Positions 1 through 64,000 of a stretch of 64,000 nucleotides of DNA are shown piece after piece. This DNA is from Candidatus Desulfofervidaceae bacterium (lineage in GTDB: Bacteria > Desulfobacterota > Desulfofervidia > Desulfofervidales > Desulfofervidaceae). How positions within the stretch are numbered: the stretch's first letter is position 1; each line of letters starts with the position of its first letter. Below the pieces are notes generated by a model that was not told the origin of the DNA, did no database searches, and saw nothing but the letters and a program-made list of their open reading frames with translations. The position numbers were made by a program, and so were the translations under genes. The stretch spans positions 186,001 through 250,000 of the forward strand of contig JALWFG010000011.1 in assembly GCA_027038965.1 (NCBI GenBank). The letters run 5' to 3'.

Positions 1-2
1 GG

Positions 3-728
3 CTGATCACAGGCGACTATTTTCGGCAACAGGCCAAGCAAGAATCAAAGAAACCACTTATTTCCAGACCTGCTTCTCATCAGCATTATTTGCGGCGAAA
101 GGTTTTGATTTGCTGTTTTTTGCCTCAGGGAAGGTGTCAAAAATGGAATTTGTTGGGCAGGCAACTGGAGTGTAGCCATAAAGTGATTGTGGTAGGACAT
201 AAAGATTTGGTCCCCGTTTTGACAAAATTTAATTTTTCTAAAAGGGACCTTTTGAAGTCAGAGGTAAGGGATAAAATAGGTAATTTGATAGGACTTCAGG
301 CCTTTTTGTTCCTCAAATCTTCTAAAAATGGCCAGGTAAGTCTTGAGGTATACGACAATCAGGGGGTAATGTTGACCAAATTTGTCTTTAATGAAGGACA
401 AGACTTCCAGAGATTATCTTCAAAGATTGCGGATTATATTTATAATCACACATGTTGGGAAGGTAGAATTGCCTATATAGAAAATGACAGGGTTTACCTC
501 AATGTAGGCAGGCTTTCTGGTCTTAAAGAAGGGCAAGTTTTGGCAGTTTATGCTCAGGGAAGAAAAATTGTTAATCCTGTAACAGGGGTATCTTTAGGTT
601 ATTTAGCCAAGAAAAAGGGCGAAATTAAAGTAGTGTCTTTTTTTGGTGAAAATGCCGCTGTAGCCAAAATAATTGCCGGGACTGGTTTCCAAATAAACGA
701 TATTGTGCGTATAGAGGGAGAAAAATGA
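3..728 (+). CDS. FlgT C-terminal-domain-like protein, 5' truncated by window edge
   Basis: The reading frame is open to the left edge of the window (at least from base 3), so the true start lies outside; the internal TTG at 90 is unlikely to be the start. The last ~85 residues (from about GRIAYIENDRVYLNVG, with ...LSGLKEGQVLAVY... and ...GFQINDIVRIEGEK at the end) look like the small beta-barrel C-terminal domain of flagellar assembly protein T (FlgT_C). The middle part resembles the generic N-terminal domains of outer-membrane or periplasmic accessory lipoproteins. Its stop overlaps the next start (ATGA), so it is probably cotranscribed with the purine gene. No flagellar gene is visible in the window, so a flagellar role is not established. 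Confidence 0.55.
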   Translation: MITGDYFRQQAKQESKKPLISRPASHQHYLRRKVLICCFLPQGRCQKWNLLGRQLECSHKVIVVGHKDLVPVLTKFNFSKRDLLKSEVRDKIGNLIGLQAFLFLKSSKNGQVSLEVYDNQGVMLTKFVFNEGQDFQRLSSKIADYIYNHTCWEGRIAYIENDRVYLNVGRLSGLKEGQVLAVYAQGRKIVNPVTGVSLGYLAKKKGEIKVVSFFGENAAVAKIIAGTGFQINDIVRIEGEK

Positions 729-1999
729 AAGACATCAAAAAAATTTACAAAGAAGTCATTTTTGACCATTTCCCAGAGACCATAAAAATTTCTATTGGGG
801 ATCAAATTCTTGTCTATCAAAAGCGCGTTTGGAAGGTGGCAAACGAAAAGAGGGGATTGAGATATGGTGAAAATCCCCATCAAGAGGCAGCCCTTTATGA
901 GTTGGTTAATGGCAACTTGGTTTTAGGAGATTGCCGTTTTGTGGGTGAAGGAGAAGGCATTGTAAGTAGCCTGAAAGAGGCGGACTTTTTGCAATTTGGT
1001 AAGCATCCAAGTATGATTAATATGACGGACCTTGATAGAGGACTTCAGATTTTGAGATATTTGATGAAGAAACCGTGTGTGGTAATCATTAAGCATAATA
1101 ATCCCTGTGGTGTGGCTTATGGTAATACATTGGCAGAGGCCTTTGAACGTGCCTATTTCGCCGATCGGATTGCTGCCTTTGGGGGATGTGTAGTCTTAAA
1201 TCAGACGCTGGACAAAGATACGGCCGATTTGATCAGTCAGTATTATGTAGAAGTAGTGGCCGCTCCTGACTATGCCCCAGGTGTGGTAGACGTCCTTAAG
1301 AAAAGAAAGAATCTTCGTATTATAGAAATAAGGAAGATAGAACGATTGGCCGAGTATACCTCTAAACGCTGGCTGGATATCAAGGCCCTTATGGATGGCG
1401 GTCTTATTCTTCAACAGTCTCCGTATACCAAGATAAAGAGTAAGTCTGATTTTATTCCTGCAGAGGCCACCTATAAAGGGGAGACTTATCGCATTAAAAG
1501 GTTACCTACAGAGAAGGAGTGGAACGATCTCCTGTTTGGTTGGTATGTGGAACAAGGGGTTACTTCTAATTCCGTGCTTTTTGTAAAGGATGAGGCCACG
1601 GTGGCCATTGGGACTGGCGAACAGGATAGGGTAGGGGTAGCAGAGATTGCTATTTATAAGGCCTATACCAAATATGCTGATGCGTTATGTTTCAAAAGGT
1701 ATGGAATTCCTTACAAGATTTTAGAAATGGAAATTGCGCAGGGCAAGCGTCCTCGGAAACAAAAAGAGGAAATAGATTTTGAGACCAGGCAGGCCAAGGG
1801 CGGGCTTAAAGGGGCAGTAATGATCTCTGATGCCTTTTTCCCTTTTAGAGATGGCGTAGATGTGGCCATTAAAGAAGGAATTACTGCCATTGCCCACCCT
1901 GGAGGTTCTATCAGGGACTTTGAATCTATTTTGGCATGCAATGAGGCCGAACCCCCAGTGGCCATGGTCTTTACTGGGGAAAGGGCCTTTAGACATTAA
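725..1999 (+). CDS. purH: AICAR transformylase (PurH-type formyltransferase domain only)
   Basis: Phosphoribosylaminoimidazolecarboxamide formyltransferase, the penultimate step of purine synthesis (AICAR + 10-formyl-THF to FAICAR). Visible family motifs are RYGENPHQEAALY near residue 42, KHNNPCGVAYG near 122 and AHPGGSIRDFE near the C-terminus, all typical of the AICARFT domain. At 424 residues it lacks the N-terminal MGS-like IMP cyclohydrolase domain of bifunctional PurH (about 510-530 residues), so ring closure must be encoded elsewhere. The ATG overlaps the previous stop by 4 bp. The domain assignment is strong; monofunctionality is inferred from length. Confidence 0.88.
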   Translation: MKDIKKIYKEVIFDHFPETIKISIGDQILVYQKRVWKVANEKRGLRYGENPHQEAALYELVNGNLVLGDCRFVGEGEGIVSSLKEADFLQFGKHPSMINMTDLDRGLQILRYLMKKPCVVIIKHNNPCGVAYGNTLAEAFERAYFADRIAAFGGCVVLNQTLDKDTADLISQYYVEVVAAPDYAPGVVDVLKKRKNLRIIEIRKIERLAEYTSKRWLDIKALMDGGLILQQSPYTKIKSKSDFIPAEATYKGETYRIKRLPTEKEWNDLLFGWYVEQGVTSNSVLFVKDEATVAIGTGEQDRVGVAEIAIYKAYTKYADALCFKRYGIPYKILEMEIAQGKRPRKQKEEIDFETRQAKGGLKGAVMISDAFFPFRDGVDVAIKEGITAIAHPGGSIRDFESILACNEAEPPVAMVFTGERAFRH

Positions 2000-2009
2000 G
2001 GAGAAAAAA

Positions 2010-2201
2010 ATGGCCGTAAGAGAGATTGCCAAGGAATTATATCAAGTGGGTCAAAAGATAGAAAATTTAAAAAGACAAATGACTCAAGCCACTGAGGCCG
2101 AAAGGCTGAATTTGAAAAGAGAACTTGAAGATCTGGAAGCCCAAAAGGCTACCCTCCAAAGGAAATTAAACGAATTAAAGGGACAACCACCACGCATTTA
2201 A
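2010..2201 (+). CDS. small charged coiled-coil protein, unknown function
   Basis: A 63-residue protein beginning MAVREIAKELYQVGQ. The start at 2010 is preferred over upstream in-frame starts because AAGGAG lies at 1998-2003 directly after the purH stop, and upstream codons would overlap purH deeply. The sequence is one long amphipathic, Glu/Lys/Leu-rich helix (residues ~5-55), predicted coiled coil, ending in a short Pro-rich tail. It follows purH by 10 bp and is probably cotranscribed. I recognise no family. Confidence 0.6.
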   Translation: MAVREIAKELYQVGQKIENLKRQMTQATEAERLNLKRELEDLEAQKATLQRKLNELKGQPPRI

Positions 2202-2322
2202 TATTAAGATTGGAAAGTGACCTTGCAACCAAGGTCTAATGGGAAGGAAGCCCTTGTTCTCCTTCAGGGTAGGGCAAATGTCTTTCAGATTTAGCCAAAT
2301 GTTTTTGTTATGATAAGGGTAA

Positions 2323-3723
2323 ATGATTATGGCAGATTATCTTCAACCAGAGTCTCTTCTTACCCTGCTCATGGGGGAAAAGGCCGCAGCTTATATCACC
2401 CAGGCAGGAAAAAAGAAGACAACATATATCCGCTTGAATCCTTTAAAAGCCAATCCTGAGGACATTATTTCCATTTTAGAAGAGGAGGGATTTAAGCTTA
2501 CCCCTTTAGATTTTTATCCTTACGCCTATGAAGTCTCCTACGAGCCGTTTCCTATAAGTAAGGGGATTGCCTATTTTGGAGGGCTTATTTATTTGCAAGA
2601 CCCATCTTCTATGCTTCCAGCCTTGGTTTTGAATCCTAGTTCCCAGGATACTGTTTTAGACCTGACAGCGGCCCCTGGTTCCAAAACTACCCTTTTGGCT
2701 ACCTTAATGAAGGCCGAGGGAATACTGGTCGCCTGTGATAGCTCGGCCAAACGCCTTCGGGCCCTAAGCTTTAATCTGGAGCGATGGGGGGCTATTAATG
2801 CTGGCTGGGCACGCCTTTTGGGAGAGCAGATAGGGAATCTCTTTTTTGAAAGGTTTGACAAAGTTTTAGTGGATCCTCCCTGTTCTGCATTGGGAACTTT
2901 ATCTAAGTCTCCTGAAATCTTGCGTTGGTGGAAAGAGGGCAAGGTAATTAAACTGGCCCGAATGCAAGAGCGCCTTTTGATTAGTGGACTTAAGGCATTA
3001 AAGCCTGGGGGGACATTGGTTTATTCCACCTGTACCTTAACACCACATGAAAATGAGGCCGTTATCCAGGCGGTACTTGAAAGGTATCCAGTAGTACTAG
3101 AAGACATCAAAATCCCCCTCTTTTTTAAAACCAGGCCGGGATTAACGGCATTTGCTTCTTTTAAATTTTCACCTCAAATGCAAAAGGCGGTTAGGATTTA
3201 TCCCATAGAGAATCCTTCAGAGGGTTTTTTTATTGCCAAGATAAAGAAAAAGGAGTCATTTCGACCACCACTTCAAACGAAGCCCGCAGTAGCAGAAAAG
3301 TGGCTTTCAAAAGATCAGTTTAAAGAACTGGAGCTTCTTAGTGAACATTTTGGTTTTAATTTAGAGGTCTTTGATAATAAGGCCTTTTTTGCTAATAACC
3401 ATATCAGATTTGCTACTCAGGCATTAGCCCATTTCCCATCTCCTATAGCCTTGCAAAAAGGAATTTCTTTTGCGAGGCCAATGGGGCAAAGATGGCGTTT
3501 GACCACTAATGGTATTACCTTAGTGGCCAAATTTATTACCCAAAACCGGATAGAATTAGATAGGACCTCTTTAAAGCTCCTTATCGCAGGGCATGTCTTA
3601 CCAGCCCCTGAAGGTCATCAAGGACAACAGCTTTTGGTCTATAAAAATTGCGCCTTAGGATATGGATGGATTAAGAATAGGAGCCTGATAAGTCAATTAC
3701 CAAGTCGGGAGGTAATCGTTTGA
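2323..3723 (+). CDS. RsmB/RsmF-type RNA (cytosine-5) methyltransferase
   Basis: SAM-dependent m5C methyltransferase of the NOL1/NOP2/Sun family acting on rRNA or tRNA. Motif I is DLTAAPGSKTT (~residues 113-123), motif IV is VDPPCSALGTL with the conserved PC, and motif VI STCTLTPHENEAV holds the catalytic TC cysteine. After the catalytic core (to ~310) there is a C-terminal part (~330-460) resembling the RsmF-type PUA-like extension, with a GYGWIKN-like end. A second ATG at 2329 is an equally possible start. The exact target (16S position or tRNA) cannot be read from the sequence. Its stop touches the next start, so the aminotransferase is translationally coupled. Confidence 0.85.
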   Translation: MIMADYLQPESLLTLLMGEKAAAYITQAGKKKTTYIRLNPLKANPEDIISILEEEGFKLTPLDFYPYAYEVSYEPFPISKGIAYFGGLIYLQDPSSMLPALVLNPSSQDTVLDLTAAPGSKTTLLATLMKAEGILVACDSSAKRLRALSFNLERWGAINAGWARLLGEQIGNLFFERFDKVLVDPPCSALGTLSKSPEILRWWKEGKVIKLARMQERLLISGLKALKPGGTLVYSTCTLTPHENEAVIQAVLERYPVVLEDIKIPLFFKTRPGLTAFASFKFSPQMQKAVRIYPIENPSEGFFIAKIKKKESFRPPLQTKPAVAEKWLSKDQFKELELLSEHFGFNLEVFDNKAFFANNHIRFATQALAHFPSPIALQKGISFARPMGQRWRLTTNGITLVAKFITQNRIELDRTSLKLLIAGHVLPAPEGHQGQQLLVYKNCALGYGWIKNRSLISQLPSREVIV

Positions 3724-4700
3724 TGAAGGAATTAAAAGTACTTTCTGATAAAGAGCTATTTGATGCCCTTAAACAGCGCATTTGCCCCTATCATCAAAAT
3801 TATCTGGCGATGTATTCCAGCATTTTTAACGGCATTATTAAAAATCCTGCCTTTATGCTCATTCCTATTGATGATCACATGGTACATCGGGGTGATGGGG
3901 TGTTTGAGGTAATCAAATATCGTCATGGTTACATCTATCAATTTCAGGCTCATCTTAAAAGATTGAGGAATTCGGCCTCAAAAGTAGATATTGTGCCACC
4001 AGTGTCTTATGCCGAAATAGGAGAAATTGTGAAAAAAACCATTAAGGCCGCTGATGCCAAAGACGGAGTTATCCATATATATCTTTCCCGGGGTCCGGGA
4101 GGCTTTAGCGTTAATCCCTTTGAAACCGAGGGTAGCCAATTATATGTGGTGATTACCAAATGGCAGGAATATCCCTTATACTATTATCAAAGGGGGGTAA
4201 AGGCCATTGTAAGTCATATCCCTGTAAAACCGGGCTTTTTTGCCCAAATAAAATCATGTAATTACTTGCCAAATGTTCTTATGAGATATCAGGCCATAAA
4301 GGCCGGGGCCGACTTTGCTATAGGCCTTGATGAAAGTGGCTGTCTGGCCGAAGGAGCGACTGAAAGTGTGGGAATCGTCAGCGATGATGGATATTTGAAA
4401 TTTCCAGAATTTAAAAGGATTTTGCAAGGGATTACCTTAAAAAGGGTGGTTACTCTGTCTGGGGCTCTTGAGAAGGCGGGATTGATTAAGGGAACAAGAT
4501 TTACTTCTATTGCCTTAGACGAGATTTATAAGGCCAAAGAGCTGCTTTTATTCGGGACTACCATAGATATTGTGCCCGTAGTTGAACTTGAAGGCAAAGT
4601 GATAGGTAGCGGCAGACCAGGCCCTGTATTTTTGGCCCTGAAGGAATTATTTGATCACGATGTCTTTTCCCCAGAAGTTTCAGAGCCTGTTGATGGTTGA
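3723..4700 (+). CDS. class IV aminotransferase (BCAT / aminodeoxychorismate lyase fold)
   Basis: Fold-type IV PLP enzyme. The PLP lysine is in QIKSCNYLPNVLMR (~residue 178), followed by the family block ADFAIGLDESGCLAEGATESVGIV; the N-terminal HRGDGVFEVIKYRHG corresponds to the substrate loop. About 50 extra N-terminal residues precede the conserved part, unusual for ilvE-type proteins (~300 aa). The ATG at 3723 overlaps the upstream stop by one base; a TTG at 3720 is also in frame. The 3' end overlaps the convergent kinase gene by 46 bp. Substrate (branched-chain, D-amino acid or aminodeoxychorismate) is undecided. Confidence 0.8.
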   Translation: MKELKVLSDKELFDALKQRICPYHQNYLAMYSSIFNGIIKNPAFMLIPIDDHMVHRGDGVFEVIKYRHGYIYQFQAHLKRLRNSASKVDIVPPVSYAEIGEIVKKTIKAADAKDGVIHIYLSRGPGGFSVNPFETEGSQLYVVITKWQEYPLYYYQRGVKAIVSHIPVKPGFFAQIKSCNYLPNVLMRYQAIKAGADFAIGLDESGCLAEGATESVGIVSDDGYLKFPEFKRILQGITLKRVVTLSGALEKAGLIKGTRFTSIALDEIYKAKELLLFGTTIDIVPVVELEGKVIGSGRPGPVFLALKELFDHDVFSPEVSEPVDG

Positions 4701-5725
4701 GACCTTTTAACTTCTGGCTGAAGGGGGAGTGTGATTACAAAGGTTGTTCCATGCCCTGTCTTGCTTTTAAAGTATATTTTTCCCTTATGGGCATCTATAA
4801 TTCTCTTTACAATGGCCAATCCCAAGCCCGTTCCTCTAGTCTTGGTAGTGAAAAATGGTTCAAATACCTTATCTCGGTATTCTTCAGGAATACCAGGTCC
4901 TTGGTCTTTAATTTCAAACACTAGATATTTATTTCTTGTAGAGATGGTTACTTCTACAGGTTTATCAGGGGCAACTTGAACAGCATTATTTAGGACATTG
5001 ATTAAGACCTGTTTAAATTTATCGGGGTCTACTTTTAACTTTGTTATTGAGGTTAAAAACCTGACATTTATCTGAGCCTTATTTCCTATCTTGACCAAGT
5101 TAACTACTTCTTCTATGAATTTTTGCAGTTCAACTTGTTCTAAATTTAGCTGAACGGGCTTGGAGAAGTTAAGAATCCCATGGGCCATATCTTCCATCCA
5201 CTTGGTTTCCTTGAGGATGATTTCCAACTTCTTTCGATTGGGGTCATTAGGGGGGAAATTCTTCAAAAGAAGCTTGGCAAAGCCGCCAATTACAACTAAT
5301 GGAGTTTTTAACTCATGGGCAATAGCAGCCGCGGCCTTTCCTAATAGGGCCAGATGTTGTGTTTTTTTAAATTTTTCCCGTTCGGCCCTTTCTTTATCGG
5401 CCATAAATCCAGTAAGGATGCCGAAAATGAAAAATAAAGAAATTTCATGCCAGAGAATAATGTTATTGGGAAAAAGCTGTTTTATGACTGGGAAAGAAAA
5501 AAAGGTGGCCAAAAAGGCACACAGAATGCCTCCTTTTAAGCCTTCCAACAAACTACCCATAAAAATAGGGAGGTAGTAAAACCTTAAAATAAAGCTCTGC
5601 CATAGGTCGGAGGTAACATGTTCTGCGATAAATAAAAGGAAAAATAAAAATAGAATAACACCCCATTTGATAGATTTGGATATATGAGAATGCCAGAACT
5701 GGACAAACCTTTTAATGCCATTCAT
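4655..5725 (-). CDS. membrane sensor histidine kinase (HisKA-HATPase)
   Basis: N-terminal membrane region with three to four hydrophobic segments (~residues 20-38, 45-58, 62-80, 88-108) and almost no periplasmic domain, so it probably senses through the membrane. The H-box AAIAHELKTPL places the phosphorylated His near 137. The ATPase domain shows the N-box INVLNNAVQ, G1 DQGPGIPEEYRD, F-box PFFTTKTRGTGLGL. No response regulator is adjacent, so it is an orphan kinase. It converges on the aminotransferase with a 46-bp overlap. Confidence 0.85.
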   Translation of the reverse strand: MNGIKRFVQFWHSHISKSIKWGVILFLFFLLFIAEHVTSDLWQSFILRFYYLPIFMGSLLEGLKGGILCAFLATFFSFPVIKQLFPNNIILWHEISLFFIFGILTGFMADKERAEREKFKKTQHLALLGKAAAAIAHELKTPLVVIGGFAKLLLKNFPPNDPNRKKLEIILKETKWMEDMAHGILNFSKPVQLNLEQVELQKFIEEVVNLVKIGNKAQINVRFLTSITKLKVDPDKFKQVLINVLNNAVQVAPDKPVEVTISTRNKYLVFEIKDQGPGIPEEYRDKVFEPFFTTKTRGTGLGLAIVKRIIDAHKGKIYFKSKTGHGTTFVITLPLQPEVKRSQPSTGSETSGEKTS

Positions 5726-5903
5726 ATCTTACAAGAAATATCAAAATTTAATTCCAATGTCAAAAAATAATGATAGTCCCTAGGGCTTGGAGTTTTAAGT
5801 TTTAAAAAAGTTTTTCCCTTCCCCCTTAATTCACCATCAACTATCAATTAAGGTACGGGGTTTCTTTTAGAGGGAAAAGCGGATTTTGGGAAACTTTGGG
5901 AAT

Positions 5904-5932
5904 TTGACAAGCTGGCTGTTTTTCATTAAACT
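5904..5932 (+). promoter_or_regulatory. putative sigma-70 promoter of ubiX
   Basis: TTGACA at 5904-5909, 17-bp spacer, TAAACT at 5927-5932. Transcription would begin almost at the ubiX ATG, implying a leaderless or near-leaderless message; no experimental support. Confidence 0.35.
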
Positions 5933-5941
5933 TTGAATCCA

Positions 5942-6520
5942 ATGTCTCTGCAAAAGGAACAACCTTATATCCTTGCTATTACCGGTGCTAGTGGGGCCAT
6001 TTATGCCAAGACCTTGATAGAATTTTTTTATCAAAACCGCCTTCCTTTGGTCTGCCTGGTGTCTAAAGTAGGCCAAAAGGTTTGGGAATGGGAAATTGGA
6101 GTATCTCTGGAAAAGGCCTTACCTCCTAATATCTCCCTCTATTTAGAGGATGATTGGTGGGCGCCAGTGGCCAGTGGCAGTGTTAAGTCCAAGGCCATGG
6201 TTGTTATGCCTTGCTCTATGGGGACCTTGGCCTCGATTGCCCACGGCCTGTCACGGAATTTGATCCAGCGCACGGCCGATGTCATGCTTAAGGAAAAACG
6301 CCCCTTAATTCTTGTGCCCCGAGAGACTCCACTTAATATGATTCATCTTGAAAATATGTTGTATTTAGCCAAGGCTGGAGCCACTATCCTTCCGGCCATG
6401 CCGGCCTTTTACCATCATCCTCAAAGCATTCAGGACCTTACGAACTTTATCGTGGCTAGAGTTTTGGATGTCTTAGGCCTAAAACACTCTCTTGTCCCTG
6501 CATGGGGAGAAGAAAAATAA
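5942..6520 (+). CDS. ubiX: UbiX-family flavin prenyltransferase
   Basis: Makes prenylated FMN from FMN and dimethylallyl phosphate, the cofactor of UbiD-type (de)carboxylases. Motifs: AITGASGAIYAKTLIEF at the FMN-binding N-terminus, PVASGSVKSKAMVVMPCSMGTLASIAHG, RPLILVPRETPLNMIHLENM and the C-terminal AKAGATILPAMPAFYHHP, all in family order; 193 residues is standard. ATG 5942 is preferred over TTG 5933. No ubiD gene is in the window; in anaerobes the partner can serve menaquinone synthesis or aromatic (de)carboxylation. Confidence 0.92.
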   Translation: MSLQKEQPYILAITGASGAIYAKTLIEFFYQNRLPLVCLVSKVGQKVWEWEIGVSLEKALPPNISLYLEDDWWAPVASGSVKSKAMVVMPCSMGTLASIAHGLSRNLIQRTADVMLKEKRPLILVPRETPLNMIHLENMLYLAKAGATILPAMPAFYHHPQSIQDLTNFIVARVLDVLGLKHSLVPAWGEEK

Positions 6521-6759
6521 ATTTTTGCTAGTTTTGGGATGAACCTCAATTGGATTCGGGAATTGATACTAGAAACGGGCGAAAGCGGCCAAATAGAATT
6601 GTAGTTAAGAAAGGGATTTTTCCACAACTGGCTGAGTAAAGGGGCAAAACAATTTCTCAAGACCAACTATTTAACGCCTATCACCGAAAAAGTGAGTTAC
6701 CAGTGTTTATGTAAGTCTGCTTAATTTTCATAAAGTTTTTTTATTTAAAATTATACTTA

Positions 6760-6789
6760 TTGACATTATTAGAAGGATTTTGATACAAC
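6760..6789 (+). promoter_or_regulatory. putative sigma-70 promoter of the 6.85-17.5 kb operon
   Basis: TTGACA at 6760-6765 (perfect -35), 18-bp spacer, TACAAC at 6784-6789 as a weak -10. It sits about 60 bp upstream of the acyl-CoA ligase ATG, the first gene of the long overlapping operon. Confidence 0.45.
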
Positions 6790-6808
6790 TTTTATAAAAA
6801 AATAATCA

Positions 6809-6834
6809 ATCAAAATTTATTGATAAATTTTGAT
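6809..6834 (+). promoter_or_regulatory. perfect 11-bp inverted repeat (operator or attenuator)
   Basis: ATCAAAATTTA at 6809-6819 and its exact complement TAAATTTTGAT at 6824-6834 flank a 4-base loop and run into a T tract. It lies between the promoter and the first ORF of the operon, so it could be a repressor site downstream of the start point or an AT-only hairpin in the leader. The lack of G/C makes an efficient terminator unlikely. Confidence 0.45.
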
Positions 6835-6850
6835 TTTTTGGACGGTTGTA

Positions 6851-8329
6851 ATGAATGTTTTTTCTGCCCTGAAACAGGCAAAAAATAGGTGGGATAAAGG
6901 GCTTGCCTTGTGGTCCTCAAAGGCAAAATTTGACTTTGAAGGTCTATTTGAGGCGGTGCTTAACTTTGCGGCTCAGTTGCAAAAGGCTGGTTTTGAAAAA
7001 GGAGATAAGTTTTTTGTTTGGTCATTCAATCATCCCGCCGCAGCGGTAGGCATTCTTGCCGCTTGGGTGCTTGAGGGGATTGTTGTCCCCCTTGATGCCA
7101 GTACCAAACCAGAAGATGTAGTTGGGTTGATTAACCACGCTCAGGGGAGATTTTTACTTACCGCTCCTAGACAAAAGGAGTTTTTGAACAGAATTTTAGA
7201 AGCTTCTTCGTTGAAAAGGGTATTTATATTGGAAGATGTTTTTAAGTCCCCTACATCCGGTGCAGTTTCCTTACCTGGGCATGAAGAGCTTGCTCCTGCC
7301 TTGATTCTTTACACCTCTGGCAGCACGGGCACTCCAAAGGGGGTAGTTTTGACTTATCGCCATCTGGATTCGCCTATGCTCACCTTGGAGCATTTCCAAT
7401 ATCTTCAACCAGGTGATCGTCTTTTGGGATTAGCCCCCTTTTCACATTTGGGTGGCGTCGTTGGGCTTTTAATCCCTGTTTGGTTTGGGGTGCCTGTGTT
7501 TTTGATGGAAAGATTTATTCCCAAGCTCTTTTTGAGATATTTAGGGCAGCATCAAATTACCTTTTTTTTTGTGCCTCCAACGGTGCTTCAAAGCCTTTTG
7601 CTTCAGCCTGATTTAGACCCCAAATTATTCAAATCCGTCAGGCTTATTGCCTCATTCGGGGCTCCATGTCCCCCAACGATATTCAAGGCCTTTTCAGAAC
7701 GGTTGCCATGGATCAATGTGGTTACAGGATATGGCTTGAGTGAATCGGCTGCCCCTAATGTGCTTATCCCCAAAGACACCCCCTTGGAAAAGAAATTAGA
7801 ACCAGGTATTGTGGGTAAACCAGTCCCTTGGGTAGAGATAAAGATTGTTAATGATGAAGGGAAAGGGCTTACTCAAGGAGAAATTGGCGAGGTGTTGCTT
7901 AAAGGCTGGTGTGTAATGCAAGGCTATTACAATGCCCCGGAGTTGACCAGAGAGGCTATCAAAGACGGCTGGCTTTATACTGGAGATTTAGGATTTTTGG
8001 ACAAAGAGGGCTTTTTACACCTTACGGGTCGTAAGAAGGAGGTTATTATTGTAGGGGGTCTTAATGTCTATGCCAATGAGGTAGAATTTGTAATTGCCCG
8101 CCATCCCAAGGTGGCTGAAGTAGCCGTAGTAGGGGTGCCTGATGGTTTGAGAGGTGAGGTAGTCAAGGCAGTAATTGTTCCCAAACCAGGCGTATCTTTG
8201 GACTCTCAAGAAATTTTGAACTTCTGCCGCACATATCTGGCCAGTTACAAATTGCCAAGGATTATTGAATTGCGGCCATTTCTTCCCAAAACCGCTTCAG
8301 GAAAGATTGCTAAGGCACAACTGAAATGA
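6851..8329 (+). CDS. acyl-CoA synthetase / AMP-dependent ligase
   Basis: ANL-superfamily adenylate-forming enzyme: P-loop-like LYTSGSTGTPKGVVLTYRHL (~155-175), A5 block TGYGLSESAAPN, A7 GWLYTGDLGFLDKEG, hinge region LTGRKKEVIIVGGLNVYANEVE and the catalytic-lysine block PKTASGKIAKAQLK at the very C-terminus. About 492 residues from ATG 6851; an in-frame TTG at 6830 would lie inside the inverted repeat. It most resembles fatty or aromatic acyl-CoA ligases but the acid is not predictable. It overlaps the MMPL exporter by ATGA and opens the operon, so it probably supplies or recycles an acyl group for the lipid handled downstream. Confidence 0.85.
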   Translation: MNVFSALKQAKNRWDKGLALWSSKAKFDFEGLFEAVLNFAAQLQKAGFEKGDKFFVWSFNHPAAAVGILAAWVLEGIVVPLDASTKPEDVVGLINHAQGRFLLTAPRQKEFLNRILEASSLKRVFILEDVFKSPTSGAVSLPGHEELAPALILYTSGSTGTPKGVVLTYRHLDSPMLTLEHFQYLQPGDRLLGLAPFSHLGGVVGLLIPVWFGVPVFLMERFIPKLFLRYLGQHQITFFFVPPTVLQSLLLQPDLDPKLFKSVRLIASFGAPCPPTIFKAFSERLPWINVVTGYGLSESAAPNVLIPKDTPLEKKLEPGIVGKPVPWVEIKIVNDEGKGLTQGEIGEVLLKGWCVMQGYYNAPELTREAIKDGWLYTGDLGFLDKEGFLHLTGRKKEVIIVGGLNVYANEVEFVIARHPKVAEVAVVGVPDGLRGEVVKAVIVPKPGVSLDSQEILNFCRTYLASYKLPRIIELRPFLPKTASGKIAKAQLK

Positions 8330-10629
8330 AGGATAAGTCGCTAGCGTATTGGATTATCAAATTTCGCTATCTGGGAATTCTTTTGCCATTGTCTTTGTGT
8401 ATATCTTCTTTGTTTTTTATACGGCACATAAAGGTGGCCACCCAACATCAAGACTTTATTCCTATCAAGCATCCATTTATAGAGGTTCAACGAAGGCTAA
8501 ATCGTTACTTTGGAGGTTTAAATAGGGTCAATATTGCCATTGTTGTTAAAAAAGGCAGTATTTTAAAGCCAGAGGTGCTCAGAGCAGTGAGGGGCATGGC
8601 GGAAGATATTCAGCTTTTGGATGAAGTCAACCCCCGAAGGGTCTATTCCATCTTTGCCCATCAGGTTAAATATATAAAAATCCATAAAGATGGCTTTTCG
8701 GTCCAGCGACTCATTGACAAAATTCCTGCTACCCCTCAAGAGATATCGTCCTTAAAGCAGAAAATCATTCACAATCCATTGGTTTATGGCCCTCTTATTT
8801 CAAAGGATTTTAAGGCCACCTTGATTCAGGCCGATTTTTATGAAAATATTTCTTCTCCCAAAATTTACAAAGAGATTAAGGGGATTGTAAAGAGATACAA
8901 AACCTCTGATTTCAATGTTTATCTTAACGGCGAGCCCATTTTAGAAGGCTACATTGATGGGCAATTGTCCTTTATTCTTTATGTATTTGCAGCCGCTTTG
9001 TTGGTCATTTTATCTTTGCTCTTTATGGCATTTAAAAAAAAACGGGCCTTTCTGCTTCCTTTACTTGCTGGAGGCATTTCTGTAATGCTCAGCCTGGCTG
9101 GGGTGGAACTCTTCCATTACACCTTAAATCCCTTTACGGTGCTTATTCCCTTTTTGATTTTTATCCTGGCAGTTAGCCATAGCATTCAATTTGTAGAACG
9201 TTACTTTGAAGAGGCTCAGATGCAGACCGACAAAACCCAGGTGGCCTTAAATACTCTCACCTCGCTTTTAAGCCCTATTAGGGCCTCTCTTTTTACCGAC
9301 TTTTTGGGTTTTGCCTCCTTGATCTTAATTCCTATTCCAGCCATCCACAGTATTGCCGTGTTGGGAAGCATTGGGGTATTGAGCATTTGGGCCAGTGTGG
9401 TTATATTTTTACCGTCTGTTTTTGCTATCATTCCTTTACCAGTTCTTTCCAAAAATAATTCTGGGTTTAACTTACCTTTTAAAGTGCTTGGCTTCTTTTC
9501 ATACCTTTGGCAGAGCCCTAAACGAATTTATTTTGTGCTTACGGTATTTGTCTCGCTTTTTATCATTGCCATTTATGGCATGCTTCACATTACCGTAGGA
9601 GAAATTGAACCAGGGACTTCGGTGCTTTATCACGATGCCCCCTACAATGTAGCGGCCCGGAAAATAAACAATTATTTTAGTGGAAGTAATCCCTATTATG
9701 TGTTAGTGAGCACAGACCATCCAGAAGGCCTGGTCAATGCTAAGGTTATGACCGAAATGGATGCCCTTGAGAAATACCTATGCCACCATCTCAAAGAGGC
9801 CGGCTATAGCCTTTCCATTGCCGATTATATAAAGCTTATGAACCTGGCGGTGCAACACAGGTTTATGATTCCCCAAAACGACAGAACGATTGGAGAATAT
9901 CTTTTTCTTTATGAAAGCAATGCCTTCCCTGGAGAATTAAATGGACTGATGACCCCTGATCATCGCTATGCCAATATCAGAGTGGATTTAAAGGACTGCC
10001 GCAGCAGCACGATTAAAAGGGCTATTTATTTTACTAAAGAATGGTTGAAGAAGTTTCACCATTTCAAAGGCCTAAAATTTGCCTATGCTGGTGGCCCTAT
10101 CGGCATCCTTGGTGCCACCAATGATATTATCAAAAGCGGGCTTTTTTCCAATATGATGGTTTTATGTGTCCTTATCTTCATCCGTATTTGTTTGGCCCTA
10201 AAGTCTCTTAGCGGTGGTGCCTTTTTGTTTATCCCGCTGGCCTTTAGCATTGCCTTAACCTTTGGCAGCTTTGGCATTTTTAATGTGCCCTTTACTATTG
10301 CCACCCTGCCAGTGGCAGCCATGGGGACAGGGCTTGGGATTGATTATTCTATTTACCTGGCCTCACGAATTAAAGAAGAGCGAGAAAAGGGGATAGGGCT
10401 ATTTGAGGCCGTGAATAAGGCCGTATTTACCTGTGGGAAGGCCGTGCTTTTTACTGGAAGCATCCTTACTATTGGGGTCTGGTCGTGGATGTTTTCTAAC
10501 CTCAAACTTCAGGCCAAGCTGGGAGGCACTTTGGGTGGACTTCTTTTATTTAACATGCTGGCGGCCTTGATTGTGTTGCCCATTTTTATCTTGCTCCTTA
10601 ATCCCAAATTTTTAAGGGAAAGGGTATGA
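8326..10629 (+). CDS. MMPL/RND-superfamily exporter (HpnN-like)
   Basis: 767-residue RND permease of the MMPL type. TM1 is at ~13-32, followed by a large periplasmic loop, a block of five to six TM segments (~215-370) including a sterol-sensing-like bundle, a second TM and periplasmic loop (~400-600), and a final TM block (~610-760) containing GTGLGIDYSIYLASRIKEER, the conserved segment between TM helices. The family includes hopanoid and mycolipid exporters. Its immediate partners (LolA-like protein and outer-membrane barrel downstream) match the common MMPL-LolA-barrel gene set, so envelope lipid export is likely. Substrate unknown. Confidence 0.82.
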   Translation: MKDKSLAYWIIKFRYLGILLPLSLCISSLFFIRHIKVATQHQDFIPIKHPFIEVQRRLNRYFGGLNRVNIAIVVKKGSILKPEVLRAVRGMAEDIQLLDEVNPRRVYSIFAHQVKYIKIHKDGFSVQRLIDKIPATPQEISSLKQKIIHNPLVYGPLISKDFKATLIQADFYENISSPKIYKEIKGIVKRYKTSDFNVYLNGEPILEGYIDGQLSFILYVFAAALLVILSLLFMAFKKKRAFLLPLLAGGISVMLSLAGVELFHYTLNPFTVLIPFLIFILAVSHSIQFVERYFEEAQMQTDKTQVALNTLTSLLSPIRASLFTDFLGFASLILIPIPAIHSIAVLGSIGVLSIWASVVIFLPSVFAIIPLPVLSKNNSGFNLPFKVLGFFSYLWQSPKRIYFVLTVFVSLFIIAIYGMLHITVGEIEPGTSVLYHDAPYNVAARKINNYFSGSNPYYVLVSTDHPEGLVNAKVMTEMDALEKYLCHHLKEAGYSLSIADYIKLMNLAVQHRFMIPQNDRTIGEYLFLYESNAFPGELNGLMTPDHRYANIRVDLKDCRSSTIKRAIYFTKEWLKKFHHFKGLKFAYAGGPIGILGATNDIIKSGLFSNMMVLCVLIFIRICLALKSLSGGAFLFIPLAFSIALTFGSFGIFNVPFTIATLPVAAMGTGLGIDYSIYLASRIKEEREKGIGLFEAVNKAVFTCGKAVLFTGSILTIGVWSWMFSNLKLQAKLGGTLGGLLLFNMLAALIVLPIFILLLNPKFLRERV

Positions 10630-11528
10630 AGACTCCGTTGGCCTATCCAGTACGTTATAGAAATGGTGTCATTAGGGTTCTGGATGAAACAAGGCTTCCT
10701 TTTGAAGAGACATATATTGAGGTGCGTACCCTTAAAGAGGCCCTCGTTGTCTTGAAGGAAATGAAAACTCGGGCCTTTGGCCAGGTATTGCTTTACTTTT
10801 ATACCTGTTTGCTTATGGAGAATATAGAACACACAGCCAGGGCCTTTAAGCAAGTTCGGCCTACCTTTGATTTCTATGGCTTGGCAGAGATGCTTAAGGA
10901 TGCATTTGAAAAAACCGGCCAATTGAAAGCGGCCATAGAGGGTATTGTCAATCGCTTTGAAAAGATGCGAAGACAAAGGGCAAAGAGGGTGGCTGAGGCC
11001 TTGCCCCCAGATGCCCATGTGCTGACCATCTGTCATGTGAGCGGGGAGTTGGTGTACGTTGGAGAGGCCGTGCAAACCTTGGGCAAATCGGTTTGCTTTT
11101 ATGCCTCAGAAACCCGTCCTTACCTTCAAGGGACCCGGCTCACCTTTTGGGAATTGCAGCGTGCAGGAATCCCTGTCAAGCTCTTGTGTGATAACCAGGC
11201 CGCTTGGCTGATGGAGAACGGGGTTGTTAATGCCGTTATTACTGGCTCTGACCGCTCCAATATCAAAGGGGATATCATTAATAAAATTGGCACCTATGCC
11301 TTGGCCCTTTTGGCCCATCACCATGGTATTCCTGTATATGCCCTAGTGCAGCGGCCCAAAGAGGTTGAGCTAACACAGGTAAAAATAGAAAGACGGCCTG
11401 AACAAGAGGTCTTTATGTGGCTGAAAAAGAGAGGTTATTTACCACCGGCCCTTTATCCGGCCTTTGACCTTACGCCAGCCCGTTTGATTACCAAACACTT
11501 TGATTTTGAGGAAGGCAATGAAGCTTGA
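10626..11528 (+). CDS. MtnA/eIF2B-alpha-like sugar-1-phosphate isomerase
   Basis: Related to 5-methylthioribose-1-phosphate isomerase (aldose-1-P to ketose-1-P). The C-terminal half has the family run HVLTICHVSGELVYVGEAV (the Cys matches the catalytic Cys of the THCN motif), ASETRPYLQGTRLTFWELQ and VITGSDRSNIKGDIINKIGTY (the Asp of GSDR matches the catalytic Asp of GADR). The N-terminal ~120 residues are helical and divergent, and at 300 residues it is shorter than MtnA (~350). ATGA overlap with the exporter. With the phosphorylase and aldolase downstream it would catalyse the middle step of a DHAP-shunt-like pathway; natural substrate unproven. Confidence 0.7.
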   Translation: MKTPLAYPVRYRNGVIRVLDETRLPFEETYIEVRTLKEALVVLKEMKTRAFGQVLLYFYTCLLMENIEHTARAFKQVRPTFDFYGLAEMLKDAFEKTGQLKAAIEGIVNRFEKMRRQRAKRVAEALPPDAHVLTICHVSGELVYVGEAVQTLGKSVCFYASETRPYLQGTRLTFWELQRAGIPVKLLCDNQAAWLMENGVVNAVITGSDRSNIKGDIINKIGTYALALLAHHHGIPVYALVQRPKEVELTQVKIERRPEQEVFMWLKKRGYLPPALYPAFDLTPARLITKHFDFEEGNEA

Positions 11529-11958
11529 TGAGGTTTTTGATTTGACACTTGTCTGGGGACTTCCTCAGAAATTTGAGGACTTGCAAGGGGATTTCCTTCT
11601 TATTCCTGAAATGCGCCCTTATCTTTTGGGACTTTCTTTATGTGAGCGTCTCAAAGAATTGAATTATCCCCATGTTTATGTTACCGATAATATGCTTGGT
11701 TATCTGTTTTTCAAAGGGAAGATAAAAAAAACCCTTTTATTCTATCTGAAGAAAGACAAAGAAGGTTTTGAATGCCTGAATGGCAGTTTGTATGTGGTGC
11801 GTTTAAGCAGACTCCATAAAGTGCCGGTGGTGTTCCTGCCAGGCAAGGGCATTCCCAAAGGATTGGAAAATAGAGACGCAGGTGGCATTGATGAGACTAT
11901 CTTTGTGAAGGATAGACATGCCATTATTAAGCCGAAAATAGAGAGAATAAATGGGTAA
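11518..11958 (+). CDS. degenerate half-MtnA/eIF2B-like protein
   Basis: 146-residue protein starting at ATG 11518 (GAGGAAGG just upstream), overlapping the previous gene by 11 bp. The stretch EMRPYLLGLSLCERLKELNY followed by VYVTDNMLGYLFFKGKIK aligns with the ETRPYLQGTRL...CDNQAAWLMENGVV block of the gene before it, and ...HKVPVVFLPG with ...HGIPVYALVQ. It lacks the N-terminal half, the catalytic Cys region and the GADR Asp motif, so it should be catalytically dead. It may form a heteromer with the full-length isomerase, as eIF2B-type subunits do. Similarity is by eye; no annotated family is recognised. Confidence 0.5.
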   Translation: MKLDEVFDLTLVWGLPQKFEDLQGDFLLIPEMRPYLLGLSLCERLKELNYPHVYVTDNMLGYLFFKGKIKKTLLFYLKKDKEGFECLNGSLYVVRLSRLHKVPVVFLPGKGIPKGLENRDAGGIDETIFVKDRHAIIKPKIERING

Positions 11959-12001
11959 ATTAGAAATGATTGCCCATACTAAAGATGGAGGAGGATTGAC
12001 T

Positions 12002-13468
12002 ATGCGCGTGCTTTTTTTACAACCCCCACTTGGCTGGTGGGCGGCTTGGAAGAAACACATTGCCAACAATGTGGCCCATGCCCAACTGGCCGCTAACATT
12101 AGAGAATGGTATCCTGAGATTGAAATTAAGGTGCTTGATACCAGGGCTTTGGGTATGGACGAAAAACAGATGGTGGACGCCATAACCGAGCTCAACCCCA
12201 ACCTGATTTACATGGGAGATGCCCTCCAAACTACAGGCGTGGCGGCTATTCATCCCCGTTATCAACAAGCGGCCAAGGTAATCAAGCAGGTTTTGCCTGA
12301 TGTCAAAATATGCGTGGGGGGCTTCTTCTATGGTGCCAATGCCCCAGCCATGCTTGAAAAGACCCCTGAATTTGATTTTGTGGTGGCTGGGGAAACCGAA
12401 AGGACGGTGCCTGAGTTGGCCAAGGAATTGAGCAAGTCGGATCCCGATATCCCTTCGGTTCGTGGATTGGCCTATCGGGATGAAAACGGCGAGGTGAAAC
12501 TGACCGAATATCGTCCTTTGATTGAGAATCTGGACGACCTGCCGCTTCCTGCCTACGACCTTTTTCCCATGGACAAATATGTGGGTTTTAATTATATCAG
12601 ACACTATGTAGAGACCTACATGACGCGGGGTTGTCCCAATGGATGCCGTTTCTGTGTAGGCTGGACCAACTACGACCCCAGAGGCAATCACGATTGGACC
12701 CATTACCGTCCCAGAAGCCCCAAACTTATGGCCGATGAAATGGAGCTTCTGGTCAAGAGATTTGGCGCCAAGTTTATTTGCATGATGGACGAAGACTTAA
12801 ACGTCTATCGGGAACGTATGGAAGGACTGATAGAAGAGCTCAAAAGGCGTAATTTAAAAGTGCCCTTTTTCTTCATGGGCCGGGCGCCTTATCATTTAAG
12901 GGATAGGGATTTGCTTAAGCCTTTAAGAGAAGTCGGTTTCGTCTGTGGGCTTTTCGGCATGGAGGCCGTAGATAAAGAGACCCTTGAGGCCATAAAAAAA
13001 GGCACCACGGTGGATGAAGTGGCTGAGCTGGTTGGGCTTTTTAGGGAAAACAATATTATGTCTGTGGTTACCTGGATGGTGGGCTTTCCTGAAGACGATG
13101 AACAACGAATCAAGGACCGGGTAGAAAGGCTTGATTTAATGGATCCTGATATGGCCGCCTTACAGATTTTAACCCCTCTGCCGGGTATTCCCCTGTACAA
13201 ACAGCTTGAGCCCTATACCGAGGAGTGGAACCTGCTCAAATGGGACTTTCAACACGCCGTTTTAAGAACCAAGCACCTTTCCAGGCAAGATTTAGGAAGG
13301 CTGGCCGCCTGGGCCAACCGGGAATTTTACAGCAAACCTGGGCGGGTGCAACGCATTCTCTATGACAAACGCTATCATCCCTTCTGTCGCTTGATTGCCA
13401 GGGTTTATGTGGAAACGGCCGGCAAAGAGCATGCCCAGGCAGCGGTAGAAGACAAAATATTTGTTTAG
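12002..13468 (+). CDS. B12-binding-type radical SAM enzyme
   Basis: ATG 12002 is chosen because GGAGGAGG lies at 11987-11994; an in-frame ATG at 11951 lacks such a site. Residues ~1-140 form a cobalamin-binding-like Rossmann domain (FLQPPLGWW at the start; CVGGFFYGAN and FVVAGETERTVPEL near its end). The radical SAM cluster motif is TRGCPNGCRFC (C211, C215, C218), followed by a SAM barrel with GLFGMEAVDKETLEAIKKGT and MVGFPEDD. Overall similar to B12-radical SAM proteins of lipid and hopanoid clusters (HpnJ-like) and methyltransferases. It overlaps no gene but follows closely inside the operon. Such enzymes either produce 5'-deoxyadenosine or transfer the adenosyl group, which links it to the phosphorylase downstream. 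Confidence 0.78.
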   Translation: MRVLFLQPPLGWWAAWKKHIANNVAHAQLAANIREWYPEIEIKVLDTRALGMDEKQMVDAITELNPNLIYMGDALQTTGVAAIHPRYQQAAKVIKQVLPDVKICVGGFFYGANAPAMLEKTPEFDFVVAGETERTVPELAKELSKSDPDIPSVRGLAYRDENGEVKLTEYRPLIENLDDLPLPAYDLFPMDKYVGFNYIRHYVETYMTRGCPNGCRFCVGWTNYDPRGNHDWTHYRPRSPKLMADEMELLVKRFGAKFICMMDEDLNVYRERMEGLIEELKRRNLKVPFFFMGRAPYHLRDRDLLKPLREVGFVCGLFGMEAVDKETLEAIKKGTTVDEVAELVGLFRENNIMSVVTWMVGFPEDDEQRIKDRVERLDLMDPDMAALQILTPLPGIPLYKQLEPYTEEWNLLKWDFQHAVLRTKHLSRQDLGRLAAWANREFYSKPGRVQRILYDKRYHPFCRLIARVYVETAGKEHAQAAVEDKIFV

Positions 13469-13480
13469 GAGAAGGACCCT

Positions 13481-14209
13481 ATGATGAATCGCGATATTCA
13501 CCTTACCGCCCAAGACCTCCTGCGGGCGATGCAATTTAAGCCCGGAGATTTTGGAGAGATTGCCATTGTAAGCGGTCAACCTCAGAGGGTGCAGATGGCC
13601 CTAGAAAAGTTAAAAAATCCCCTGCGCAACTTTAGCGCCATGGGCTACACATTGTGGACAGGAGAATACAAAGGCAAACGGGTTACCGTTGGGCACGGTG
13701 GTATGTATGCCCCGGATGCTGCCTTGATAACCGAGCTTTTGTGCGCCGGCGGCGTGGAATGCCTGATTAGGCTTGGCAGTTGTGGGGCCATGAAGAAAGA
13801 TATAGAGATTGGCGATTATGTTATTGCTGAAGGGGCTATAAGGGGAGATGGAGTGACCAGATATTATGTCAAAGATGGCTTTCAACCTAAGGCCGACCCT
13901 GAACTTACTCAAAAACTTTTTTCTCTCTGTAAGAAACATGCTCATAAAGGTCTTGTTTGGACAACAGACGCCTTGCTTCGGGAAACAAAGGATTTTGTTA
14001 ATGGAGCCATTGCTCAAGGGGCCATTGCCGTGGACATGGTTACCAGCCCCTTTTTTACCATTGCCCAGCTTTATAACAAACGGGCCTGTGCGGTGTTGGT
14101 AGTAAGTGACAACCTTATTACTGGAGAAATTGGGTTTGCCGATATCAGGGTATTTGATGCCGAAAGGAGGCTCATAGAAAGGGGTTTTGACTTGGTGAGG
14201 GAGGTATGA
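13481..14209 (+). CDS. nucleoside phosphorylase (PNP/UDP family)
   Basis: 242-residue enzyme of the PNP_UDP_1 fold that would cleave a (deoxy)nucleoside with phosphate to base and sugar-1-phosphate. Family features: YAPDAALITELLCAGGVECLIRLGSCGAM in the middle, IGDYVIAEGAIRGDG, and VDMVTSPFFTIAQL, where the usual Glu-Met-Glu ribose-binding motif reads VDMVTS, then VVSDN with the base-contacting Asp. The altered ribose-binding motif suggests a modified 5'-position or sugar. GGAGAAGG at 13470-13477 supports the start. Role in operon: release of adenine from 5'-deoxyadenosine or an adenosylated lipid, before the isomerase and aldolase. Confidence 0.78.
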   Translation: MMNRDIHLTAQDLLRAMQFKPGDFGEIAIVSGQPQRVQMALEKLKNPLRNFSAMGYTLWTGEYKGKRVTVGHGGMYAPDAALITELLCAGGVECLIRLGSCGAMKKDIEIGDYVIAEGAIRGDGVTRYYVKDGFQPKADPELTQKLFSLCKKHAHKGLVWTTDALLRETKDFVNGAIAQGAIAVDMVTSPFFTIAQLYNKRACAVLVVSDNLITGEIGFADIRVFDAERRLIERGFDLVREV

Positions 14210-15153
14210 AATCTTTCAAACAAAAACTCATTTTCTGGGGTAATTTGCTTTACAAGCGGGGGCTTTTGTGCGGTAGCTCTGGCAATGTTTCTGTAAGGGA
14301 TGGAGACCGGATTTGGGTGACAAGTCACGGAAGCTTCTTGGGATTTTTGGACAAAGAGGATATTGTTGTCCTTGACTTGGAAGGTCATGTTGTTGAGGGT
14401 AGGGCTGCACCTACTTCAGAGACCCCACTTCATTTGGGGATCTATAGGCGATTTCCTGAAGTGAAAGTGGTGCTTCATGCCCATTCCCCTTTTAGTGTGG
14501 CCTATTTTGAGCGCCATGATACCTTTTGCCCTACTACCTTTGAGGAGAGGTTGTATTTAGGCATTGTGCCTGTGGTGCCTCAATTTACGCCCATCGTTAC
14601 CCAAATAGAGCCTGTCCTTAGTGCCCTTGATCGGAACGATATTGTAGTGCTTAAAAGGCACGGAGTGGTGGCCATAGGGCAAGACTTTAAACATACCTTT
14701 TCCTTAATTGAGCTTTTGGAAACCGCTACCAAAACGGCGCTTTTGACAGGTCAATCACCCAGAACTGTCAAAAGGATTAAGGCCGCCTTCAACCTTTTTT
14801 CTTTAGACCATATTGGGGCCTTGATAGAAACGGTTAACAAAGACGATTTGATAAAACAATTTGGTAAAGACACCACATTTAGCTTCAGTATTTCTGATGG
14901 TGAGCATCAAATTGGTTTCCAATTCTCCTCTGGCAGACTGAGCCAGATAGATACTAAGAATGTGGATTGTCTGTTTGAAGCCCCTCAAAGGATGTGGCAA
15001 TTTGTGTTTAATGGAGAGATGGATATCTTTGCAGCTTGTTTTCAGAAAAGGATTAAGTTTAAAGGTGATTTCAAACACCTTATTTCTCTCTTTCCAATAT
15101 TTGAACGGCTGTTTGAGCTTTGGCAAGAAATAGGTGTTGTTAAGGAGGGATGA
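14206..15153 (+). CDS. class II aldolase fused to SCP2 lipid-binding domain
   Basis: Residues ~1-200 are a zinc class II aldolase of the fuculose-1-phosphate type: GSSGNVSVRDGDRIWVTSHG, TSETPLHLGIYRR with the catalytic Glu, VVLHAHSPFSVAYF with the metal HxH, and VLKRHGVVAIG with the third His. Residues ~215-315 are not part of that family (usually ~200-220 aa); they match the SCP2 sterol-carrier fold: FSFSISDGEHQIGFQFSSG, then a WQFVFNGEMDIFAACFQ helix and RIKFKGDFKHLISLFPIF. Inferred reaction: ketose-1-phosphate to DHAP plus an aldehyde, with the SCP2 part holding a lipid substrate or product. Overlaps the phosphorylase by ATGA. Confidence 0.75.
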   Translation: MKSFKQKLIFWGNLLYKRGLLCGSSGNVSVRDGDRIWVTSHGSFLGFLDKEDIVVLDLEGHVVEGRAAPTSETPLHLGIYRRFPEVKVVLHAHSPFSVAYFERHDTFCPTTFEERLYLGIVPVVPQFTPIVTQIEPVLSALDRNDIVVLKRHGVVAIGQDFKHTFSLIELLETATKTALLTGQSPRTVKRIKAAFNLFSLDHIGALIETVNKDDLIKQFGKDTTFSFSISDGEHQIGFQFSSGRLSQIDTKNVDCLFEAPQRMWQFVFNGEMDIFAACFQKRIKFKGDFKHLISLFPIFERLFELWQEIGVVKEG

Positions 15154-15155
15154 AA

Positions 15156-16034
15156 ATGAGAAAAGTGGAACTGGCCGTAGTGGTTTGGATACTTTTAGGG
15201 TGCTTTGTAACAAGTGCCTTTGCGGCCGGGAAATGTCGTCCAGACCCTTTGCCCCCCAATCCTACGGTAGGGCAAATTATGAAACACTGGTATGAAATCA
15301 AGTTTACCCGGTTTGCTGATGATGTCAGTTACGATATTTGTAAGGTTATTATGGTAGATAAATCGGGATTCAAGCGAGAGAAGATTTCCATTAGAAAGCG
15401 CATCATTTTGCATGGGAAACACGGATTTGACTATAAAGACTTGGTGATGATTACCTATCCTGAATACACTAAGGGGTTGGCTATCCTCACTTGGGCCTAC
15501 ACCGATATCAATAAACAAAACGACCTTTGGCTTTGGCTACCCTCTATGAAAAAGGTAAGAAAGATGTCTCAAGCCGATGAAGACGACTCCTTTCTGGGCA
15601 CAGAGTTTACCGTTGAGGATGTCAGCACCAGAAGATACGGCTATGAATCTTATCAACTATTGGGAGAGGCTGAATTCCCCGGCTACACCTGCCGTTATGA
15701 CAAGAAGCTCTATTTTAAAGGCGAGCCCTGCTGGAAGATAAGGGCCGTTCCCAAAAGAAAAAATTGGTACTATGCCTATCGCATTCTCTGGGTGGATAAG
15801 AAGACGGGGGTGGAAATTTTTGCCGAGTATTACAATAAACTGGGTAAAAAGTTTAAAGAAGTCTTTCATTATCTAGACACCCCTCAAAATGGCTGTTGGT
15901 CTACTCGCATTTGGGAGGTCTACAATTACCGTACTGGACATCGGGACACCATTGTAATCAGCCCGGCCCGATACAATACAGGACTTAGGGAAAGGGACTT
16001 TAGCCCTAGGGTGCTTGAAAGAATGGAATGGTAA
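15156..16034 (+). CDS. LolA-like outer-membrane lipoprotein-sorting protein
   Basis: Start ATG 15156 is favoured: AAGGAGGG at 15142-15149 gives a 6-base spacing, whereas ATG 15150 would have none. A signal peptide is clear (VELAVVVWILLGCFVTSAFA then AAGK). The mature part belongs to the periplasmic 'outer membrane lipoprotein-sorting' family (COG2834-like), with WLWLPSMKKVRKMSQADEDDSF as the typical block and a half-barrel of beta strands. These proteins accompany MMPL exporters and are thought to ferry lipids across the periplasm. Cotranscribed with the aldolase upstream and the barrel downstream. Confidence 0.75.
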   Translation: MRKVELAVVVWILLGCFVTSAFAAGKCRPDPLPPNPTVGQIMKHWYEIKFTRFADDVSYDICKVIMVDKSGFKREKISIRKRIILHGKHGFDYKDLVMITYPEYTKGLAILTWAYTDINKQNDLWLWLPSMKKVRKMSQADEDDSFLGTEFTVEDVSTRRYGYESYQLLGEAEFPGYTCRYDKKLYFKGEPCWKIRAVPKRKNWYYAYRILWVDKKTGVEIFAEYYNKLGKKFKEVFHYLDTPQNGCWSTRIWEVYNYRTGHRDTIVISPARYNTGLRERDFSPRVLERMEW

Positions 16035-16049
16035 AAAAAGGAGAGGGCG

Positions 16050-17465
16050 ATGAAAAGGATATGCATCATAATTTTGGCTCTACTTGAATGGGTGAGTCTG
16101 GCTCAGGCCAGCATTTACCGAGGACATAGTTTAACCCTTGAGGGGTCTTTAAAGAATGAGACTGGCGTTTATTTGGACAATGTCGGCAAATATACCAAAA
16201 TTATGGACATCATTGACCTAAAAGGCCAGTATCGGCCGGTAGATGAGCTTTCCTTCTTTATGCACATCCGCAAGTTCTGGGATCATGCCTACAATGTAGA
16301 AAGCGATTATCAATCTGCCCGTTATCTTATGTACACCAATAGAAAGACCTGGACAGGGATCAGTTGGGTAAGAGAGTGCTATTTAGACTATTTTTCTGTC
16401 TATCTGGACATGAGGCTTGGTAAACAGATTGTTACCTGGGGCACAGCCGACGGCATCAGGGTGCTAGACCAGGTAAATCCGCTTGATTATCGCGAGTTTA
16501 CCCTTAGGGACTGGAATGAAATCAAAATCCCCTTGTGGATGGTCAAATTAGAAGCCGCTCCCACAGTAAATGGCAGTCTGCAATTCCTTTTTATCCCCGA
16601 CTTTGAACCCAACTTTTTGCCCCCGGCAGGTGCCCCCTACGCCTTTAAAACGGCAGAAACAGCCGCCCAAAGCTATGCTAGGCTAGAAAGGTTAGGTTAC
16701 CGGGTGGTGACTAGAGAACAGCGTCCGGCCGAAAAGGTAGGTAATGCCAAGTTTGGTATCAGATGGCGGGATATTATTGGCAGTTTTGAGTACAGTCTTA
16801 ACTATCTCTATGGCTGGAACATGAATCCTGAGACCTATGCTAGCGTGGATACAAGCACCATGACAGGGCCGCCACCATTAACGGGTTATCCTCCTGCTGG
16901 TTCTACTTACATTTTTACAAGAAAATACAGCCGCATCAATCTGTGGGGCGGTAGCTTTTCCAAAAGCTTTGTAGAAGGGTTCTTAAAAGGCCTTACAATT
17001 AGGGGCGAGTTTGCCTACTTAAGGGATGTGCCGGTGTCTTATTACAACGATCGTGGCCAGCTAAGCTACACCAAAACTGACCAATACAAGTATGTTATTG
17101 GGCTTGATAAATACTTGATTACCAACTGGTTTTTTAGTTTTCAGTTAATCCAGCTTATTAATAGCCAAAAGGACTATCAAGGACACAGGTTCCTTTTGCC
17201 TTCTGGCGGTCCTATGGACAAGGTATCTACTTATCTAACCTTAAAAATCAGCACTGACTTTTTCCATGAAAGGCTTAAGCCAGAGATACTTTTTATTTAC
17301 GGAGACGACAATGAGTGGCGCATTAGCCCTAAGATGTATTATGAGTTTAACGACCATTTGACCGCCATTACAGGTATGCACATTTTTGTGGGCAAAGAAA
17401 GTGAGCTTTATGGTGAGTTTAACGATGTTAATGAATTATATCTGGAGTTAAGATACAGTTTTTGA
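16050..17465 (+). CDS. outer-membrane beta-barrel protein (DUF1302-like)
   Basis: 471 residues with a signal peptide (KRICIIILALLEWVSLAQA) and a C-terminal YLELRYSF ending in Phe, the outer-membrane insertion signal. The body alternates aromatic beta strands (for example SYTKTDQYKYVIGLDKYLIT). Early features RLGKQIVTWGTADGIRVLDQVNPLDY match the DUF1302-type barrels that accompany MMPL and LolA-like genes. SD GGAGAGG lies 10 bp after the previous stop. It is the last gene of the operon and the likely outer-membrane exit or partner of the exported molecule. Confidence 0.68.
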   Translation: MKRICIIILALLEWVSLAQASIYRGHSLTLEGSLKNETGVYLDNVGKYTKIMDIIDLKGQYRPVDELSFFMHIRKFWDHAYNVESDYQSARYLMYTNRKTWTGISWVRECYLDYFSVYLDMRLGKQIVTWGTADGIRVLDQVNPLDYREFTLRDWNEIKIPLWMVKLEAAPTVNGSLQFLFIPDFEPNFLPPAGAPYAFKTAETAAQSYARLERLGYRVVTREQRPAEKVGNAKFGIRWRDIIGSFEYSLNYLYGWNMNPETYASVDTSTMTGPPPLTGYPPAGSTYIFTRKYSRINLWGGSFSKSFVEGFLKGLTIRGEFAYLRDVPVSYYNDRGQLSYTKTDQYKYVIGLDKYLITNWFFSFQLIQLINSQKDYQGHRFLLPSGGPMDKVSTYLTLKISTDFFHERLKPEILFIYGDDNEWRISPKMYYEFNDHLTAITGMHIFVGKESELYGEFNDVNELYLELRYSF

Positions 17466-17542
17466 GCCTAATGTTTTAATGAAGAGTAAAACAAGACGCG
17501 ATTTCTATTTAAACTTGCCAATGTGAAGAATTTCAGGCTAAA

Positions 17543-18460
17543 ATGTCTTTAAGTATGATTTTCAAGGGGGAGATTTTGGAGGATAAAAGAGACAAGCTAG
17601 AGAAGCGGGTTTTGGTTGGCATAGATGACTCTGAGGTTTCTTTGAAGGTGGCTGGATATGTAGCCAAGATGTTTGTCCGTGACCCTATGTTTAATGCCAG
17701 CTTGATTTATGTCTTACCGGCCTTGCCCACAGTTTTGTTTGAAGAGGAACATAAGCTTGATAAATATCAAAGGGCCTATAAGAAGAAATTGGAAAGTAAA
17801 TATCAAGGCCAGGTAGAAGAAATTTTCCGTAAGGTAAAAAAGGTGTTTTTAAAAGTAGGTTGGGCAGAAGGGCGTTTGGAAACTATTACTGCCCCAAGAC
17901 ATTTTAGCCTTTCTAAAGAACTCTTGTTCTTTGCAGAGCATGGTTATTACGATGCCTTGGCCCTTGGATGGCAGGATATGAGTGGCATAGAACGAATCTT
18001 CAAAAGCAGTACAGGGGAAGAGGTGCTTTACAGTCCTAAAAACGTGCCCTTATGGCTTATAGCCGACGATTTGATTTCTTCTAGTGTCCTTGTGGCCATA
18101 GATGGTTCTGAAAGTGCTATGCGGGCCGTAGACCATGCTGGTTTTGTCCTTTCCGGCCGCAAGGATATTGAATTCATTCTCTTTCACGTAGTTTCGGGTC
18201 AGGAGGAGGCAGCTTCTATTTTTAATCGCGCCGAGAGTATTCTTACTAAGGCCGGAATTCCTAAGTCTCAAATAAAAAAAGTTGCGTATCAAGGGAAGAA
18301 CATTGCCGAGGCCATTCTTGCTTATAAAAAGGCGAATCAAATTAGCACCGTGATTATGGGCAGAAGGGGCATTTCCAAAATGAAGGCCTTGTTTTGGGGA
18401 AGTGTCTCTTCAAAGGTGCTAAAAGAGACAAAAGGAGGGGCGGTTTGGATCGTGGATTAA
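17543..18460 (+). CDS. tandem universal stress protein (two Usp domains)
   Basis: 305 residues with two Usp domains: KRVLVGIDDSEVSLKVAGYV (~25) and SSVLVAIDGSESAMRAVDHA (~175). The second domain ends with VIMGRRGISKMKALFWGSVS, a G-2x-G-9x-G(S/T)-like ATP-binding motif; the first lacks it (ALGWQDMSGIERIFKSS). ATP binding by the second domain only is inferred. Following the exporter operon by 78 bp, it is probably a separate unit with the epimerase, archease genes downstream. Confidence 0.8.
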   Translation: MSLSMIFKGEILEDKRDKLEKRVLVGIDDSEVSLKVAGYVAKMFVRDPMFNASLIYVLPALPTVLFEEEHKLDKYQRAYKKKLESKYQGQVEEIFRKVKKVFLKVGWAEGRLETITAPRHFSLSKELLFFAEHGYYDALALGWQDMSGIERIFKSSTGEEVLYSPKNVPLWLIADDLISSSVLVAIDGSESAMRAVDHAGFVLSGRKDIEFILFHVVSGQEEAASIFNRAESILTKAGIPKSQIKKVAYQGKNIAEAILAYKKANQISTVIMGRRGISKMKALFWGSVSSKVLKETKGGAVWIVD

Positions 18461-19284
18461 GGTTGCTTCGTTTTTTCTTTGTAAATGTTCCCTATGAACT
18501 GTTGAAAGACAAATATTGGGACCTCTTTGTTTCTTACAGAATCAGCCCTGAAATTTATTTTTCACCATCCTTGCTTGACAGGTGGCCAGAAGCAGAGTGG
18601 AAAGAGATGGCCCAATCATTGCGAGAGCTTGGTATGAAGGCTACATTTCACGCCCCCTTTTATGACCTTTCGCCTGGGGCCCTGGATGAAAAAATTCGCC
18701 AAGCCACGTTGGAAAGACTGGTACAAGTATTGGAACTTGCTTCTATATTCCACCCGCAGGCAATTGTCGCTCATCTGGGATTTGACCCTCGTATTCATGA
18801 ATCCTACGAAGAAGAGTGGCTTGAAAACAGCCTGAAAACATGGCAGGCAATTATTCCTTTACTCAAAAAGGTCGGCACATTCCTTAACCTAGAAAATGTG
18901 TTTGAAAACACCCCAGAGCTTTTTAAGAAACTGCTTTCTAAAATTAACTCCCCTTATATAGGTATTTGCTTTGACTATGGTCATACAAAGGCCTTTACTA
19001 ATACGGGACTCAGGAATTGGCAAGAGATTTTCCCTTGGGTGAGACAATTGCACTTGCATGATAATCAGGGACAGAAAGACGACCATTGGGGACTTGGGAA
19101 AGGAATTCTTGACTTTTCCGCCCTTTTTTCAAAACTTAAGCAATACAACTGTTATCCCATAATTACCTTGGAACCTCATACCGAAGCCGCCTTTTGGGAT
19201 ACCTTAGATTATCTTAATCGTCTGCCAGAGGATATTTATGCTTATTTAGAAAAATGCGGTCAAATAAATGGCCAAATTTTATGA
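18445..19284 (+). CDS. sugar phosphate isomerase/epimerase-like TIM barrel
   Basis: AP-endonuclease-2/xylose-isomerase-like TIM barrel: TFHAPFYDLSPG, AIVAHLGFDPRIH, FLNLENVFENTPELF (metal Glu), GICFDYGHTKAFT, QLHLHDNQGQKDDHWGLGKG and ITLEPHTEAAFWDTL supply the expected metal-binding His/Glu/Asp ladder. An ATG is absent at the N-terminus; TTG 18445 is the best start because AGGAGGGG lies at 18433-18440 and upstream codons would overlap the Usp gene further. It overlaps the Usp stop by 16 bp. Substrate unknown. Confidence 0.72.
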   Translation: MDRGLRLLRFFFVNVPYELLKDKYWDLFVSYRISPEIYFSPSLLDRWPEAEWKEMAQSLRELGMKATFHAPFYDLSPGALDEKIRQATLERLVQVLELASIFHPQAIVAHLGFDPRIHESYEEEWLENSLKTWQAIIPLLKKVGTFLNLENVFENTPELFKKLLSKINSPYIGICFDYGHTKAFTNTGLRNWQEIFPWVRQLHLHDNQGQKDDHWGLGKGILDFSALFSKLKQYNCYPIITLEPHTEAAFWDTLDYLNRLPEDIYAYLEKCGQINGQIL

Positions 19285-19705
19285 GACCATAGAACACACA
19301 GCCGATTTAGGTATCAGGGTTTGGGGAAAAGACGAAAAGGAGCTCTTTATTAATGCTGCTAAGGCCTTTTTTGATTGTATTACAGACCTTGAGGCCATTA
19401 GACCGAGAAGGGAATTTCAGGTTAGTGTCAAGGGGGAGTCTTTAGAAGAATGCCTTTTTAACTGGCTAGATGAATTGCTCTTTCTGTTTGATGCCAAAGG
19501 GATATTGGTAGCAGATTGTGTTTTAAAAATGGAGCGAGCTATTGACCAACCAAAGGCCTATGAGATTCAAGCCATTTGTAAGGGAGAACGGTTTGATCCC
19601 GAAAGACATCCTCTGAAGGCGGCCATAAAGGCCGTAACCTACCATAACTTAGAGGTTACCAACAAGGGTAATCTCTATGAAGCCGAAGTCTTATTTGATA
19701 TTTAA
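19268..19705 (+). CDS. archease
   Basis: 145 residues, full-length archease: YETIEHTADLGIRVWGKDEKELF at the N-terminus, FNWLDELLFLFDAKG in the middle and HPLKAAIKAVTYHNLEVT containing the C-terminal conserved block. Archease activates RtcB-type RNA ligase by aiding GTP/metal-dependent guanylylation. RtcB is not in this window. The gene overlaps the preceding epimerase by 17 bp. Confidence 0.9.
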   Translation: MAKFYETIEHTADLGIRVWGKDEKELFINAAKAFFDCITDLEAIRPRREFQVSVKGESLEECLFNWLDELLFLFDAKGILVADCVLKMERAIDQPKAYEIQAICKGERFDPERHPLKAAIKAVTYHNLEVTNKGNLYEAEVLFDI

Positions 19706-19790
19706 ATTGAGGCCCTGCTTTTTCCAATAACCATTGATTGGTAAACCGTTTTTATTTTAGTTCCTTAGATTTAAAGGTTTCTTATGAGTC

Positions 19791-19819
19791 TTGACATCCC
19801 AAAGGCTTTCAAGTAAAAA
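19791..19819 (+). promoter_or_regulatory. putative sigma-70 promoter of the carboxylase gene
   Basis: TTGACA at 19791-19796, 17-bp spacer, TAAAAA at 19814-19819. The ATG follows only 8 bp after the -10, so the transcript would have almost no leader. Confidence 0.4.
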
Positions 19820-19827
19820 AGAAGGCT

Positions 19828-21282
19828 ATGAAGAAAAGAGCTAAATTTAAGAAGATTTTAGTGGCTAACCGGGGAGAAATTGCCTCACGTATTATTCGGG
19901 CCATTCAAGAATGGGGAAGCGAGGCCGTAGCTGTTTATGAAACCCCTGATAGTGAAGCTCGCCATGTAGTCCAGGCCAATGAAGCCATTTGGATAGGTGA
20001 CGGTCCCTGCCGAGATTATCTTAATATTCAAAAGATGATAGAAGCGGCCAAGAGAGCTGGGGCTGAAGCCATTCACCCCGGATACGGTTTTTTGGCAGAA
20101 AACCCAGATTTTGCTGCGGCCTGTCGGGAAGCTGGACTTGTTTTTATTGGGCCTCCCACTCAGGTAGTCAAATGGTTGGGTGATAAAGTAATGGCCAGAA
20201 AGTTGATGGAAGAAGCTGGGATTCCAGTAGTGCCGGGAACGGAGCCATTACCATTAGGGGAAGAAGGAAAAGAATTAGCTGCCCAGTTTGGGAAAAGGTA
20301 TGGATATCCAATAGTAATCAAGGCCGTGGCTGGGGGCGGAGGAAGAGGAATTCGGATGGTAGAGTCAGAAGCGGAGCTTTTGGCCCAGCTACCGATTGCT
20401 CAGTCAGAGGCAAAGACGGCCTTTAACGACCCCCGGGTTTACCTAGAAAAGTTTTTGCCTTCTCCTAAACACGTAGAGGTTCAAATCCTCGCAGACGAAT
20501 ATGGAAATGTTATTCACCTTGGCACCAGAGATTGTTCTATCCAGCGGAGACACCAAAAGCTGGTGGAAATTGCCCCTGATATGTTGAATGACCCTGAGTT
20601 GACTCAAAAAATCTGTCAAGCGGCTGTTATGGCAGCGAAGAAGGTGGGTTATGTAAACGCTGGCACGGTAGAATTTTTAATAAAAGACGGCCAATTTTAT
20701 TTCTTGGAGATTAATACCCGTTTGCAGGTAGAACATACGGTGACCGAAATGGTCACCGGGGTAGATATCGTCCGGGCTCAACTTGAAATCGCCGCTGGCA
20801 ATCCCCTTCCCTTCACCCAAGACGACATCATCATAAGGGGTTATGCCATAGAGATGCGTGTCAATGCCGAAGACCCCAAAAATAACTTTATGCCAGAGTC
20901 AGGTAAGAAAGTCCTAGTGTATTACTCCCCTGGTGGGTTTGGAGTAAGGTTGGATGGATGTTGTTATCCCGGTTACATTGTCCCTCAGGTCTATGATTCC
21001 CTTTTGGTTAAATTGACCGTTTATGGACTTACTTGGGAAGAGGCTGTGACTCGTCTCAGGCGCGCCTTAAAAGGTTTTGTAATCCTGGGCCCAAAAACCA
21101 CTATCCCTTTTTACCTTCAGATTGTAGATGACCCAGACTTTAAAAAAGGTATCTTTAAAACCGATTATTTGGAAACTCATCCTCATCTGCTTAACTATAA
21201 GGAAGATGAGCCAGAAGCAACAAAGATTGCTCGGCTAATAGCAGAGATACACCATCGGGGATTTAACCCTTATGCCATATAA
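19828..21282 (+). CDS. pycA: biotin carboxylase subunit (pyruvate carboxylase subunit A)
   Basis: ATP-dependent carboxylation of biotin. N-terminal KKILVANRGEIASRIIRA, HPGYGFLAENPDFAAAC, ATP-grasp loop YPIVIKAVAGGGGRGIRMV, and FLEINTRLQVEHTVTEMVTG are the standard blocks; 484 residues fits AccC/PycA. The next gene encodes the carboxyltransferase-biotinyl subunit, so a two-subunit pyruvate carboxylase (pyruvate to oxaloacetate) is preferred over acetyl-CoA carboxylase. The symbol rests on this pairing. Confidence 0.88.
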   Translation: MKKRAKFKKILVANRGEIASRIIRAIQEWGSEAVAVYETPDSEARHVVQANEAIWIGDGPCRDYLNIQKMIEAAKRAGAEAIHPGYGFLAENPDFAAACREAGLVFIGPPTQVVKWLGDKVMARKLMEEAGIPVVPGTEPLPLGEEGKELAAQFGKRYGYPIVIKAVAGGGGRGIRMVESEAELLAQLPIAQSEAKTAFNDPRVYLEKFLPSPKHVEVQILADEYGNVIHLGTRDCSIQRRHQKLVEIAPDMLNDPELTQKICQAAVMAAKKVGYVNAGTVEFLIKDGQFYFLEINTRLQVEHTVTEMVTGVDIVRAQLEIAAGNPLPFTQDDIIIRGYAIEMRVNAEDPKNNFMPESGKKVLVYYSPGGFGVRLDGCCYPGYIVPQVYDSLLVKLTVYGLTWEEAVTRLRRALKGFVILGPKTTIPFYLQIVDDPDFKKGIFKTDYLETHPHLLNYKEDEPEATKIARLIAEIHHRGFNPYAI

Positions 21283-21351
21283 GAGATGGTTGGGTTTGCA
21301 TGAGGGAAAGGTGTTCTTGTTAATTGAAAGATTGATGAAAAGGGAGAGATA

Positions 21352-23253
21352 ATGCGGATTAAAAGATATATGCCTGTAGAAGACATTTTGCAGACTGTTC
21401 GGCAGGCGAAGGGGTACTTTATTACCAATACCCAAAGGGACCTTTCTCAATCAGATTTCAAAAACCGCATCTTGTTGCATACAGACTTACTAGCGGCCCC
21501 TTATCGGGAGGAGGCCGGGTATTTTTCCTTAGAGATCAGCGGTGGGGCCTCTATCCATGTGGATATGCTCCGCAAGCAAGTGAATCCCTTTTTGAAACTA
21601 AAGCTTTTACGCCAAAAAATGCCCAATACCCTATTTCAGACCCTTTGCCGGGGGGTTAATCTATTTGGTTATCGACCTTACCCTGAGAATGTCATTCGTC
21701 TGACGGTAAGAGAATTTGCCAAGTATGTAGAGGTATGGAGGGTCTTTGATTTTCTCAATTATGTACCTAACATGATTCCGGTCTTTGAGGAAGTGAAAAA
21801 GGCTGGTAAAATTTTGGAGCCATGTATTTGTTTTTCTACTGGGCCTGAGCACACTGATGAATATTATGTCAGTAAAGTGAAAGAAATCCTGGAAGTTACA
21901 GGGCCAGATATAATTTTGTGCATCAAAAATCATGGCGGGTTGGGTACCCCTGCCAGAATCGGACGTCTGGTAAATGCCATCAAACAGGCCTTCCCGGAGC
22001 TCATTATTCATTATCATGGGCATAATACAGATGGGAATGACATTGGGCGTATTGTAGCTGCTGTGCTCAATGGGGCCAAAATCGTGGATGCAGGAGACCA
22101 TGCCTTGACAGGTTTTTATGGTCCACCCCCCATTTTGACGGTGATAGATACCTTAGAGGCTCAAGGAATCAAGGCGGAGGGGATTGATAGAAGTGCCGTT
22201 ATTGCAACTTCTCAGGTATTGCGGAAGGAACGGTTGGCCTATGCCGATTTTGAAGCCCAATATAAGGGGTTTGACCCCACGGTCCAGATTCACAAACTGC
22301 CAGGTGGGGCTATGGGAAGCAGCTTAGAGCAGGCAGAGAAGGGGGGATTTCTGCATCTAATGCCCAAAATCCTGTTAGAGGAATTACCTCGGGTTCAAAA
22401 GGAATTGGGCAATTGGTGGAGTGTAACACCAGGCTCCCAGATTTTATGGACAACGGCGGTAGACAATGTGCTTTCAGGTGAGCACTATGCCAATCCTAGT
22501 GGAGATTTGAAGAATCTGCTTTTAGAAAGATATGGTCCGTTCCCTTTCTATAAACCCAGTAAAGAGATATACCGCAAGGTTTTTGGGCCAAATTGGAAAA
22601 AGATTGTAGCTGAAGAATCGGGACTCCAAGAGATAGAACCTGTAGATTTAGAAGTTGAAAGAAAGGCATTAGAAGAAAAAATTGGGAGAGAACCTTCTGT
22701 AGAAGAACTGGTGCTCTATCTTCAACATCCAAATGATGCCGTGGCCTTTTTCAAATTCGAAGAGAAGTTTGGCAGGACTTATGTTTTACCACCTCAAGTC
22801 TGGTTTAGGCGAGGCGGGTTTAAGGTTGGGGAAAAGATTAGCTTTACGGATTACACTGGGAAGTCCCATATTATAGAAGTAGGACCTACCCATTATACTG
22901 ACGGAAAGAAGGCCACTCACTTCGTGATTGACTTCCATCCCATCGTGCTTATTACCGAAGACGAAGAAAAAAAGGAGTCTTCCTCTGCCCCTGCCTTAAC
23001 CAAGGAAGAAATAGAGGCCTTAGCAGAGACTGGCGATATTAGAGCGCCTTTTAATGCCTCTATCCAGAAGATAGAAGTTAAACCAGGGGATGAAGTAGGT
23101 TCTGGGGATACGGTGATTGTTATTGAAGCCATGAAGATGCAGACCCCAATTGAATCCCCTGTTAAGGGAAGGGTAGAAAAGGTGTTTGTCAAAGAAGGTG
23201 ACCAGGTAAAGATGGGAGAAAGACTCTTGCTAATTACCCCTATTGAGGAGTAA
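21352..23253 (+). CDS. pycB: pyruvate carboxylase subunit B (carboxyltransferase + biotinyl domain)
   Basis: 633 residues: DRE-TIM carboxyltransferase domain with conserved carboxylase domain and a C-terminal biotinyl domain carrying VIEAMKMQTPIESPVKG, the biotinylated Lys. The barrel contains IKNHGGLGTPARIGRLV and IHYHGHNTDGNDIG (metal His-x-His) and KLPGGAMGSSLEQAEKGG, as in PycB and oxaloacetate decarboxylase alpha. No membrane decarboxylase subunits are nearby, supporting an anaplerotic carboxylase. It starts differently from the usual MRD..-type N-terminus (MRIKRYMPVEDILQTVRQAKG), so the extreme N-terminus is divergent. Confidence 0.85.
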   Translation: MRIKRYMPVEDILQTVRQAKGYFITNTQRDLSQSDFKNRILLHTDLLAAPYREEAGYFSLEISGGASIHVDMLRKQVNPFLKLKLLRQKMPNTLFQTLCRGVNLFGYRPYPENVIRLTVREFAKYVEVWRVFDFLNYVPNMIPVFEEVKKAGKILEPCICFSTGPEHTDEYYVSKVKEILEVTGPDIILCIKNHGGLGTPARIGRLVNAIKQAFPELIIHYHGHNTDGNDIGRIVAAVLNGAKIVDAGDHALTGFYGPPPILTVIDTLEAQGIKAEGIDRSAVIATSQVLRKERLAYADFEAQYKGFDPTVQIHKLPGGAMGSSLEQAEKGGFLHLMPKILLEELPRVQKELGNWWSVTPGSQILWTTAVDNVLSGEHYANPSGDLKNLLLERYGPFPFYKPSKEIYRKVFGPNWKKIVAEESGLQEIEPVDLEVERKALEEKIGREPSVEELVLYLQHPNDAVAFFKFEEKFGRTYVLPPQVWFRRGGFKVGEKISFTDYTGKSHIIEVGPTHYTDGKKATHFVIDFHPIVLITEDEEKKESSSAPALTKEEIEALAETGDIRAPFNASIQKIEVKPGDEVGSGDTVIVIEAMKMQTPIESPVKGRVEKVFVKEGDQVKMGERLLLITPIEE

Positions 23254-23285
23254 TATAGTCTTATTCTAAAAGACGAGGTGGTAAA

Positions 23286-23489
23286 ATGACTCTTAAAGAG
23301 GTAAAGGCCATGGCAAAGGGAATGGGAATTAAGCTTTGTCGGAAAAATAAGACCCAGCTTATTCGGGAAATTCAAGAAAGAGAAGGCAACATTCCCTGCT
23401 TTGGGACCGAAAGGGTAAAATTTTGTGGCGAGGAAGGTTGCCTTTGGCGTTCAGATTGTTTGAAGGAATTCCGTAAGAACCAAAAATAA
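23286..23489 (+). CDS. small SAP-domain-like protein
   Basis: 67 residues: TLKEVKAMAKGMGIKLCRKNKTQLIREIQ is a helix-extended-helix SAP-like motif, followed by a Cys-containing tail with FGTERVKFCGEEGCLWRSDC (four Cys in total in this part), perhaps a small metal site. Such proteins often sit next to glgA in sulfate reducers. DNA binding is inferred from the SAP-like motif only. Confidence 0.6.
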   Translation: MTLKEVKAMAKGMGIKLCRKNKTQLIREIQEREGNIPCFGTERVKFCGEEGCLWRSDCLKEFRKNQK

Positions 23490-23490
23490 G

Positions 23491-24945
23491 GTGAAGGTTC
23501 TATTCGTCACTCCAGAGGTTTTTCCCCTTGCCAAAGGTGGGGGGCTAGCGGATGTGTGTGGATCTTTGCCCAAGGCCCTCACAAAGTTAGGGGTTGAAGT
23601 AGATATCATTCTTCCCTTCTATCGTTGTGTAAGGAATGTTCAAACTGAATTTAACTCCATAGCCGAAGACCTTCCTGTTTCCCTTGGTTGGCGGCAGTTA
23701 AGGGCGGATATCTATCAAACAGAACTTACTCCTCATATAAAGGTATTTCTGGTGGCCAGGGATGAGTTCTATGACCGCTCCAATATCTATGGTACCAACA
23801 AAGGGGGCTATTTTGATAACGGAGAAAGGTTTGCCTTCTTTGCCCAGTCGGTTCTTGCTTTTATAGATAAGACCGGGTATAAATGCGATGTTTTACATTG
23901 TCATGATTGGCAAACGGCTCTGGTGCCTGTTTATTTGAAAACTAAGTATTTTTATCACCCAGGGCTTTCGGCCTTAAAAACAGTTCTAACCATCCACAAT
24001 TTGGGCTATCAAGGTGTCTTCCCAGCAGAGGTGTTTGGATTGATTAATTTGCCTTCCCACTTGTTTTCTATAGAGGGTCTTGAATTCTGGGGGCAGGTAA
24101 ATTTTTTAAAAGGTGGTATTATCTTTGCAGACTTTCTCACTACAGTAAGTCCCACTTATGCCAAAGAAATCCAAACTCAAGAATATGGTTTTGGACTGGA
24201 TGGCGTCCTTCGGCTCTATGCCCATCGGCTCAAAGGCATCTTAAACGGTGTGGATTATTCCGAATGGAATCCTGAAACCGATCCCTACATTGCCGCCCGA
24301 TATTCCAAGGCAGACTTAAGCGGCAAAATAGTTTGCAAAGAGGATTTAATAAGGCTTTGCGGATTGCCCCTTGATTTGGTCAAGCGCCCTTTATTAGGAA
24401 TGGTCAGTCGGCTGGTAGAGCAAAAGGGAATTGAAATCTTGCTTCCTGTGATTGAAAAAATCGCTCAAAAAAATGCGGCTGTAGTGATTTTGGGGACTGG
24501 CGAAAAGAGATATGAGGACGCTCTTTCTCAAATGGCCGCCCGCTATCCTAGCCAAATATGTGTAAAAATTGGCTTTGACAACAAAATTGCCCATAAAATC
24601 ATTGCTGGGACAGATATGTTTTTGATGCCCTCTCGTTATGAATCCTGTGGTTTGACTCAGCTTTATAGTCTCAGATATGGCACGATTCCTATTGTAAGAA
24701 ACACAGGCGGCCTTGCAGACACTATAACAGACGCTCAACTAGAAGGCGGGAAGGGAACGGGTTTTAAATTTAATGCTTATAGCCCTGATGCCTTTTGGGA
24801 GGCCATAAATCGGGCCATAAATTGTTATGAAATGGAAAGGACTATCTGGTATGAGCTCATGCTTAATGCCATGCAATGTGATTTCTCTTGGGATAAAACG
24901 GCCAAAGAATATGTAGCGATTTACGAAAGAATTTTAAAGCGGTGA
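23491..24945 (+). CDS. glgA: glycogen synthase (ADP-glucose type)
   Basis: GT5 glycosyltransferase adding glucose from ADP-glucose to the glucan chain. MKVLFVTPEVFPLAKGGGLAD carries the K-x-G-G-L nucleotide-sugar motif; HCHDWQTALVPVYLK and SRYESCGLTQLYSLRYGTIP are family blocks; 484 residues is usual. GTG start at 23491 begins 1 bp after the SAP gene stop, so it is translationally coupled to that gene. Other glycogen genes are not in the window. Confidence 0.93.
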   Translation: MKVLFVTPEVFPLAKGGGLADVCGSLPKALTKLGVEVDIILPFYRCVRNVQTEFNSIAEDLPVSLGWRQLRADIYQTELTPHIKVFLVARDEFYDRSNIYGTNKGGYFDNGERFAFFAQSVLAFIDKTGYKCDVLHCHDWQTALVPVYLKTKYFYHPGLSALKTVLTIHNLGYQGVFPAEVFGLINLPSHLFSIEGLEFWGQVNFLKGGIIFADFLTTVSPTYAKEIQTQEYGFGLDGVLRLYAHRLKGILNGVDYSEWNPETDPYIAARYSKADLSGKIVCKEDLIRLCGLPLDLVKRPLLGMVSRLVEQKGIEILLPVIEKIAQKNAAVVILGTGEKRYEDALSQMAARYPSQICVKIGFDNKIAHKIIAGTDMFLMPSRYESCGLTQLYSLRYGTIPIVRNTGGLADTITDAQLEGGKGTGFKFNAYSPDAFWEAINRAINCYEMERTIWYELMLNAMQCDFSWDKTAKEYVAIYERILKR

Positions 24946-24971
24946 TGGGGAGGTATATTTATTCTCCTTTA

Positions 24972-26038
24972 TCAAACAAGTATCTTCATTTCAGGAAGCA
25001 ACCGCTGTAATACAAATTGGCGGTAATTCCAGGCGGCTTTAAAGAATAAGCAGGGATTGCAATCTGCTATAGAACCGCTTTGTTCAAAGTGGTAAACAAT
25101 GTGCGCGGCATCCCAAAGCCTGCTAGAATAATAGATTTTTTTATCTTCTTCTCTCGGACTGAATAGATCCCCTGAATTAATTGCCTTTCGCCATTCTTCA
25201 ATCCGTTCCTCTAAAGGAGCTTCTTTGACTAAAATGCTTTGAATTTTTTCTTCTATTTCTTCCCAGGACTTTGGACTTTCTGAGGCTTTGTGTTGAGGAT
25301 TATTTTCTAGGAAATTTTTGAAAAACTCATATAACCCCTGACAGGCCTCTTTGAAATCTTCATAATTATTCCTTTCTACCCTTTCTCCTGAAAATTCGTA
25401 TTCATATTCCCAAGACAAATAGGGGCGATCTGGCAATGTTCCCACCGCCCCATGCCCTACAGGAATAACTTCAGCCATACTGCCCATCAACCTGCTTTTA
25501 AAAACTTCCAACTTAGATTCAATATACCTTCGGATAGAAGAGGAGCTAGAGTGAATTTGTATAGAGTCAGCCTTTACTTTATTGCGATGACTGCTTAACC
25601 CTACAAAACCATAATGGGAAAATGTGTCAGCATAGACGTGGGCAACAATGCCTACAAGATGGATTCCAAAAGGCTCTTTCTTATGTTCTAGGGCATAATC
25701 TAGTATTTTTTGAGCGGGCAGATTTTCTTTTTGGCCCTTTTGGCAAATCATTTTTTCCAAAAAAGAACCCGTTTTGTCCTTGTTTCCAGGCAAAAAGTGG
25801 AAAGGAATCCATACCTTCCATTGGTCTCCGGCAATGGATTTTTGTAATCAAGAGGTTTATGAGAGGTCATTGTTGGCAAGACTGCTTTTCCTTCCTTAAG
25901 TATAACGGCTTCATCTTCAATGGCATCATCTACAAATTGGGAAGCGTAGGCAATCAAACGGGCGGTTTTTGGTTTTATCCCCGCAGCACGAGCTAAGGCA
26001 TAAACTCCATAAAAGTGCATATCTAACTGCATTGACAT
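24972..26038 (-). pseudogene. DUF6765-family protein, broken by one frameshift
   Basis: Two minus-strand frames together encode one DUF6765-type protein. The N-terminal part (26038 down to about 25815) reads MQLDMHFYGVYALARAAG and QFVDDAIEDEA, ending ...NPLPETNGR. The next conserved residues WIPFHFLPGNKDKTG appear only in a second frame, which then runs to the stop at 24972. A single missing base near 25812-25818 explains the break. The second part contains HLVGIVAHVYADTFSHYGF and GHGAVGTLPDRPYLSWEYEY, typical of the family. The function is unknown. It may be a real mutation or an assembly error. Confidence 0.7.
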
Positions 26039-26120
26039 CCTCCTGGACCTAGTTTTAGCTTCTATTGACTACTAAGGTCTAGCCTTCTTTTAATGTCAAG
26101 TCAAGTTTTACCTCTTGATG

Positions 26121-26588
26121 CTACTTGTGGTATTTTTCTCCATGCCAAATGGTTAAAATGCGATATAGCTGTTCTAAAAGGACCAAACGAACAATTTCAT
26201 GGGGCATGGTTAACAAAGAAAGGGAAAGACAAAAGTCGGCTTGTTTGATGAGTTGAGGATTAAGGCCAACGGGCCCACCAACAAAGAAGCAGATGGTTTT
26301 ATATCCTCTTTGAGGCAATCTTTTCAGGGTTTCAGATAAGTCCAGAGTTGAAAGCTGCCTTCCCCTTTCATCCAAGGCAATGCGAAACTCATTATTCCCA
26401 AAGGCGGCCTTGATTCTGGCCGCCTCTCTTGCCTTGATTATTTCTAAAGGCCTGCCTTTTATGGGTTCTTCCTTGATTTCTTTTAATTCTACCTGAACAT
26501 AGCGATTGATGCGCTTTAAATAATCCTTAATTCCCTTTTGCAGATAATTGCATTTTGTGCGGCCTACCCATATAAATTTGAATTTCAC
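26121..26588 (-). CDS. rlmH: 23S rRNA (pseudouridine1915-N3)-methyltransferase
   Basis: SPOUT methyltransferase RlmH: the N-terminus MKFKFIWVGRTKC, the block FRIALDERGRQLSTLDLSE, the knot glycine-rich CFFVGGPVGLNPQLIKQAD and the C-terminal LTMPHEIVRLVLLEQLYR with final YHK are diagnostic; 155 residues is the standard length. It modifies the 23S rRNA helix 69 pseudouridine. It is 4 bp downstream of gatB on the same strand. Confidence 0.95.
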   Translation of the reverse strand: MKFKFIWVGRTKCNYLQKGIKDYLKRINRYVQVELKEIKEEPIKGRPLEIIKAREAARIKAAFGNNEFRIALDERGRQLSTLDLSETLKRLPQRGYKTICFFVGGPVGLNPQLIKQADFCLSLSLLTMPHEIVRLVLLEQLYRILTIWHGEKYHK

Positions 26589-26592
26589 ATGC

Positions 26593-28023
26593 CTAACCCT
26601 TAAGCAGCTCTTTAAATATCTTATTGGCCAATTGGGGGTTGGCCTTACCCTTTGTTTCTTTCATCATTTGACCTACAAAAAAGCCAAGCAGTTTTTCCTT
26701 ACCAGCCTTATATTGTTCTGCTTCCTTAGGATGAGTTTCAATAATTTTTTGCGCAATTTCTCTTAAGACCCCTTCATCGGTGATTTGCACCAAGCCCTTT
26801 TTCTTAACAATTTCAGTGGCCGAGGCCCCTGTTTCATACATTTCTTCAAAGACGGTTTTGCCAATTTTTCCACTAATGGTGCCTTTGGTGATTAGCTGAA
26901 TCAGCTCGCCCAAGGCCTCAGGTGCAATTGGACATTCGGTAATGTCCCTCTTATCTTGGTTGAGCCTGCCCAATAACTCAGACATTACCCAATTGCTGGC
27001 CATTTTAGGATTATGACAAGCAGAAACTACGGCCTCGAAATAATGGGCCAGCTCTTTAGAAGAGGTCAGCACCTCGGCATCGTAAGGAGGAAGTTGATAT
27101 TCTTTGATAAATCTTTCCTTTTTCTCGTCCGGCAATTCTGGGAGCGTTTGCCTAATTTCTTCTATCCACTCAGAGTCAATTTCTACAGGCACAAGGTCCG
27201 GGTCTGGGAAATAACGATAATCATGGGCCTCTTCTTTCCCCCGCATGGAGCGGGTGACACCCTTGGCCTCGTCCCAAAGCCTTGTTTCCTGCACCACAAC
27301 GTCCCCTTCTTCTAACACCGAAATTTGCCTTTCAATTTCATAGGCCAGGGCACGCTGAACATGTTTAAATGAATTCATATTTTTAAGCTCGGTTCTAGTG
27401 CCAAACTTTTCGCTTCCCAAGGGCCTTACCGAGACATTGGCATCACAACGGAAGCTTCCTTCTTCCATATTGCCGTCGCAGATCTCCAAATAACGCAAAA
27501 TGCTGCGCAATTTTTTTAGATAGGCTACTGCCTCCTCAGGGCTGCGAATATCAGGTTTACTTACAATTTCAATTAAGGGCACGCCTGTTCGGTTGAAATC
27601 TACATAACTGACAGGTTTATAGGGGTCGTGAATAAGCTTGCCAGCGTCTTCTTCCATATGAATCCGAATAATGCCAATTCTCTTTTTGCCTCCATTTATC
27701 TCTATTTCTACCCAGCCATCTTCGGCTAAGGGATGTTCATACTGGGATATTTGATATCCTTTAGGCAAATCAGGGTAGAAATAATTTTTTCGGGCAAAGA
27801 CGCTAAAGGGATTGATCCGACAGTGGGTGGCCAAGGCCATCTTCATGGCAAAATTCACCACCTGTTTATTTAAAACAGGCAGTACCCCTGGCATACCTAA
27901 ACAGACAGGGCAAACATGGCTATTGGGTGGAGCCCCAAATTGTGTGGAACAACTGCAAAAAATTTTGCTATCTGTCAAAAGCTGGGCGTGCACCTCTAAA
28001 CCAATAACGGCCTCGTATTTCAT
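26593..28023 (-). CDS. gatB: Asp-tRNA(Asn)/Glu-tRNA(Gln) amidotransferase subunit B
   Basis: GatB of the transamidation pathway for Gln-tRNA and/or Asn-t[48 protein letters not shown] (Zn-binding Cys) and [14 protein letters not shown] are canonical; the C-terminal YqeY-like tail ends near FKELLKG. The start at 28023 (ATG) is preferred over 28038 because GGAGGA sits at 28031-28036 on the minus strand. gatA and gatC are not nearby. Confidence 0.95.
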
Positions 28024-28224
28024 AACGGCTTCCTCCAACTAGAGCTAAACTTGCGAATGTCTATTTTTACAGCACCTTTGAGAAAAAGGCAACCGAAATT
28101 TGGCTTAGATTGATAGTTGATAGTGAATGCTAAACGGTGAAGCAGGGATTATAGTTGATTTTTGGTTAAAATTTACTCATAATGTGGCTTGACTTTAGAT
28201 GTTGTGGGTTGTAAGGAGGGAAGG

Positions 28225-29463
28225 ATGCGAGTGTTTAACAAAAGGTTATTTTTGATCTTAGATTTAGTGCTGCTTATAGGTTGGGTGTATTTTATTAATA
28301 CCAGTGAGGCTCAGCCTCAAGTTAAGGCCAAGGTTCAGACAGTAGCCACTCCGGCCAATGCAGAGCTGGTTGGAAGCAATCTTGGTCTTAAGGGAAAACT
28401 CGGAGCCTTGATTGCTGAGACACCCAAATGTGCGACCGGGCTCAAAAAGGGGTGCATTGCCCCTCAAGCATCTAGGGGGTATTTAGGCATTCCTGGAGCC
28501 AAAAAGCCCAGCTTTATTTTGGGCTTGCTGTGGGCCATTTGGGTGGGTTGGATTTTCTCCACCGTAGGTGCCTTTGGCGGCATTATGGCTGGGGTAGGGC
28601 ACATTACCATTTTCGGTTTGGGTAGCTATGCCAAGAGCTTCAAGAAAACCAATTTTGCCTTGAACAAGTTTTTAACCGACAGTATTCGGGTTTCCAACCA
28701 GTTTTTGGTGGGTTTGAGTGCCTTGATTTCCAGTGTTAACTATGCCAAAATGAAACGGCTGGTTTTCCCCTTGGCCATTGCCCTTGGCGTGGGGTCGGTC
28801 TTTGGAAGTACCCTGATACCCATTATCACCGCCGGTAAAATCAGTTTGAAGGCCTACATTGGTTACTTTGGCTTGGCCGTTTTTGCCGTGGCTGGATTTA
28901 TGTTTTATGGCACTACCCCAGCGGGTTTGGCCAAAAGACGGGCGGCCAAAGAGGCAGCTAAACGGTTTGAGAAAGCAGCCAAACAGGGTAATGTTAGCGA
29001 AGGGGGAGTAAAACTGGTTAAGTTTTCTCCTACCCAATGTGTGTTTACCTTTTCCGGAGTGGAGTTTAGGTTCAATCCCATGCTAGCGGCCTTGGGCGGT
29101 TTTCTTATTGCCTCTATGGCCTCCTTCTTAGGCATTGGCGGAGGGTTCTTGCTAGTGCCCTTTATGACCGACATCGTTAAGTTGCCCATGTTCATTGTAG
29201 CTGGCACCTCGGCCTTGACGGTCTTAATTGGCATGGTGGTAAGCATCTTTAACTATATGGTGGTCAAAGGTGTAATGGTATGGTGGCCCTTGATTGGCGC
29301 TGAGTTGGTTGGTATCTTTATCGGTTCAATGATTGGTCCAAGCACTCAGAAATACATTCCTGATATCTGGTTAAAACGGCTGTTTGTGGTTTTGGCCCTT
29401 TATGTAGGCCTGCGCTATGCCTCTAAGGGCTTTTTGGGCCACAGCATTGTGCCTCCATATTAA
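28225..29463 (+). CDS. TauE/SafE-family sulfur-anion transporter
   Basis: Membrane permease of the TSUP type, thought to move sulfite, sulfate or sulfonates. ATG 28225 is favoured by AAGGAGGG at 28213-28220. After one N-terminal TM (12-30) comes a ~75-residue non-membrane segment with AETPKCATGLKKGC (two Cys), then two TauE halves: VGAFGGIMAGVGHITIFGL and ASFLGIGGGFLLVPFMT, with G-rich motifs in each. The extended extracytoplasmic loop is longer than in typical TauE. It is followed by an OprO/P-like porin, a pairing that recurs at 61.4-63.6 kb. Confidence 0.8.
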   Translation: MRVFNKRLFLILDLVLLIGWVYFINTSEAQPQVKAKVQTVATPANAELVGSNLGLKGKLGALIAETPKCATGLKKGCIAPQASRGYLGIPGAKKPSFILGLLWAIWVGWIFSTVGAFGGIMAGVGHITIFGLGSYAKSFKKTNFALNKFLTDSIRVSNQFLVGLSALISSVNYAKMKRLVFPLAIALGVGSVFGSTLIPIITAGKISLKAYIGYFGLAVFAVAGFMFYGTTPAGLAKRRAAKEAAKRFEKAAKQGNVSEGGVKLVKFSPTQCVFTFSGVEFRFNPMLAALGGFLIASMASFLGIGGGFLLVPFMTDIVKLPMFIVAGTSALTVLIGMVVSIFNYMVVKGVMVWWPLIGAELVGIFIGSMIGPSTQKYIPDIWLKRLFVVLALYVGLRYASKGFLGHSIVPPY

Positions 29464-29543
29464 AAGACATTTGATTTATTACATAAAATGTTTTATATAG
29501 CTAATTGCGACAAAAAAGGATTAAAAATCCAGGGGAGGGAGGA

Positions 29544-31142
29544 ATGAAAAGGAAAACAGTCGGATGGTTGATATTGCTTCTATTTTTAGCCTCTTTTTTT
29601 GCACCCCAAAGGGGTATGGCAGTGGATAGTCAGGAAGTTGAGGCCCTCAAGGCCCAGATGAAGCAGCTTAGGCAGAGGATTGAAGAACTGGAAAAAAGAT
29701 CGGTTTCAAAGGCAAGGCAGGGCTCAAAAACAAAGGTTTATTGGAGAAATGGTTTTCGGATTGAGTACAAAGATGACCATGGACATGAATATAGATTCCG
29801 TTTCAGGACAGGTATTCAGCTCCGTTATACCTATGCCTTTACCGATGACAGCATTCGCTATAATGGCTCGCCTACCGGGGATAAATACGATACGACTGAG
29901 AATTACAGTAACTTTGATATGCGCCGTTTGCGGTTCTTCGTTGACGGCACAGCCCCTAACAGGGATTGGAAATATTATGTTCATGTTCAGCTTGAACCCA
30001 AAAGCGCCAATGTCCACGATGCGATTATTCAGTGGCAACACTTTAAGGTCTTTCGGGTGGAATTTGGTAGGATGAAAATTCCTGCCTTTGGTATGGAATT
30101 CTGGCAGAGTGGATTTATGCAAAATGGCACCGATAGGACTATCTTTACGGGCGACTCTGAGAATGATAAAGATTTTTTTGGTAACCGCACCTATGATTTC
30201 CCGGGCAGCAATGCCAGACTTAGGGTAAGTGGCCACAGGCTGGACAACCTCTTTCCTACTGGTGGTTTTTTGCTTTATCGTTCTCAAGGGATTAATGCCA
30301 ATGGATATGTTGATATGTTTGGTAAAAAACAATTTTTGTGTTATTGGCTCGGGGTTTACAATGGTCGGGATACCAAACAATTTAGCAACTTGGATAGCGA
30401 TATGCTTTACAGCTTAAGGGTTGGTTTAAATCTCTTACCCGGTTCTGATCCAAAGGGACCAATGGGACCAGCCACATTTAACAACTATTTTATGCAGGGT
30501 GATTATGGCTACAACGTTCGCCCTGCCTTAGCGCTGATTTTTTCCACCTTTTATGACAGAGAAAAGACAAAGACCTATTATGATTATAAAAATGATGTTA
30601 CTACAGGTTTCATGAAGAAGTCGCCTGATACAGCAACCTGGCACGATGCTGATAGTTTTGGCACCTCGGCCACCTTGCTCTTTCGCTACATGGGCTTTTC
30701 CTTTGATACCGAGTATGCTTGGGAGCAGTTTGAACAAAGCAAAACCAGCTACGATGAAACCCACTTTAATCGCTGGGCGGCTCGCTTGAATGTAGGCTAC
30801 TTTTTAGTGCCCAAGAAGTTTGAGGCCGTTTTTAAATATGCCTATGTGAGGAGGCTAGCAGGAAACAATGTGCTTAAGTCCTTAAGAAGCGGTTTGGGTT
30901 TGGTGAAGACCACCGATGGTTATGCCGTGGAGGATAACCTGCAGCAGTTTGTCTGGGGAGTGAATTATTACCTGCACGGATTTAACCAATATGTGGCTTT
31001 TGATGTCTCCTGGCTTCACCGAGGGCTTAAAAGCGGCGTTTCTGAGGCCCAGGGCCTTGGGCTTGATGCCACTCGGTTTGCCTCCAATCCTGACAATCAA
31101 GACGATATTCGTCTCCGGGTGATGTATCAATTCTTGTTCTAG
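29544..31142 (+). CDS. OprO/OprP-like outer-membrane porin
   Basis: Start ATG 29544 (GGGAGGGAGG just upstream) gives a signal peptide (TVGWLILLLFLASFFAPQRGMA) followed by a short coiled coil (EVEALKAQMKQLRQRIEELEKR, trimeric porin style) and a long beta-barrel. Barrel residues such as FDMRRLRFFVDGTAPNRDWKY and VEFGRMKIPAFGMEFWQSG fit the phosphate-selective porin O/P family; it ends LRVMYQFLF with terminal Phe. Ion selectivity cannot be inferred; the TauE partner upstream suggests an oxyanion. A strong terminator follows. Confidence 0.78.
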   Translation: MKRKTVGWLILLLFLASFFAPQRGMAVDSQEVEALKAQMKQLRQRIEELEKRSVSKARQGSKTKVYWRNGFRIEYKDDHGHEYRFRFRTGIQLRYTYAFTDDSIRYNGSPTGDKYDTTENYSNFDMRRLRFFVDGTAPNRDWKYYVHVQLEPKSANVHDAIIQWQHFKVFRVEFGRMKIPAFGMEFWQSGFMQNGTDRTIFTGDSENDKDFFGNRTYDFPGSNARLRVSGHRLDNLFPTGGFLLYRSQGINANGYVDMFGKKQFLCYWLGVYNGRDTKQFSNLDSDMLYSLRVGLNLLPGSDPKGPMGPATFNNYFMQGDYGYNVRPALALIFSTFYDREKTKTYYDYKNDVTTGFMKKSPDTATWHDADSFGTSATLLFRYMGFSFDTEYAWEQFEQSKTSYDETHFNRWAARLNVGYFLVPKKFEAVFKYAYVRRLAGNNVLKSLRSGLGLVKTTDGYAVEDNLQQFVWGVNYYLHGFNQYVAFDVSWLHRGLKSGVSEAQGLGLDATRFASNPDNQDDIRLRVMYQFLF

Positions 31143-31148
31143 AGAGAA

Positions 31149-31182
31149 AAGCGGGGGTTGGGTAAGCCCCCGCTTGTTTTTT
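31149..31182 (+). terminator. rho-independent terminator after porin
   Basis: 9-bp stem AAGCGGGGG (31149-31157) / CCCCCGCTT (31167-31175), 9-base loop, then a T run at 31177-31182. It ends the TauE-porin unit. Confidence 0.85.
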
Positions 31183-31222
31183 ATTTAAGAAAGTTTCATT
31201 GAGCCTTCAATCACAAGCCTTG

Positions 31223-31252
31223 TTGACAGAAGGGTTGATTTTTAAATACGAT
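31223..31252 (+). promoter_or_regulatory. putative sigma-70 promoter of the membrane protein gene
   Basis: TTGACA at 31223-31228, 18-bp spacer, TACGAT at 31247-31252, 41 bp before the next ATG. Confidence 0.4.
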
Positions 31253-31292
31253 GGGTCGTGATAATAATGCCAATATTTTTTGAAGCTGGCCT

Positions 31293-31880
31293 ATGTGGAA
31301 ACAATTTTACCAATTTTTAGACCACTTTTTGATTCCTCTTTACCGATTTATCCCCAATCCTATTGTGGCCTTCTTTATGGGCACCTTCTTAGTGGCCTTG
31401 ATTACAGTTATCATTGGGGAATTTTCTGTTTCGGTGGCCTTTTGGCTCAATCGCAAGTATGTAGGAAGGTTGAATAGTGAACTTATCAAGTGGAATAATC
31501 TCTCTGTTGAGGCGATTGAGGCCGGCGACAAAGAGGCCTATAAGGCCTGTAACGACCAGGCCAACGATGTGTTTGGCAAGCTGTTTTTCATCTCTATTGC
31601 CTATGCTGCGGCCTCTCTTTGGCCCGTTCCCTTTACCTTGGGCTGGATGCAATACCGCTTTTTTTCAATAGAACTGCCTTTGCCGATCAAGTTACCTTTT
31701 ATAGGCAAAACGGTAGGTTATACTTTTGTATTTGGCATGCTTTATATTATAGCCAGAGCCATCTTTTCTTACCTAAAGCCTTACCTGCCTTATTTTTCTA
31801 AAGTGGAAGCTATGCTCAAAAACTACGAACAAGAGGACGTGAAGATGAAAAGCTTTGCCTGCCTATTGAATAAAATGTAA
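31293..31880 (+). CDS. integral membrane protein, unknown function
   Basis: 195 residues with TM segments near 24-46 (VAFFMGTFLVALITVIIGEFS), 98-118 (LFFISIAYAAASLWPVPFTL) and 138-160 (TVGYTFVFGMLYIIARAIF). Between TM1 and TM2 there is a long charged cytosolic stretch (RKYVGRLNSELIKWNN and EAGDKEAYKACNDQAND), a layout reminiscent of three-helix YidC-like/EMC3-type membrane insertases, but I see no decisive motif. It follows a porin and TauE gene across a terminator, so it has its own promoter. Confidence 0.5.
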   Translation: MWKQFYQFLDHFLIPLYRFIPNPIVAFFMGTFLVALITVIIGEFSVSVAFWLNRKYVGRLNSELIKWNNLSVEAIEAGDKEAYKACNDQANDVFGKLFFISIAYAAASLWPVPFTLGWMQYRFFSIELPLPIKLPFIGKTVGYTFVFGMLYIIARAIFSYLKPYLPYFSKVEAMLKNYEQEDVKMKSFACLLNKM

Positions 31881-31962
31881 AAAACGGAGAAGAAATTTTT
31901 GATCGGCTTTTTAGAGTGGTCTGAGTGAGTATGAAGGGCAGAAATTTCTTTGCTCTAGACTG

Positions 31963-34900
31963 CTAATTGTTGAGGATAGAGTGGTTATTTTGAGGTTTGT
32001 TTTGTAAGATATCTGCAATTAACCTCGCAAATTCTGAAAACAAGATTGGTTTGGTAACCCAGCCTTCAATCTTTAAATCGTCAAAGTCAGAAAGATTGCT
32101 GTCCAAGGGATAACCACTTACTATTAATACCTTGGCCGAATACCCCCTTTTTCGCAATTCTTTAATGAGTTCTAACCCATTCATTTCTGGCATAACCCAA
32201 TCTGTAATCAGCAAATCAAACTGATAATTGATTTTTTCGGCAATCTCTAAGGCCTCTCCTCCATGAGAGGCCTCTATTACCTTGTAGTCTAAGTTTCTTA
32301 AGATGGCAGTGATAACTTGTCTTACAGTTTCGTCGTCCTCAATCACAAAAATGGTTTCTCCCTTTCCTTTTTCTGACTGTCTCCTTTTCTCTTCTGACTC
32401 TTCTGTAATTTTTTTAGAAGGTAAGGCAGGGAGATAAATAGTGAATGTGGTCCCTTTGTTCAATTGGCTTTCAACATTAATAACCCCCCCATGTTGTCTT
32501 ACAATACCGTATACTTGGGAAAGGCCCAATCCTGTCCCTTTCTTCCTCTCTTTGGTAGTAAAAAAAGGTTCAAAAATATGAGGAAGAATTTCAGGTTTTA
32601 TTCCTGTGCCCGTATCCGAAAATCTTAACACGACCCAATTTCCAGAGGACATTTTTTGCAAAGGTGGGGGAGTATCGGGCTTTATTTCTATATGAGAAAG
32701 GTGGATTAGGAATTCTCCTCCTTCAGGCATGGCATCCCGAGCGTTTACCGCAAGATTGGTGACTACCTGTTGGAGACCAATAGGATCGGCTTTTACTAAA
32801 TAATCTCCTGGTTCTATAGATAACTGAATATGAATATCCTCTGGGATGGTTCTTTCCAGCAACTTAATGGTTTCTTTCAAGAAGGGAATCAAATCCAAGG
32901 TTGTCTTTTCCCTTACCGACTTGCGGCTAAAATCAAGAATCTGCTGAATGAGCTGAGCGGCACGTTTCCCTTGATTTTGAATAATATTCAAGGCATTTAC
33001 GACATCTTTTGGCAATCCTTTTTTCCTGGCCAGCAACTCTGCATATCCAATAATTGGGGAGAGAAGGTTGTTAAAGTCATGGGCTATCCCTGCTGCAAGT
33101 TGTCCCACTGCGGCTAACCTTGCTTGTTCATCTGCCTTTTCTTGAATTTCTCTCTGTTGCGTGGTTTCTTGAATTACCAATACCCAACCGCTTGGTTGGG
33201 GACTGTGCGTTTTAATAGGCGTGGCCATGACTTCAAATATCCGCCGCCGAGGGGTTTTGAGTTCGATTTGATGCCAAGAACCATAGTTGGGAGGCCGAAG
33301 AATCATTTCAAGGGGTATTCCCCCTAGACTTTCCAATATCTGGCCTGTGCCTATGTTAGTCAAAACGTTAAGATATTTACGAGCCGTGGGATTGATTAAT
33401 ATAAGGCGTTTCTCAGCATCCAATAAGATCAGACCCTGAGGAACGGTATTGAAGATTGTTTCTATTTGCTGACTTTGTGCCTTTAAAAGGGCCCTAAGTT
33501 TTTTTATAGAAACAGAGGCTTGGTTTGTTACGGTATGCAACAGCTTGATTTGATTTTCTGAAAAGGCATTTTCTCGTTCGGCCCCTACAAAAAGGAGCCC
33601 AATACTTTTTCTTTGAGGCCCAACATTAAGAGGGACTTGAAATGTGGACTTGAGATATTTAATTGGGGGTGATTTTTCATTATAAGGCTGTTCAATCCGA
33701 ATGGTCCATTTTTCTCTCTTTCCACCTAAGGCAAAAAAAATGTCTATGATGTATTGAGGGAGCTTTTTTTCCATTTCTCCCGAAAGGGGTCGGGTAGGAT
33801 AAATCAGCAATTCGGCTGGGTCTACTAATAACCAAGCGGCAACATCGTAATTTACCACCTTATGAAGATACTGGATGATGAGCTTAAAAAGCTCATCATA
33901 GTTGAGGGTATAGCTAAACTGTTGGGCCAGTTCATATAAGACTTGCAGTTGATAAGTTCGTTCTTTTACCTGCTGTTCTAAAGTGACATTAAGCCTTTTC
34001 AGTTCTTCTTCATATAGCCACGATTTTATCCCCGCAGTGAAGGTCGGTTTCAGTTCTTCAAATAATGGTATCCATTTCCTTAAGCCGTCTACTTCATTGC
34101 CTAATATCCCCAAAAAGGCCTTTTTGTCTTCTAAAATGACTGGTAATACTAGAAAAGAACGAAACTCATACTTTGCCAGAGGCGAAAGATCAGGGGTTTT
34201 ATCCTTAGTAAGATCAGGAATATAGCCTAATTCACCATTTTTGATATTTAGGTTTAGGAGTAATCCTTCTATGAAGTCCTTCTTATGAAGGATAGTAAAA
34301 TTTTTGACCCATGAATTACTGAGCTTGTCTGATTTATTTTTAAACCGAGGATGGACCCACTGAATTTTGATTAACATTTCTTGCGACGGCAGAAATGACC
34401 ATATAATACCCATCGCAATGGGTAGCCTCTGGCCTAGAGTCTCAAGGGCCTCGCCAGGAAAACGTTTTGAGAGGACTCGGTAAACCTCATCTGCAAGATT
34501 TTTGATTTCTCTTTTATTTATTTCTTTAGTGATGTCATCCACAATGCCATACAAATCCACTTTGCTTTCATGAGGCTTATGCACGAGTCGAAGATGTTCT
34601 CGCAACCAAATCCAGTCGCCATTCTTATGGCGAAATCGGTATTCTAAGACGACAGAGGTTTTATTTTCCTCAAGCCAAGTCATGGCATCTGGTACAGCCT
34701 TTTTGTCATTGGGATGGATGGAATCAAACCAAAGTTTTGGGTTGTCTGTGAGCTCTTTGTTTGAGTAGCCTACCAAGTCCTCAGCTAAGCCATAGATTTT
34801 GAACCCATAAGGGATTAATGGCGGTTGTTCCTTCAATGAGAATGCACATGATGCTTGCCATATTAAAATACGGGTGTAATTTAGGGCATCAGAGAGGAGT

Positions 34901-35277
34901 CTCCCCAATTCAGCAGCGCTTTTTGCTTCCTTTACTACCTCTTCTAAAAGCCGTCTAAAAGAAACAATTCCTAGCAAATGCCCTTTTTGAACTACCAATC
35001 CCCATTCAGATTTAGAAGAAGCCAATCTTCTAACAACTTCTGGAATGGGAAGCTTGGGAGGTAGAATAGGAACAGTCATTAGTGGTAAATCGCCAAGGCA
35101 TCGGGTTTCAGGATAGCCCACTACAAATTGACCTATCAATAAACACCACCTTCCCTGTGATTTTACAGCTATTGGGTGGTAACATATCTTTTCTCTAACA
35201 TCCTTTAAGGTGTTTTTTTCAGAAAGAACTTCAACAGGTTCAACAAAATCGCTGACATTTTTATTGTCTGGATTCAC
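31963..35277 (-). CDS. large hybrid histidine kinase with N-terminal CBS pair, PAS/GAF and receiver
   Basis: 1104 residues, no TM segments. In order: CBS-like pair (~10-125; IGQFVVGY, VVQKGHLLGIVSFRRL), PAS (~145-255; YGFKIYGLAEDLVGYS and FRHKNGDWIWLREHL), GAF-like region (~260-430), coiled coil then a second GAF (~450-610), PAS (~620-720), HisKA with H-box AAGIAHDFNNLLSPIIGYAEL (~740), HATPase (RFSDTGTGIKPEI, PFFTTKERKKGTGLGLSQVY) and a receiver domain (~985-1095; phosphorylated Asp in LLITDWVMPEMNGLEL). The soluble architecture suggests sensing of cytosolic ligands such as adenylates via CBS. It overlaps the small upstream gene by 4 bp. Confidence 0.82.
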   Translation of the reverse strand: MNPDNKNVSDFVEPVEVLSEKNTLKDVREKICYHPIAVKSQGRWCLLIGQFVVGYPETRCLGDLPLMTVPILPPKLPIPEVVRRLASSKSEWGLVVQKGHLLGIVSFRRLLEEVVKEAKSAAELGRLLSDALNYTRILIWQASCAFSLKEQPPLIPYGFKIYGLAEDLVGYSNKELTDNPKLWFDSIHPNDKKAVPDAMTWLEENKTSVVLEYRFRHKNGDWIWLREHLRLVHKPHESKVDLYGIVDDITKEINKREIKNLADEVYRVLSKRFPGEALETLGQRLPIAMGIIWSFLPSQEMLIKIQWVHPRFKNKSDKLSNSWVKNFTILHKKDFIEGLLLNLNIKNGELGYIPDLTKDKTPDLSPLAKYEFRSFLVLPVILEDKKAFLGILGNEVDGLRKWIPLFEELKPTFTAGIKSWLYEEELKRLNVTLEQQVKERTYQLQVLYELAQQFSYTLNYDELFKLIIQYLHKVVNYDVAAWLLVDPAELLIYPTRPLSGEMEKKLPQYIIDIFFALGGKREKWTIRIEQPYNEKSPPIKYLKSTFQVPLNVGPQRKSIGLLFVGAERENAFSENQIKLLHTVTNQASVSIKKLRALLKAQSQQIETIFNTVPQGLILLDAEKRLILINPTARKYLNVLTNIGTGQILESLGGIPLEMILRPPNYGSWHQIELKTPRRRIFEVMATPIKTHSPQPSGWVLVIQETTQQREIQEKADEQARLAAVGQLAAGIAHDFNNLLSPIIGYAELLARKKGLPKDVVNALNIIQNQGKRAAQLIQQILDFSRKSVREKTTLDLIPFLKETIKLLERTIPEDIHIQLSIEPGDYLVKADPIGLQQVVTNLAVNARDAMPEGGEFLIHLSHIEIKPDTPPPLQKMSSGNWVVLRFSDTGTGIKPEILPHIFEPFFTTKERKKGTGLGLSQVYGIVRQHGGVINVESQLNKGTTFTIYLPALPSKKITEESEEKRRQSEKGKGETIFVIEDDETVRQVITAILRNLDYKVIEASHGGEALEIAEKINYQFDLLITDWVMPEMNGLELIKELRKRGYSAKVLIVSGYPLDSNLSDFDDLKIEGWVTKPILFSEFARLIADILQNKPQNNHSILNN

Positions 35278-35636
35278 TTCAATGTAACCTCTTCTTCGAT
35301 AAAGATATGAATGTTTATTGAAACATGCAATGAATCTGTTTCATCCATGATCTTTTCGGCGTAGCGAAGGATTAGAGGTTCTAGCTTACTTTGAGGGATT
35401 TTCCGCAATACAGAGGCCCTTACCAATATTCCTTCTATTATCGGATTATTTACTTTGATAGGTTTGAACATCCCAGGGGCCATTGTTTCAAAGGCGTTGC
35501 TCAAGGCGTTGAGGCCTACAGGTGCCCTTTTACCTATTACCAAAGCCCCTTCAATTGGAGGTAAACTAAAGTGTTCAAAAGCCATTTTTATAGCAGCTTG
35601 AAGCTTTGGTTCTCCGGTTTTTATCTGTTCTTTCAT
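35274..35636 (-). CDS. conserved small protein, unknown function
   Basis: 120 residues, no signal peptide or TM. GGAGGA lies at 35645-35650 (minus strand) before the ATG. The centre (GALVIGKRAPVGLNALSNAF) and end (SINIHIFIEEEVTLK) suggest a small alpha/beta fold. It overlaps the large kinase gene by ATGA, so it is its translationally coupled partner and might be a signalling accessory. I do not recognise the family. Confidence 0.55.
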   Translation of the reverse strand: MKEQIKTGEPKLQAAIKMAFEHFSLPPIEGALVIGKRAPVGLNALSNAFETMAPGMFKPIKVNNPIIEGILVRASVLRKIPQSKLEPLILRYAEKIMDETDSLHVSINIHIFIEEEVTLK

Positions 35637-35963
35637 TATGTTTTTCCTCCAAATGAATTGAATAAAAACACAGTATAATTAGCCCGCAGAGATTTTTCAG
35701 AGCTATATCTAGAGGACGGCGGCTTGTTTTTTAAATTGAGAAAACAAAGAAGTCTTTTCTTCACCTCACACCTCACTTTATTGTAGCTTAATGTTTCCAT
35801 AAGTGTCAATGAAAAAACGTTCCCGATCCGCAAGTCTTATGTCTGCTAATCCAACCTACATAAAATTTTAAACCTACCAATTTCTCACCCATACTTAGAA
35901 GAATTGTTATAAAGGCACCCAGTCCAATAGACCTTCTAAAATCAAAAATTCTACCCCATTCTG

Positions 35964-35992
35964 TTGACATTATAATGAGCCTGTGCTAGAGT
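35964..35992 (+). promoter_or_regulatory. putative sigma-70 promoter of the cold-shock gene
   Basis: TTGACA at 35964-35969, 17-bp spacer and TAGAGT at 35987-35992, giving a ~45-base leader before the csp ATG with GGAGG at 36030s. Confidence 0.5.
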
Positions 35993-36040
35993 GAGCCTGC
36001 TAGTTGATGGCTAGCGGATTTTTATTTTTAGGAGGTTTAG

Positions 36041-36244
36041 ATGAAGTTTAAGGGTACAGTGAAGTGGTTTAATGACAGTAAGGGCTATGGTTTCATTAAG
36101 CAGGAGAATGGTCCTGATGTGTTTGTGCATTTCTCTGCCATTGAAGGCGATGGTTACAAAAGTTTGCAAGAAGGGCAGGAAGTGGAATTTGAAGTTGTAG
36201 AAACTCCCAAAGGATTACAAGCCGCTAAAGTAGTAAGAGTATAG
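36041..36244 (+). CDS. cold-shock-domain protein
   Basis: 67-residue single CSD protein: [16 protein letters not shown] is RNP1, VFVHFSAI is RNP2. RNA chaperone binding single-stranded RNA/DNA, CspA-like in all positions. AGGAGG precedes the ATG and a terminator follows, so it is monocistronic. Confidence 0.96.
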
Positions 36245-36267
36245 GCTAAACATAGCTCTGTCAAAAG

Positions 36268-36291
36268 GCCCACCTTATGGTGGGCTTTTTT
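36268..36291 (+). terminator. rho-independent terminator after csp
   Basis: Stem GCCCACC (36268-36274) / GGTGGGC (36279-36285), 4-base loop, T run to 36291. Confidence 0.85.
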
Positions 36292-36301
36292 ATTTCTTAT
36301 C

Positions 36302-36330
36302 TTGACAGAGAGAATAAAATGTTTTTAAAT
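36302..36330 (+). promoter_or_regulatory. putative promoter of tRNA-Lys
   Basis: TTGACA at 36302-36307, 17-bp spacer, TTAAAT at 36325-36330, 22 bp before the tRNA 5' end. Confidence 0.5.
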
Positions 36331-36352
36331 GGACATGATTTGAGACCTGAGT

Positions 36353-36428
36353 GGGCCGTTGGCTCAACTGGTAGAGCAACGGACTCTTAATCCGTAGGTT
36401 GCAGGTTCGAGTCCTGCACGGCCCACCA
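36353..36428 (+). tRNA. tRNA-Lys (CTT)
   Basis: Full cloverleaf: acceptor GGGCCGT/ACGGCCC, D stem GCTC/GAGC, anticodon stem ACGGA/TCCGT with loop CTCTTAA (anticodon CTT at positions 34-36, reading AAG), T arm GCAGG-TTCGAGT-CCTGC, encoded ACCA end. Confidence 0.97.
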
Positions 36429-36445
36429 AAAAAAGATGAAAGATT

Positions 36446-36481
36446 AAGGCCAGTTAGGGAAACTCCCTGACTGGCCTTTTT
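36446..36481 (+). terminator. rho-independent terminator after tRNA-Lys
   Basis: Long stem GGCCAGT-T-AGGGA / TCCCT-G-ACTGGCC (one T-G wobble), loop of 3, then a T run to 36481. Confidence 0.9.
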
Positions 36482-36540
36482 GTTTACGGTCAGGCAGGGG
36501 GCAGGACAAGTAGCGCCAGCCAGTTTGCAAAGGGCTAGCC

Positions 36541-37887
36541 TTAGCTAAATACAATTTCAAAGGCCTTTTCTACACTGTTTACCCCAAAGGCTTGTAAATA
36601 GCTCTTTTTTAAGCGCTTCAGATTTGTTTGAGGTAAAAGGCACCGTTTAAATCCCAATTTTTCTGCCTCTATAAGCCTCTGCTCAATTTGCATCACGGCC
36701 CTAACTTCTCCAGTAAGTCCTACTTCCCCCAAAAATATCCACTCTCCAGGAACCACTTTGTTAAAAAAAGAGGATGCAATGCTTACCACAATGCCTAAAT
36801 CTGCTGCTGGCTCATCAATTTTGATTCCTCCAGCCACGTTGAGAAAGATGTCTTGCCCGCCAAGATTGAGTCCCAATCTCTTTTCTAAAATGGCTACTAA
36901 AAGGTTGAGTCGATAAGGGTCTATTCCCAGGCAAGTCCGTCTTGGCATGGCTAGAAAACTGGGGCTTACCAAGGCCTGAAGTTCTACCAAAAGGGGGCGC
37001 GTGCCTTCAAGGACAGGCACTACCACCGAACCCGGTACATTCTGGGGACGTTCAGACAAAAATATTTCAGACGGATTTTTAATGGCAACTAGTCCCCTTT
37101 CTTGCATTTCAAATATACCCACTTCATTGGTGGAACCAAACCGGTTTTTTACCGCCCTTAAAATGCGAAAAGGGTGTCCTTTTTCTCCTTCAAAATAGAG
37201 CACAGTGTCTACCATATGTTCCAGCATCCGAGGTCCGGCAATGGCCCCTTCTTTGGTGACATGGCCAATTATAAAAAGGGCAATTTCCCCTTTTTTAGCC
37301 AATCTGACCAAGAGATTAGTTACCTCTCTTACTTGGGAAACGCTCCCTGGTGCGGAGCTTAACCCCTCAGTAAACATGGTTTGAATAGAATCAATTACCG
37401 CAGCCCTTACATTTGAGGAGATGATGGTATTAATGATGCCCTCTATCTCGTTTGCTGTGAGGACAAGGAGATTCGCATTTTCTATACCAAGCCTTTTGGC
37501 CCGCATTTTTATTTGGGAACTTGATTCTTCCCCTGAGACGTAAATTACTCTTATGTCCTGTTTGGCCAATTGGTGTAAGGTTTGCAAGGCCAAGGTGGAC
37601 TTTCCAATTCCTGGCGGTCCCCCAATTAAAATGACACTTCCAGGGACGATTCCTCCTCCTAATACCCTATCCAATTCTGCCATGTCTGTCTTCAAACGAG
37701 AAAACTCAAAACTGGCGATTTCGGTAATAGGAGAGGGTATTAGTCTTTCAGAATCCCTTTGCCTTTGAGAATTTCCTTGCTTTGTTTCCTCAACAAAGGT
37801 GTTCCATCCCCCGCAATCAGGGCATCTCCCTAACCATTTAGGAGATTTATACCCACATTGCTGACAAACAAAAACTGTCTTTTTCAT
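36541..37887 (-). CDS. radA: DNA repair protein RadA
   Basis: RecA-like ATPase that stabilises and migrates recombination intermediates. N-terminal zinc finger CQQCGYKSPKWLGRCPDCGG, Walker A GGPPGIGKST, the RadA-specific KNRFGSTNEVGIFEM (KNRFG) motif and a C-terminal Lon-protease-like domain; 448 residues is typical. It is the last gene of the chemosensory operon, sharing one base with the cheR gene (ends at 37887). Confidence 0.96.
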   Translation of the reverse strand: MKKTVFVCQQCGYKSPKWLGRCPDCGGWNTFVEETKQGNSQRQRDSERLIPSPITEIASFEFSRLKTDMAELDRVLGGGIVPGSVILIGGPPGIGKSTLALQTLHQLAKQDIRVIYVSGEESSSQIKMRAKRLGIENANLLVLTANEIEGIINTIISSNVRAAVIDSIQTMFTEGLSSAPGSVSQVREVTNLLVRLAKKGEIALFIIGHVTKEGAIAGPRMLEHMVDTVLYFEGEKGHPFRILRAVKNRFGSTNEVGIFEMQERGLVAIKNPSEIFLSERPQNVPGSVVVPVLEGTRPLLVELQALVSPSFLAMPRRTCLGIDPYRLNLLVAILEKRLGLNLGGQDIFLNVAGGIKIDEPAADLGIVVSIASSFFNKVVPGEWIFLGEVGLTGEVRAVMQIEQRLIEAEKLGFKRCLLPQTNLKRLKKSYLQAFGVNSVEKAFEIVFS

Positions 37888-39221
37888 TATGCCTTAATAT
37901 ATTCCTTGGCAATTTTTTCTAGCTCACCTGCTGAAATTACGTCCATTATTTCAGGTAGAATACCATAATGAGGCCCTTTAGACACCGCCTTTAGTACATT
38001 TTTATAGGACCTTAACGCCTTATTTACCTCTCCTAAATGCCAGTAAATGTTTCCTAGATAAAAATGAGCAAGGGCAAAATCGGGATTTAAATATATGGCC
38101 TTCTTAAAACTGGAAATGGCCTCTTCCACCTTACCAGTTTCATAGTAAACAATGCCCAAAAAGAGATGGGCCTCAGGAAGGGTGGGATAATTATCCAGAA
38201 GCTTATGACATATCTGGACTGTCTCTTGGTATGCTCCAATATCAGCAAATTGTTTTGCCATTTTAAGGAGCTCTTTTGGGCTTTTAGGACTGGACTTAGG
38301 GAGAGGCATTTTTTCAAGATGAGTGGGGGGTTTAATTATAGCTTTAGGCAGTATCGGTGATTCCTTTTTTCTCGCCGTTTCAAGTGATTGTTGGTAAAGG
38401 GTCTTTCGATATACAAAGGATTTACCAACCTTTTCGGTAGAAAAAAGCTGTTTATCTATGGTTAAGGCCTCTGTAGGAGCCAAAAATAAATATCCATTTT
38501 CTCTAAGGCATATATGGAAATTGCGCAGTATTCTTTTGATCGTTCGCTCCCGAAAATAGATAAATACATTACGACAAAATATGACATCTAAATCGTTGAA
38601 AAGATATAAAGGAAATGGTTCTTTAACCAAATTAATTCGCATAAATTTTATTATCTCTTTTATTTCTCTTTTTACAATGCACACATCGTCCTTAAAGGTA
38701 AAAAATCGTTGATATTTTTTGGGGAGCTTAGTTACTTCCCTTTGGGGATAGACGCCCTGCCTTGCTATTTTTAAGGCGTTTTCATTAATATCACTGGCAT
38801 ATATCTGGACTTTTAATCCTTGGAGTCTTTCTTTATTGGCGGTCAATATGAAGGCAAGGGAATATGGTTCTTCTCCTGTGGAACACCCTGCACTCCATAT
38901 CTTTATCTCTGGTTTCCCTTGTTTTTTTCTGTCCTTGATTATTTCAGGAAGGACACCTTCTTCAAAGGCCTCAAATTGTTCTTGATGTCGAAAAAAGCTT
39001 GTTTCTGGTATAGTAATAAACTTGCTTAATTCCAAGATTTCTTTTTGTTCAAATGAGGGACTGGTGAGAAGGGTATAATAATCCTCTTCATTATTTATCC
39101 CTAATGTTGCCATCCTTTTTTCAATAGCATCCTGTAAATACTTCTTTCTTGAGGGGTCAAAGAACAATCCTGTTTTCTCTTCAATTATTTCTACAAAGGA
39201 TTCTATCATCTTCATATACAC
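37887..39221 (-). CDS. CheR-type methyltransferase with C-terminal TPR repeats
   Basis: Glutamate methyltransferase for chemoreceptors: CheR_N (~5-70, helix FDPSRKKYLQDAIEKRM), catalytic KIWSAGCSTGEEPYSLAFIL SAM motif and FCRNVFIYFRERTIKRIL. After residue ~320 come TPR units (HLFLGIVYYETGKVEEAIS and HFYLGNIYWHLGEVNKALR). CheR with C-terminal TPR is the WspC arrangement. Possible starts are 39221, 39215 and 39209; it overlaps the GGDEF gene by ~30-41 bp. Confidence 0.88.
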   Translation of the reverse strand: MYMKMIESFVEIIEEKTGLFFDPSRKKYLQDAIEKRMATLGINNEEDYYTLLTSPSFEQKEILELSKFITIPETSFFRHQEQFEAFEEGVLPEIIKDRKKQGKPEIKIWSAGCSTGEEPYSLAFILTANKERLQGLKVQIYASDINENALKIARQGVYPQREVTKLPKKYQRFFTFKDDVCIVKREIKEIIKFMRINLVKEPFPLYLFNDLDVIFCRNVFIYFRERTIKRILRNFHICLRENGYLFLAPTEALTIDKQLFSTEKVGKSFVYRKTLYQQSLETARKKESPILPKAIIKPPTHLEKMPLPKSSPKSPKELLKMAKQFADIGAYQETVQICHKLLDNYPTLPEAHLFLGIVYYETGKVEEAISSFKKAIYLNPDFALAHFYLGNIYWHLGEVNKALRSYKNVLKAVSKGPHYGILPEIMDVISAGELEKIAKEYIKA

Positions 39222-40677
39222 AAACTTTGTTCCGGCCAGTTTCTTTGGCCTTGTATAAGGCCTCGTCGGTGCGTTTTATTACTTCATCAACCGTATAGGG
39301 CATATTCGTTCTATAATTGCTTACTCCTAGACTGATGGTGACTGTGATTTTTTCTCCTAAGGCCTCAAAGGGATAACTCTCTACTTCTTTTCTTAATCTT
39401 TGCGCAAAGCTTATTCCTCCCTTTAATGGCGTTTGGGGTAAAAGAATGATAAACTCCTCTCCTCCAAAGCGAGAGGGAATGTCTATGTTTCTAGCACTTT
39501 CTTTCATTATCTTAGCTAGCTGTCTTAAAACCATATCCCCTGCTACATGCCCATAGGTGTCGTTTATTCTCTTAAAATGGTCAATATCTAGCATTACCAC
39601 TGAAAACTCATTTTGAGGATAGCGTTTTGCCCTTTCATATTCTTGGTTTAAGCAAGAAAAGAAGTAACGGCGATTGTAAAGCCCTGTAAGTTCATCTGTA
39701 ACGGCCTTAAGTCTGATTTTCTCATAGAGATATGCGTTTTCAATAATGATAAATGCGTGTTCCAAAATTAACTCTAACATTGTCTCTTCCGATTCTGAAA
39801 GTTCTCTTATTCGCTCTCCATAAAAGATAAATCCTCCCCATACTTCACCTTTGCCTGCCTTAATGCCTGAGTAAAAAAAGAAAAAGTTATCTAAATCTTC
39901 AATAATCTTTTTCTCATCCACCTTTTCATCTTGGTTTAGCACAATCCATTTCACATGGTTAGGTGTCTCTAGATGATACTTTTCAATCTGATTTAACCAG
40001 TAGTCTTGCAAAATCATTAAATCCTTTTTATCGGGCGAATTATCTGATTTCACAAATAGGGTTCCTTCCTCTTTATCTACAATAAAAGTTACTGCTAGAC
40101 TGTAATCAATCAATTCTTTAAGCACACTCAAAACTTCATTGATTGTCTTTTTATAGGCATAAATATCTCTAGCAAGGGTGGTAATGCGATTAATGATTGT
40201 TACTTCATAAAGTTTTTTATCAAGTAAATCATTTGTTTTTAATAAAATATCAATAAGAGTAACAGGATGTTCTGGTTTATTAATATTGGCAAACCTTTTT
40301 TCTTCTGCCTTTTGAAGGGTTTTCTCAATGATATTTAAAAGATTTTCATAGGCAATATCCTTGGTCACATAGGCATCTGCTCCGATTTGCAATCCCCAAA
40401 ATTTCTCTACAGGTTTATCTTTGGTAGTAAACATAATAATGGGAATGTACTTTACCCGCTCATCATTTTTCAATAACCGACATACTTGATACCCATTCAT
40501 TTTGGGCATGGTAATGTCTAACAAAATTATATCTGGGGGGTTGGTGTAAACCTTTTCAATTGCCTCTAACCCATTTTGGGCTGTATCAACCTCATATCCA
40601 TTCTTCTTCAAAAAGGTGCTCAACATCTTCAAAATTAATAAACTATCATCTACTAATAATATTTTTTTGGGCCTCAT
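39181..40677 (-). CDS. response regulator diguanylate cyclase (REC-GAF-GGDEF)
   Basis: Receiver domain (1-120; phospho-Asp in DIILLDITMPKMNG), a GAF-like central region (~165-320) and a C-terminal GGDEF (~330-490) with active site RFGGEEF. An I-site RNID lies exactly five residues upstream of GGEEF, so product inhibition is expected. It makes c-di-GMP after phosphorylation by the neighbouring hybrid CheA, the WspR role, but with an extra GAF between. Overlaps cheB by 32 bp and cheR by ~40 bp. Confidence 0.9.
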   Translation of the reverse strand: MRPKKILLVDDSLLILKMLSTFLKKNGYEVDTAQNGLEAIEKVYTNPPDIILLDITMPKMNGYQVCRLLKNDERVKYIPIIMFTTKDKPVEKFWGLQIGADAYVTKDIAYENLLNIIEKTLQKAEEKRFANINKPEHPVTLIDILLKTNDLLDKKLYEVTIINRITTLARDIYAYKKTINEVLSVLKELIDYSLAVTFIVDKEEGTLFVKSDNSPDKKDLMILQDYWLNQIEKYHLETPNHVKWIVLNQDEKVDEKKIIEDLDNFFFFYSGIKAGKGEVWGGFIFYGERIRELSESEETMLELILEHAFIIIENAYLYEKIRLKAVTDELTGLYNRRYFFSCLNQEYERAKRYPQNEFSVVMLDIDHFKRINDTYGHVAGDMVLRQLAKIMKESARNIDIPSRFGGEEFIILLPQTPLKGGISFAQRLRKEVESYPFEALGEKITVTISLGVSNYRTNMPYTVDEVIKRTDEALYKAKETGRNKVCVYEDDRILCRNN

Positions 40678-41722
40678 TTTTTACTCCAGTGAGATTAATC
40701 AACTCTTCCCCTATTTCACGGGGAGATAACATCTTGATATGGGCATTTATTTCAATGGCTGCTTTGGGCATTCCGAAAACGGCACAGCTTTTTTCATCCT
40801 GAACGATCGTATATCCTCCTTTTTGCTTGATTTGCTTAAGCCCTAAGGCCCCATCCTCTCCCATTCCTGTTAGCAAAATACCTATGCTGTGGTTAGCATA
40901 AACTTCGGCCACTGATTTAAAAAGGACATCTACTGCAGGCCGATGTCCATTAACTGGTTTGGAACTTGAATCCAGAACCATTCTCTTTCTTCTGTTTACC
41001 TTAAGGTGTTTCCCAGAAGGGGCTATATAAACTACGCTAGGAGTTACAGGTTCTCCATCCTCAGCCAATTTTACAGGCAGTTTAACTTCAGTCCTTAACC
41101 ACTCCACCATAGATTCTATAAATCCAGCCGTCATGTGTTGTACAATTAAAATGGGTAATGAGAAAGTAGAAGGCAGGAGAGCCAAAATTTCTTTGATAAC
41201 GCCGGGGCCTCCGGTAGAAGCCCCCATAGCCACCACTTCAAAATGGTTCCCAAACTTTACAATATCCTTATAGGGCGCATGATACAAATCCTGATACGAA
41301 AAAGGTTTCCTTAAAGTCGTTCTCTTTATTTCTGAAAACAATTTTATCTTTCCCACAAGGATTTTGGAGAATCTTTGCCATTCGGTCTTGGAATTTGGCT
41401 TTAGCATTATATCCAACGCCCCTGCTGCCAAGGCATTAAACGAGCTATACATTTGGTTTTTATTCAAGACCGAGCTAATTATTATGATAGGAATGGAATA
41501 AGAGGAGATAATTTTTTCTGTAGCTTCTAAACCGTTCATAACTGGCATTTGGATGTCCATTAATATGACATCTGGCTTTAAATTAAATGCTTTTTCCACC
41601 GCCTCTTTGCCATTCCTAGCCTCTCCTATAACTTCAATTTGAGGGTCCTTTTCCAATGTTTCCCGTAATATCTTTCGGGTTGTCAATGAATCATCTACAA
41701 TCAGAACCTTTTTCTTTTCCAT
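40646..41722 (-). CDS. cheB: CheB protein-glutamate methylesterase
   Basis: REC domain (phospho-Asp in DVILMDIQMPVMNG) plus methylesterase domain with active-site GASTGGPG (Ser), LIVQHMTAG (His) and TGMGEDG (Asp). ATG 41722 is chosen because AGGAGA is directly upstream on the minus strand; an upstream in-frame start at 41740 would lengthen it by six residues. Adapts the receptor encoded just upstream. Confidence 0.95.
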   Translation of the reverse strand: MEKKKVLIVDDSLTTRKILRETLEKDPQIEVIGEARNGKEAVEKAFNLKPDVILMDIQMPVMNGLEATEKIISSYSIPIIIISSVLNKNQMYSSFNALAAGALDIMLKPNSKTEWQRFSKILVGKIKLFSEIKRTTLRKPFSYQDLYHAPYKDIVKFGNHFEVVAMGASTGGPGVIKEILALLPSTFSLPILIVQHMTAGFIESMVEWLRTEVKLPVKLAEDGEPVTPSVVYIAPSGKHLKVNRRKRMVLDSSSKPVNGHRPAVDVLFKSVAEVYANHSIGILLTGMGEDGALGLKQIKQKGGYTIVQDEKSCAVFGMPKAAIEINAHIKMLSPREIGEELINLTGVKNEAQKNIISR

Positions 41723-41729
41723 TTCTCTC

Positions 41730-43208
41730 CTAACCTTCAATTATCTTTTGCAAATGGGAAGCCTCCTCATTCAGCTGATGCATAGCTTCAACGGTCTTTT
41801 TACTTGCCTTTGCCAGTTCTTGAGCTGTGTTAGATAGTTCCTCCATGGCCTCTGTAATCTGCTCTGTGGCTGTCTTTTGCTGAGAGGTGGCTATATTAAT
41901 CTTTTGAGCCACTTCGTTATTTTCTCTGATTACCTCCTTTACTTCTTGAATTCCTTGTTTAGCCATTCTCACCTGAGAGACACCCTTATCAACGGCCTTC
42001 TGCATTTGTTCAGTACTCATAACCGCAGTATGGGCTAAAGATTTTATTTCTTCAATTAACTTTCTTATTTCTTCTGTAGAGGCACTTGTATTGTCCGCCA
42101 AATCCTTAATGTGTTTTGCCACAATAGAAAACCTTTTCCCCGCTTCTCCAGCACTCACGGCCTCAATGGAGGCATTAAAGGCCAGAAGTCTAGTCTGATT
42201 GGCTACATCTTCTATTAAAGTCAAAACTTTGCCAATTTCGTCAATAGTTTCTCCTAGCTGCATAATCTTTTCAGATGCTTCGTCTGTTTGGGTTTTGATT
42301 GCACTAATGCAGTCTACTGTAGTTTCCATATATTCCCCAACAGTTCTTGCTTTATCTACCGAACCTTGGGCTACTTGTACGATTACTTCGGCTTGTTTGT
42401 TAAGAACTTCTGCAGAGCGGCTTAACTCCTCGGCCGAAGCACTGACCTCTACAATGGCACTGGCCTGCTTGGAGGTAGTTTCACTTTGTTTTTCTGTAAT
42501 TGAGAGTACATCATTGGCAATTTGTTTAAAATGGCTTGCCATTTTGGCCAAGGGTGTGAGGGCCTTATAATTAGTGATTAAAATTCCCAAAATTGCTATA
42601 CCCAAGGCCAAAAAACCCAAAATTAAAAGAAACCTTTTTACCAATAGATAATTCTTTTTTACCCTTTGTTTCGCTTGTTCTACAAATTTTTGGCTTTCTT
42701 CTACTCCGTGTCCTAGAAAGGACTGAAGGTCTTCGTAATTGTTTAATAAATCCTTTTCTATAATTGCTTGTTTTTCTTTTTCTAAATATTTGCCTTTTAG
42801 AATCTTTTGCCCTGTGAGCAGAAATGTATTAAAGGTGTCTTTGGTTTGGCTTTCCAAATCCTTCATTTCATCCTTTGAATGGCATTCCAAACAGGTCATA
42901 CTATGCCCGAAAATCTGGTCAATGTTGTGGCTAATTTCACTTGCCAAGTTTTGGGTTTTAGCCGCCAACTTTTTCAATTTCTCAGGGCTTTGTTCAAGAG
43001 ATGCCTGAATAAATTCTCCTCTTAAGAAGGCTACCTTTTCCTTGGTATGAAGACAGGTATTCAATTCAGCCGTGAATGTAATTAAAAGTTTATTTTGTTT
43101 ACCCATCCAGTTGGCCCCCATTACACCCACAACGACAGCCAGCACTATCAATCCGGATAATAAAATTAGGGTTAAAAGGATGCGCCTTTTAAGGTTAAAG
43201 TGTTTCAT
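41730..43208 (-). CDS. methyl-accepting chemotaxis protein with periplasmic CXXCH heme motif
   Basis: TM1 ~11-31 and TM2 ~186-211 bound a periplasmic helical domain (~32-185). This contains CLECH at residues 106-110 (bases 42879-42893), a c-type heme attachment motif, and surrounding Met/His residues (GHSM). The cytoplasmic part has a signalling hairpin with LIEDVANQTRLLAFNASIEAV and is a methylated-helix MCP; no clear HAMP or CheR-docking tail. c-heme MCPs are known from Desulfovibrio (DcrA) and Geobacter as redox or oxygen sensors. Heme binding is inferred from the motif. Genetic neighbours make it the receptor of the Wsp-like operon. Confidence 0.85.
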   Translation of the reverse strand: MKHFNLKRRILLTLILLSGLIVLAVVVGVMGANWMGKQNKLLITFTAELNTCLHTKEKVAFLRGEFIQASLEQSPEKLKKLAAKTQNLASEISHNIDQIFGHSMTCLECHSKDEMKDLESQTKDTFNTFLLTGQKILKGKYLEKEKQAIIEKDLLNNYEDLQSFLGHGVEESQKFVEQAKQRVKKNYLLVKRFLLILGFLALGIAILGILITNYKALTPLAKMASHFKQIANDVLSITEKQSETTSKQASAIVEVSASAEELSRSAEVLNKQAEVIVQVAQGSVDKARTVGEYMETTVDCISAIKTQTDEASEKIMQLGETIDEIGKVLTLIEDVANQTRLLAFNASIEAVSAGEAGKRFSIVAKHIKDLADNTSASTEEIRKLIEEIKSLAHTAVMSTEQMQKAVDKGVSQVRMAKQGIQEVKEVIRENNEVAQKINIATSQQKTATEQITEAMEELSNTAQELAKASKKTVEAMHQLNEEASHLQKIIEG

Positions 43209-43527
43209 TTCTATTCTCCTCCAGAAGTTTTTTTAAACAAATCACAGGGAAAAGCCTTTTTTGAGATTCTATTATCCCCCAAATTGCCTTATGCCATGGG
43301 GAAGAAGAAATATAGACAAAGAAGCTTCTTAACACCTTTGGTAAAGGATAAAGCCTCTCTAACGGAACAAAAGAGAAGTCTAGAATTTTATCCACAGGTA
43401 TTTCTTCTGTGCTCCCTTTTACTTTCAAATACACTTCTTCTTTTTGCCCAATTTCTGCAATTTCATCAGCCAAAACGGCCAAGAGATATTTTTCCTTTTC
43501 AAAAAAAATAATCGGAAGCTCTTTCAT
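43195..43527 (-). CDS. small protein between cheA and mcp, possibly degenerate CheW-like
   Basis: 110 residues: MKELPIIFFEKEKYLLAVLADEIAEI, then KVKGSTEEIPVDKILDF and KAIWGIIESQKRLFPVICLKKLLEE. The order of short beta strands around an 'EI' turn and the final hydrophobic strand recall CheW-type SH3-like folds, but the sequence is too divergent to assign. It overlaps mcp by 14 bp and directly follows cheA by 1 bp, so it is part of the signalling complex in all likelihood. It might replace the second CheW (WspD) of Wsp systems. Confidence 0.45.
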   Translation of the reverse strand: MKELPIIFFEKEKYLLAVLADEIAEIGQKEEVYLKVKGSTEEIPVDKILDFSFVPLERLYPLPKVLRSFFVYISSSPWHKAIWGIIESQKRLFPVICLKKLLEENRNETL

Positions 43528-45653
43528 TATCCTATCAAATTTTCTATTGTTTCTATTAAAAGTTTTTGGCTAAATGTGCTTTTAGGCAAATAGGCATCTG
43601 CTCCGGCCTCCAATCCTTGCCTTTTTTCTTCTTCTGCTTCATGGGAACTGATAATAATTACTGGAATATCTTTGAACGTAGGATGTTTTTTAATTTGGCG
43701 CGTCAGTTGAAACCCATCCATGCGTGGCATTTCCACATCCGTAACTACAACATCGAACTTTTCTTCGGCAAGTTTATTTAAGGCATCCAATCCATTAACT
43801 GCTGTCTTTACCTCATATCCCATGCTTAAAAGTACATTTTTAAGCAGAGTTCTTGTGATGAGGGCATCATCTACTACCAAGACTCGGAGCTTTTTGAAAC
43901 CCTTATGTCCTTTATCAGATGGTATAGAGACAGAGACGGCATAATCAGGTGCAGATTTGATTAATTCTGAAACATTTAGGATAAAGGCCACGCTTCCATC
44001 TTCTAAAATGGAGGCCCCAACTACCAAAGGCGTTTTGAGATAACTTGGTTTAGGTCTTACAATAATTTCCCGCTGTTCAAAAAGGTCCTCAACAATAAAC
44101 GGATATAATTCCTGATATTTCAGCACTACAATATAACCTTTTTTACTTGCATTTAGGTCCTTCTCCTCCAAAGCAAAAGAGGGAAAGCCTAATATTTTGT
44201 TTAAGTTTAGTATGGAAAGTAGCTGTCCATCAATCTTTATTTGTTCTTTCCCCTTTAGTTGCTTGATTTTTTGGCTATCAACATTCAACACGCGGTCTAC
44301 CCATTGAAGAGGAATGGCAAAAAACTGAGTGCTAGCCCTTACTATTAATACAGGAAGCATAGCTATTGTTAACGGCAATTCAAGGACAAACTTAGTTCCT
44401 TTATTGGGATATGAGAAAATCCTAAAACTGCCATTTAAGTTCTCAACGGTGTGTTTTACTGCATCCAAGCCTACACCTCGGCCAGAAATTTTGGTAACCT
44501 TCTCCTTTGTGCTAAATCCAGAGTGAGTGATGACGTCTGTAATATAGCTTGGAACTTCACCAGCGATTTCTTGGATATCTTCACTTAAAATAATGCCTTG
44601 TTCCATAGCCTTTTTTTTGATTTTATCTAAGTTTATTCCCTCACCATCGTCTTCTATTTCAATAATAACCTTTCCTTCTCTTTGAAAGGCCCTTAAAGTA
44701 ATTTTCCCTACAGGTGGTTTCCCTTTGCTCTCGCGCACAACTGGTGGCTCTATGCCATGGTCTATAGCATTTCGAAGAAGATGAACCATGGGTTCATTGA
44801 TAGCTTCAATAATAGACTTATCAATTTCGATCTCTCTGCCTTCAACTTTAAAATCGAGCTTTTTACCAAGCTCTTTGGCTATGCTTCTCATTTGGCCCGG
44901 ATAGAGGTCAAAAATCGTTGCCAAGGGAACCATTCGGGAAGAAAGGCTTTGCATCAGAATCTCTTCACTAATACTGGCTTGAGTGGTCAGTATGTTTTGA
45001 TATTGAGACCATATTCGGTGAAGATGATTAAGGCAACCATAAAAAAGGTCCTGAAACTGAACAAAATCTCTGTTTTCTTCTGGGATTATTCCTAAAACCC
45101 TTACCGTTTTCTTCAAATTTTCCCATTTTCTTTTTACAGAAAAGATGTTTTGGACCAGAAGCCTCAACTGACAATTAGTCCTTTCTATTTGTTTAAAATT
45201 AACGATGGTTTCAAGAGAAAGATTTGCCAATTTATCCAAGATGTCACTTTTTACCCTAATAGTCTCAGAAGACTTCTCAATAATTTCCCCTTTTTCCCCT
45301 TCTGTTTCTTCCTCCCCTCCTTTTTTTTCTTTTTTAATTCCGCTTATTAACTGTTTGAGTTCTTCTAACCCTGCAAAAAGTTGATCCATTACCGAGGAGA
45401 TATCCTGTCCTTTGCTATCTCTTAGTTGAAGCAAAATGTCTTCAAGATAGTGAGCCTTTTCACTAATTTCTGTAAAGTCCAACATGCGGGCTTCGCCTTT
45501 GAGGGTATGCGCCTCTCGCATCAAATCTTCAAGTAATGTTTCATTTATTTCCCCCTTTTCCAGCCTTAAAAAACCTTGCTCTAGGGTAAGAAGTCGTTCC
45601 TTGGCCGTTTCAATAAATGGCTCTATAAATTGAGAAATGTCAAAGTTTTCCAT
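43527..45653 (-). CDS. cheA: hybrid CheA histidine kinase with C-terminal receiver
   Basis: 708 residues: Hpt domain (~1-105, REAHTLKGEARML with the phospho-His), acidic/Lys-rich linker (~115-135), dimerisation helices (~155-265), HATPase (VHLLRNAIDHGIEPP and DDGEGINLDKI and GRGVGLDAVKHTVENLNG), CheW-like P5 (~415-560) and C-terminal receiver (~585-705; FDVVVTDVEMPRMDG). CheA fused to a receiver is the WspE/ACF-type arrangement. It phosphorylates the diguanylate cyclase and CheB made by the same operon. Confidence 0.93.
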   Translation of the reverse strand: MENFDISQFIEPFIETAKERLLTLEQGFLRLEKGEINETLLEDLMREAHTLKGEARMLDFTEISEKAHYLEDILLQLRDSKGQDISSVMDQLFAGLEELKQLISGIKKEKKGGEEETEGEKGEIIEKSSETIRVKSDILDKLANLSLETIVNFKQIERTNCQLRLLVQNIFSVKRKWENLKKTVRVLGIIPEENRDFVQFQDLFYGCLNHLHRIWSQYQNILTTQASISEEILMQSLSSRMVPLATIFDLYPGQMRSIAKELGKKLDFKVEGREIEIDKSIIEAINEPMVHLLRNAIDHGIEPPVVRESKGKPPVGKITLRAFQREGKVIIEIEDDGEGINLDKIKKKAMEQGIILSEDIQEIAGEVPSYITDVITHSGFSTKEKVTKISGRGVGLDAVKHTVENLNGSFRIFSYPNKGTKFVLELPLTIAMLPVLIVRASTQFFAIPLQWVDRVLNVDSQKIKQLKGKEQIKIDGQLLSILNLNKILGFPSFALEEKDLNASKKGYIVVLKYQELYPFIVEDLFEQREIIVRPKPSYLKTPLVVGASILEDGSVAFILNVSELIKSAPDYAVSVSIPSDKGHKGFKKLRVLVVDDALITRTLLKNVLLSMGYEVKTAVNGLDALNKLAEEKFDVVVTDVEMPRMDGFQLTRQIKKHPTFKDIPVIIISSHEAEEEKRQGLEAGADAYLPKSTFSQKLLIETIENLIG

Positions 45654-45658
45654 ATTTT

Positions 45659-46168
45659 TTAATCCCCTTTAGGGAACAAAACCCTTTTGAGGGCCAAGAC
45701 CCCTACAGCCTTAAGGTCTCCATTTTTAGAAACACTGATTTTGCCCTCTAATAAGGTTTGTTCTTCTTCTGGAGTGACTTCAGAAACACCTACAATATCT
45801 TCTATATCGTCTACCACAAGTCCTATAGGTTCTCCAAAGGACTTGACTACAATAATATAAAATGGGGTATCAAGTTTGCTTTCTCCTAAGTTAAGCCTTC
45901 TTTTAAGGTCTATTATCGGAACAATTTCACCCCTGAGATTGATTACCCCCAAAACGTAATTTTCACAACCAGGGACTTTATAAATGGGTGTTTGAGGAAT
46001 AATTTCTCTTGTTTCCTTTAATTTCAAGGCATAATATTCATTTTTGACTCGAAAATAAATGAATAATTGTTCAGGACCCTTTTGGGGGGTTAAATCTTGA
46101 TTCCTAATGGCTTCAGCTGTCTCTAAAAGAGAATTTATTTTTTCGTCTTGGCTCGTTTGTTCTGTCAT
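45659..46168 (-). CDS. cheW: CheW coupling protein
   Basis: 169 residues with a ~30-residue variable N-terminus, then a CheW domain: FRVKNEYYALKLKETREII, PIYKVPGCENYVLGVINLRGEIVPIIDLKRRL, and EPIGLVVDDIEDIVGV. Links receptors to CheA. First gene of the operon, with AAGGAG before the ATG (minus strand). It ends 6 bp before cheA. Confidence 0.93.
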   Translation of the reverse strand: MTEQTSQDEKINSLLETAEAIRNQDLTPQKGPEQLFIYFRVKNEYYALKLKETREIIPQTPIYKVPGCENYVLGVINLRGEIVPIIDLKRRLNLGESKLDTPFYIIVVKSFGEPIGLVVDDIEDIVGVSEVTPEEEQTLLEGKISVSKNGDLKAVGVLALKRVLFPKGD

Positions 46169-46436
46169 TATGGGCTCCTTAATAAACTAACCTAGCTGGA
46201 GTAAAAGGTTAACAAAAAAGCCTTCTCATGACAAGCAATTTTAATTATTTTATTCGTCAATAAATTGAGATGAGTTCACTGGATGGTTAATATTGATAGT
46301 TGTTAAGAAAACCGAAACAACATTTATGCAATAAACGCGTTCAACCCTAAACTTTAGCTTGTCAAATGAACGTATGCCTTTCATGGTATGGTTAGAAATG
46401 CAGTTTTTGTTAATCTCGTTTTGGGTAGGGCTATGC

Positions 46437-46465
46437 TTGACAAATTGTGTTTTTGAATATACAAA
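46437..46465 (+). promoter_or_regulatory. putative promoter of tRNA-Pro
   Basis: TTGACA at 46437-46442, with TATACA (46458-46463, 15-bp spacer) or TACAAA (46460-46465, 17-bp spacer) as -10, 9-11 bp before the tRNA. Confidence 0.55.
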
Positions 46466-46473
46466 AAGTATGT

Positions 46474-46550
46474 CGGGACGTGGCGCAGCTTGGTAGCGCA
46501 CCTGCATGGGGCGCAGGTGGTCGCAGGTTCAAATCCTGTCGTCCCGACCA
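46474..46550 (+). tRNA. tRNA-Pro (GGG)
   Basis: Cloverleaf: acceptor CGGGACG/CGTCCCG, D stem GCGC/GCGC, anticodon stem CCTGC/GCAGG with loop ATGGGGC (anticodon GGG), T arm GCAGG-TTCAAAT-CCTGT, encoded ACCA. The C1 start is usual for tRNA-Pro. Confidence 0.97.
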
Positions 46551-46568
46551 TTAAACAAGAGAGGGTGG

Positions 46569-46606
46569 GGCCAATTAGGTGAAATGACCTAATTGGCCTT
46601 TGTTTT
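46569..46606 (+). terminator. rho-independent terminator after tRNA-Pro
   Basis: Perfect 12-bp stem GGCCAATTAGGT (46569-46580) / ACCTAATTGGCC (46587-46598), 6-base loop, T-rich tail. Confidence 0.9.
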
Positions 46607-46655
46607 ATCTAAGGAATGAATAAAAGTATATGCGCAATTTTGGGAGTGGCTCTAC

Positions 46656-46685
46656 TTGACATTTACATTCTTAATTAGGTAAAAC
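46656..46685 (+). promoter_or_regulatory. putative sigma-70 promoter of RNase G
   Basis: TTGACA at 46656-46661, 18-bp spacer, TAAAAC at 46680-46685, only 12 bp from the ATG. Confidence 0.4.
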
Positions 46686-46696
46686 ATACAACTGCT

Positions 46697-48178
46697 ATGT
46701 CTTTAAAGAAAACCCATGCGGTTATGCTTATTAATACTGACCAGCCAGAGGAGGTCCGTGTCGCCATTACGAGAGAAGCTGAGCTTGAGGAGTTTTATAT
46801 TGAAAGACGGGCCCAGGGACAAACTCGGGGTAACATTTATAAAGGGATAGTTTGTGATATCGTTCCTAGTTTACAGGCCGTTTTTGTAGATTATGGCGCT
46901 CACAAAAGGGGGTTCCTTCAAATAGATGAAATTCATCCCGAATATTTTGTTATTCCTTCTAAGGGCAAGCCCTCTGTGGAAAAGATGTTAAGGACTGGAC
47001 AAGAAATCTTGGTGCAAGTAGTAAAAGAAGAAACACCTCAAAAAGGAGCTGCTCTTACAACTTACCTTTCTATACCTGGACGCTATTTGGTTTTAACCGT
47101 AGGCCAGACTAATGTTGGAATTTCCCGCAAAATCAAGGAAGAGAAGGAGAGAAAACGGATTGAGGCCATTGCAAAATCTTTTAAGTTGCCTCCTGGCTTG
47201 GGAGTGATCGTACGCACGGCTGCCGTGGGAATTACAAAGGCAGAACTTTTGAAGGACTTGCGTTATCTTTTGCGATTATGGAAGGCAATCAAAAAAAAGG
47301 CCCAAGAAGTAGAAGGTCCAGTCTTGATATATCAAGAAATGGACCTAGTTTTGAGGGCTATTCGGGATTATTTTTGTTCTGATATTAAAGAAATATGGGT
47401 AGATGATTTAAATGCCTATCGCAAGGTTAAAGAATTTATGTCTATTGTGGCCCCAAGATACCAACGGGTCGTAAGACATTACAAACAAATTTTGCCTCTT
47501 TTTTCCTTCTTTGGATTGGATGCTCAGATTGAGCAAATTTATCATCAAAGGGTCAACTTGCCCTCTGGGGGAGAAATCGTAATTCAGACCACAGAGGCCC
47601 TAACGACTATTGATGTGAACTCAAGTCATTCTCAGGAAAAGGACTTAGAAAACACTTCCTTTAGAACCAATCTTGAAGCTGCTGAAGAAAGTGCCCGTCA
47701 GATTCGCCTTCGCAATATTGCAGGCTTGATTGTAATTGATTTTATTCAAATGAAAAATAAAAGGCATATAACCCAATTGGAAAACAAGTTGAAAGAGGCA
47801 TTTAAAAAAGATAGGGCTAAAGTAAGCCTTACAAAGATGTCTCCCCTAGGCTTAATTGAGATTTCAAGGCAGCGGCTTCGTTCGTCTTTGCTTTCTGTGG
47901 TAGCGGAAAGTTGCTCTTTATGTAAGGGAAAGGGGTTTATCTTATCAGCAGAAACAAGGGGGTTAGAGGTTTTAAGACAAATAAAGAAGGAATTGGCCTT
48001 AAATCATCCTAAAGAAATAATATGTGAATTGCCTATAGAGGTAGCCAATTTTTTGCAGAATAAAAAGAGACAGGTGTTGACAGAACTCGAACAACAATTT
48101 AAAACCAAACTTCTTATTTTGGCCAAAAGTCTGTCCTGCACCTCTAGGGGTGCAGAACAGGATGATGCGGACTATTAG
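46697..48178 (+). CDS. rng: ribonuclease G/E family endoribonuclease
   Basis: Endonuclease of rRNA/mRNA processing: S1-like N-terminal segment (GNIYKGIVCDIVPSLQAVFVDYG), catalytic site TTIDVNSSHS with Mg-binding Asp, IVIDFIQMKNKR, and zinc-link CSLCKGKG near the C-terminus. 493 residues is RNase G size. The final ~14 codons (SCTSRGAEQDDADY) come from a palindromic repeat (see 48133-48158), so the natural C-terminus may have been replaced. Upstream tRNA-Pro is a separate unit. Confidence 0.93.
   Translation: MSLKKTHAVMLINTDQPEEVRVAITREAELEEFYIERRAQGQTRGNIYKGIVCDIVPSLQAVFVDYGAHKRGFLQIDEIHPEYFVIPSKGKPSVEKMLRTGQEILVQVVKEETPQKGAALTTYLSIPGRYLVLTVGQTNVGISRKIKEEKERKRIEAIAKSFKLPPGLGVIVRTAAVGITKAELLKDLRYLLRLWKAIKKKAQEVEGPVLIYQEMDLVLRAIRDYFCSDIKEIWVDDLNAYRKVKEFMSIVAPRYQRVVRHYKQILPLFSFFGLDAQIEQIYHQRVNLPSGGEIVIQTTEALTTIDVNSSHSQEKDLENTSFRTNLEAAEESARQIRLRNIAGLIVIDFIQMKNKRHITQLENKLKEAFKKDRAKVSLTKMSPLGLIEISRQRLRSSLLSVVAESCSLCKGKGFILSAETRGLEVLRQIKKELALNHPKEIICELPIEVANFLQNKKRQVLTELEQQFKTKLLILAKSLSCTSRGAEQDDADY
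48133..48158. repeat. palindromic repeat, copy 1 (inside rng 3' end)
   Basis: GTCCTGCAC (48133-48141) and GTGCAGAAC (48150-48158) form an imperfect 9-bp stem. A near-identical element with perfect arms lies at 58311-58336. It encodes part of the RNase G C-terminus. Confidence 0.6.
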
Positions 48179-48212
48179 AGAAGAAGTTATTTGGCTGCAT
48201 GAATTTACCAAG

Positions 48213-48241
48213 CCCCGTTAAATAGAAATAATTTAACGGGG
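48213..48241. repeat. 11-bp perfect hairpin downstream of rng
   Basis: CCCCGTTAAAT (48213-48223) and ATTTAACGGGG (48231-48241) with a 7-base loop. No T run follows in either direction, so it is probably not a classic terminator. It sits in the 288-bp gap between rng and the toxin-antitoxin genes, in which I otherwise see no gene. Confidence 0.5.
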
Positions 48242-48466
48242 AGGCGAGGGAAGTTATAGGGAGCTGGGCCTTAAGGTATAGCTGTGAATATGTCCATTCG
48301 GCTTTGGGCTGTTTGAGCCCCCTTGAATTTGAACAAAAATTTTATCAGAATTATTATCAGGAGGTAGCCTAGTGACCTCTACCTTAGAATGGGTTAAAAT
48401 GTGTCCACCCTAAAGGGGGTCACTACAAATAAAAGATAGACAGCTTAAATTAAATGGAGGAAATAA

Positions 48467-48679
48467 ATGGAAGTTAGATATGATATCTTGATAGAAAATA
48501 TCAAAAAATTACCATTGTCTGAAAAGGAAGAGCTTAGAAATTTGATAGAAAAGTATATTATAGAAGAAAAACGAGAGGAAATTTATAAAAATTATTTAAT
48601 AAGTCTTAACGAATATAAAGACAATAAGTTGCAATTTTCTTCAGATATAAGCGAACTTAGAAAATATATAGAGAAATGA
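48467..48679 (+). CDS. antitoxin of a type II toxin-antitoxin pair
   Basis: 70 residues, mostly helix (KKLPLSEKEELRNLIEKYIIEE in the N-terminal half), highly charged and AT-rich in codon use relative to neighbours. Its stop overlaps the toxin start by ATGA. Assignment rests on the pairing; the DNA-binding part is not recognisable. Confidence 0.65.
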   Translation: MEVRYDILIENIKKLPLSEKEELRNLIEKYIIEEKREEIYKNYLISLNEYKDNKLQFSSDISELRKYIEK

Positions 48680-48945
48680 TAGAAGTAGCTTTTAGCTCAT
48701 CTTTTAAAAGAACTTTTAAGAAGAAAATAAAAAGAAATAAAGAGTTAGAGGAAACTTTTTGGAAGAAGTTAGAAAAATTTATAGAAAATCCATTTGCTAA
48801 GGGACTTAAAACTCATAAATTAACAGGCAAATTAAAAGATTTATGGAGTTTTAGTTTAGGATATGATTTAAGAGTAATTTTCTTTTTTGCAGAAGATAAT
48901 AAAGCTGTTTTAGTGGATATAGGAACTCACGAAGAGGTTTATTAA
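48676..48945 (+). CDS. RelE/ParE-family toxin (mRNA interferase type)
   Basis: 89 residues of the RelE/StbE fold: FSSSFKRTFKKKIKRNKEL, LKTHKLTGKLKDLWSFSLGYDLRVIFFF and VLVDIGTHEEVY at the C-terminus. The Arg in YDLRV and terminal His/Tyr are the usual active-site region. Very AT-rich codon use suggests horizontal acquisition. Cotranscribed with the antitoxin; likely a ribosome-dependent mRNA endonuclease. Confidence 0.75.
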   Translation: MIEVAFSSSFKRTFKKKIKRNKELEETFWKKLEKFIENPFAKGLKTHKLTGKLKDLWSFSLGYDLRVIFFFAEDNKAVLVDIGTHEEVY

Positions 48946-48957
48946 AATGATATTAAA

Positions 48958-49000
48958 ATCTAACAACCCCAGCGGGCGGTGCCGCTGGCTTTAGTTATGT
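48958..49000 (+). other. attC-like hairpin after the toxin gene (weak)
   Basis: ATCTAAC (48958-48964) fits the integron 7-mer RYYYAAC; GTTATGT at 48994-49000 is close to GTTRRRY but fails one position. Between them CCAGCGG/CCGCTGG form a 7-bp stem. At 43 bp it is shorter than usual attC sites and no integrase is near, so it is equally a simple hairpin before korD. Confidence 0.25.
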
Positions 49001-49020
49001 TCTTAATAGGAGAAACTCAG

Positions 49021-49275
49021 ATGCCTCAAAGAAGGATTCATTTAGTTCGTCCGTTGCGTTTTCAAGTTAAAGTTCTAGAAGACAGGTGCAAGGGATGTCA
49101 GCTTTGCGTAAATGTTTGCCCTAGACATCTCCTAAAGCCTTCTAATCGCACGAATGAAAAAGGGTATTTGGTAATAGAATGGAAAAATACAAAGACGATG
49201 GGTTGCATTGGTTGTGGCCTGTGTTATGAAATTTGCCCTGAACAGGCCTTAAGAATTTATGCCGAGGTGGAATGA
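49021..49275 (+). CDS. ferredoxin-type subunit of 2-oxoacid:ferredoxin oxidoreductase
   Basis: 84 residues from ATG 49021 (TAGGAGA upstream). Two 4Fe-4S motifs: CKGCQLCVNVCPRH and CIGCGLCYEICPEQ. The first gene of a D-A-B-C operon; passes electrons to external ferredoxin. Delta subunit of KorDABC or VorDABC type. Confidence 0.85.
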   Translation: MPQRRIHLVRPLRFQVKVLEDRCKGCQLCVNVCPRHLLKPSNRTNEKGYLVIEWKNTKTMGCIGCGLCYEICPEQALRIYAEVE

Positions 49276-50366
49276 TGAGCAAACTTTATATGAAAGGCAA
49301 TGAAGCTATTGTAGAAGGTGCCCTTAGGGCAGGCTTGGAGGGTTTTTTTAGCTATCCCATTACACCGGCCAGTGAGATAATCGAGACCTTTGCAAGTAAA
49401 TACTTTGCGGATAGGGAAAGGGAGAAGAGGGGAGAAAAGCCGCTTTATCCTAAATTCCGCGTGTTTATGCAAATGGAAAGTGAGCTTGCCTCTATAAATG
49501 CGGTTATGGGTGGGGCTTCAATTGGATGTCGGGTCATGACTGCATCTTCAAGCCCTGGAATTAGTTTAAAGCAAGAGGGGATTTCTTACATCGCGGCCTG
49601 TGAATTGCCATGTGTGATTGTCAATATAATGAGGGGTGGGCCAGGATTGGGAAGTATTCAACCTGAACAAGGTGATTATTTCCAAGCAGTCAAAGGTGGT
49701 GGCCACGGTGATTATAGATTAATTGTATTGGCCCCCAATTCGGTTCAGGAGATGGCTGAGCATACAATGTTATTGTTTAACCTTACCAACAAATATCGGA
49801 ATCCCGGAATGCTTTTAGCAGATGGGTATTTGGGGCAAATGAAGGAATCATTAGAGTTTCCTGAAGTGCCTATTGAAGAATATGAAAAACCATGGGCAGC
49901 AGGGAATATGGAATTAGATGGCGAACAACATACCATTGAATTTCTCTTCCTTACTCCAGAGCCTATGGTAGAGGCAAAGAAAAGACTTTTAGAAAAGTAT
50001 AAAACCATAGAAGCCAATGAAGTGAGGTATGAAACGTATAAGGTAGATGACGCCAAAATCATTGTGACTGCCTTTGGAACTCCTTCAAGGGTAGCCAAGG
50101 CCGCAGTAGACTTGGCCAGAGAAAAGGGAATTAAGGTTGGATTGGTAAGACCCATCACTTTATGGCCTTTTCCCTATAAAATATATACTAATCTTACTTC
50201 AAATCAGGTGGATAGAGTTTTGGTGGTAGAGCTTTCATTTGGTCAATTTGTAGAAGATGTTCGGCTGGGAGTGGAAGGAAGGGCTGAAGTGAGACTTTTC
50301 CCAAAATTTGGTGGGATTGTTCCTACCGAAGAAGAAGTCCTAGAAAAAATAATGGAGTTGGTCTAA
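49272..50366 (+). CDS. 2-oxoacid:ferredoxin oxidoreductase alpha subunit (KorA/VorB)
   Basis: 364 residues: MKGNEAIVEGALRAGLEGFFSYPITPASEI at the start, RVFMQMESELASINAVMGGASIG and MTASSSPGISLKQEGISYIA, GLGSIQPEQGDYFQAVKGGGHGDYRL, and PITLWPFPYK at the end. These match the 2-oxoglutarate or branched 2-oxoacid oxidoreductase alpha subunit, binding the TPP pyrimidine region and CoA. Overlaps the ferredoxin gene by ATGA. In an autotroph the 2-oxoglutarate form runs in the reductive TCA direction; the substrate cannot be fixed from sequence. Confidence 0.85.
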   Translation: MMSKLYMKGNEAIVEGALRAGLEGFFSYPITPASEIIETFASKYFADREREKRGEKPLYPKFRVFMQMESELASINAVMGGASIGCRVMTASSSPGISLKQEGISYIAACELPCVIVNIMRGGPGLGSIQPEQGDYFQAVKGGGHGDYRLIVLAPNSVQEMAEHTMLLFNLTNKYRNPGMLLADGYLGQMKESLEFPEVPIEEYEKPWAAGNMELDGEQHTIEFLFLTPEPMVEAKKRLLEKYKTIEANEVRYETYKVDDAKIIVTAFGTPSRVAKAAVDLAREKGIKVGLVRPITLWPFPYKIYTNLTSNQVDRVLVVELSFGQFVEDVRLGVEGRAEVRLFPKFGGIVPTEEEVLEKIMELV

Positions 50367-51112
50367 TGCGTGTATCGGCATTGATTCCAAAGTATCCAGA
50401 ACCCGAGACTTATGTAGGGCGCACCCACTATTGCCCAGGGTGTGGACATGCTACTTTACACAAGATATTGGGCGAAGTTATTGATGAATTAGGGATTAGA
50501 AAGAAGGTAATCCTTGTTGAGCCAGTAGGTTGCTCGGTGCTGGCCTTGCGGTATTTAAAGGTAGATGGCATTCAGGGACCCCATGGACGCGCTCCAGCTA
50601 TTGCTACGGCCGTAAAGCGCCTCAAGCCTGAGAAGATTGTCCTTACCTATCAAGGAGATGGGGATTTGGCGGCCATTGGCACAAATGAGATTTTACATGC
50701 CGCCAACAGGGGAGAACTATTCAGTGTCATTTTTGTGAACAATGCCGTCTATGGGATGACAGGGGGACAAATGGCCCCTACTACCTTGATTGGACAAAAG
50801 AGCACTACTACCCCAACGGGAAGAATGATTGAATATGCTGGTTATCCTTTGAGAATTTGTGAGCTTTTGAATACCCTTGATGCCCCGGTGTATTTAGAAA
50901 GGGTGAGCCTTTATGATGTTGAGCAAATAGCCAGGGCCAGGGCTGCTTTAAAAAAGGCCATTACAAATCAAATTGAAAAAAAAGGGTTTTCTCTAGTGGA
51001 GGTGCTTTCCAATTGTCCCACTAACTGGAAGATGACTCCCGAGGAGTCATGGAGGTTTGTCAAGGAAGAAATGACTAAGATATTTCCATTAGGCATATTT
51101 AGGGATAGGTAA
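50366..51112 (+). CDS. 2-oxoacid:ferredoxin oxidoreductase beta subunit (TPP)
   Basis: 248 residues: THYCPGCGHATLHKILGEVI near the N-terminus, and the TPP motif YQGDGDLAAIGTNEILHAANRGE (GDGD...N), followed by NNAVYGMTGGQMAPTT. Standard KorB/VorC length and order, overlapping the alpha subunit's stop by 1 bp. Confidence 0.88.
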   Translation: MRVSALIPKYPEPETYVGRTHYCPGCGHATLHKILGEVIDELGIRKKVILVEPVGCSVLALRYLKVDGIQGPHGRAPAIATAVKRLKPEKIVLTYQGDGDLAAIGTNEILHAANRGELFSVIFVNNAVYGMTGGQMAPTTLIGQKSTTTPTGRMIEYAGYPLRICELLNTLDAPVYLERVSLYDVEQIARARAALKKAITNQIEKKGFSLVEVLSNCPTNWKMTPEESWRFVKEEMTKIFPLGIFRDR

Positions 51113-51117
51113 AAACG

Positions 51118-51648
51118 ATGAAGACAGAGATTATTATTTCTGGTTTTGGTGGACAGGGAGTTTTATTCTTGGGAGATTTGATTGCCTATGCCGCTGTAAA
51201 GGAAGGCTACTATGTGACTTGGGTACCTTCGTATGGCCCTGAATCGAGGGGAGGGACTTGCAACTGTCAAGTAATTTACTCTGATAAACAAATTGGTTCC
51301 CCGGCAATCGCCCATCCAGATATCCTGATAGTTTTTAATCAGCCTTCTCTTTACAAATTTTTACCGAGACTTAAAACAAACGGGTTTTTATTTTACGACA
51401 GCTTTTTGATTAAAGAACCACCGGCCAGAGAAGATATTAAAATTGTGGGAGTACCGGCCTTTCAATTGAGCAAGATGGGCAATATGGCAATGTTAGGGGC
51501 CTTTTTGGCAGTTGTTGACCAAATTAAATCCGAAACCATTTTCCAAATATTAGAAGAAAAATTAAAAGGAGACAAGACCAAATTCATTCCTATAAATAAA
51601 GAGGCGATTGCAACAGGAATGGACTTTGTTAAATCGCAGGAGAGGTGA
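51118..51648 (+). CDS. 2-oxoacid:ferredoxin oxidoreductase gamma subunit
   Basis: 176 residues: IIISGFGGQGVLFLGDLIAYAA, VPSYGPESRGGTCNCQVIYSD, and IVGVPAFQLSKMGNMAMLGAFLAV match the gamma domain of 2-oxoacid oxidoreductases. Follows the beta gene by 5 bp and closes the four-gene set. Confidence 0.88.
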   Translation: MKTEIIISGFGGQGVLFLGDLIAYAAVKEGYYVTWVPSYGPESRGGTCNCQVIYSDKQIGSPAIAHPDILIVFNQPSLYKFLPRLKTNGFLFYDSFLIKEPPAREDIKIVGVPAFQLSKMGNMAMLGAFLAVVDQIKSETIFQILEEKLKGDKTKFIPINKEAIATGMDFVKSQER

Positions 51649-51649
51649 A

Positions 51650-51862
51650 ATGCAGCAGTTAGACCCTACATTGCTTAAGAAAATAAAGGCCAAGGTAGAA
51701 GAAGAGTTGACCAAACGTGAGATGGAAACTGTTCAATATTGGCTGGGGGAACTTAATAAAGTTTACGCTAAACATAAGGATATTGCTACCTTGCAAAATG
51801 CCTTAAGGGAGTTAATGCAGCGAATGCAAAATCGGATAAAAGTACTTAAAGAGAATTTGTAA
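51650..51862 (+). CDS. small helical protein in the oxidoreductase operon, unknown
   Basis: 70 residues from ATG 51650; GGAGAGG at ~51639 and the gamma stop 1 bp away favour this start over 51608. Sequence is a charged helix (LLKKIKAKVEEELTKREMETVQYW, IATLQNALRELMQRMQNRIK) likely forming a coiled coil. No known family recognised. It lies between the oxidoreductase and the HDOD kinase and may be cotranscribed with both. Confidence 0.55.
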   Translation: MQQLDPTLLKKIKAKVEEELTKREMETVQYWLGELNKVYAKHKDIATLQNALRELMQRMQNRIKVLKENL

Positions 51863-51865
51863 TTT

Positions 51866-53524
51866 ATGGATTCTCATAAAGAGGTAAAATCATTCCTTTT
51901 AAATAAGGTCCTTTCTAGTTCCAAATTGCCCTCTTTGTCTCCATTGGCTGTTCAGATTGTCGAGCTTGCGAGTGACGAAGAGACTTCTATAGACCAACTT
52001 GTGCAAATTATTCGACAAGACCCTACTTTGACCACTAGGCTTTTAAGACTGGCAAATAGCGCCTTTTTTGGCCTTAGACAGCCTGTGTCTACAATTTCAC
52101 GGGCTGTAACCCTTTTGGGGTTTAACCGAGTTCGTTTAATGGCCCTTACGATTTCCTTAAGAGAAAGTTTTCCCTTAGGGAAATTGGGACAAATGGATTT
52201 TGAAAAATGTTGGCGTACTGCCCTCTATCGAGCCACTATTGCCCATAACCTTGCAGAAATGACCAGCCAGGACGCCGAACAGGCATTTATCGCTGCCCTT
52301 ATTTTGGAAATAGGACTCTTTTTGATGTTTAATATTTTACCTGAAGACATAAAAAAGAATTTCCCTGGGAATGAAGTTCCCTTAAAAGAATTGCTTCAAT
52401 GGGAAGAAGACCACTTTGGGATTAACCATCGCCAATTGGCTGAAGAGGTTTTGAAGGTATGGCATTTCCCTGAACAAATTATTGCCTGTCAACGTTATCC
52501 CTTGCCTGAGGGTTCCTCTTTGCTATGCCATATTGTACGCCTTGCTGAACAAGCCGTAGAGATGTTTTGGGGAAATAAAACGATTTCCTACAAGTGGTTT
52601 CAGGAGGTAGAACGTATTTTGGGAATCCCTCAAGAGAAAGTGAGCGAGACTATTAGTAGCGTTTTTGAGCAAGTGGATGCCCTAGCCCAAGAACTAAAAA
52701 TAACAATGGATAAAAAAAGGGATATTCTTGAAATCATGGAAAGGGCAAATCTGGCCATTTCCAAGTTAAGCCTTCAACTTGAAGAGCAACTCCAGGAGAT
52801 AACGGCGCAGGTAGATATAAATAATATAAAAGGACAAGAGTATGAAGAAAGTGTTCAGTTGACCTTAGATGCAGTAGCGCATGAAATCAGAAACCCTCTT
52901 ATGGCCTTAGGAGGTTTTGCCCGGAGGTTAAGCAAAGTGGGGGAGAGTGACCCTCAGATCAAGAACTACACCCAGGTTATTATGAAAGAGGCCGCCCGTC
53001 TAGAAAATGTTCTTAAGGACATAAATTCCTATCTTCAGCCTTATTCCCCCAAGTTAGAGACCACCAATCTAAGGGATTTTTTATCTGATTTGGCCTCCTA
53101 TTGGAAGCAAAGATTGAACAAGCAGGGAGTTGAGATAGAGACTTCATTGTCGACAGAAGATGTGGTAGCCTCTGTAGATAGAGATGCGTTGCAGAAAATT
53201 TTAAATAGATTAATCGAAAATGCGGTAGGATGCATTTATCCCAATCAGGGCAGAATTAATATTTGTTTAGAGAAAAGGGATGATTTTGCTTCAATTTGTA
53301 TTTGTGATAATGGTCGTGGATATAACGAAAAGGTTGTTAAACTGCTTGTGAAGAAGCCCTTTGCTGATAAGACCTTTAATACAGGCCTAGGTATCCCTTG
53401 GATGAAAAAGATTATTAAGGCCCACAAAGGAAAACTCATAATAGAAAGCCAAGAAGGAAAGGGCTCTAGGATCTGTGTTCTTTTGCCAATGGCCCTTCGG
53501 AATAGGGCCTTTCAATGGAATTGA
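51866..53524 (+). CDS. HDOD-domain sensor histidine kinase
   Basis: 552 residues. N-terminal HDOD domain (~15-260): LPSLSPLAVQIVELASDEETSIDQL, RLANSAFFGLRQPVSTISRAV, with the HD-like residues replaced as usual in HDOD. C-terminal kinase: H-box DAVAHEIRNPLMALGGFARRL (~340), N-box RLIENAVGCI, G1 CDNGRGYNEK, G2 GLGIPWMKKII and GSRICVLLPM. No TM. HDOD-kinase fusions are uncommon and the input signal is unknown; it overlaps the following minus-strand exonuclease by 59 bp. Confidence 0.85.
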   Translation: MDSHKEVKSFLLNKVLSSSKLPSLSPLAVQIVELASDEETSIDQLVQIIRQDPTLTTRLLRLANSAFFGLRQPVSTISRAVTLLGFNRVRLMALTISLRESFPLGKLGQMDFEKCWRTALYRATIAHNLAEMTSQDAEQAFIAALILEIGLFLMFNILPEDIKKNFPGNEVPLKELLQWEEDHFGINHRQLAEEVLKVWHFPEQIIACQRYPLPEGSSLLCHIVRLAEQAVEMFWGNKTISYKWFQEVERILGIPQEKVSETISSVFEQVDALAQELKITMDKKRDILEIMERANLAISKLSLQLEEQLQEITAQVDINNIKGQEYEESVQLTLDAVAHEIRNPLMALGGFARRLSKVGESDPQIKNYTQVIMKEAARLENVLKDINSYLQPYSPKLETTNLRDFLSDLASYWKQRLNKQGVEIETSLSTEDVVASVDRDALQKILNRLIENAVGCIYPNQGRINICLEKRDDFASICICDNGRGYNEKVVKLLVKKPFADKTFNTGLGIPWMKKIIKAHKGKLIIESQEGKGSRICVLLPMALRNRAFQWN

Positions 53525-54341
53525 CCTTTAATATCCGATCAAGACGGAAGGTTTTCACAATTTGATCGGTATAGCAAAAGGCCTCTATATAATGGTGTCC
53601 TCCGGTGCGAAAACAAAGAATAGGGCGTATAAGACGGGGTTTAAAGGCCAAATGCCCATTAGCATAGATAATTTCTAGGTCTAACTCCTCGTTTATGGCC
53701 TGGATAATTAATCTTATCTTGGGGTTTTTTAGATCGGCCTCTTTAACTTTAGGGAGGTAATCCTTAACAAAAAGGGGGTTGCCAGCCCATTTCCAAAAAT
53801 GACTTAAAGGTTCATTTAAGGTAAGACCATTTTTTTCTAACATTCTAAAAAAGATAAAGCCTGTATGCTTGGCATCGGCCAAGGCCCTATGGCAACCCTG
53901 GTAAGGACTTCCCCAGTGCTCAATCAAAAAGGGCAGATTATATTTTTTTAGTTCTGGAAAATATTTTCGGGCCAAGGTATGAGTGTCTATGGTAGGATTT
54001 AGGAAAAAGGGCCTCCTTGCCCTCTCTAAATGAAGGGCCAACATGCGCAAGTCAAACACCGCATTGTGCGCCACGAGAATAGAATTGTCCAAAAACCTTG
54101 AGAAGGTATCCAAAACAGACTCAATTTGAGGCGCATTCGTTACCATTTCGTCTGTAATACCGTGAATACTAATTACTTTGTCTGGGATGGAAATACCAGG
54201 GTTGACCAAAGAACAAAACTCATCAACCACTTTGCCCCTTACAATCTTGATAGCCCCAATTTCTACAATGCGGGAGGTGAGTGAAAGGCCTGTAGTTTCT
54301 GTATCAAAAACCACAAACGGAATATCCTTAAGCTGTTTCAC
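53466..54341 (-). CDS. DnaQ-like 3'-5' exonuclease with C-terminal WYL-like domain
   Basis: 291 residues. Exo I: VVFDTETTGLSLTSRIVEIGA; Exo II: VAHNAVFDLRMLALHL; Exo III: HRALADAKHTGFIFF, so DEDDh type with all acidic residues. The C-terminal ~90 residues (RLIIQAINEELDLEIIYANG and PILCFRTGGHHYIEAFCYTD) resemble a WYL ligand-binding domain, which may sense nucleic-acid or nucleotide. It overlaps the HDOD kinase 3' end by 59 bp (antisense). Confidence 0.78.
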   Translation of the reverse strand: MKQLKDIPFVVFDTETTGLSLTSRIVEIGAIKIVRGKVVDEFCSLVNPGISIPDKVISIHGITDEMVTNAPQIESVLDTFSRFLDNSILVAHNAVFDLRMLALHLERARRPFFLNPTIDTHTLARKYFPELKKYNLPFLIEHWGSPYQGCHRALADAKHTGFIFFRMLEKNGLTLNEPLSHFWKWAGNPLFVKDYLPKVKEADLKNPKIRLIIQAINEELDLEIIYANGHLAFKPRLIRPILCFRTGGHHYIEAFCYTDQIVKTFRLDRILKVNSIERPYSEGPLAKEHRS

Positions 54342-54347
54342 CTTTAA

Positions 54348-54983
54348 CTATCCTATCTTTTGGCCGCAGATTACCTTGGTTTTACCAGATGAGGTGACTT
54401 CTTTGATAACATTGTTGAAGATGCCCTTTAATTCTTTTAATTCATTGCGGATAATCTTCCGCCCCTCTTTACCCATGGAGAGGAGGCGAATATAGTAAAG
54501 GAGCCGAATGAAAGGCTGTTTGGGCTCCTCGTGCTCCATCATACAAAAAAGACCCTTAGATTTGAGGCACCTTTTAATCTCTCTCAAGGCCAGTGGCCTA
54601 GTTTTTCCAGAAAGCTCGTACATGGCGTGGGAGCATGTTACCACATCAAACACGCCTTCTTTAAAAGGCAGATGGGCAGCATCGCCAGCCACAAAAAACA
54701 AATTTTTTGTCCCATTTTTTTGGGCCTTTTCCTTGGCTTTGTTTAGCATCCCTAGGGAGAAATCAAGGCCAATGACCCTTCCCTTGAAGGCATAATGGGC
54801 AAGAACAAGGGCCAACTCCCCTGTCCCAGTGCAGAGGTCAAGAACGGCATCTGATGGTTTTATACCGCTTTTTCGGGCAAGATAGTGCCTTAGAAAAAGA
54901 CGATTGTCCTTTGAATGCAATTTGATAATTAAATCATAAAAGTTAGAAAATAAATCGTAGTATTTCTGTCTATAACGGCGCAT
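54348..54983 (-). CDS. class I SAM-dependent methyltransferase (UbiE/MenG-like)
   Basis: 211 residues with motif I VLDLCTGTGELALVLA, ...RVIGLDFSLGMLNKA, post-I VAGDAAHLPFKEGVFDVV and MYELSGKTRPLALREIKRCL. The fold and spacing resemble menaquinone-type C-methyltransferases, but the C-terminus is short and the specific UbiE signature is incomplete, so it may act on other small molecules. It lies 6 bp upstream of the exonuclease on the same strand. Confidence 0.7.
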   Translation of the reverse strand: MRRYRQKYYDLFSNFYDLIIKLHSKDNRLFLRHYLARKSGIKPSDAVLDLCTGTGELALVLAHYAFKGRVIGLDFSLGMLNKAKEKAQKNGTKNLFFVAGDAAHLPFKEGVFDVVTCSHAMYELSGKTRPLALREIKRCLKSKGLFCMMEHEEPKQPFIRLLYYIRLLSMGKEGRKIIRNELKELKGIFNNVIKEVTSSGKTKVICGQKIG

Positions 54984-55144
54984 AAAGCTCTCTCCAAAAT
55001 AAAAATAAAGGAAATTCCCTCTTCATAATAGCACAAATTTAAGTTTAACAAAATTGCGGAATTTAACAAGAGCAAAGCTTAACTCATCCTGACGGATCCT
55101 GCAATATCTCTGTAAGGCAAAGGGTGCAAAAGGCGAAAGGGGAA

Positions 55145-55190
55145 AGTTGTAAAGGTTGTAGAGGCTGTAGAAGTTGTAGAGGTTGTAAAG
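55145..55190. repeat. imperfect GTTGTAGAGG-type tandem repeats
   Basis: Five near-repeats of a 9-base unit (GTTGTAAAG, GTTGTAGAG, GCTGTAGAA and so on). Low-complexity, non-coding in appearance. Confidence 0.7.
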
Positions 55191-55235
55191 GTCATAAAAG
55201 TGGAAGGGATTTTTTCTTAAAACTTAAAACTTAAT

Positions 55236-55303
55236 AACTAAGCACTAAGGACCACGGACTAGGGACTAAGCACTAAGGACTAGGCACTAGGGACTAAAGC
55301 ACT
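55236..55303. repeat. imperfect repeats of GCACTAAGGACTAGG-type units
   Basis: Alternating 'actaagcact', 'aaggacta' and 'gggactaa' units, in a stretch where I see no gene. With the previous repeat it fills 54984-55310. Confidence 0.7.
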
Positions 55304-55317
55304 ACTTCAGGCTTGCG

Positions 55318-55353
55318 GTCGCAATCCCCTCAAATTGGGTCAATGTTTCCAAC
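55318..55353 (+). repeat. single 36-bp CRISPR-repeat-like sequence
   Basis: A 36-base unit starting GTCGCAATCCCCT and ending TTTCCAAC, the length and end pattern of many CRISPR direct repeats. Only one copy is visible; the following bases are not a spacer plus a second repeat but lead into an EF-G fragment. No cas gene in the window. Confidence 0.3.
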
Positions 55354-55381
55354 TTGCAAGATTAATAACCAAAGCAGTCCC

Positions 55382-55603
55382 GGAAGCCGTCAGAACAGAA
55401 TCCTTAGTTTTGAGGCCAAATCCAAGGATCAGATTATTACCGTCCTTGTACCTATGGCAGAGATACTTACCTATGCTTCTGAGTTAACTTCCATCACAGG
55501 TGGTAGGGCCTCTTTTACAATGGAATTTTCCCACTATGAAGAGGTTCCCGGTCCATGGGCTGAAAAAATTATAGAAGAAGCCAAGAAGGAAAAAGAAGGA
55601 TAG
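55382..55603 (+). pseudogene. elongation factor G, C-terminal fragment
   Basis: About 73 residues, from GSRQNRILSFEAKSKDQIIT to the stop, match the extreme C-terminus (domain V) of EF-G: TVLVPMAEILTYASELTSIT, GGRASFTMEFSHYEEVPG and AEKIIEEAKKEKEG. Domains I-IV are absent, and the preceding bases are a CRISPR-repeat-like unit and simple repeats, so this is a decayed 3' remnant, not a gene. A hairpin with A-rich flank follows at 55615-55641. Confidence 0.85.
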
Positions 55604-55614
55604 AAAAAAACGGT

Positions 55615-55641
55615 GACTCCCCTTCCCAAAGAAGGGGAGTC
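55615..55641. terminator. 10-bp hairpin after EF-G fragment
   Basis: GACTCCCCTT (55615-55624) / AAGGGGAGTC (55632-55641). The A run before it gives a T run on the minus strand only, so it would terminate leftward transcription better than rightward. Confidence 0.5.
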
Positions 55642-55740
55642 AGCATACTTAGATTAAGTTAATCGGCTCGTTCATCTTTCGGGAATAAACGCCTGCAACT
55701 CTTTCCTCAGACCGACTAGTCGTCCCTGAAAAACTCTGTT

Positions 55741-55776
55741 TTAGCTTCCAGCTAGTTCTTAGCTTCCAGCTAGTTC
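55741..55776. repeat. perfect 18-bp tandem duplication
   Basis: TTAGCTTCCAGCTAGTTC occurs twice in direct succession (55741-55758, 55759-55776), each copy containing AGCT/AGCT inverted elements. It is in a gene-free stretch of ~260 bp before the sigma-54 promoter region. Confidence 0.85.
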
Positions 55777-55869
55777 CAATTGCCTTTCATGTTGCTCATT
55801 CCAGATCAGGACAAAAAGAGCAAATAAAAAGAAGGCTACCTTCCATTTGTCAGCTTTTAGTTAATGGAC

Positions 55870-55888
55870 TGTCTCTTAAAAAGTGACA
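55870..55888. promoter_or_regulatory. upstream palindrome, copy 1
   Basis: TGTCTCTTAAAAAGTGACA, a near-perfect 8-3-8 palindrome, 51 bp upstream of a sigma-54 promoter. It matches 58398-58416 at 18 of 19 positions and is likely an enhancer-binding protein site. Confidence 0.6.
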
Positions 55889-55938
55889 GTTACGCCTTTA
55901 TAGCCTTCAAGTTTTAAGCCCTGTTCTGTTATTACAGC

Positions 55939-55954
55939 TTGGCATGTTATTTGC
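55939..55954 (+). promoter_or_regulatory. sigma-54-type promoter 1
   Basis: TTGGCAT-GTTAT-TTGC: GG (55941-42) and GC (55953-54) with the correct 10-base spacing. It drives either the short decayed ORF at 55991 or the MCP gene further on. Confidence 0.7.
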
Positions 55955-55990
55955 GAAACAAATAATCCAAAAAAGTGAAAAGGAGGAAAA

Positions 55991-56122
55991 ATGCAAGGAA
56001 TTTCTAAATATTGGGAGCAAGCAGCCATCCAGTTACATTTGGTTTAGCCTGGTTTCCAAAGGAATGGACAGATGATTAAATTATTGCGTACCTGGCTAAT
56101 TGTGAGCATTTTTTTAATTTAA
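55991..56122 (+). pseudogene. decayed small ORF behind the sigma-54 promoter
   Basis: AGGAGG then ATG 55991: MQGISKYWEQAAIQ in frame 2, then TFGLAWFPKEWTDD in frame 1, then a frame-2 stretch from 56072 with LLRTWLIVSIFLI (a TM helix). Together they look like a ~45-residue membrane peptide broken by two compensating frameshifts. I do not recognise the family. Between 56123 and 56385 I see nothing convincing. Confidence 0.35.
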
Positions 56123-56397
56123 GTTTATATATAATAGTAATCTCTTTAGGCCTGCGCGGAAGCAGTAATGTTGTGGGACAGGTTTTTCATAAATCTGGTC
56201 CAAATATTGCGCTTACTCACTTTTTATTTATCCAGATATCTAACTAAACAAATATCTCAAAACGCTTCCCAAACTGTTTTTGCTGCTAACGAGTTTAAGG
56301 AGGTATTTGGGCCCTGCTTTCTGGACAAAACCTCCTCAAAATTTAGACATTGATAGAAATCGATAGAGAAATGGACGCTTTATAAATGGAGGAGAAA

Positions 56398-58281
56398 ATG
56401 ATTGGAAATGTATTTGGAAAGATACGGTTTCAAACTAAATTGCGGGTTTTCTCATTATGTCTGGTTATTGTGCCACTTGTTATGCTGGCAATAAGTAGCT
56501 ATCAGGGGACAAAAAAGGAATTCTTTAGGATTGTAAAAGCTAACCTAGAAACGATGGCAGAACAGGAAGCCAAAGGAATTAAAAGGAGTCTGGACAATAT
56601 GGAGATTTATGAAAAAAAAGCCCATGTGGTCATCCTGCAATTACGTCGTCAGGAGAAAAACCTTTTGTTATACGGGCCAAAAGAGGGTTATAAGAAATAT
56701 TGGCAGAAGATAAAAACTCATCTAAGGGACGTTAGAGATGTTTTAGTGGAAGCAAAGCAAATGGGAGTAGATATCGCAGAGGTAGAATCTGCCCTTAAAC
56801 AATATCAGAAGAGGCTTGAAGAAATAAAAGACTTTCTTAAAACCCACAGCTCTTTAGATGGGATTAATCAATGGCCTTTAAGACTGGCTGGAAGAAGGCT
56901 TGATAAGGCATTTGAAAATTTGATGAAACAATATGCCGAGCTAAAAATCTTAGCTGAGATAAAAAATACCCTTTTATCCTATAAGATTGGAAAATCAGGA
57001 TATTTTTACGTCCTTGACATTCAGGGAAATCTTATTGTTTATCCCCGTCCTGAGATAAAAACTCTGGCAGAATATACATTTTGTCAGAAAATAATTCAAA
57101 CAAGGCAGGGATTTATTTCCTATGACTGGGGGAACAAACATGTTCTGGCGGCCTATAACTTTCTTCCCCAAAAGAACTGGATTGTGGTGGCCAGTGGTTA
57201 CGCCGATGAACTGCTTGAAAAACCTCTTTGGGTAATCAAAAAGAATACACTAATTTTAAGTCTAATCTTCATCCTGCTAGGGGCAGCTATTTCTGTTATC
57301 TTTAGCCGGGAAGTTAACCAGATAATAAAAACATTGTTAGAAAAAACCAGATTGATTGCAGGTGGAGATTTGACAATAACTGTGGAAACCAGGCGTCAGG
57401 ATGAATTTGGGGAACTGGTGCAGAATTTTAATAAAATGGTCTTCCGATTGAAAGAATTAGTTAGGCAGGTGGCAATTACTTCCAGTCAAATAGATGTAGC
57501 CTCCAGCGAAGTGGCTACCTCCAGCCAGAAGCTGGCTGAGGGAGCAAGTGAACAGGCCGCTTCTTTAGAAGAAACTTCTGCCTCTATGGAAGAAATTGCC
57601 TCTATGGCCAAACAAAACGCAGAAAGTGCCCTGCAAGCCGATCAGTTAATGAAAGAAACCCAGCAGGTAACTAAAGAAACAGAAAAATCTATGAAAGAGC
57701 TAACTCAGTCTATGGAAGACATGGCCAAGCTGGCAGAAAAAACTCAAAAGATAGTCAAGAGTATTGATGAGATTGCCTTTCAAACAAACCTGCTTGCCTT
57801 GAATGCGGCAGTAGAGGCTGCCAGGGCTGGAGAAGCAGGCATGGGCTTTGCGGTAGTGGCAGACGAGGTGCGTAACCTGGCTCAAAGGACTGCAGCAGCG
57901 GCCAAAGATACTGCTCACCTTATTGAGCAAACTGTCAAAGGTATTCATACCAATTTAGAGCTAGTAAAGAAAGTAGATGCTGACTTTAATAAAATGAAAG
58001 ATTCAGCCTTCAAAGTAGCCAGTCTGGTTACGGAAATTGCCACAGCCTCTCAAGAACAAACACAAGGTGTTAATCAAATAAATATGGCTTTAGCTCAAAT
58101 GGACAAGGTAACTCAGCAAGTAGCAGCCAATGCCGAAGAATTAGCTTCAGCTACTGCAGTAATGAAAGATCAGGTGAATAAGCTGGTAACACTTTTGCGT
58201 CAGTTTAAATGTGAAAAAGAAGCAAAACAGGTTCCTGCTAACATTCATCAAAAGTTATTCCCTGCGTTAATTCAAAGGTAA
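56398..58281 (+). CDS. methyl-accepting chemotaxis protein, Cache-type sensor
   Basis: 627 residues from ATG 56398 (GGAGGAG at 56388-56394; in-frame ATG 56386 overlaps it). TM1 ~16-37, long helical periplasmic region with a single-Cache-like module (~200-270; [35 protein letters not shown]), TM2 ~282-305, HAMP (~306-360; [20 protein letters not shown]), then MA domain with tip [20 protein letters not shown]. No CheR tail pentapeptide. Senses an unknown small ligand; the nearby che genes are the Wsp-like set 10 kb upstream. Confidence 0.9.
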
Positions 58282-58310
58282 GGATATGTCCTGAAGATTA
58301 GAGGTATAAT

Positions 58311-58336
58311 GTCCTGCACTCCTAGGGGTGCAGGAC
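58311..58336. repeat. palindromic repeat, copy 2
   Basis: GTCCTGCAC (58311-58319) and GTGCAGGAC (58328-58336) form a perfect 9-bp stem, with the inner TCC/GGG extending it. Same element as 48133-48158. It follows the MCP stop by ~30 bp. Confidence 0.6.
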
Positions 58337-58397
58337 AGGGTTACTCACTCAAACATATCCTTTCTACCCACTTTTTGTCATCTAATAATTGACCAAA

Positions 58398-58416
58398 TGT
58401 CACTTAAAAAGTGACA
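58398..58416. promoter_or_regulatory. upstream palindrome, copy 2
   Basis: TGTCACTTAAAAAGTGACA, a perfect 8-3-8 palindrome, 50 bp upstream of the second sigma-54 promoter; copy 1 is at 51 bp. Confidence 0.65.
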
Positions 58417-58465
58417 GTTTTTTTACTTTTATTCTATTTTACCAGCATTTATCTACATTTTCTAC

Positions 58466-58481
58466 TTGGCACAGAATTTGA
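58466..58481 (+). promoter_or_regulatory. sigma-54-type promoter 2
   Basis: TTGGCACAGAATTTGA: the GG (58468-69) is 10 bases before GA where GC is expected, so the -12 element is one base off. It leads into the phoU remnant, usp and sat genes. Confidence 0.55.
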
Positions 58482-58521
58482 CTATATGATTGGCAAATAA
58501 AAATTTTAAGGATTTTGTTTA

Positions 58522-58788
58522 ATGGCTGATTCTTTTGAAAGGCAACTGATAGAGATAAAGCTTGCCCTCGTCACCATGGCCAGTGAGGTGGAAAAATATC
58601 TTGATGGGACTCTGGAGGCATTTCTCTCTCGTAACCTAGTGCTGACCAATGGATTCTTCTTAATTGCGCATTCTTTAAGACAAATTGGAAATCTAGGTAC
58701 TAATATTGCGGAACAAATTCTGTCTTTTGTGGAGGGAAATATTTGGAAAACTGGTCAAGAAATTACAGAACGGAAGAATAAAATTTAG
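58522..58788 (+). pseudogene. internally deleted phoU
   Basis: 88 residues: the first ~38 (FERQLIEIKLALVTMASEVE and following) match the start of PhoU and the last ~40 (FLIAHSLRQIGNLGTNIAEQILSFVEGNI) match its C-terminal helices; the central ~130 residues of normal PhoU (~220 aa) are missing. PhoU represses the phosphate regulon and modulates Pst; this copy should be inactive. The remaining frame is intact, so a short peptide might still be made. Confidence 0.75.
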
Positions 58789-58833
58789 GCAGGAATGACC
58801 AGCGAAAGTCCAAAAGGAGCTGGATAACCAAAA

Positions 58834-59277
58834 ATGAAATTGCTGTTAGTTGTGGATGCTTCAGGATGTGTCTTAAGAACATTCCAAACAGCCTTGGAGT
58901 TAGTAAAAGGATGTGGAGGGGAAATTATTTTGCTCTATATGGTTCAGGACATCGCCTTATCGAAGGAGGGTAAGAATGGTTTTCAGGACCCGGTTCTACA
59001 GAATTTTCATATCAAAGCGCAAGAAACTATTAATAAGTTAAGAAAGATGTTTAAAGCAAAGAAAATAAAAGTAAAAACAAGTCTGATAGTAAATGAAGAT
59101 TTAGTAGAGGGAATTCTTAGAATAGCAAAGAAAGAAAAAGTGGATAGGATCGTCATCGGCAGTCGCAATTTAGCAGGTTCACCTCAATGTTTACCCGGCA
59201 GCGTACTGCATAGGCTGATATTACATGCGGGGTGCCCAGTATTAGTAGTCTTTATAAATAAAAAAAGAGGCAGGTAA
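58834..59277 (+). CDS. universal stress protein (UspA family)
   Basis: 147 residues, single Usp domain: MKLLLVVDASGCVLRTFQTA, ILLYMVQDIAL and VIGSRNLAGSPQCLPGSVLHRLI (GS-type nucleotide motif). ATP-binding class is likely. It lies directly downstream of the phoU remnant and upstream of a frameshifted second usp and sat. Confidence 0.85.
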   Translation: MKLLLVVDASGCVLRTFQTALELVKGCGGEIILLYMVQDIALSKEGKNGFQDPVLQNFHIKAQETINKLRKMFKAKKIKVKTSLIVNEDLVEGILRIAKKEKVDRIVIGSRNLAGSPQCLPGSVLHRLILHAGCPVLVVFINKKRGR

Positions 59278-59338
59278 AATGGCGGTTTTATTGGTTATGA
59301 GGAAGGAATTAAATAAAAGAAAGGAGGTGGTAAATAAA

Positions 59339-59758
59339 ATGAAGTTTTTACTTGCAGTAGATGGTTCAGAACATGCGCTAAAGGGCAGCTAAAGCAGTTT
59401 CACGTTTGTTAAAAGACTGTGGTGAGGTGATATTGGTCTCGGTGGTGCAAAACATCGCTCCTATGGGCATCTGGGAAATGAGCCATCAGGAAAAGGCCTT
59501 AGAAAGCTTACATGCCAGAGCACAAAAACCGGTAGATGAAGCGAAAAACTATTAAAGATAGAAGGAATTGATGTAAGAACAACTTTAATATCAACCGGCG
59601 AACCTGCAGATGAAATCATCAGAATGGCAAAGAAAGAGGCAGTGGACATGATAGTGGTTGGCAGTCGGGGTCTGACGGGTTTGCCCCAGTATTTGCTGGG
59701 CAGTGTTGCCCATAAAATAGTAACCCACGCACATTGTTCTGTCTTGGTGATCAAATAA
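59339..59758 (+). pseudogene. universal stress protein, frameshifted twice
   Basis: From ATG 59339 (AAGGAGG upstream) the frame reads MKFLLAVDGSEHALK, then shifts (extra G near 59384) to AAKAVSRLLKDCGEVIL and ...[12 protein letters not shown], then shifts again (one A short near 59550) to [42 protein letters not shown] and HCSVLVIK. Together this is a complete Usp of ~140 residues. Both shifts are in homopolymer runs, so sequencing error is possible. It is 17 bp upstream of sat. Confidence 0.8.
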
Positions 59759-59774
59759 ATAAGGAGGTCATGAA

Positions 59775-61055
59775 ATGACAGATTTTATCGGTCATGGAGA
59801 AAAGGAAATTAAAGAAAGGATTTTAAATCCCGGGGAAGCAAAAAACAAAATTAAAAATCTAGTATCTGTAGAAATCTCCGGGCGTATTGCCAGGGAGTGT
59901 ATTGACTTGGGCTATGGTTTTTTTACACCCCTAGAAGGCTTTATGAAAAAGGCAGATGTAGATAGTGTGTGCAAAAAGATGAGCCTAGCAGATGGCACTA
60001 TCTGGCCCATTCCCATTGTCTTTGACATTTCTTCACAGGAAGTATCGGAAAAGGGCATCAGGGTAGGAGATGTCATTCTGCTTACCCGGATGGGTAACCC
60101 CCTGGCTGTCCTTGAGGTAGAAGAAATCTTTACTTACGACAAGGATGAGATGGCTCAGGCGGTACTAGGTACTATAGACGCCAAACACCCGGGTGTACGC
60201 ATGATAGGGCGGATGCAGGATACTTTTATTGGAGGCAAGGTTACTCTTGTAAATGAACCCCAATTTAATCCTCCCTTTGACCGTTTTTTTTACACTCCAC
60301 GCCAATTAAGAGAAGAATTTAAAAAGCGGGGTTGGGTGAGAATTGTGGCCCATCAGACTAGGAATGTTCCCCATACCGGTCATGAGTGGTTGATGAAAGG
60401 GGCTTGGTTCTGTGCACACGGAGAGGCTCCGGTAATAGGTGATAAAGATGAGATAAAGCTGGGCACAGGAGTGCTTGTCAACTGTATTATTGGTCCCAAA
60501 CGCACCGGTGACTACATTGACGAAGCCATTGTTTTGGCGCATCAGGCCTTACACGAAGGCCGCTATTTTAGAGACGATGTGCACATGGTTTCTATCACCT
60601 GCTGGGACATGCGTTATGCCGGGCCTAAAGAGGCCATCTTCCACGCCATTTTAAGAACAAATCTGGGTTGCACCCACCACATGTTTGGACGTGACCATGC
60701 CGGTGTTGGTGATTATTATGGCACCTATGATGCCCACCGCATCTTTGACCAGTTACCTCCAGGTAGTCTGAATATTAAACCGGTGCGGGTCCTAGAGTGG
60801 TGGTATTGCCCGTTATGTGGAGAAGTAACCTACTCTGGCCTCTGTGGACATACCAAAGAACGTCAGAAATTCAGTGGTACGCTCATTAGAAGCATTATCA
60901 AAGATGGCGTTAAGCCAACCAGGATAATCATGAGGCCAGAGGTTTTTGATGTCGTAATGGAGTGTGCAGAAAGATATGGTTTTGGTTCCCCGTTCTGCAC
61001 AGAGGAATATCTGGCTAAACGGGGACCTGTGTTTGTCGTGCCACCCTTAGATTAA
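59775..61055 (+). CDS. sat: sulfate adenylyltransferase (ATP sulfurylase)
   Basis: Activates sulfate to adenosine phosphosulfate, first step of dissimilatory sulfate reduction. Motifs: VAHQTRNVPHTGHEWLMKGA (active-site QTRN-x-x-HTGHE) and MFGRDHAGVGDYYG (GRDHAGVG). A zinc-type CPLCGEVTYSGLCGH is in the C-terminal third. 426 residues, like the prokaryotic dissimilatory form. AAGGAGG precedes the ATG. It may read from sigma-54 promoter 2 through the usp genes. Confidence 0.95.
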   Translation: MTDFIGHGEKEIKERILNPGEAKNKIKNLVSVEISGRIARECIDLGYGFFTPLEGFMKKADVDSVCKKMSLADGTIWPIPIVFDISSQEVSEKGIRVGDVILLTRMGNPLAVLEVEEIFTYDKDEMAQAVLGTIDAKHPGVRMIGRMQDTFIGGKVTLVNEPQFNPPFDRFFYTPRQLREEFKKRGWVRIVAHQTRNVPHTGHEWLMKGAWFCAHGEAPVIGDKDEIKLGTGVLVNCIIGPKRTGDYIDEAIVLAHQALHEGRYFRDDVHMVSITCWDMRYAGPKEAIFHAILRTNLGCTHHMFGRDHAGVGDYYGTYDAHRIFDQLPPGSLNIKPVRVLEWWYCPLCGEVTYSGLCGHTKERQKFSGTLIRSIIKDGVKPTRIIMRPEVFDVVMECAERYGFGSPFCTEEYLAKRGPVFVVPPLD

Positions 61056-61082
61056 AACAAAAATAATTCAAGGAGGCCAAAA

Positions 61083-61388
61083 ATGGCTGAAACATATCCC
61101 ATTAATATCTGGATTAATGAAGAACGGTTTGAAAAGTTAAAGGCCGCCAATCTAGCCGATATGGCTGTGGATAGGCTAGGAGGGATGAAGGTTATCCAGG
61201 TACAGTGTACCGAAAAACAGAAGGATAAGATTTTAAAGCTTTTCCCCATGGCTAAGTTTGATACTGCGACAACGAAAAGTATTGAACTTTTACCCAGAGA
61301 GGTAAAGGACAAAATTTTTGACATTACTCTCAAGCTGAAAAGTATAGGGCCAGAGGTAATGGATGAATTTTTAAAATCTCTGGATTAA
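61083..61388 (+). CDS. small conserved protein downstream of sat, unknown function
   Basis: 101 residues, no TM or signal: YPINIWINEERFEKLKAANLAD, VIQVQCTEKQKDKILKLFPMA and LPREVKDKIFDITLKLKSIG. Predominantly helical with a mixed start. It sits 27 bp after sat with AGGAGG upstream and is probably cotranscribed, so it may assist sulfate activation. I do not recognise a family. Confidence 0.6.
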   Translation: MAETYPINIWINEERFEKLKAANLADMAVDRLGGMKVIQVQCTEKQKDKILKLFPMAKFDTATTKSIELLPREVKDKIFDITLKLKSIGPEVMDEFLKSLD

Positions 61389-61441
61389 AACATCGCCCCC
61401 GTGAGGGGGACGCAATTAAAAAAATGGTTAGGAGGTAATAA

Positions 61442-62902
61442 ATGAAAAAACGCGCACTTGCTATTATGATCCTTTTTATCTGTTTTGTCATCCCCCTTCG
61501 TCTGCGGGCAGAGGATGTAGTAAAAGGGCTGACAGCAGATGAGTTGTTACAGATTTTGCAACAAAAGGGAGTTGTCACTAAACAGGACATAGAAAAGATA
61601 AAAAAGGAGCAAGAAGAGCAGGAAAAAAAGGCATTAGTAGAAAAGAAAAAAGTTCCTATTGAGGTCTTTTCAAAGGGCCATTTGTTAGAATTCCGTTCGC
61701 CAAATGGTTATTTTACAGCACAAATAAGAGGTTATTTGCACTTTGATACCCGGATTTATGATAGTGGAAGTGCCAACGCAAATTCCTTTGATATCCGCAG
61801 AGGTAGATTTGATGTGAGGGGCACGGTATATAAATACATCAAGTACCGCGTCCAATTGGAGATGGCTAGCAGCCCATATTTAAGAAATTGCTGGATAGAT
61901 ATCAGGTACTGGCCGTGGCTGGGGGCGAAAATAGGTCAATTTAAACCGTTTTTCAGTACGCAGTGGTGGACACTGGATAACCAGACCATTTTATTAGAAC
62001 GGGCCAGTGCCAATCCCGTTTATCCCTTTTTTGACCGGGGGGTAACCCTTTATGGTGAGTTGTTTAATAAGAGCCTTGTTTACACCCTGGGTGCTTTCAC
62101 AGGGGCAGGCATGGAAAGGGATTACGGAAAATCAGATATAGATGACCACAAGGATTGGACTGGCCGTTTATTCTGGACTCCCTTCAAAAATTCAAGCAAT
62201 GACTGGATAAACAACCTGCATTTTTGTATTGAAGGCACGTGGGGCACAGAAACGGTTAACACAAAAGGGTTTGAAAATCGCGGATTAAGAGCGCAGGACT
62301 ATCAGAGTCTGGTATGGAAATGGAATACAAAGGACACATGGACTATCGGCCATCGCTATCGTTATGGCTTTGAGATCCACTGGATTAAGGGACCGTTCTT
62401 TATCAGCAATGAGAATCTGAGAGTAAGCTGGGAAGATATTCGTAAAATCAGTAGTGGCATCGAAGGGACTTCCGGTATTTCTGGTCACACCTCTGTTTAC
62501 ACCGTCTTTGGCGGATATTTCTTAACGGGTGAACGCATGCAGGTTTCTAACTGGGGCTGGCGATTTCCTGTGCCCAAGCACTACTTTAATCCGCTTGCGG
62601 GCAGTTGGGGCGCTTTCTGCCCGACATTTAGTTACACATTTACGAGAACAACGCAAAATCTGTTTGATGCAGGGGTACTTGATGGCGCGAGTCAGCTCCA
62701 CTCATTTGTTCTTGGTCTTAACTGGCTCTGGAGCAGTATGATTAGATGGCAGTTCAACCTGATGTATTTGCACGCAACGGCAACAGGACCAGGTGAGGGT
62801 TTGATCGCGGGAGAGAATGAACATAAAGGCTGTAGTTGGCTACTAACCGAACACAGAAGAGATGAATGGATGTTTGGGGCACGGGTGAAGTTTACAATGT
62901 AA
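61442..62902 (+). CDS. OprO/OprP-type porin
   Basis: 486 residues with signal peptide (ALAIMILFICFVIPLRLRA), a short coiled coil (KQDIEKIKKEQEEQEKKALV) and a porin O/P barrel: LEFRSPNGYFTAQIRGYLHF, RRGRFDVRGTVYKYIKYRVQLEM, WLGAKIGQFKPFFS, FDRGVTLYGELFN and terminal FGARVKFTM. This is the clearer of the two phosphate-selective-type porins here. It lies after sat and its partner; a TauE fragment follows at 63217, repeating the order seen at 28-31 kb. Confidence 0.82.
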   Translation: MKKRALAIMILFICFVIPLRLRAEDVVKGLTADELLQILQQKGVVTKQDIEKIKKEQEEQEKKALVEKKKVPIEVFSKGHLLEFRSPNGYFTAQIRGYLHFDTRIYDSGSANANSFDIRRGRFDVRGTVYKYIKYRVQLEMASSPYLRNCWIDIRYWPWLGAKIGQFKPFFSTQWWTLDNQTILLERASANPVYPFFDRGVTLYGELFNKSLVYTLGAFTGAGMERDYGKSDIDDHKDWTGRLFWTPFKNSSNDWINNLHFCIEGTWGTETVNTKGFENRGLRAQDYQSLVWKWNTKDTWTIGHRYRYGFEIHWIKGPFFISNENLRVSWEDIRKISSGIEGTSGISGHTSVYTVFGGYFLTGERMQVSNWGWRFPVPKHYFNPLAGSWGAFCPTFSYTFTRTTQNLFDAGVLDGASQLHSFVLGLNWLWSSMIRWQFNLMYLHATATGPGEGLIAGENEHKGCSWLLTEHRRDEWMFGARVKFTM

Positions 62903-63216
62903 GTTTCCCCCAACCGGGTCGTTTCAAATGTTCCCACCCCAGATTAGACATGCTTAACGGCTCGGTTGGAGGCTAAATAAAAAGGGAGGTAAAAGGTGAA
63001 GCTTAAATTAATTGGCAAATATATTGTAAAAGTGTAGTGTAATGCAGGTAGGAGGTAGCCTAGGTTTGATGAGGGCACGAAGTAAGGTCGGTCAGGATAA
63101 TCTGAAAAGCAAAGGTGAAAAAGGCTTAAAAAGTCACAAAGGCCCTGGAAACGCGCCAGGGTTTGTTTAAAAAAGAGAACTAAAAAATAGCAAAAAGGCA
63201 AAAAGGCAGAAAATAT
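62903..63216 (+). other. 314-bp gap with repeats and a possible IS end
   Basis: 62910-62945 contains GGGTCGTTTCAAATGTTCCC, similar in style to IS21-family ends; a 14-mer AGGAGGTAGCCTAG (63050-63063) also occurs at 48359-48372. No ORF or transposase is visible. The terminator-like hairpin at 63143-63168 ends the gap. Confidence 0.35.
63143..63168 (+). terminator. putative rho-independent terminator
   Basis: CCCTGG (63143-63148) / CCAGGG (63156-63161), 7-base loop, T-rich tail TTTGTTT. Six-bp stem, so modest strength. Confidence 0.5.
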
Positions 63217-63605
63217 ATGTTAAACCTAATCAAGGAGGTATTTTTGATTTTGCATGAAAGTTTTACTTTCATTTTACTCGGTCTTATCATAGGTATTCTT
63301 GCCAGCTTTACTGGACTCGGAGGTGGATTTTTGATGGTGCCTCTATTGCTTTTCCTTGGCTTTGAGGCCCAGAAGGCCGTGGGAACTTCCTTTATGGGGA
63401 TTCTGATTATTTCTATTTCGGCCTTATTTGCCCATGGTAAATTAGAAAATGTAGATTATAGGGTAGGGATATTGCTGGGCATTGGCGGTATAATTGGTGC
63501 CCAAATGGGCGCAAGATTGTTAGACATGTGCCTACGGATACGTTTAAGAAAATATTTGCCATTATTCTCTTTTTGCTGGCCCTACGGATGTTCTTAAAAA
63601 GGTGA
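63217..63605 (+). pseudogene. short TauE/SafE-type transporter with a late frameshift
   Basis: The first ~103 residues are a clean TauE half: SFTGLGGGFLMVPLLLFLGF, VGTSFMGILIISISALFAHG and GIGGIIGAQMGARLLDM. The expected end (PTDTFKKIFAIILFLLALRMFLKR) is in the next frame and stops at 63605; a single missing base near 63524 explains it. The half-size (~129 aa) may be normal for single-repeat TSUP members. Probably paired with the porin upstream. Confidence 0.65.
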
Positions 63606-63619
63606 TAAAATTTTATTAA

Positions 63620-63997
63620 AGAGTCAAGATTGATGCCAAGCAGCTTCAGCAAGTTTTTCTTAATATTATTAACAATGCTATTCAAGCTATGCCTAATGGT
63701 GGGAGTTTAAGGATAACAACTAGGTTAAATAGTGAATTAAACCTGGTTGAAATTTTCATAAAAGACACTGGTGTAGGTATTAAGCCGGAACATAGAAGGA
63801 GGATTTTTGCCCCATTTTTCACTACCAAAAAGGTAGGAGAGGGCACAGGCTTGGGTCTTACTGTCAGTTATGGCATCGTTACCAACTATGGTGGAACTAT
63901 TGATATTGAGACCATCACAGAAGAGGAGGAAAAAAAAAATCACGGCACTACTTTTATCATCAGGTTGCCGGTGTATAAATCAAAACAAGGGGGGTAA
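63620..63997 (+). pseudogene. histidine kinase ATPase domain, headless fragment
   Basis: From 63620 the frame reads RVKIDAKQLQQVFLNIINNAIQAMPNGG, the N-box of a HATPase, then DTGVGIKPEH, PFFTTKKVGEGTGLGLTVSY and a C-terminal HGTTFIIRLPVYKSKQGG. An in-frame TAA at 63617 cuts off the HisKA and sensor parts. It may be a remnant, or an ATPase-only protein from an alternative start. The window ends just after. Confidence 0.7.
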
Positions 63998-64000
63998 AAA

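Follow-up and report, generated by a model that had tools for sequence, protein, structure and literature searches.

Described systems closest to the operon

The DHAP shunt (MtnN/K or MtnP, MtnA and Ald2/DrdA) uses a phosphorylase, an MtnA-type isomerase and a class II aldolase to produce adenine, DHAP and an aldehyde, and the disposal of 5'-deoxyadenosine uses the same enzyme classes (PMC8102628; PMC10986504). In the fluoroacetate (fl/nob) pathway of Streptomyces cattleya and Nocardia brasiliensis, fluorinase places fluorine on C5' and the resulting 5'-fluoro-5'-deoxyadenosine passes through a phosphorylase, an isomerase, an aldolase and an aldehyde dehydrogenase (ALDH), so that a 5'-substituted adenosine becomes a substituted acetate (PMC3999930). 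In synthesis of the bacteriohopanepolyol side chain, HpnH adds the 5'-deoxyadenosyl radical to a lipid and the phosphorylase HpnG then strips the adenine (PMC12583986). In the transport system AmeABCD, an HAE3 inner-membrane pump, a periplasmic LolA/DUF1329 protein and a DUF1302 outer-membrane protein handle apolar monoterpenes in a tolerance role (PMC6394551). A cluster with DUF1329 and MMPL genes is highly expressed in a benzene-degrading anaerobe; we rejected this 'Magic' cluster as an example of the system described here because the main text that describes it mentions neither a radical SAM enzyme nor an aldolase nor a nucleoside phosphorylase (PMC13101534).

We analyzed a window of 64,000 nucleotides from Candidatus Desulfofervidaceae bacterium (GCA_027038965.1, contig JALWFG010000011.1) that holds an operon with partial likeness to these systems, and a full-text search of open PMC returned no account of such a gene set. 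The operon shares the phosphorylase, MtnA-type isomerase and class II aldolase with the DHAP shunt; however, its isomerase is divergent and accompanied by a half-length MtnA relative (half-MtnA), its aldolase carries an SCP2 domain, a radical SAM enzyme, a ligase and a transporter are encoded alongside, and a canonical MtnA is found separately. The operons of relatives differ from the shunt further in that they include a dehydrogenase. By analogy, the set as a whole appears to follow the fluoroacetate pathway in its logic, a radical SAM enzyme being proposed in the role of fluorinase and an apolar group R in place of fluorine. Lipid adenosylation (proposed for the operon) followed by adenine loss to a phosphorylase is shared with HpnH and HpnG, but the radical SAM enzyme of the operon is of the B12/BchE type and not HpnH, and the sugar would be cleaved further. 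Squalene-hopene cyclase was sought in 8 genomes, including that of the window, and was found in none (0/8), so hopanoids were set aside as an unlikely substrate and the substrate is probably not a hopanoid. The envelope proteins correspond to those of AmeABCD (HAE3 pump, LolA/DUF1329 protein and DUF1302 protein), but no AmeC-like gene was seen in the window operon.

A tightly packed operon of nine genes

The sequence-only reading had described a tightly packed operon at 6851-17465, and we confirmed this: all of the named genes are where it had placed them and lie on the plus strand, and neighbouring genes overlap by about 4-29 nt or are separated by a gap of at most 16 nt. Gene identities were taken from Pfam and NCBIfam searches, which support the assignments at the superfamily level:

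6851..8329, plus strand: acyl-CoA ligase (AMP-forming, FadD-like); Pfam AMP-binding 225 bits, plus the C domain
8326..10629, plus strand: MMPL/RND transporter, HAE3 type; Pfam MMPL 139 bits, TIGR00921 HAE3 174 bits (under cut-off)
10626..11528, plus strand: divergent MtnA-like sugar-1-phosphate isomerase; PF01008 129 bits
11518..11958, plus strand: putative half-MtnA partner protein (C-terminal half); hhalign 95.8%, E 7e-9
11951..13468, plus strand: B12-type radical SAM enzyme (BchE/HpnJ-like superfamily); Radical_SAM PF04055 67.6 bits, B12-binding 34.7 bits
13481..14209, plus strand: PNP-family nucleoside phosphorylase (PNP_UDP_1); PF01048 128 bits
14206..15153, plus strand: class II (Zn) aldolase with SCP2; Aldolase_II 132 bits, SCP2 28.7 bits
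15150..16034, plus strand: periplasmic LolA-like protein (DUF1329 relative); PF17131 128 bits, DUF1329 34.6 bits
16050..17465, plus strand: outer-membrane barrel, DUF1302; PF06980 74 bits

The ligase has its first ATG at 6851 and an alternative TTG start at 6830, and its best NCBIfam match is a long-chain acyl-CoA ligase, under the curated cut-off. For the transporter, the NCBIfam matches to HpnN/BstA are weaker than that to HAE3. Promoter and terminator scans of the operon gave signals no better than chance.

Proposed pathway

We consider it an evenly balanced proposition that the operon encodes a lipid-adapted pathway of the DHAP-shunt type for a 5'-C-adenosylated apolar compound, giving R-CH2-CHO or R-CH2-COOH together with DHAP. 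More tentatively, and at somewhat less than an even chance, we propose that an unactivated apolar molecule undergoes C-adenosylation by the B12-type radical SAM enzyme and that a dedicated DHAP shunt equipped with SCP2 then cuts the nucleoside back to an aldehyde or acid of two carbons, which would make SAM the CH2-CHO or CH2-COOH donor to a product that is associated with the membrane and transported through the envelope.

In the first step, the radical SAM enzyme would form a bond between the 5'-deoxyadenosyl carbon of SAM and an apolar compound, R. Family membership and conserved residues suggest that the phosphorylase would then strip the adenine to leave a 5-R-substituted ribose-1-phosphate, that the MtnA-like isomerase with its half-MtnA partner would convert this to the ribulose-1-phosphate, and that the SCP2-aldolase, with the greasy part of the molecule held by SCP2, would cleave it to DHAP and R-CH2-CHO. 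Oxidation to R-CH2-COOH by an ALDH is predicted from gene order, only in relatives of the window genus. The ligase could turn the acid into a CoA ester or adenylate, and the MMPL, LolA-like and DUF1302 proteins may carry substrate or product across the envelope, by export or import. The net result would be a two-carbon CH2-CHO or CH2-COOH unit from the ribose of SAM built onto an apolar molecule.

The nucleoside-processing enzymes

Within the PNP family, the phosphorylase is closest to MTA phosphorylase/DeoD, and the best solved relative of its profile is the S. solfataricus (Sulfolobus) MTA phosphorylase 1jds. The protein falls below all NCBIfam equivalog cut-offs, including that of HpnG (TIGR03468, 40.2 bits vs a cut-off of 187.1). 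In the alignment it retains Arg36, Arg97 and Ser100, the residues that bind phosphate in this family, and Asp210, which binds the purine. The Glu of the VEME motif, the family's contact to ribose, is Val or Ile in all aligned phosphorylase relatives, and these enzymes may hold the sugar differently; the loss of this Glu, for which the proposed pathway does not account, counts against it. When we checked the PNP-family genes of the window genome, we recognised no textbook MTA phosphorylase (MTAP); besides the operon gene there are one for an inosine/guanosine PNP, one for a futalosine hydrolase and a third of no assigned type. This also counts against the proposed pathway, since the operon phosphorylase might then serve ordinary salvage as well.

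The MtnA-like isomerase keeps the catalytic residues Cys136 and Asp209, which are invariant in the alignment, and much of the conserved core; a 7-residue stretch right after Cys136 is deleted and the N-terminal domain is rewritten. Its nearest solved structure is 1t9k. It scores under the MtnA equivalog cut-off (TIGR00512, 158.8 bits vs 279), and the canonical MtnA elsewhere in the window genome (G000:C7) reaches 423.7 bits with the same model. The neighbouring gene, which the sequence-only reading had called a half-copy of MtnA, proved to be a real MtnA relative that aligns to the C-terminal half of MtnA (hhalign 95.8%, E 7e-9); a Pfam search with it returned no match. It scores >100 bits in exactly 10 of the 395 genomes of the phylum, and the weaker matches, at about 50 bits, are open frames sized like canonical MtnA. 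In G197, MtnA and half-MtnA are fused in one ORF of 508 aa (L115:9526-11052), which lies in the gene order phosphorylase, [MtnA + half], SCP2-aldolase, ligase. We infer that half-MtnA partners the isomerase in a structural role.

The aldolase (about residues 1-190) has a lipid-carrier domain, SCP2 (about residues 198-310), fused to its C-terminus, which was absent from the gene list of the sequence-only reading. SCP2 is the fold seen in proteins that carry sterols and lipids. The domain scores over the Pfam cut-off in the window aldolase and was matched by Pfam in 14/14 aldolase relatives across the phylum. The class II aldolase site, Glu72, His91, His93 and His152 (zinc ligands and catalytic Glu), is invariant among 14 sequences. 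A sequence-only search for a solved relative of the SCP2 part found none, so we used a fold search for this part. AlphaFold gave a mean pLDDT of 87.7 for the whole SCP2-aldolase and 93.5 for the C-terminal domain alone, and in Foldseek the top matches of the C-terminal domain model were SCP2 proteins, including UbiJ-SCP2 of ubiquinone synthesis. The best Foldseek matches of the whole aldolase were L-fuculose-1-phosphate aldolases and DrdA (6btg, 6btd); DrdA of Bacillus thuringiensis is the aldolase of 5'-deoxyadenosine salvage. In a contig scan with a single aldolase query, all matches were incomplete ones, to class II aldolases of the ordinary sort. The window genome has a second, short aldolase outside the operon.

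The main rival to the proposed pathway is disposal of 5'-deoxyadenosine (and MTA), in which the radical SAM enzyme makes a lipid-like product and frees 5'-deoxyadenosine, the phosphorylase, isomerase and aldolase convert this to adenine, DHAP and acetaldehyde, and acetyl-CoA is then formed from the acetaldehyde by the ligase together with, where there is one, the dehydrogenase. Although this reading draws on the enzyme classes of the DHAP shunt (PMC8102628; PMC10986504) and on the DrdA matches of the aldolase, an SCP2 domain has no evident use in acetaldehyde chemistry and the ligase resembles the long-chain type. A radical SAM enzyme would produce 5'-deoxyadenosine, and a genome without a recognised MTAP would have a use for such an operon, but the isomerase and phosphorylase pockets are altered, and a canonical MtnA and a short aldolase exist separately. 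Disposal does not account for the SCP2 domain, the duplicate and altered isomerase or the long-chain-type ligase. We regard it as unlikely, though it is a serious contender.

The radical SAM enzyme

The radical SAM enzyme carries the CxxxCxxC motif at residues 212-219 (alignment A1, first row), with Cys212, Cys216 and Cys219 invariant, and its match to the B12-binding domain is weak (34.7 bits). It reaches no equivalog cut-off (BchE, 214.7 vs 481; HpnJ, 126.6 vs 578; HpnR, 110 vs 650); judged by these profiles, it is nearest to BchE/HpnJ and belongs to the B12-type methylase/cyclase superfamily. The adenosylating enzymes known to us, HpnH and MqnE, are of other kinds than the BchE-like B12-type enzymes. 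Among radical SAM enzymes of the B12 type we know of none with adenosylation of the substrate as its reaction, and this lack of a precedent counts against the proposed pathway.

All 10 genomes with half-MtnA fall within the 13 of 395 that have the radical SAM family, a co-occurrence with a p of 1.3e-17 by genome and 5e-7 by family, values that ignore finer phylogeny and shared ancestry. On the short contig L074, the radical SAM gene adjoins an MMPL gene and a LolA-like ORF without nucleoside genes, and in L115 the phosphorylase, isomerase, aldolase and ligase genes stand apart from the radical SAM genes.

Conservation of the gene set in relatives

We took homologues from one phylum (395 genomes). 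The sequence-only reading had treated the genes as one functional set, and a neighbourhood search across genomes showed that their grouping is conserved and no chance arrangement: orthologues cluster within the genus, in its sister genera and in a further family of the order, though the gene order varies. The operon of G002, a member of the window genus, matches that of the window gene for gene, with all nine in identical order. In the sister genera (G001, G004) and the other family of the order (G137, where the genes from MMPL to LolA were seen and the contig then ends), the set is present in a changed order. In G003 the ligase, radical SAM, phosphorylase, MtnA and half-MtnA genes share a contig, and the SCP2-aldolase gene is on a different one. 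In a different family, G051 and G144 have radical SAM, amidohydrolase, phosphorylase, MtnA, half-MtnA, SCP2-aldolase and dehydrogenase genes; the G144 contig ends inside the radical SAM gene, and the G051 operon is preceded by genes for a ketoacyl-synthase, a cyclase and a short-chain reductase. The cluster of G005 comprises phosphorylase, MtnA, radical SAM, half-MtnA, ligase and lipid A-type acyltransferase genes, and an SCP2-aldolase was sought in this genome and not found. Conversely, the SCP2-aldolase is present alone, without the rest of the cluster, in G161, G252 and G349. These solitary aldolases and the G005 cluster without an aldolase count against the proposed pathway.

At loci L043, L044, L072, L077 and L078 an ALDH gene lies immediately 3' of the aldolase gene, the arrangement of G001, G004 and G137, and phosphorylase, isomerase, aldolase and ALDH genes are clustered, all four, in G001, G004, G137, G051 and G144. 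An ALDH orthologue was not found in the window genome (best match 27% identity), the window genus or G003, which counts against the proposed pathway; in the window genome the aldehyde may thus remain as the final product, or an unrelated enzyme may oxidise it. The sequence-only reading had named lipid-CH2-CHO as the product. That claim needs extending, as in several relatives the operon would go on to the acid by way of ALDH and from there, through the ligase, to a CoA ester.

G001, G004, G008 and G051 have paralogous radical SAM genes that lie in or beside a type II PKS-like cluster with two ketosynthases, one with the active Cys and one without it (chain-length-factor-like; shown for G001). 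These clusters also hold varying sets of SRPBCC, short-chain reductase, PF04199 cyclase, aldehyde ferredoxin oxidoreductase and ketopantoate reductase-like genes, and in G004 and G008 a glycyl radical enzyme and its activase adjoin a further radical SAM copy. The substrate in some relatives may be a type II PKS product. The ketopantoate reductase-like marker of the cluster has no close relative in G000 (the window genome), G002, G003 or G137, so the PKS-like cluster is probably not the source of the substrate in the window organism and was set aside as its supplier.

Associations of this kind also bear on a second rival, anaerobic hydrocarbon activation, in which the adenosyl radical is added to an imported hydrocarbon to give R-CH2-CO-CoA for beta-oxidation and the MMPL, LolA-like and DUF1302 proteins serve uptake. 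The high expression of MMPL and DUF1329 genes in the benzene-degrading anaerobe (PMC13101534), the role of HAE3, DUF1329 and DUF1302 proteins in monoterpene tolerance (PMC6394551) and the presence of up to three ligase copies in L043 would suit such a role. We find it improbable, however, as the module of relatives is tied to the type II PKS-like biosynthetic cluster and, in L075, to a lipid A-type acyltransferase, the operon has no beta-oxidation genes, and a catabolic route that consumes one SAM for each molecule of substrate is expensive. Least probable of all, and very doubtful, is that the nucleoside enzymes act on another nucleoside-lipid made elsewhere and the radical SAM enzyme modifies the same product in a separate reaction, either BchE-like or a methylation: its B12-type methylase/cyclase superfamily and the separated genes of L115 fit this, but half-MtnA never occurs without the radical SAM family among the 395 genomes, and in several families the radical SAM gene lies close to the phosphorylase gene.

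Implications of the proposed lipid-adapted DHAP shunt

The reading of the operon as a lipid-adapted pathway of the DHAP-shunt type keeps the central idea of the sequence-only reading, that phosphorylase-isomerase-aldolase logic is applied to a hydrophobic substrate, and this part of it drew support from the SCP2 domain, ALDH in the operons of sister genera, co-occurrence with the radical SAM family, the separate canonical MtnA and aldolase, and the AmeABCD-like transporter. If this reading is true, SAM would be a two-carbon donor to apolar molecules, and nucleoside salvage chemistry would be tied to lipid or polyketide biosynthesis in anaerobes. To our knowledge, the aldolase of the operon would then be the first to have a lipid carrier built in, the radical SAM enzyme would be the first of the B12 type to adenosylate a substrate, and envelope compounds of a so far undescribed class would be predicted.

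Related genes at other loci

In genome G197, the MtnA-like isomerase and the half-MtnA are fused in a single 508-aa ORF:
L115:9526-11052, fused MtnA-like isomerase and half-MtnA

In other families of the phylum, class II aldolases fused to the lipid-carrier domain SCP2 were found at loci L116, L117, L118, L119 and L114, and none of these five loci has phosphorylase or MtnA-like neighbours. At L117, an acyl-CoA ligase gene directly follows the aldolase.

Close paralogues of the radical SAM enzyme adjoin glycyl radical enzyme genes at two loci, both short contigs from which the nucleoside-processing genes are absent:
L073:293-5113, paralogue and glycyl radical enzyme, activase present
L057:2-1926, paralogue and glycyl radical enzyme (by eye, end of the neighbouring ORF)

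We also observed anaerobic type II PKS-like clusters, which include a ketosynthase/chain-length-factor-like pair together with aldehyde ferredoxin oxidoreductase, SRPBCC, cyclase and BchE-like radical SAM genes, with gene content that differs from locus to locus:
L082:7171-19694
L079:9228-19901
L080:1-9152, also with a glycyl radical enzyme and activase
L081:134-11529
L077:1634-9167

Metabolism of the window organism

Two further regions of the window were assigned by eye:
37887-45653, - strand, chemosensory/two-component run (CheR-, CheB-, CheA- and receptor-like genes)
59775-61055, candidate sulfate adenylyltransferase ORF

The candidate sulfate adenylyltransferase is in keeping with a sulfate reducer. 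The futalosine route to menaquinone is itself a pathway with a radical SAM adenosylation. Two neighbouring genes bear on this route:
L140:1154-2958, futalosine hydrolase, then an MqnD-like gene (the latter by eye)

This gene pair makes the futalosine route the probable source of menaquinone in the window organism.
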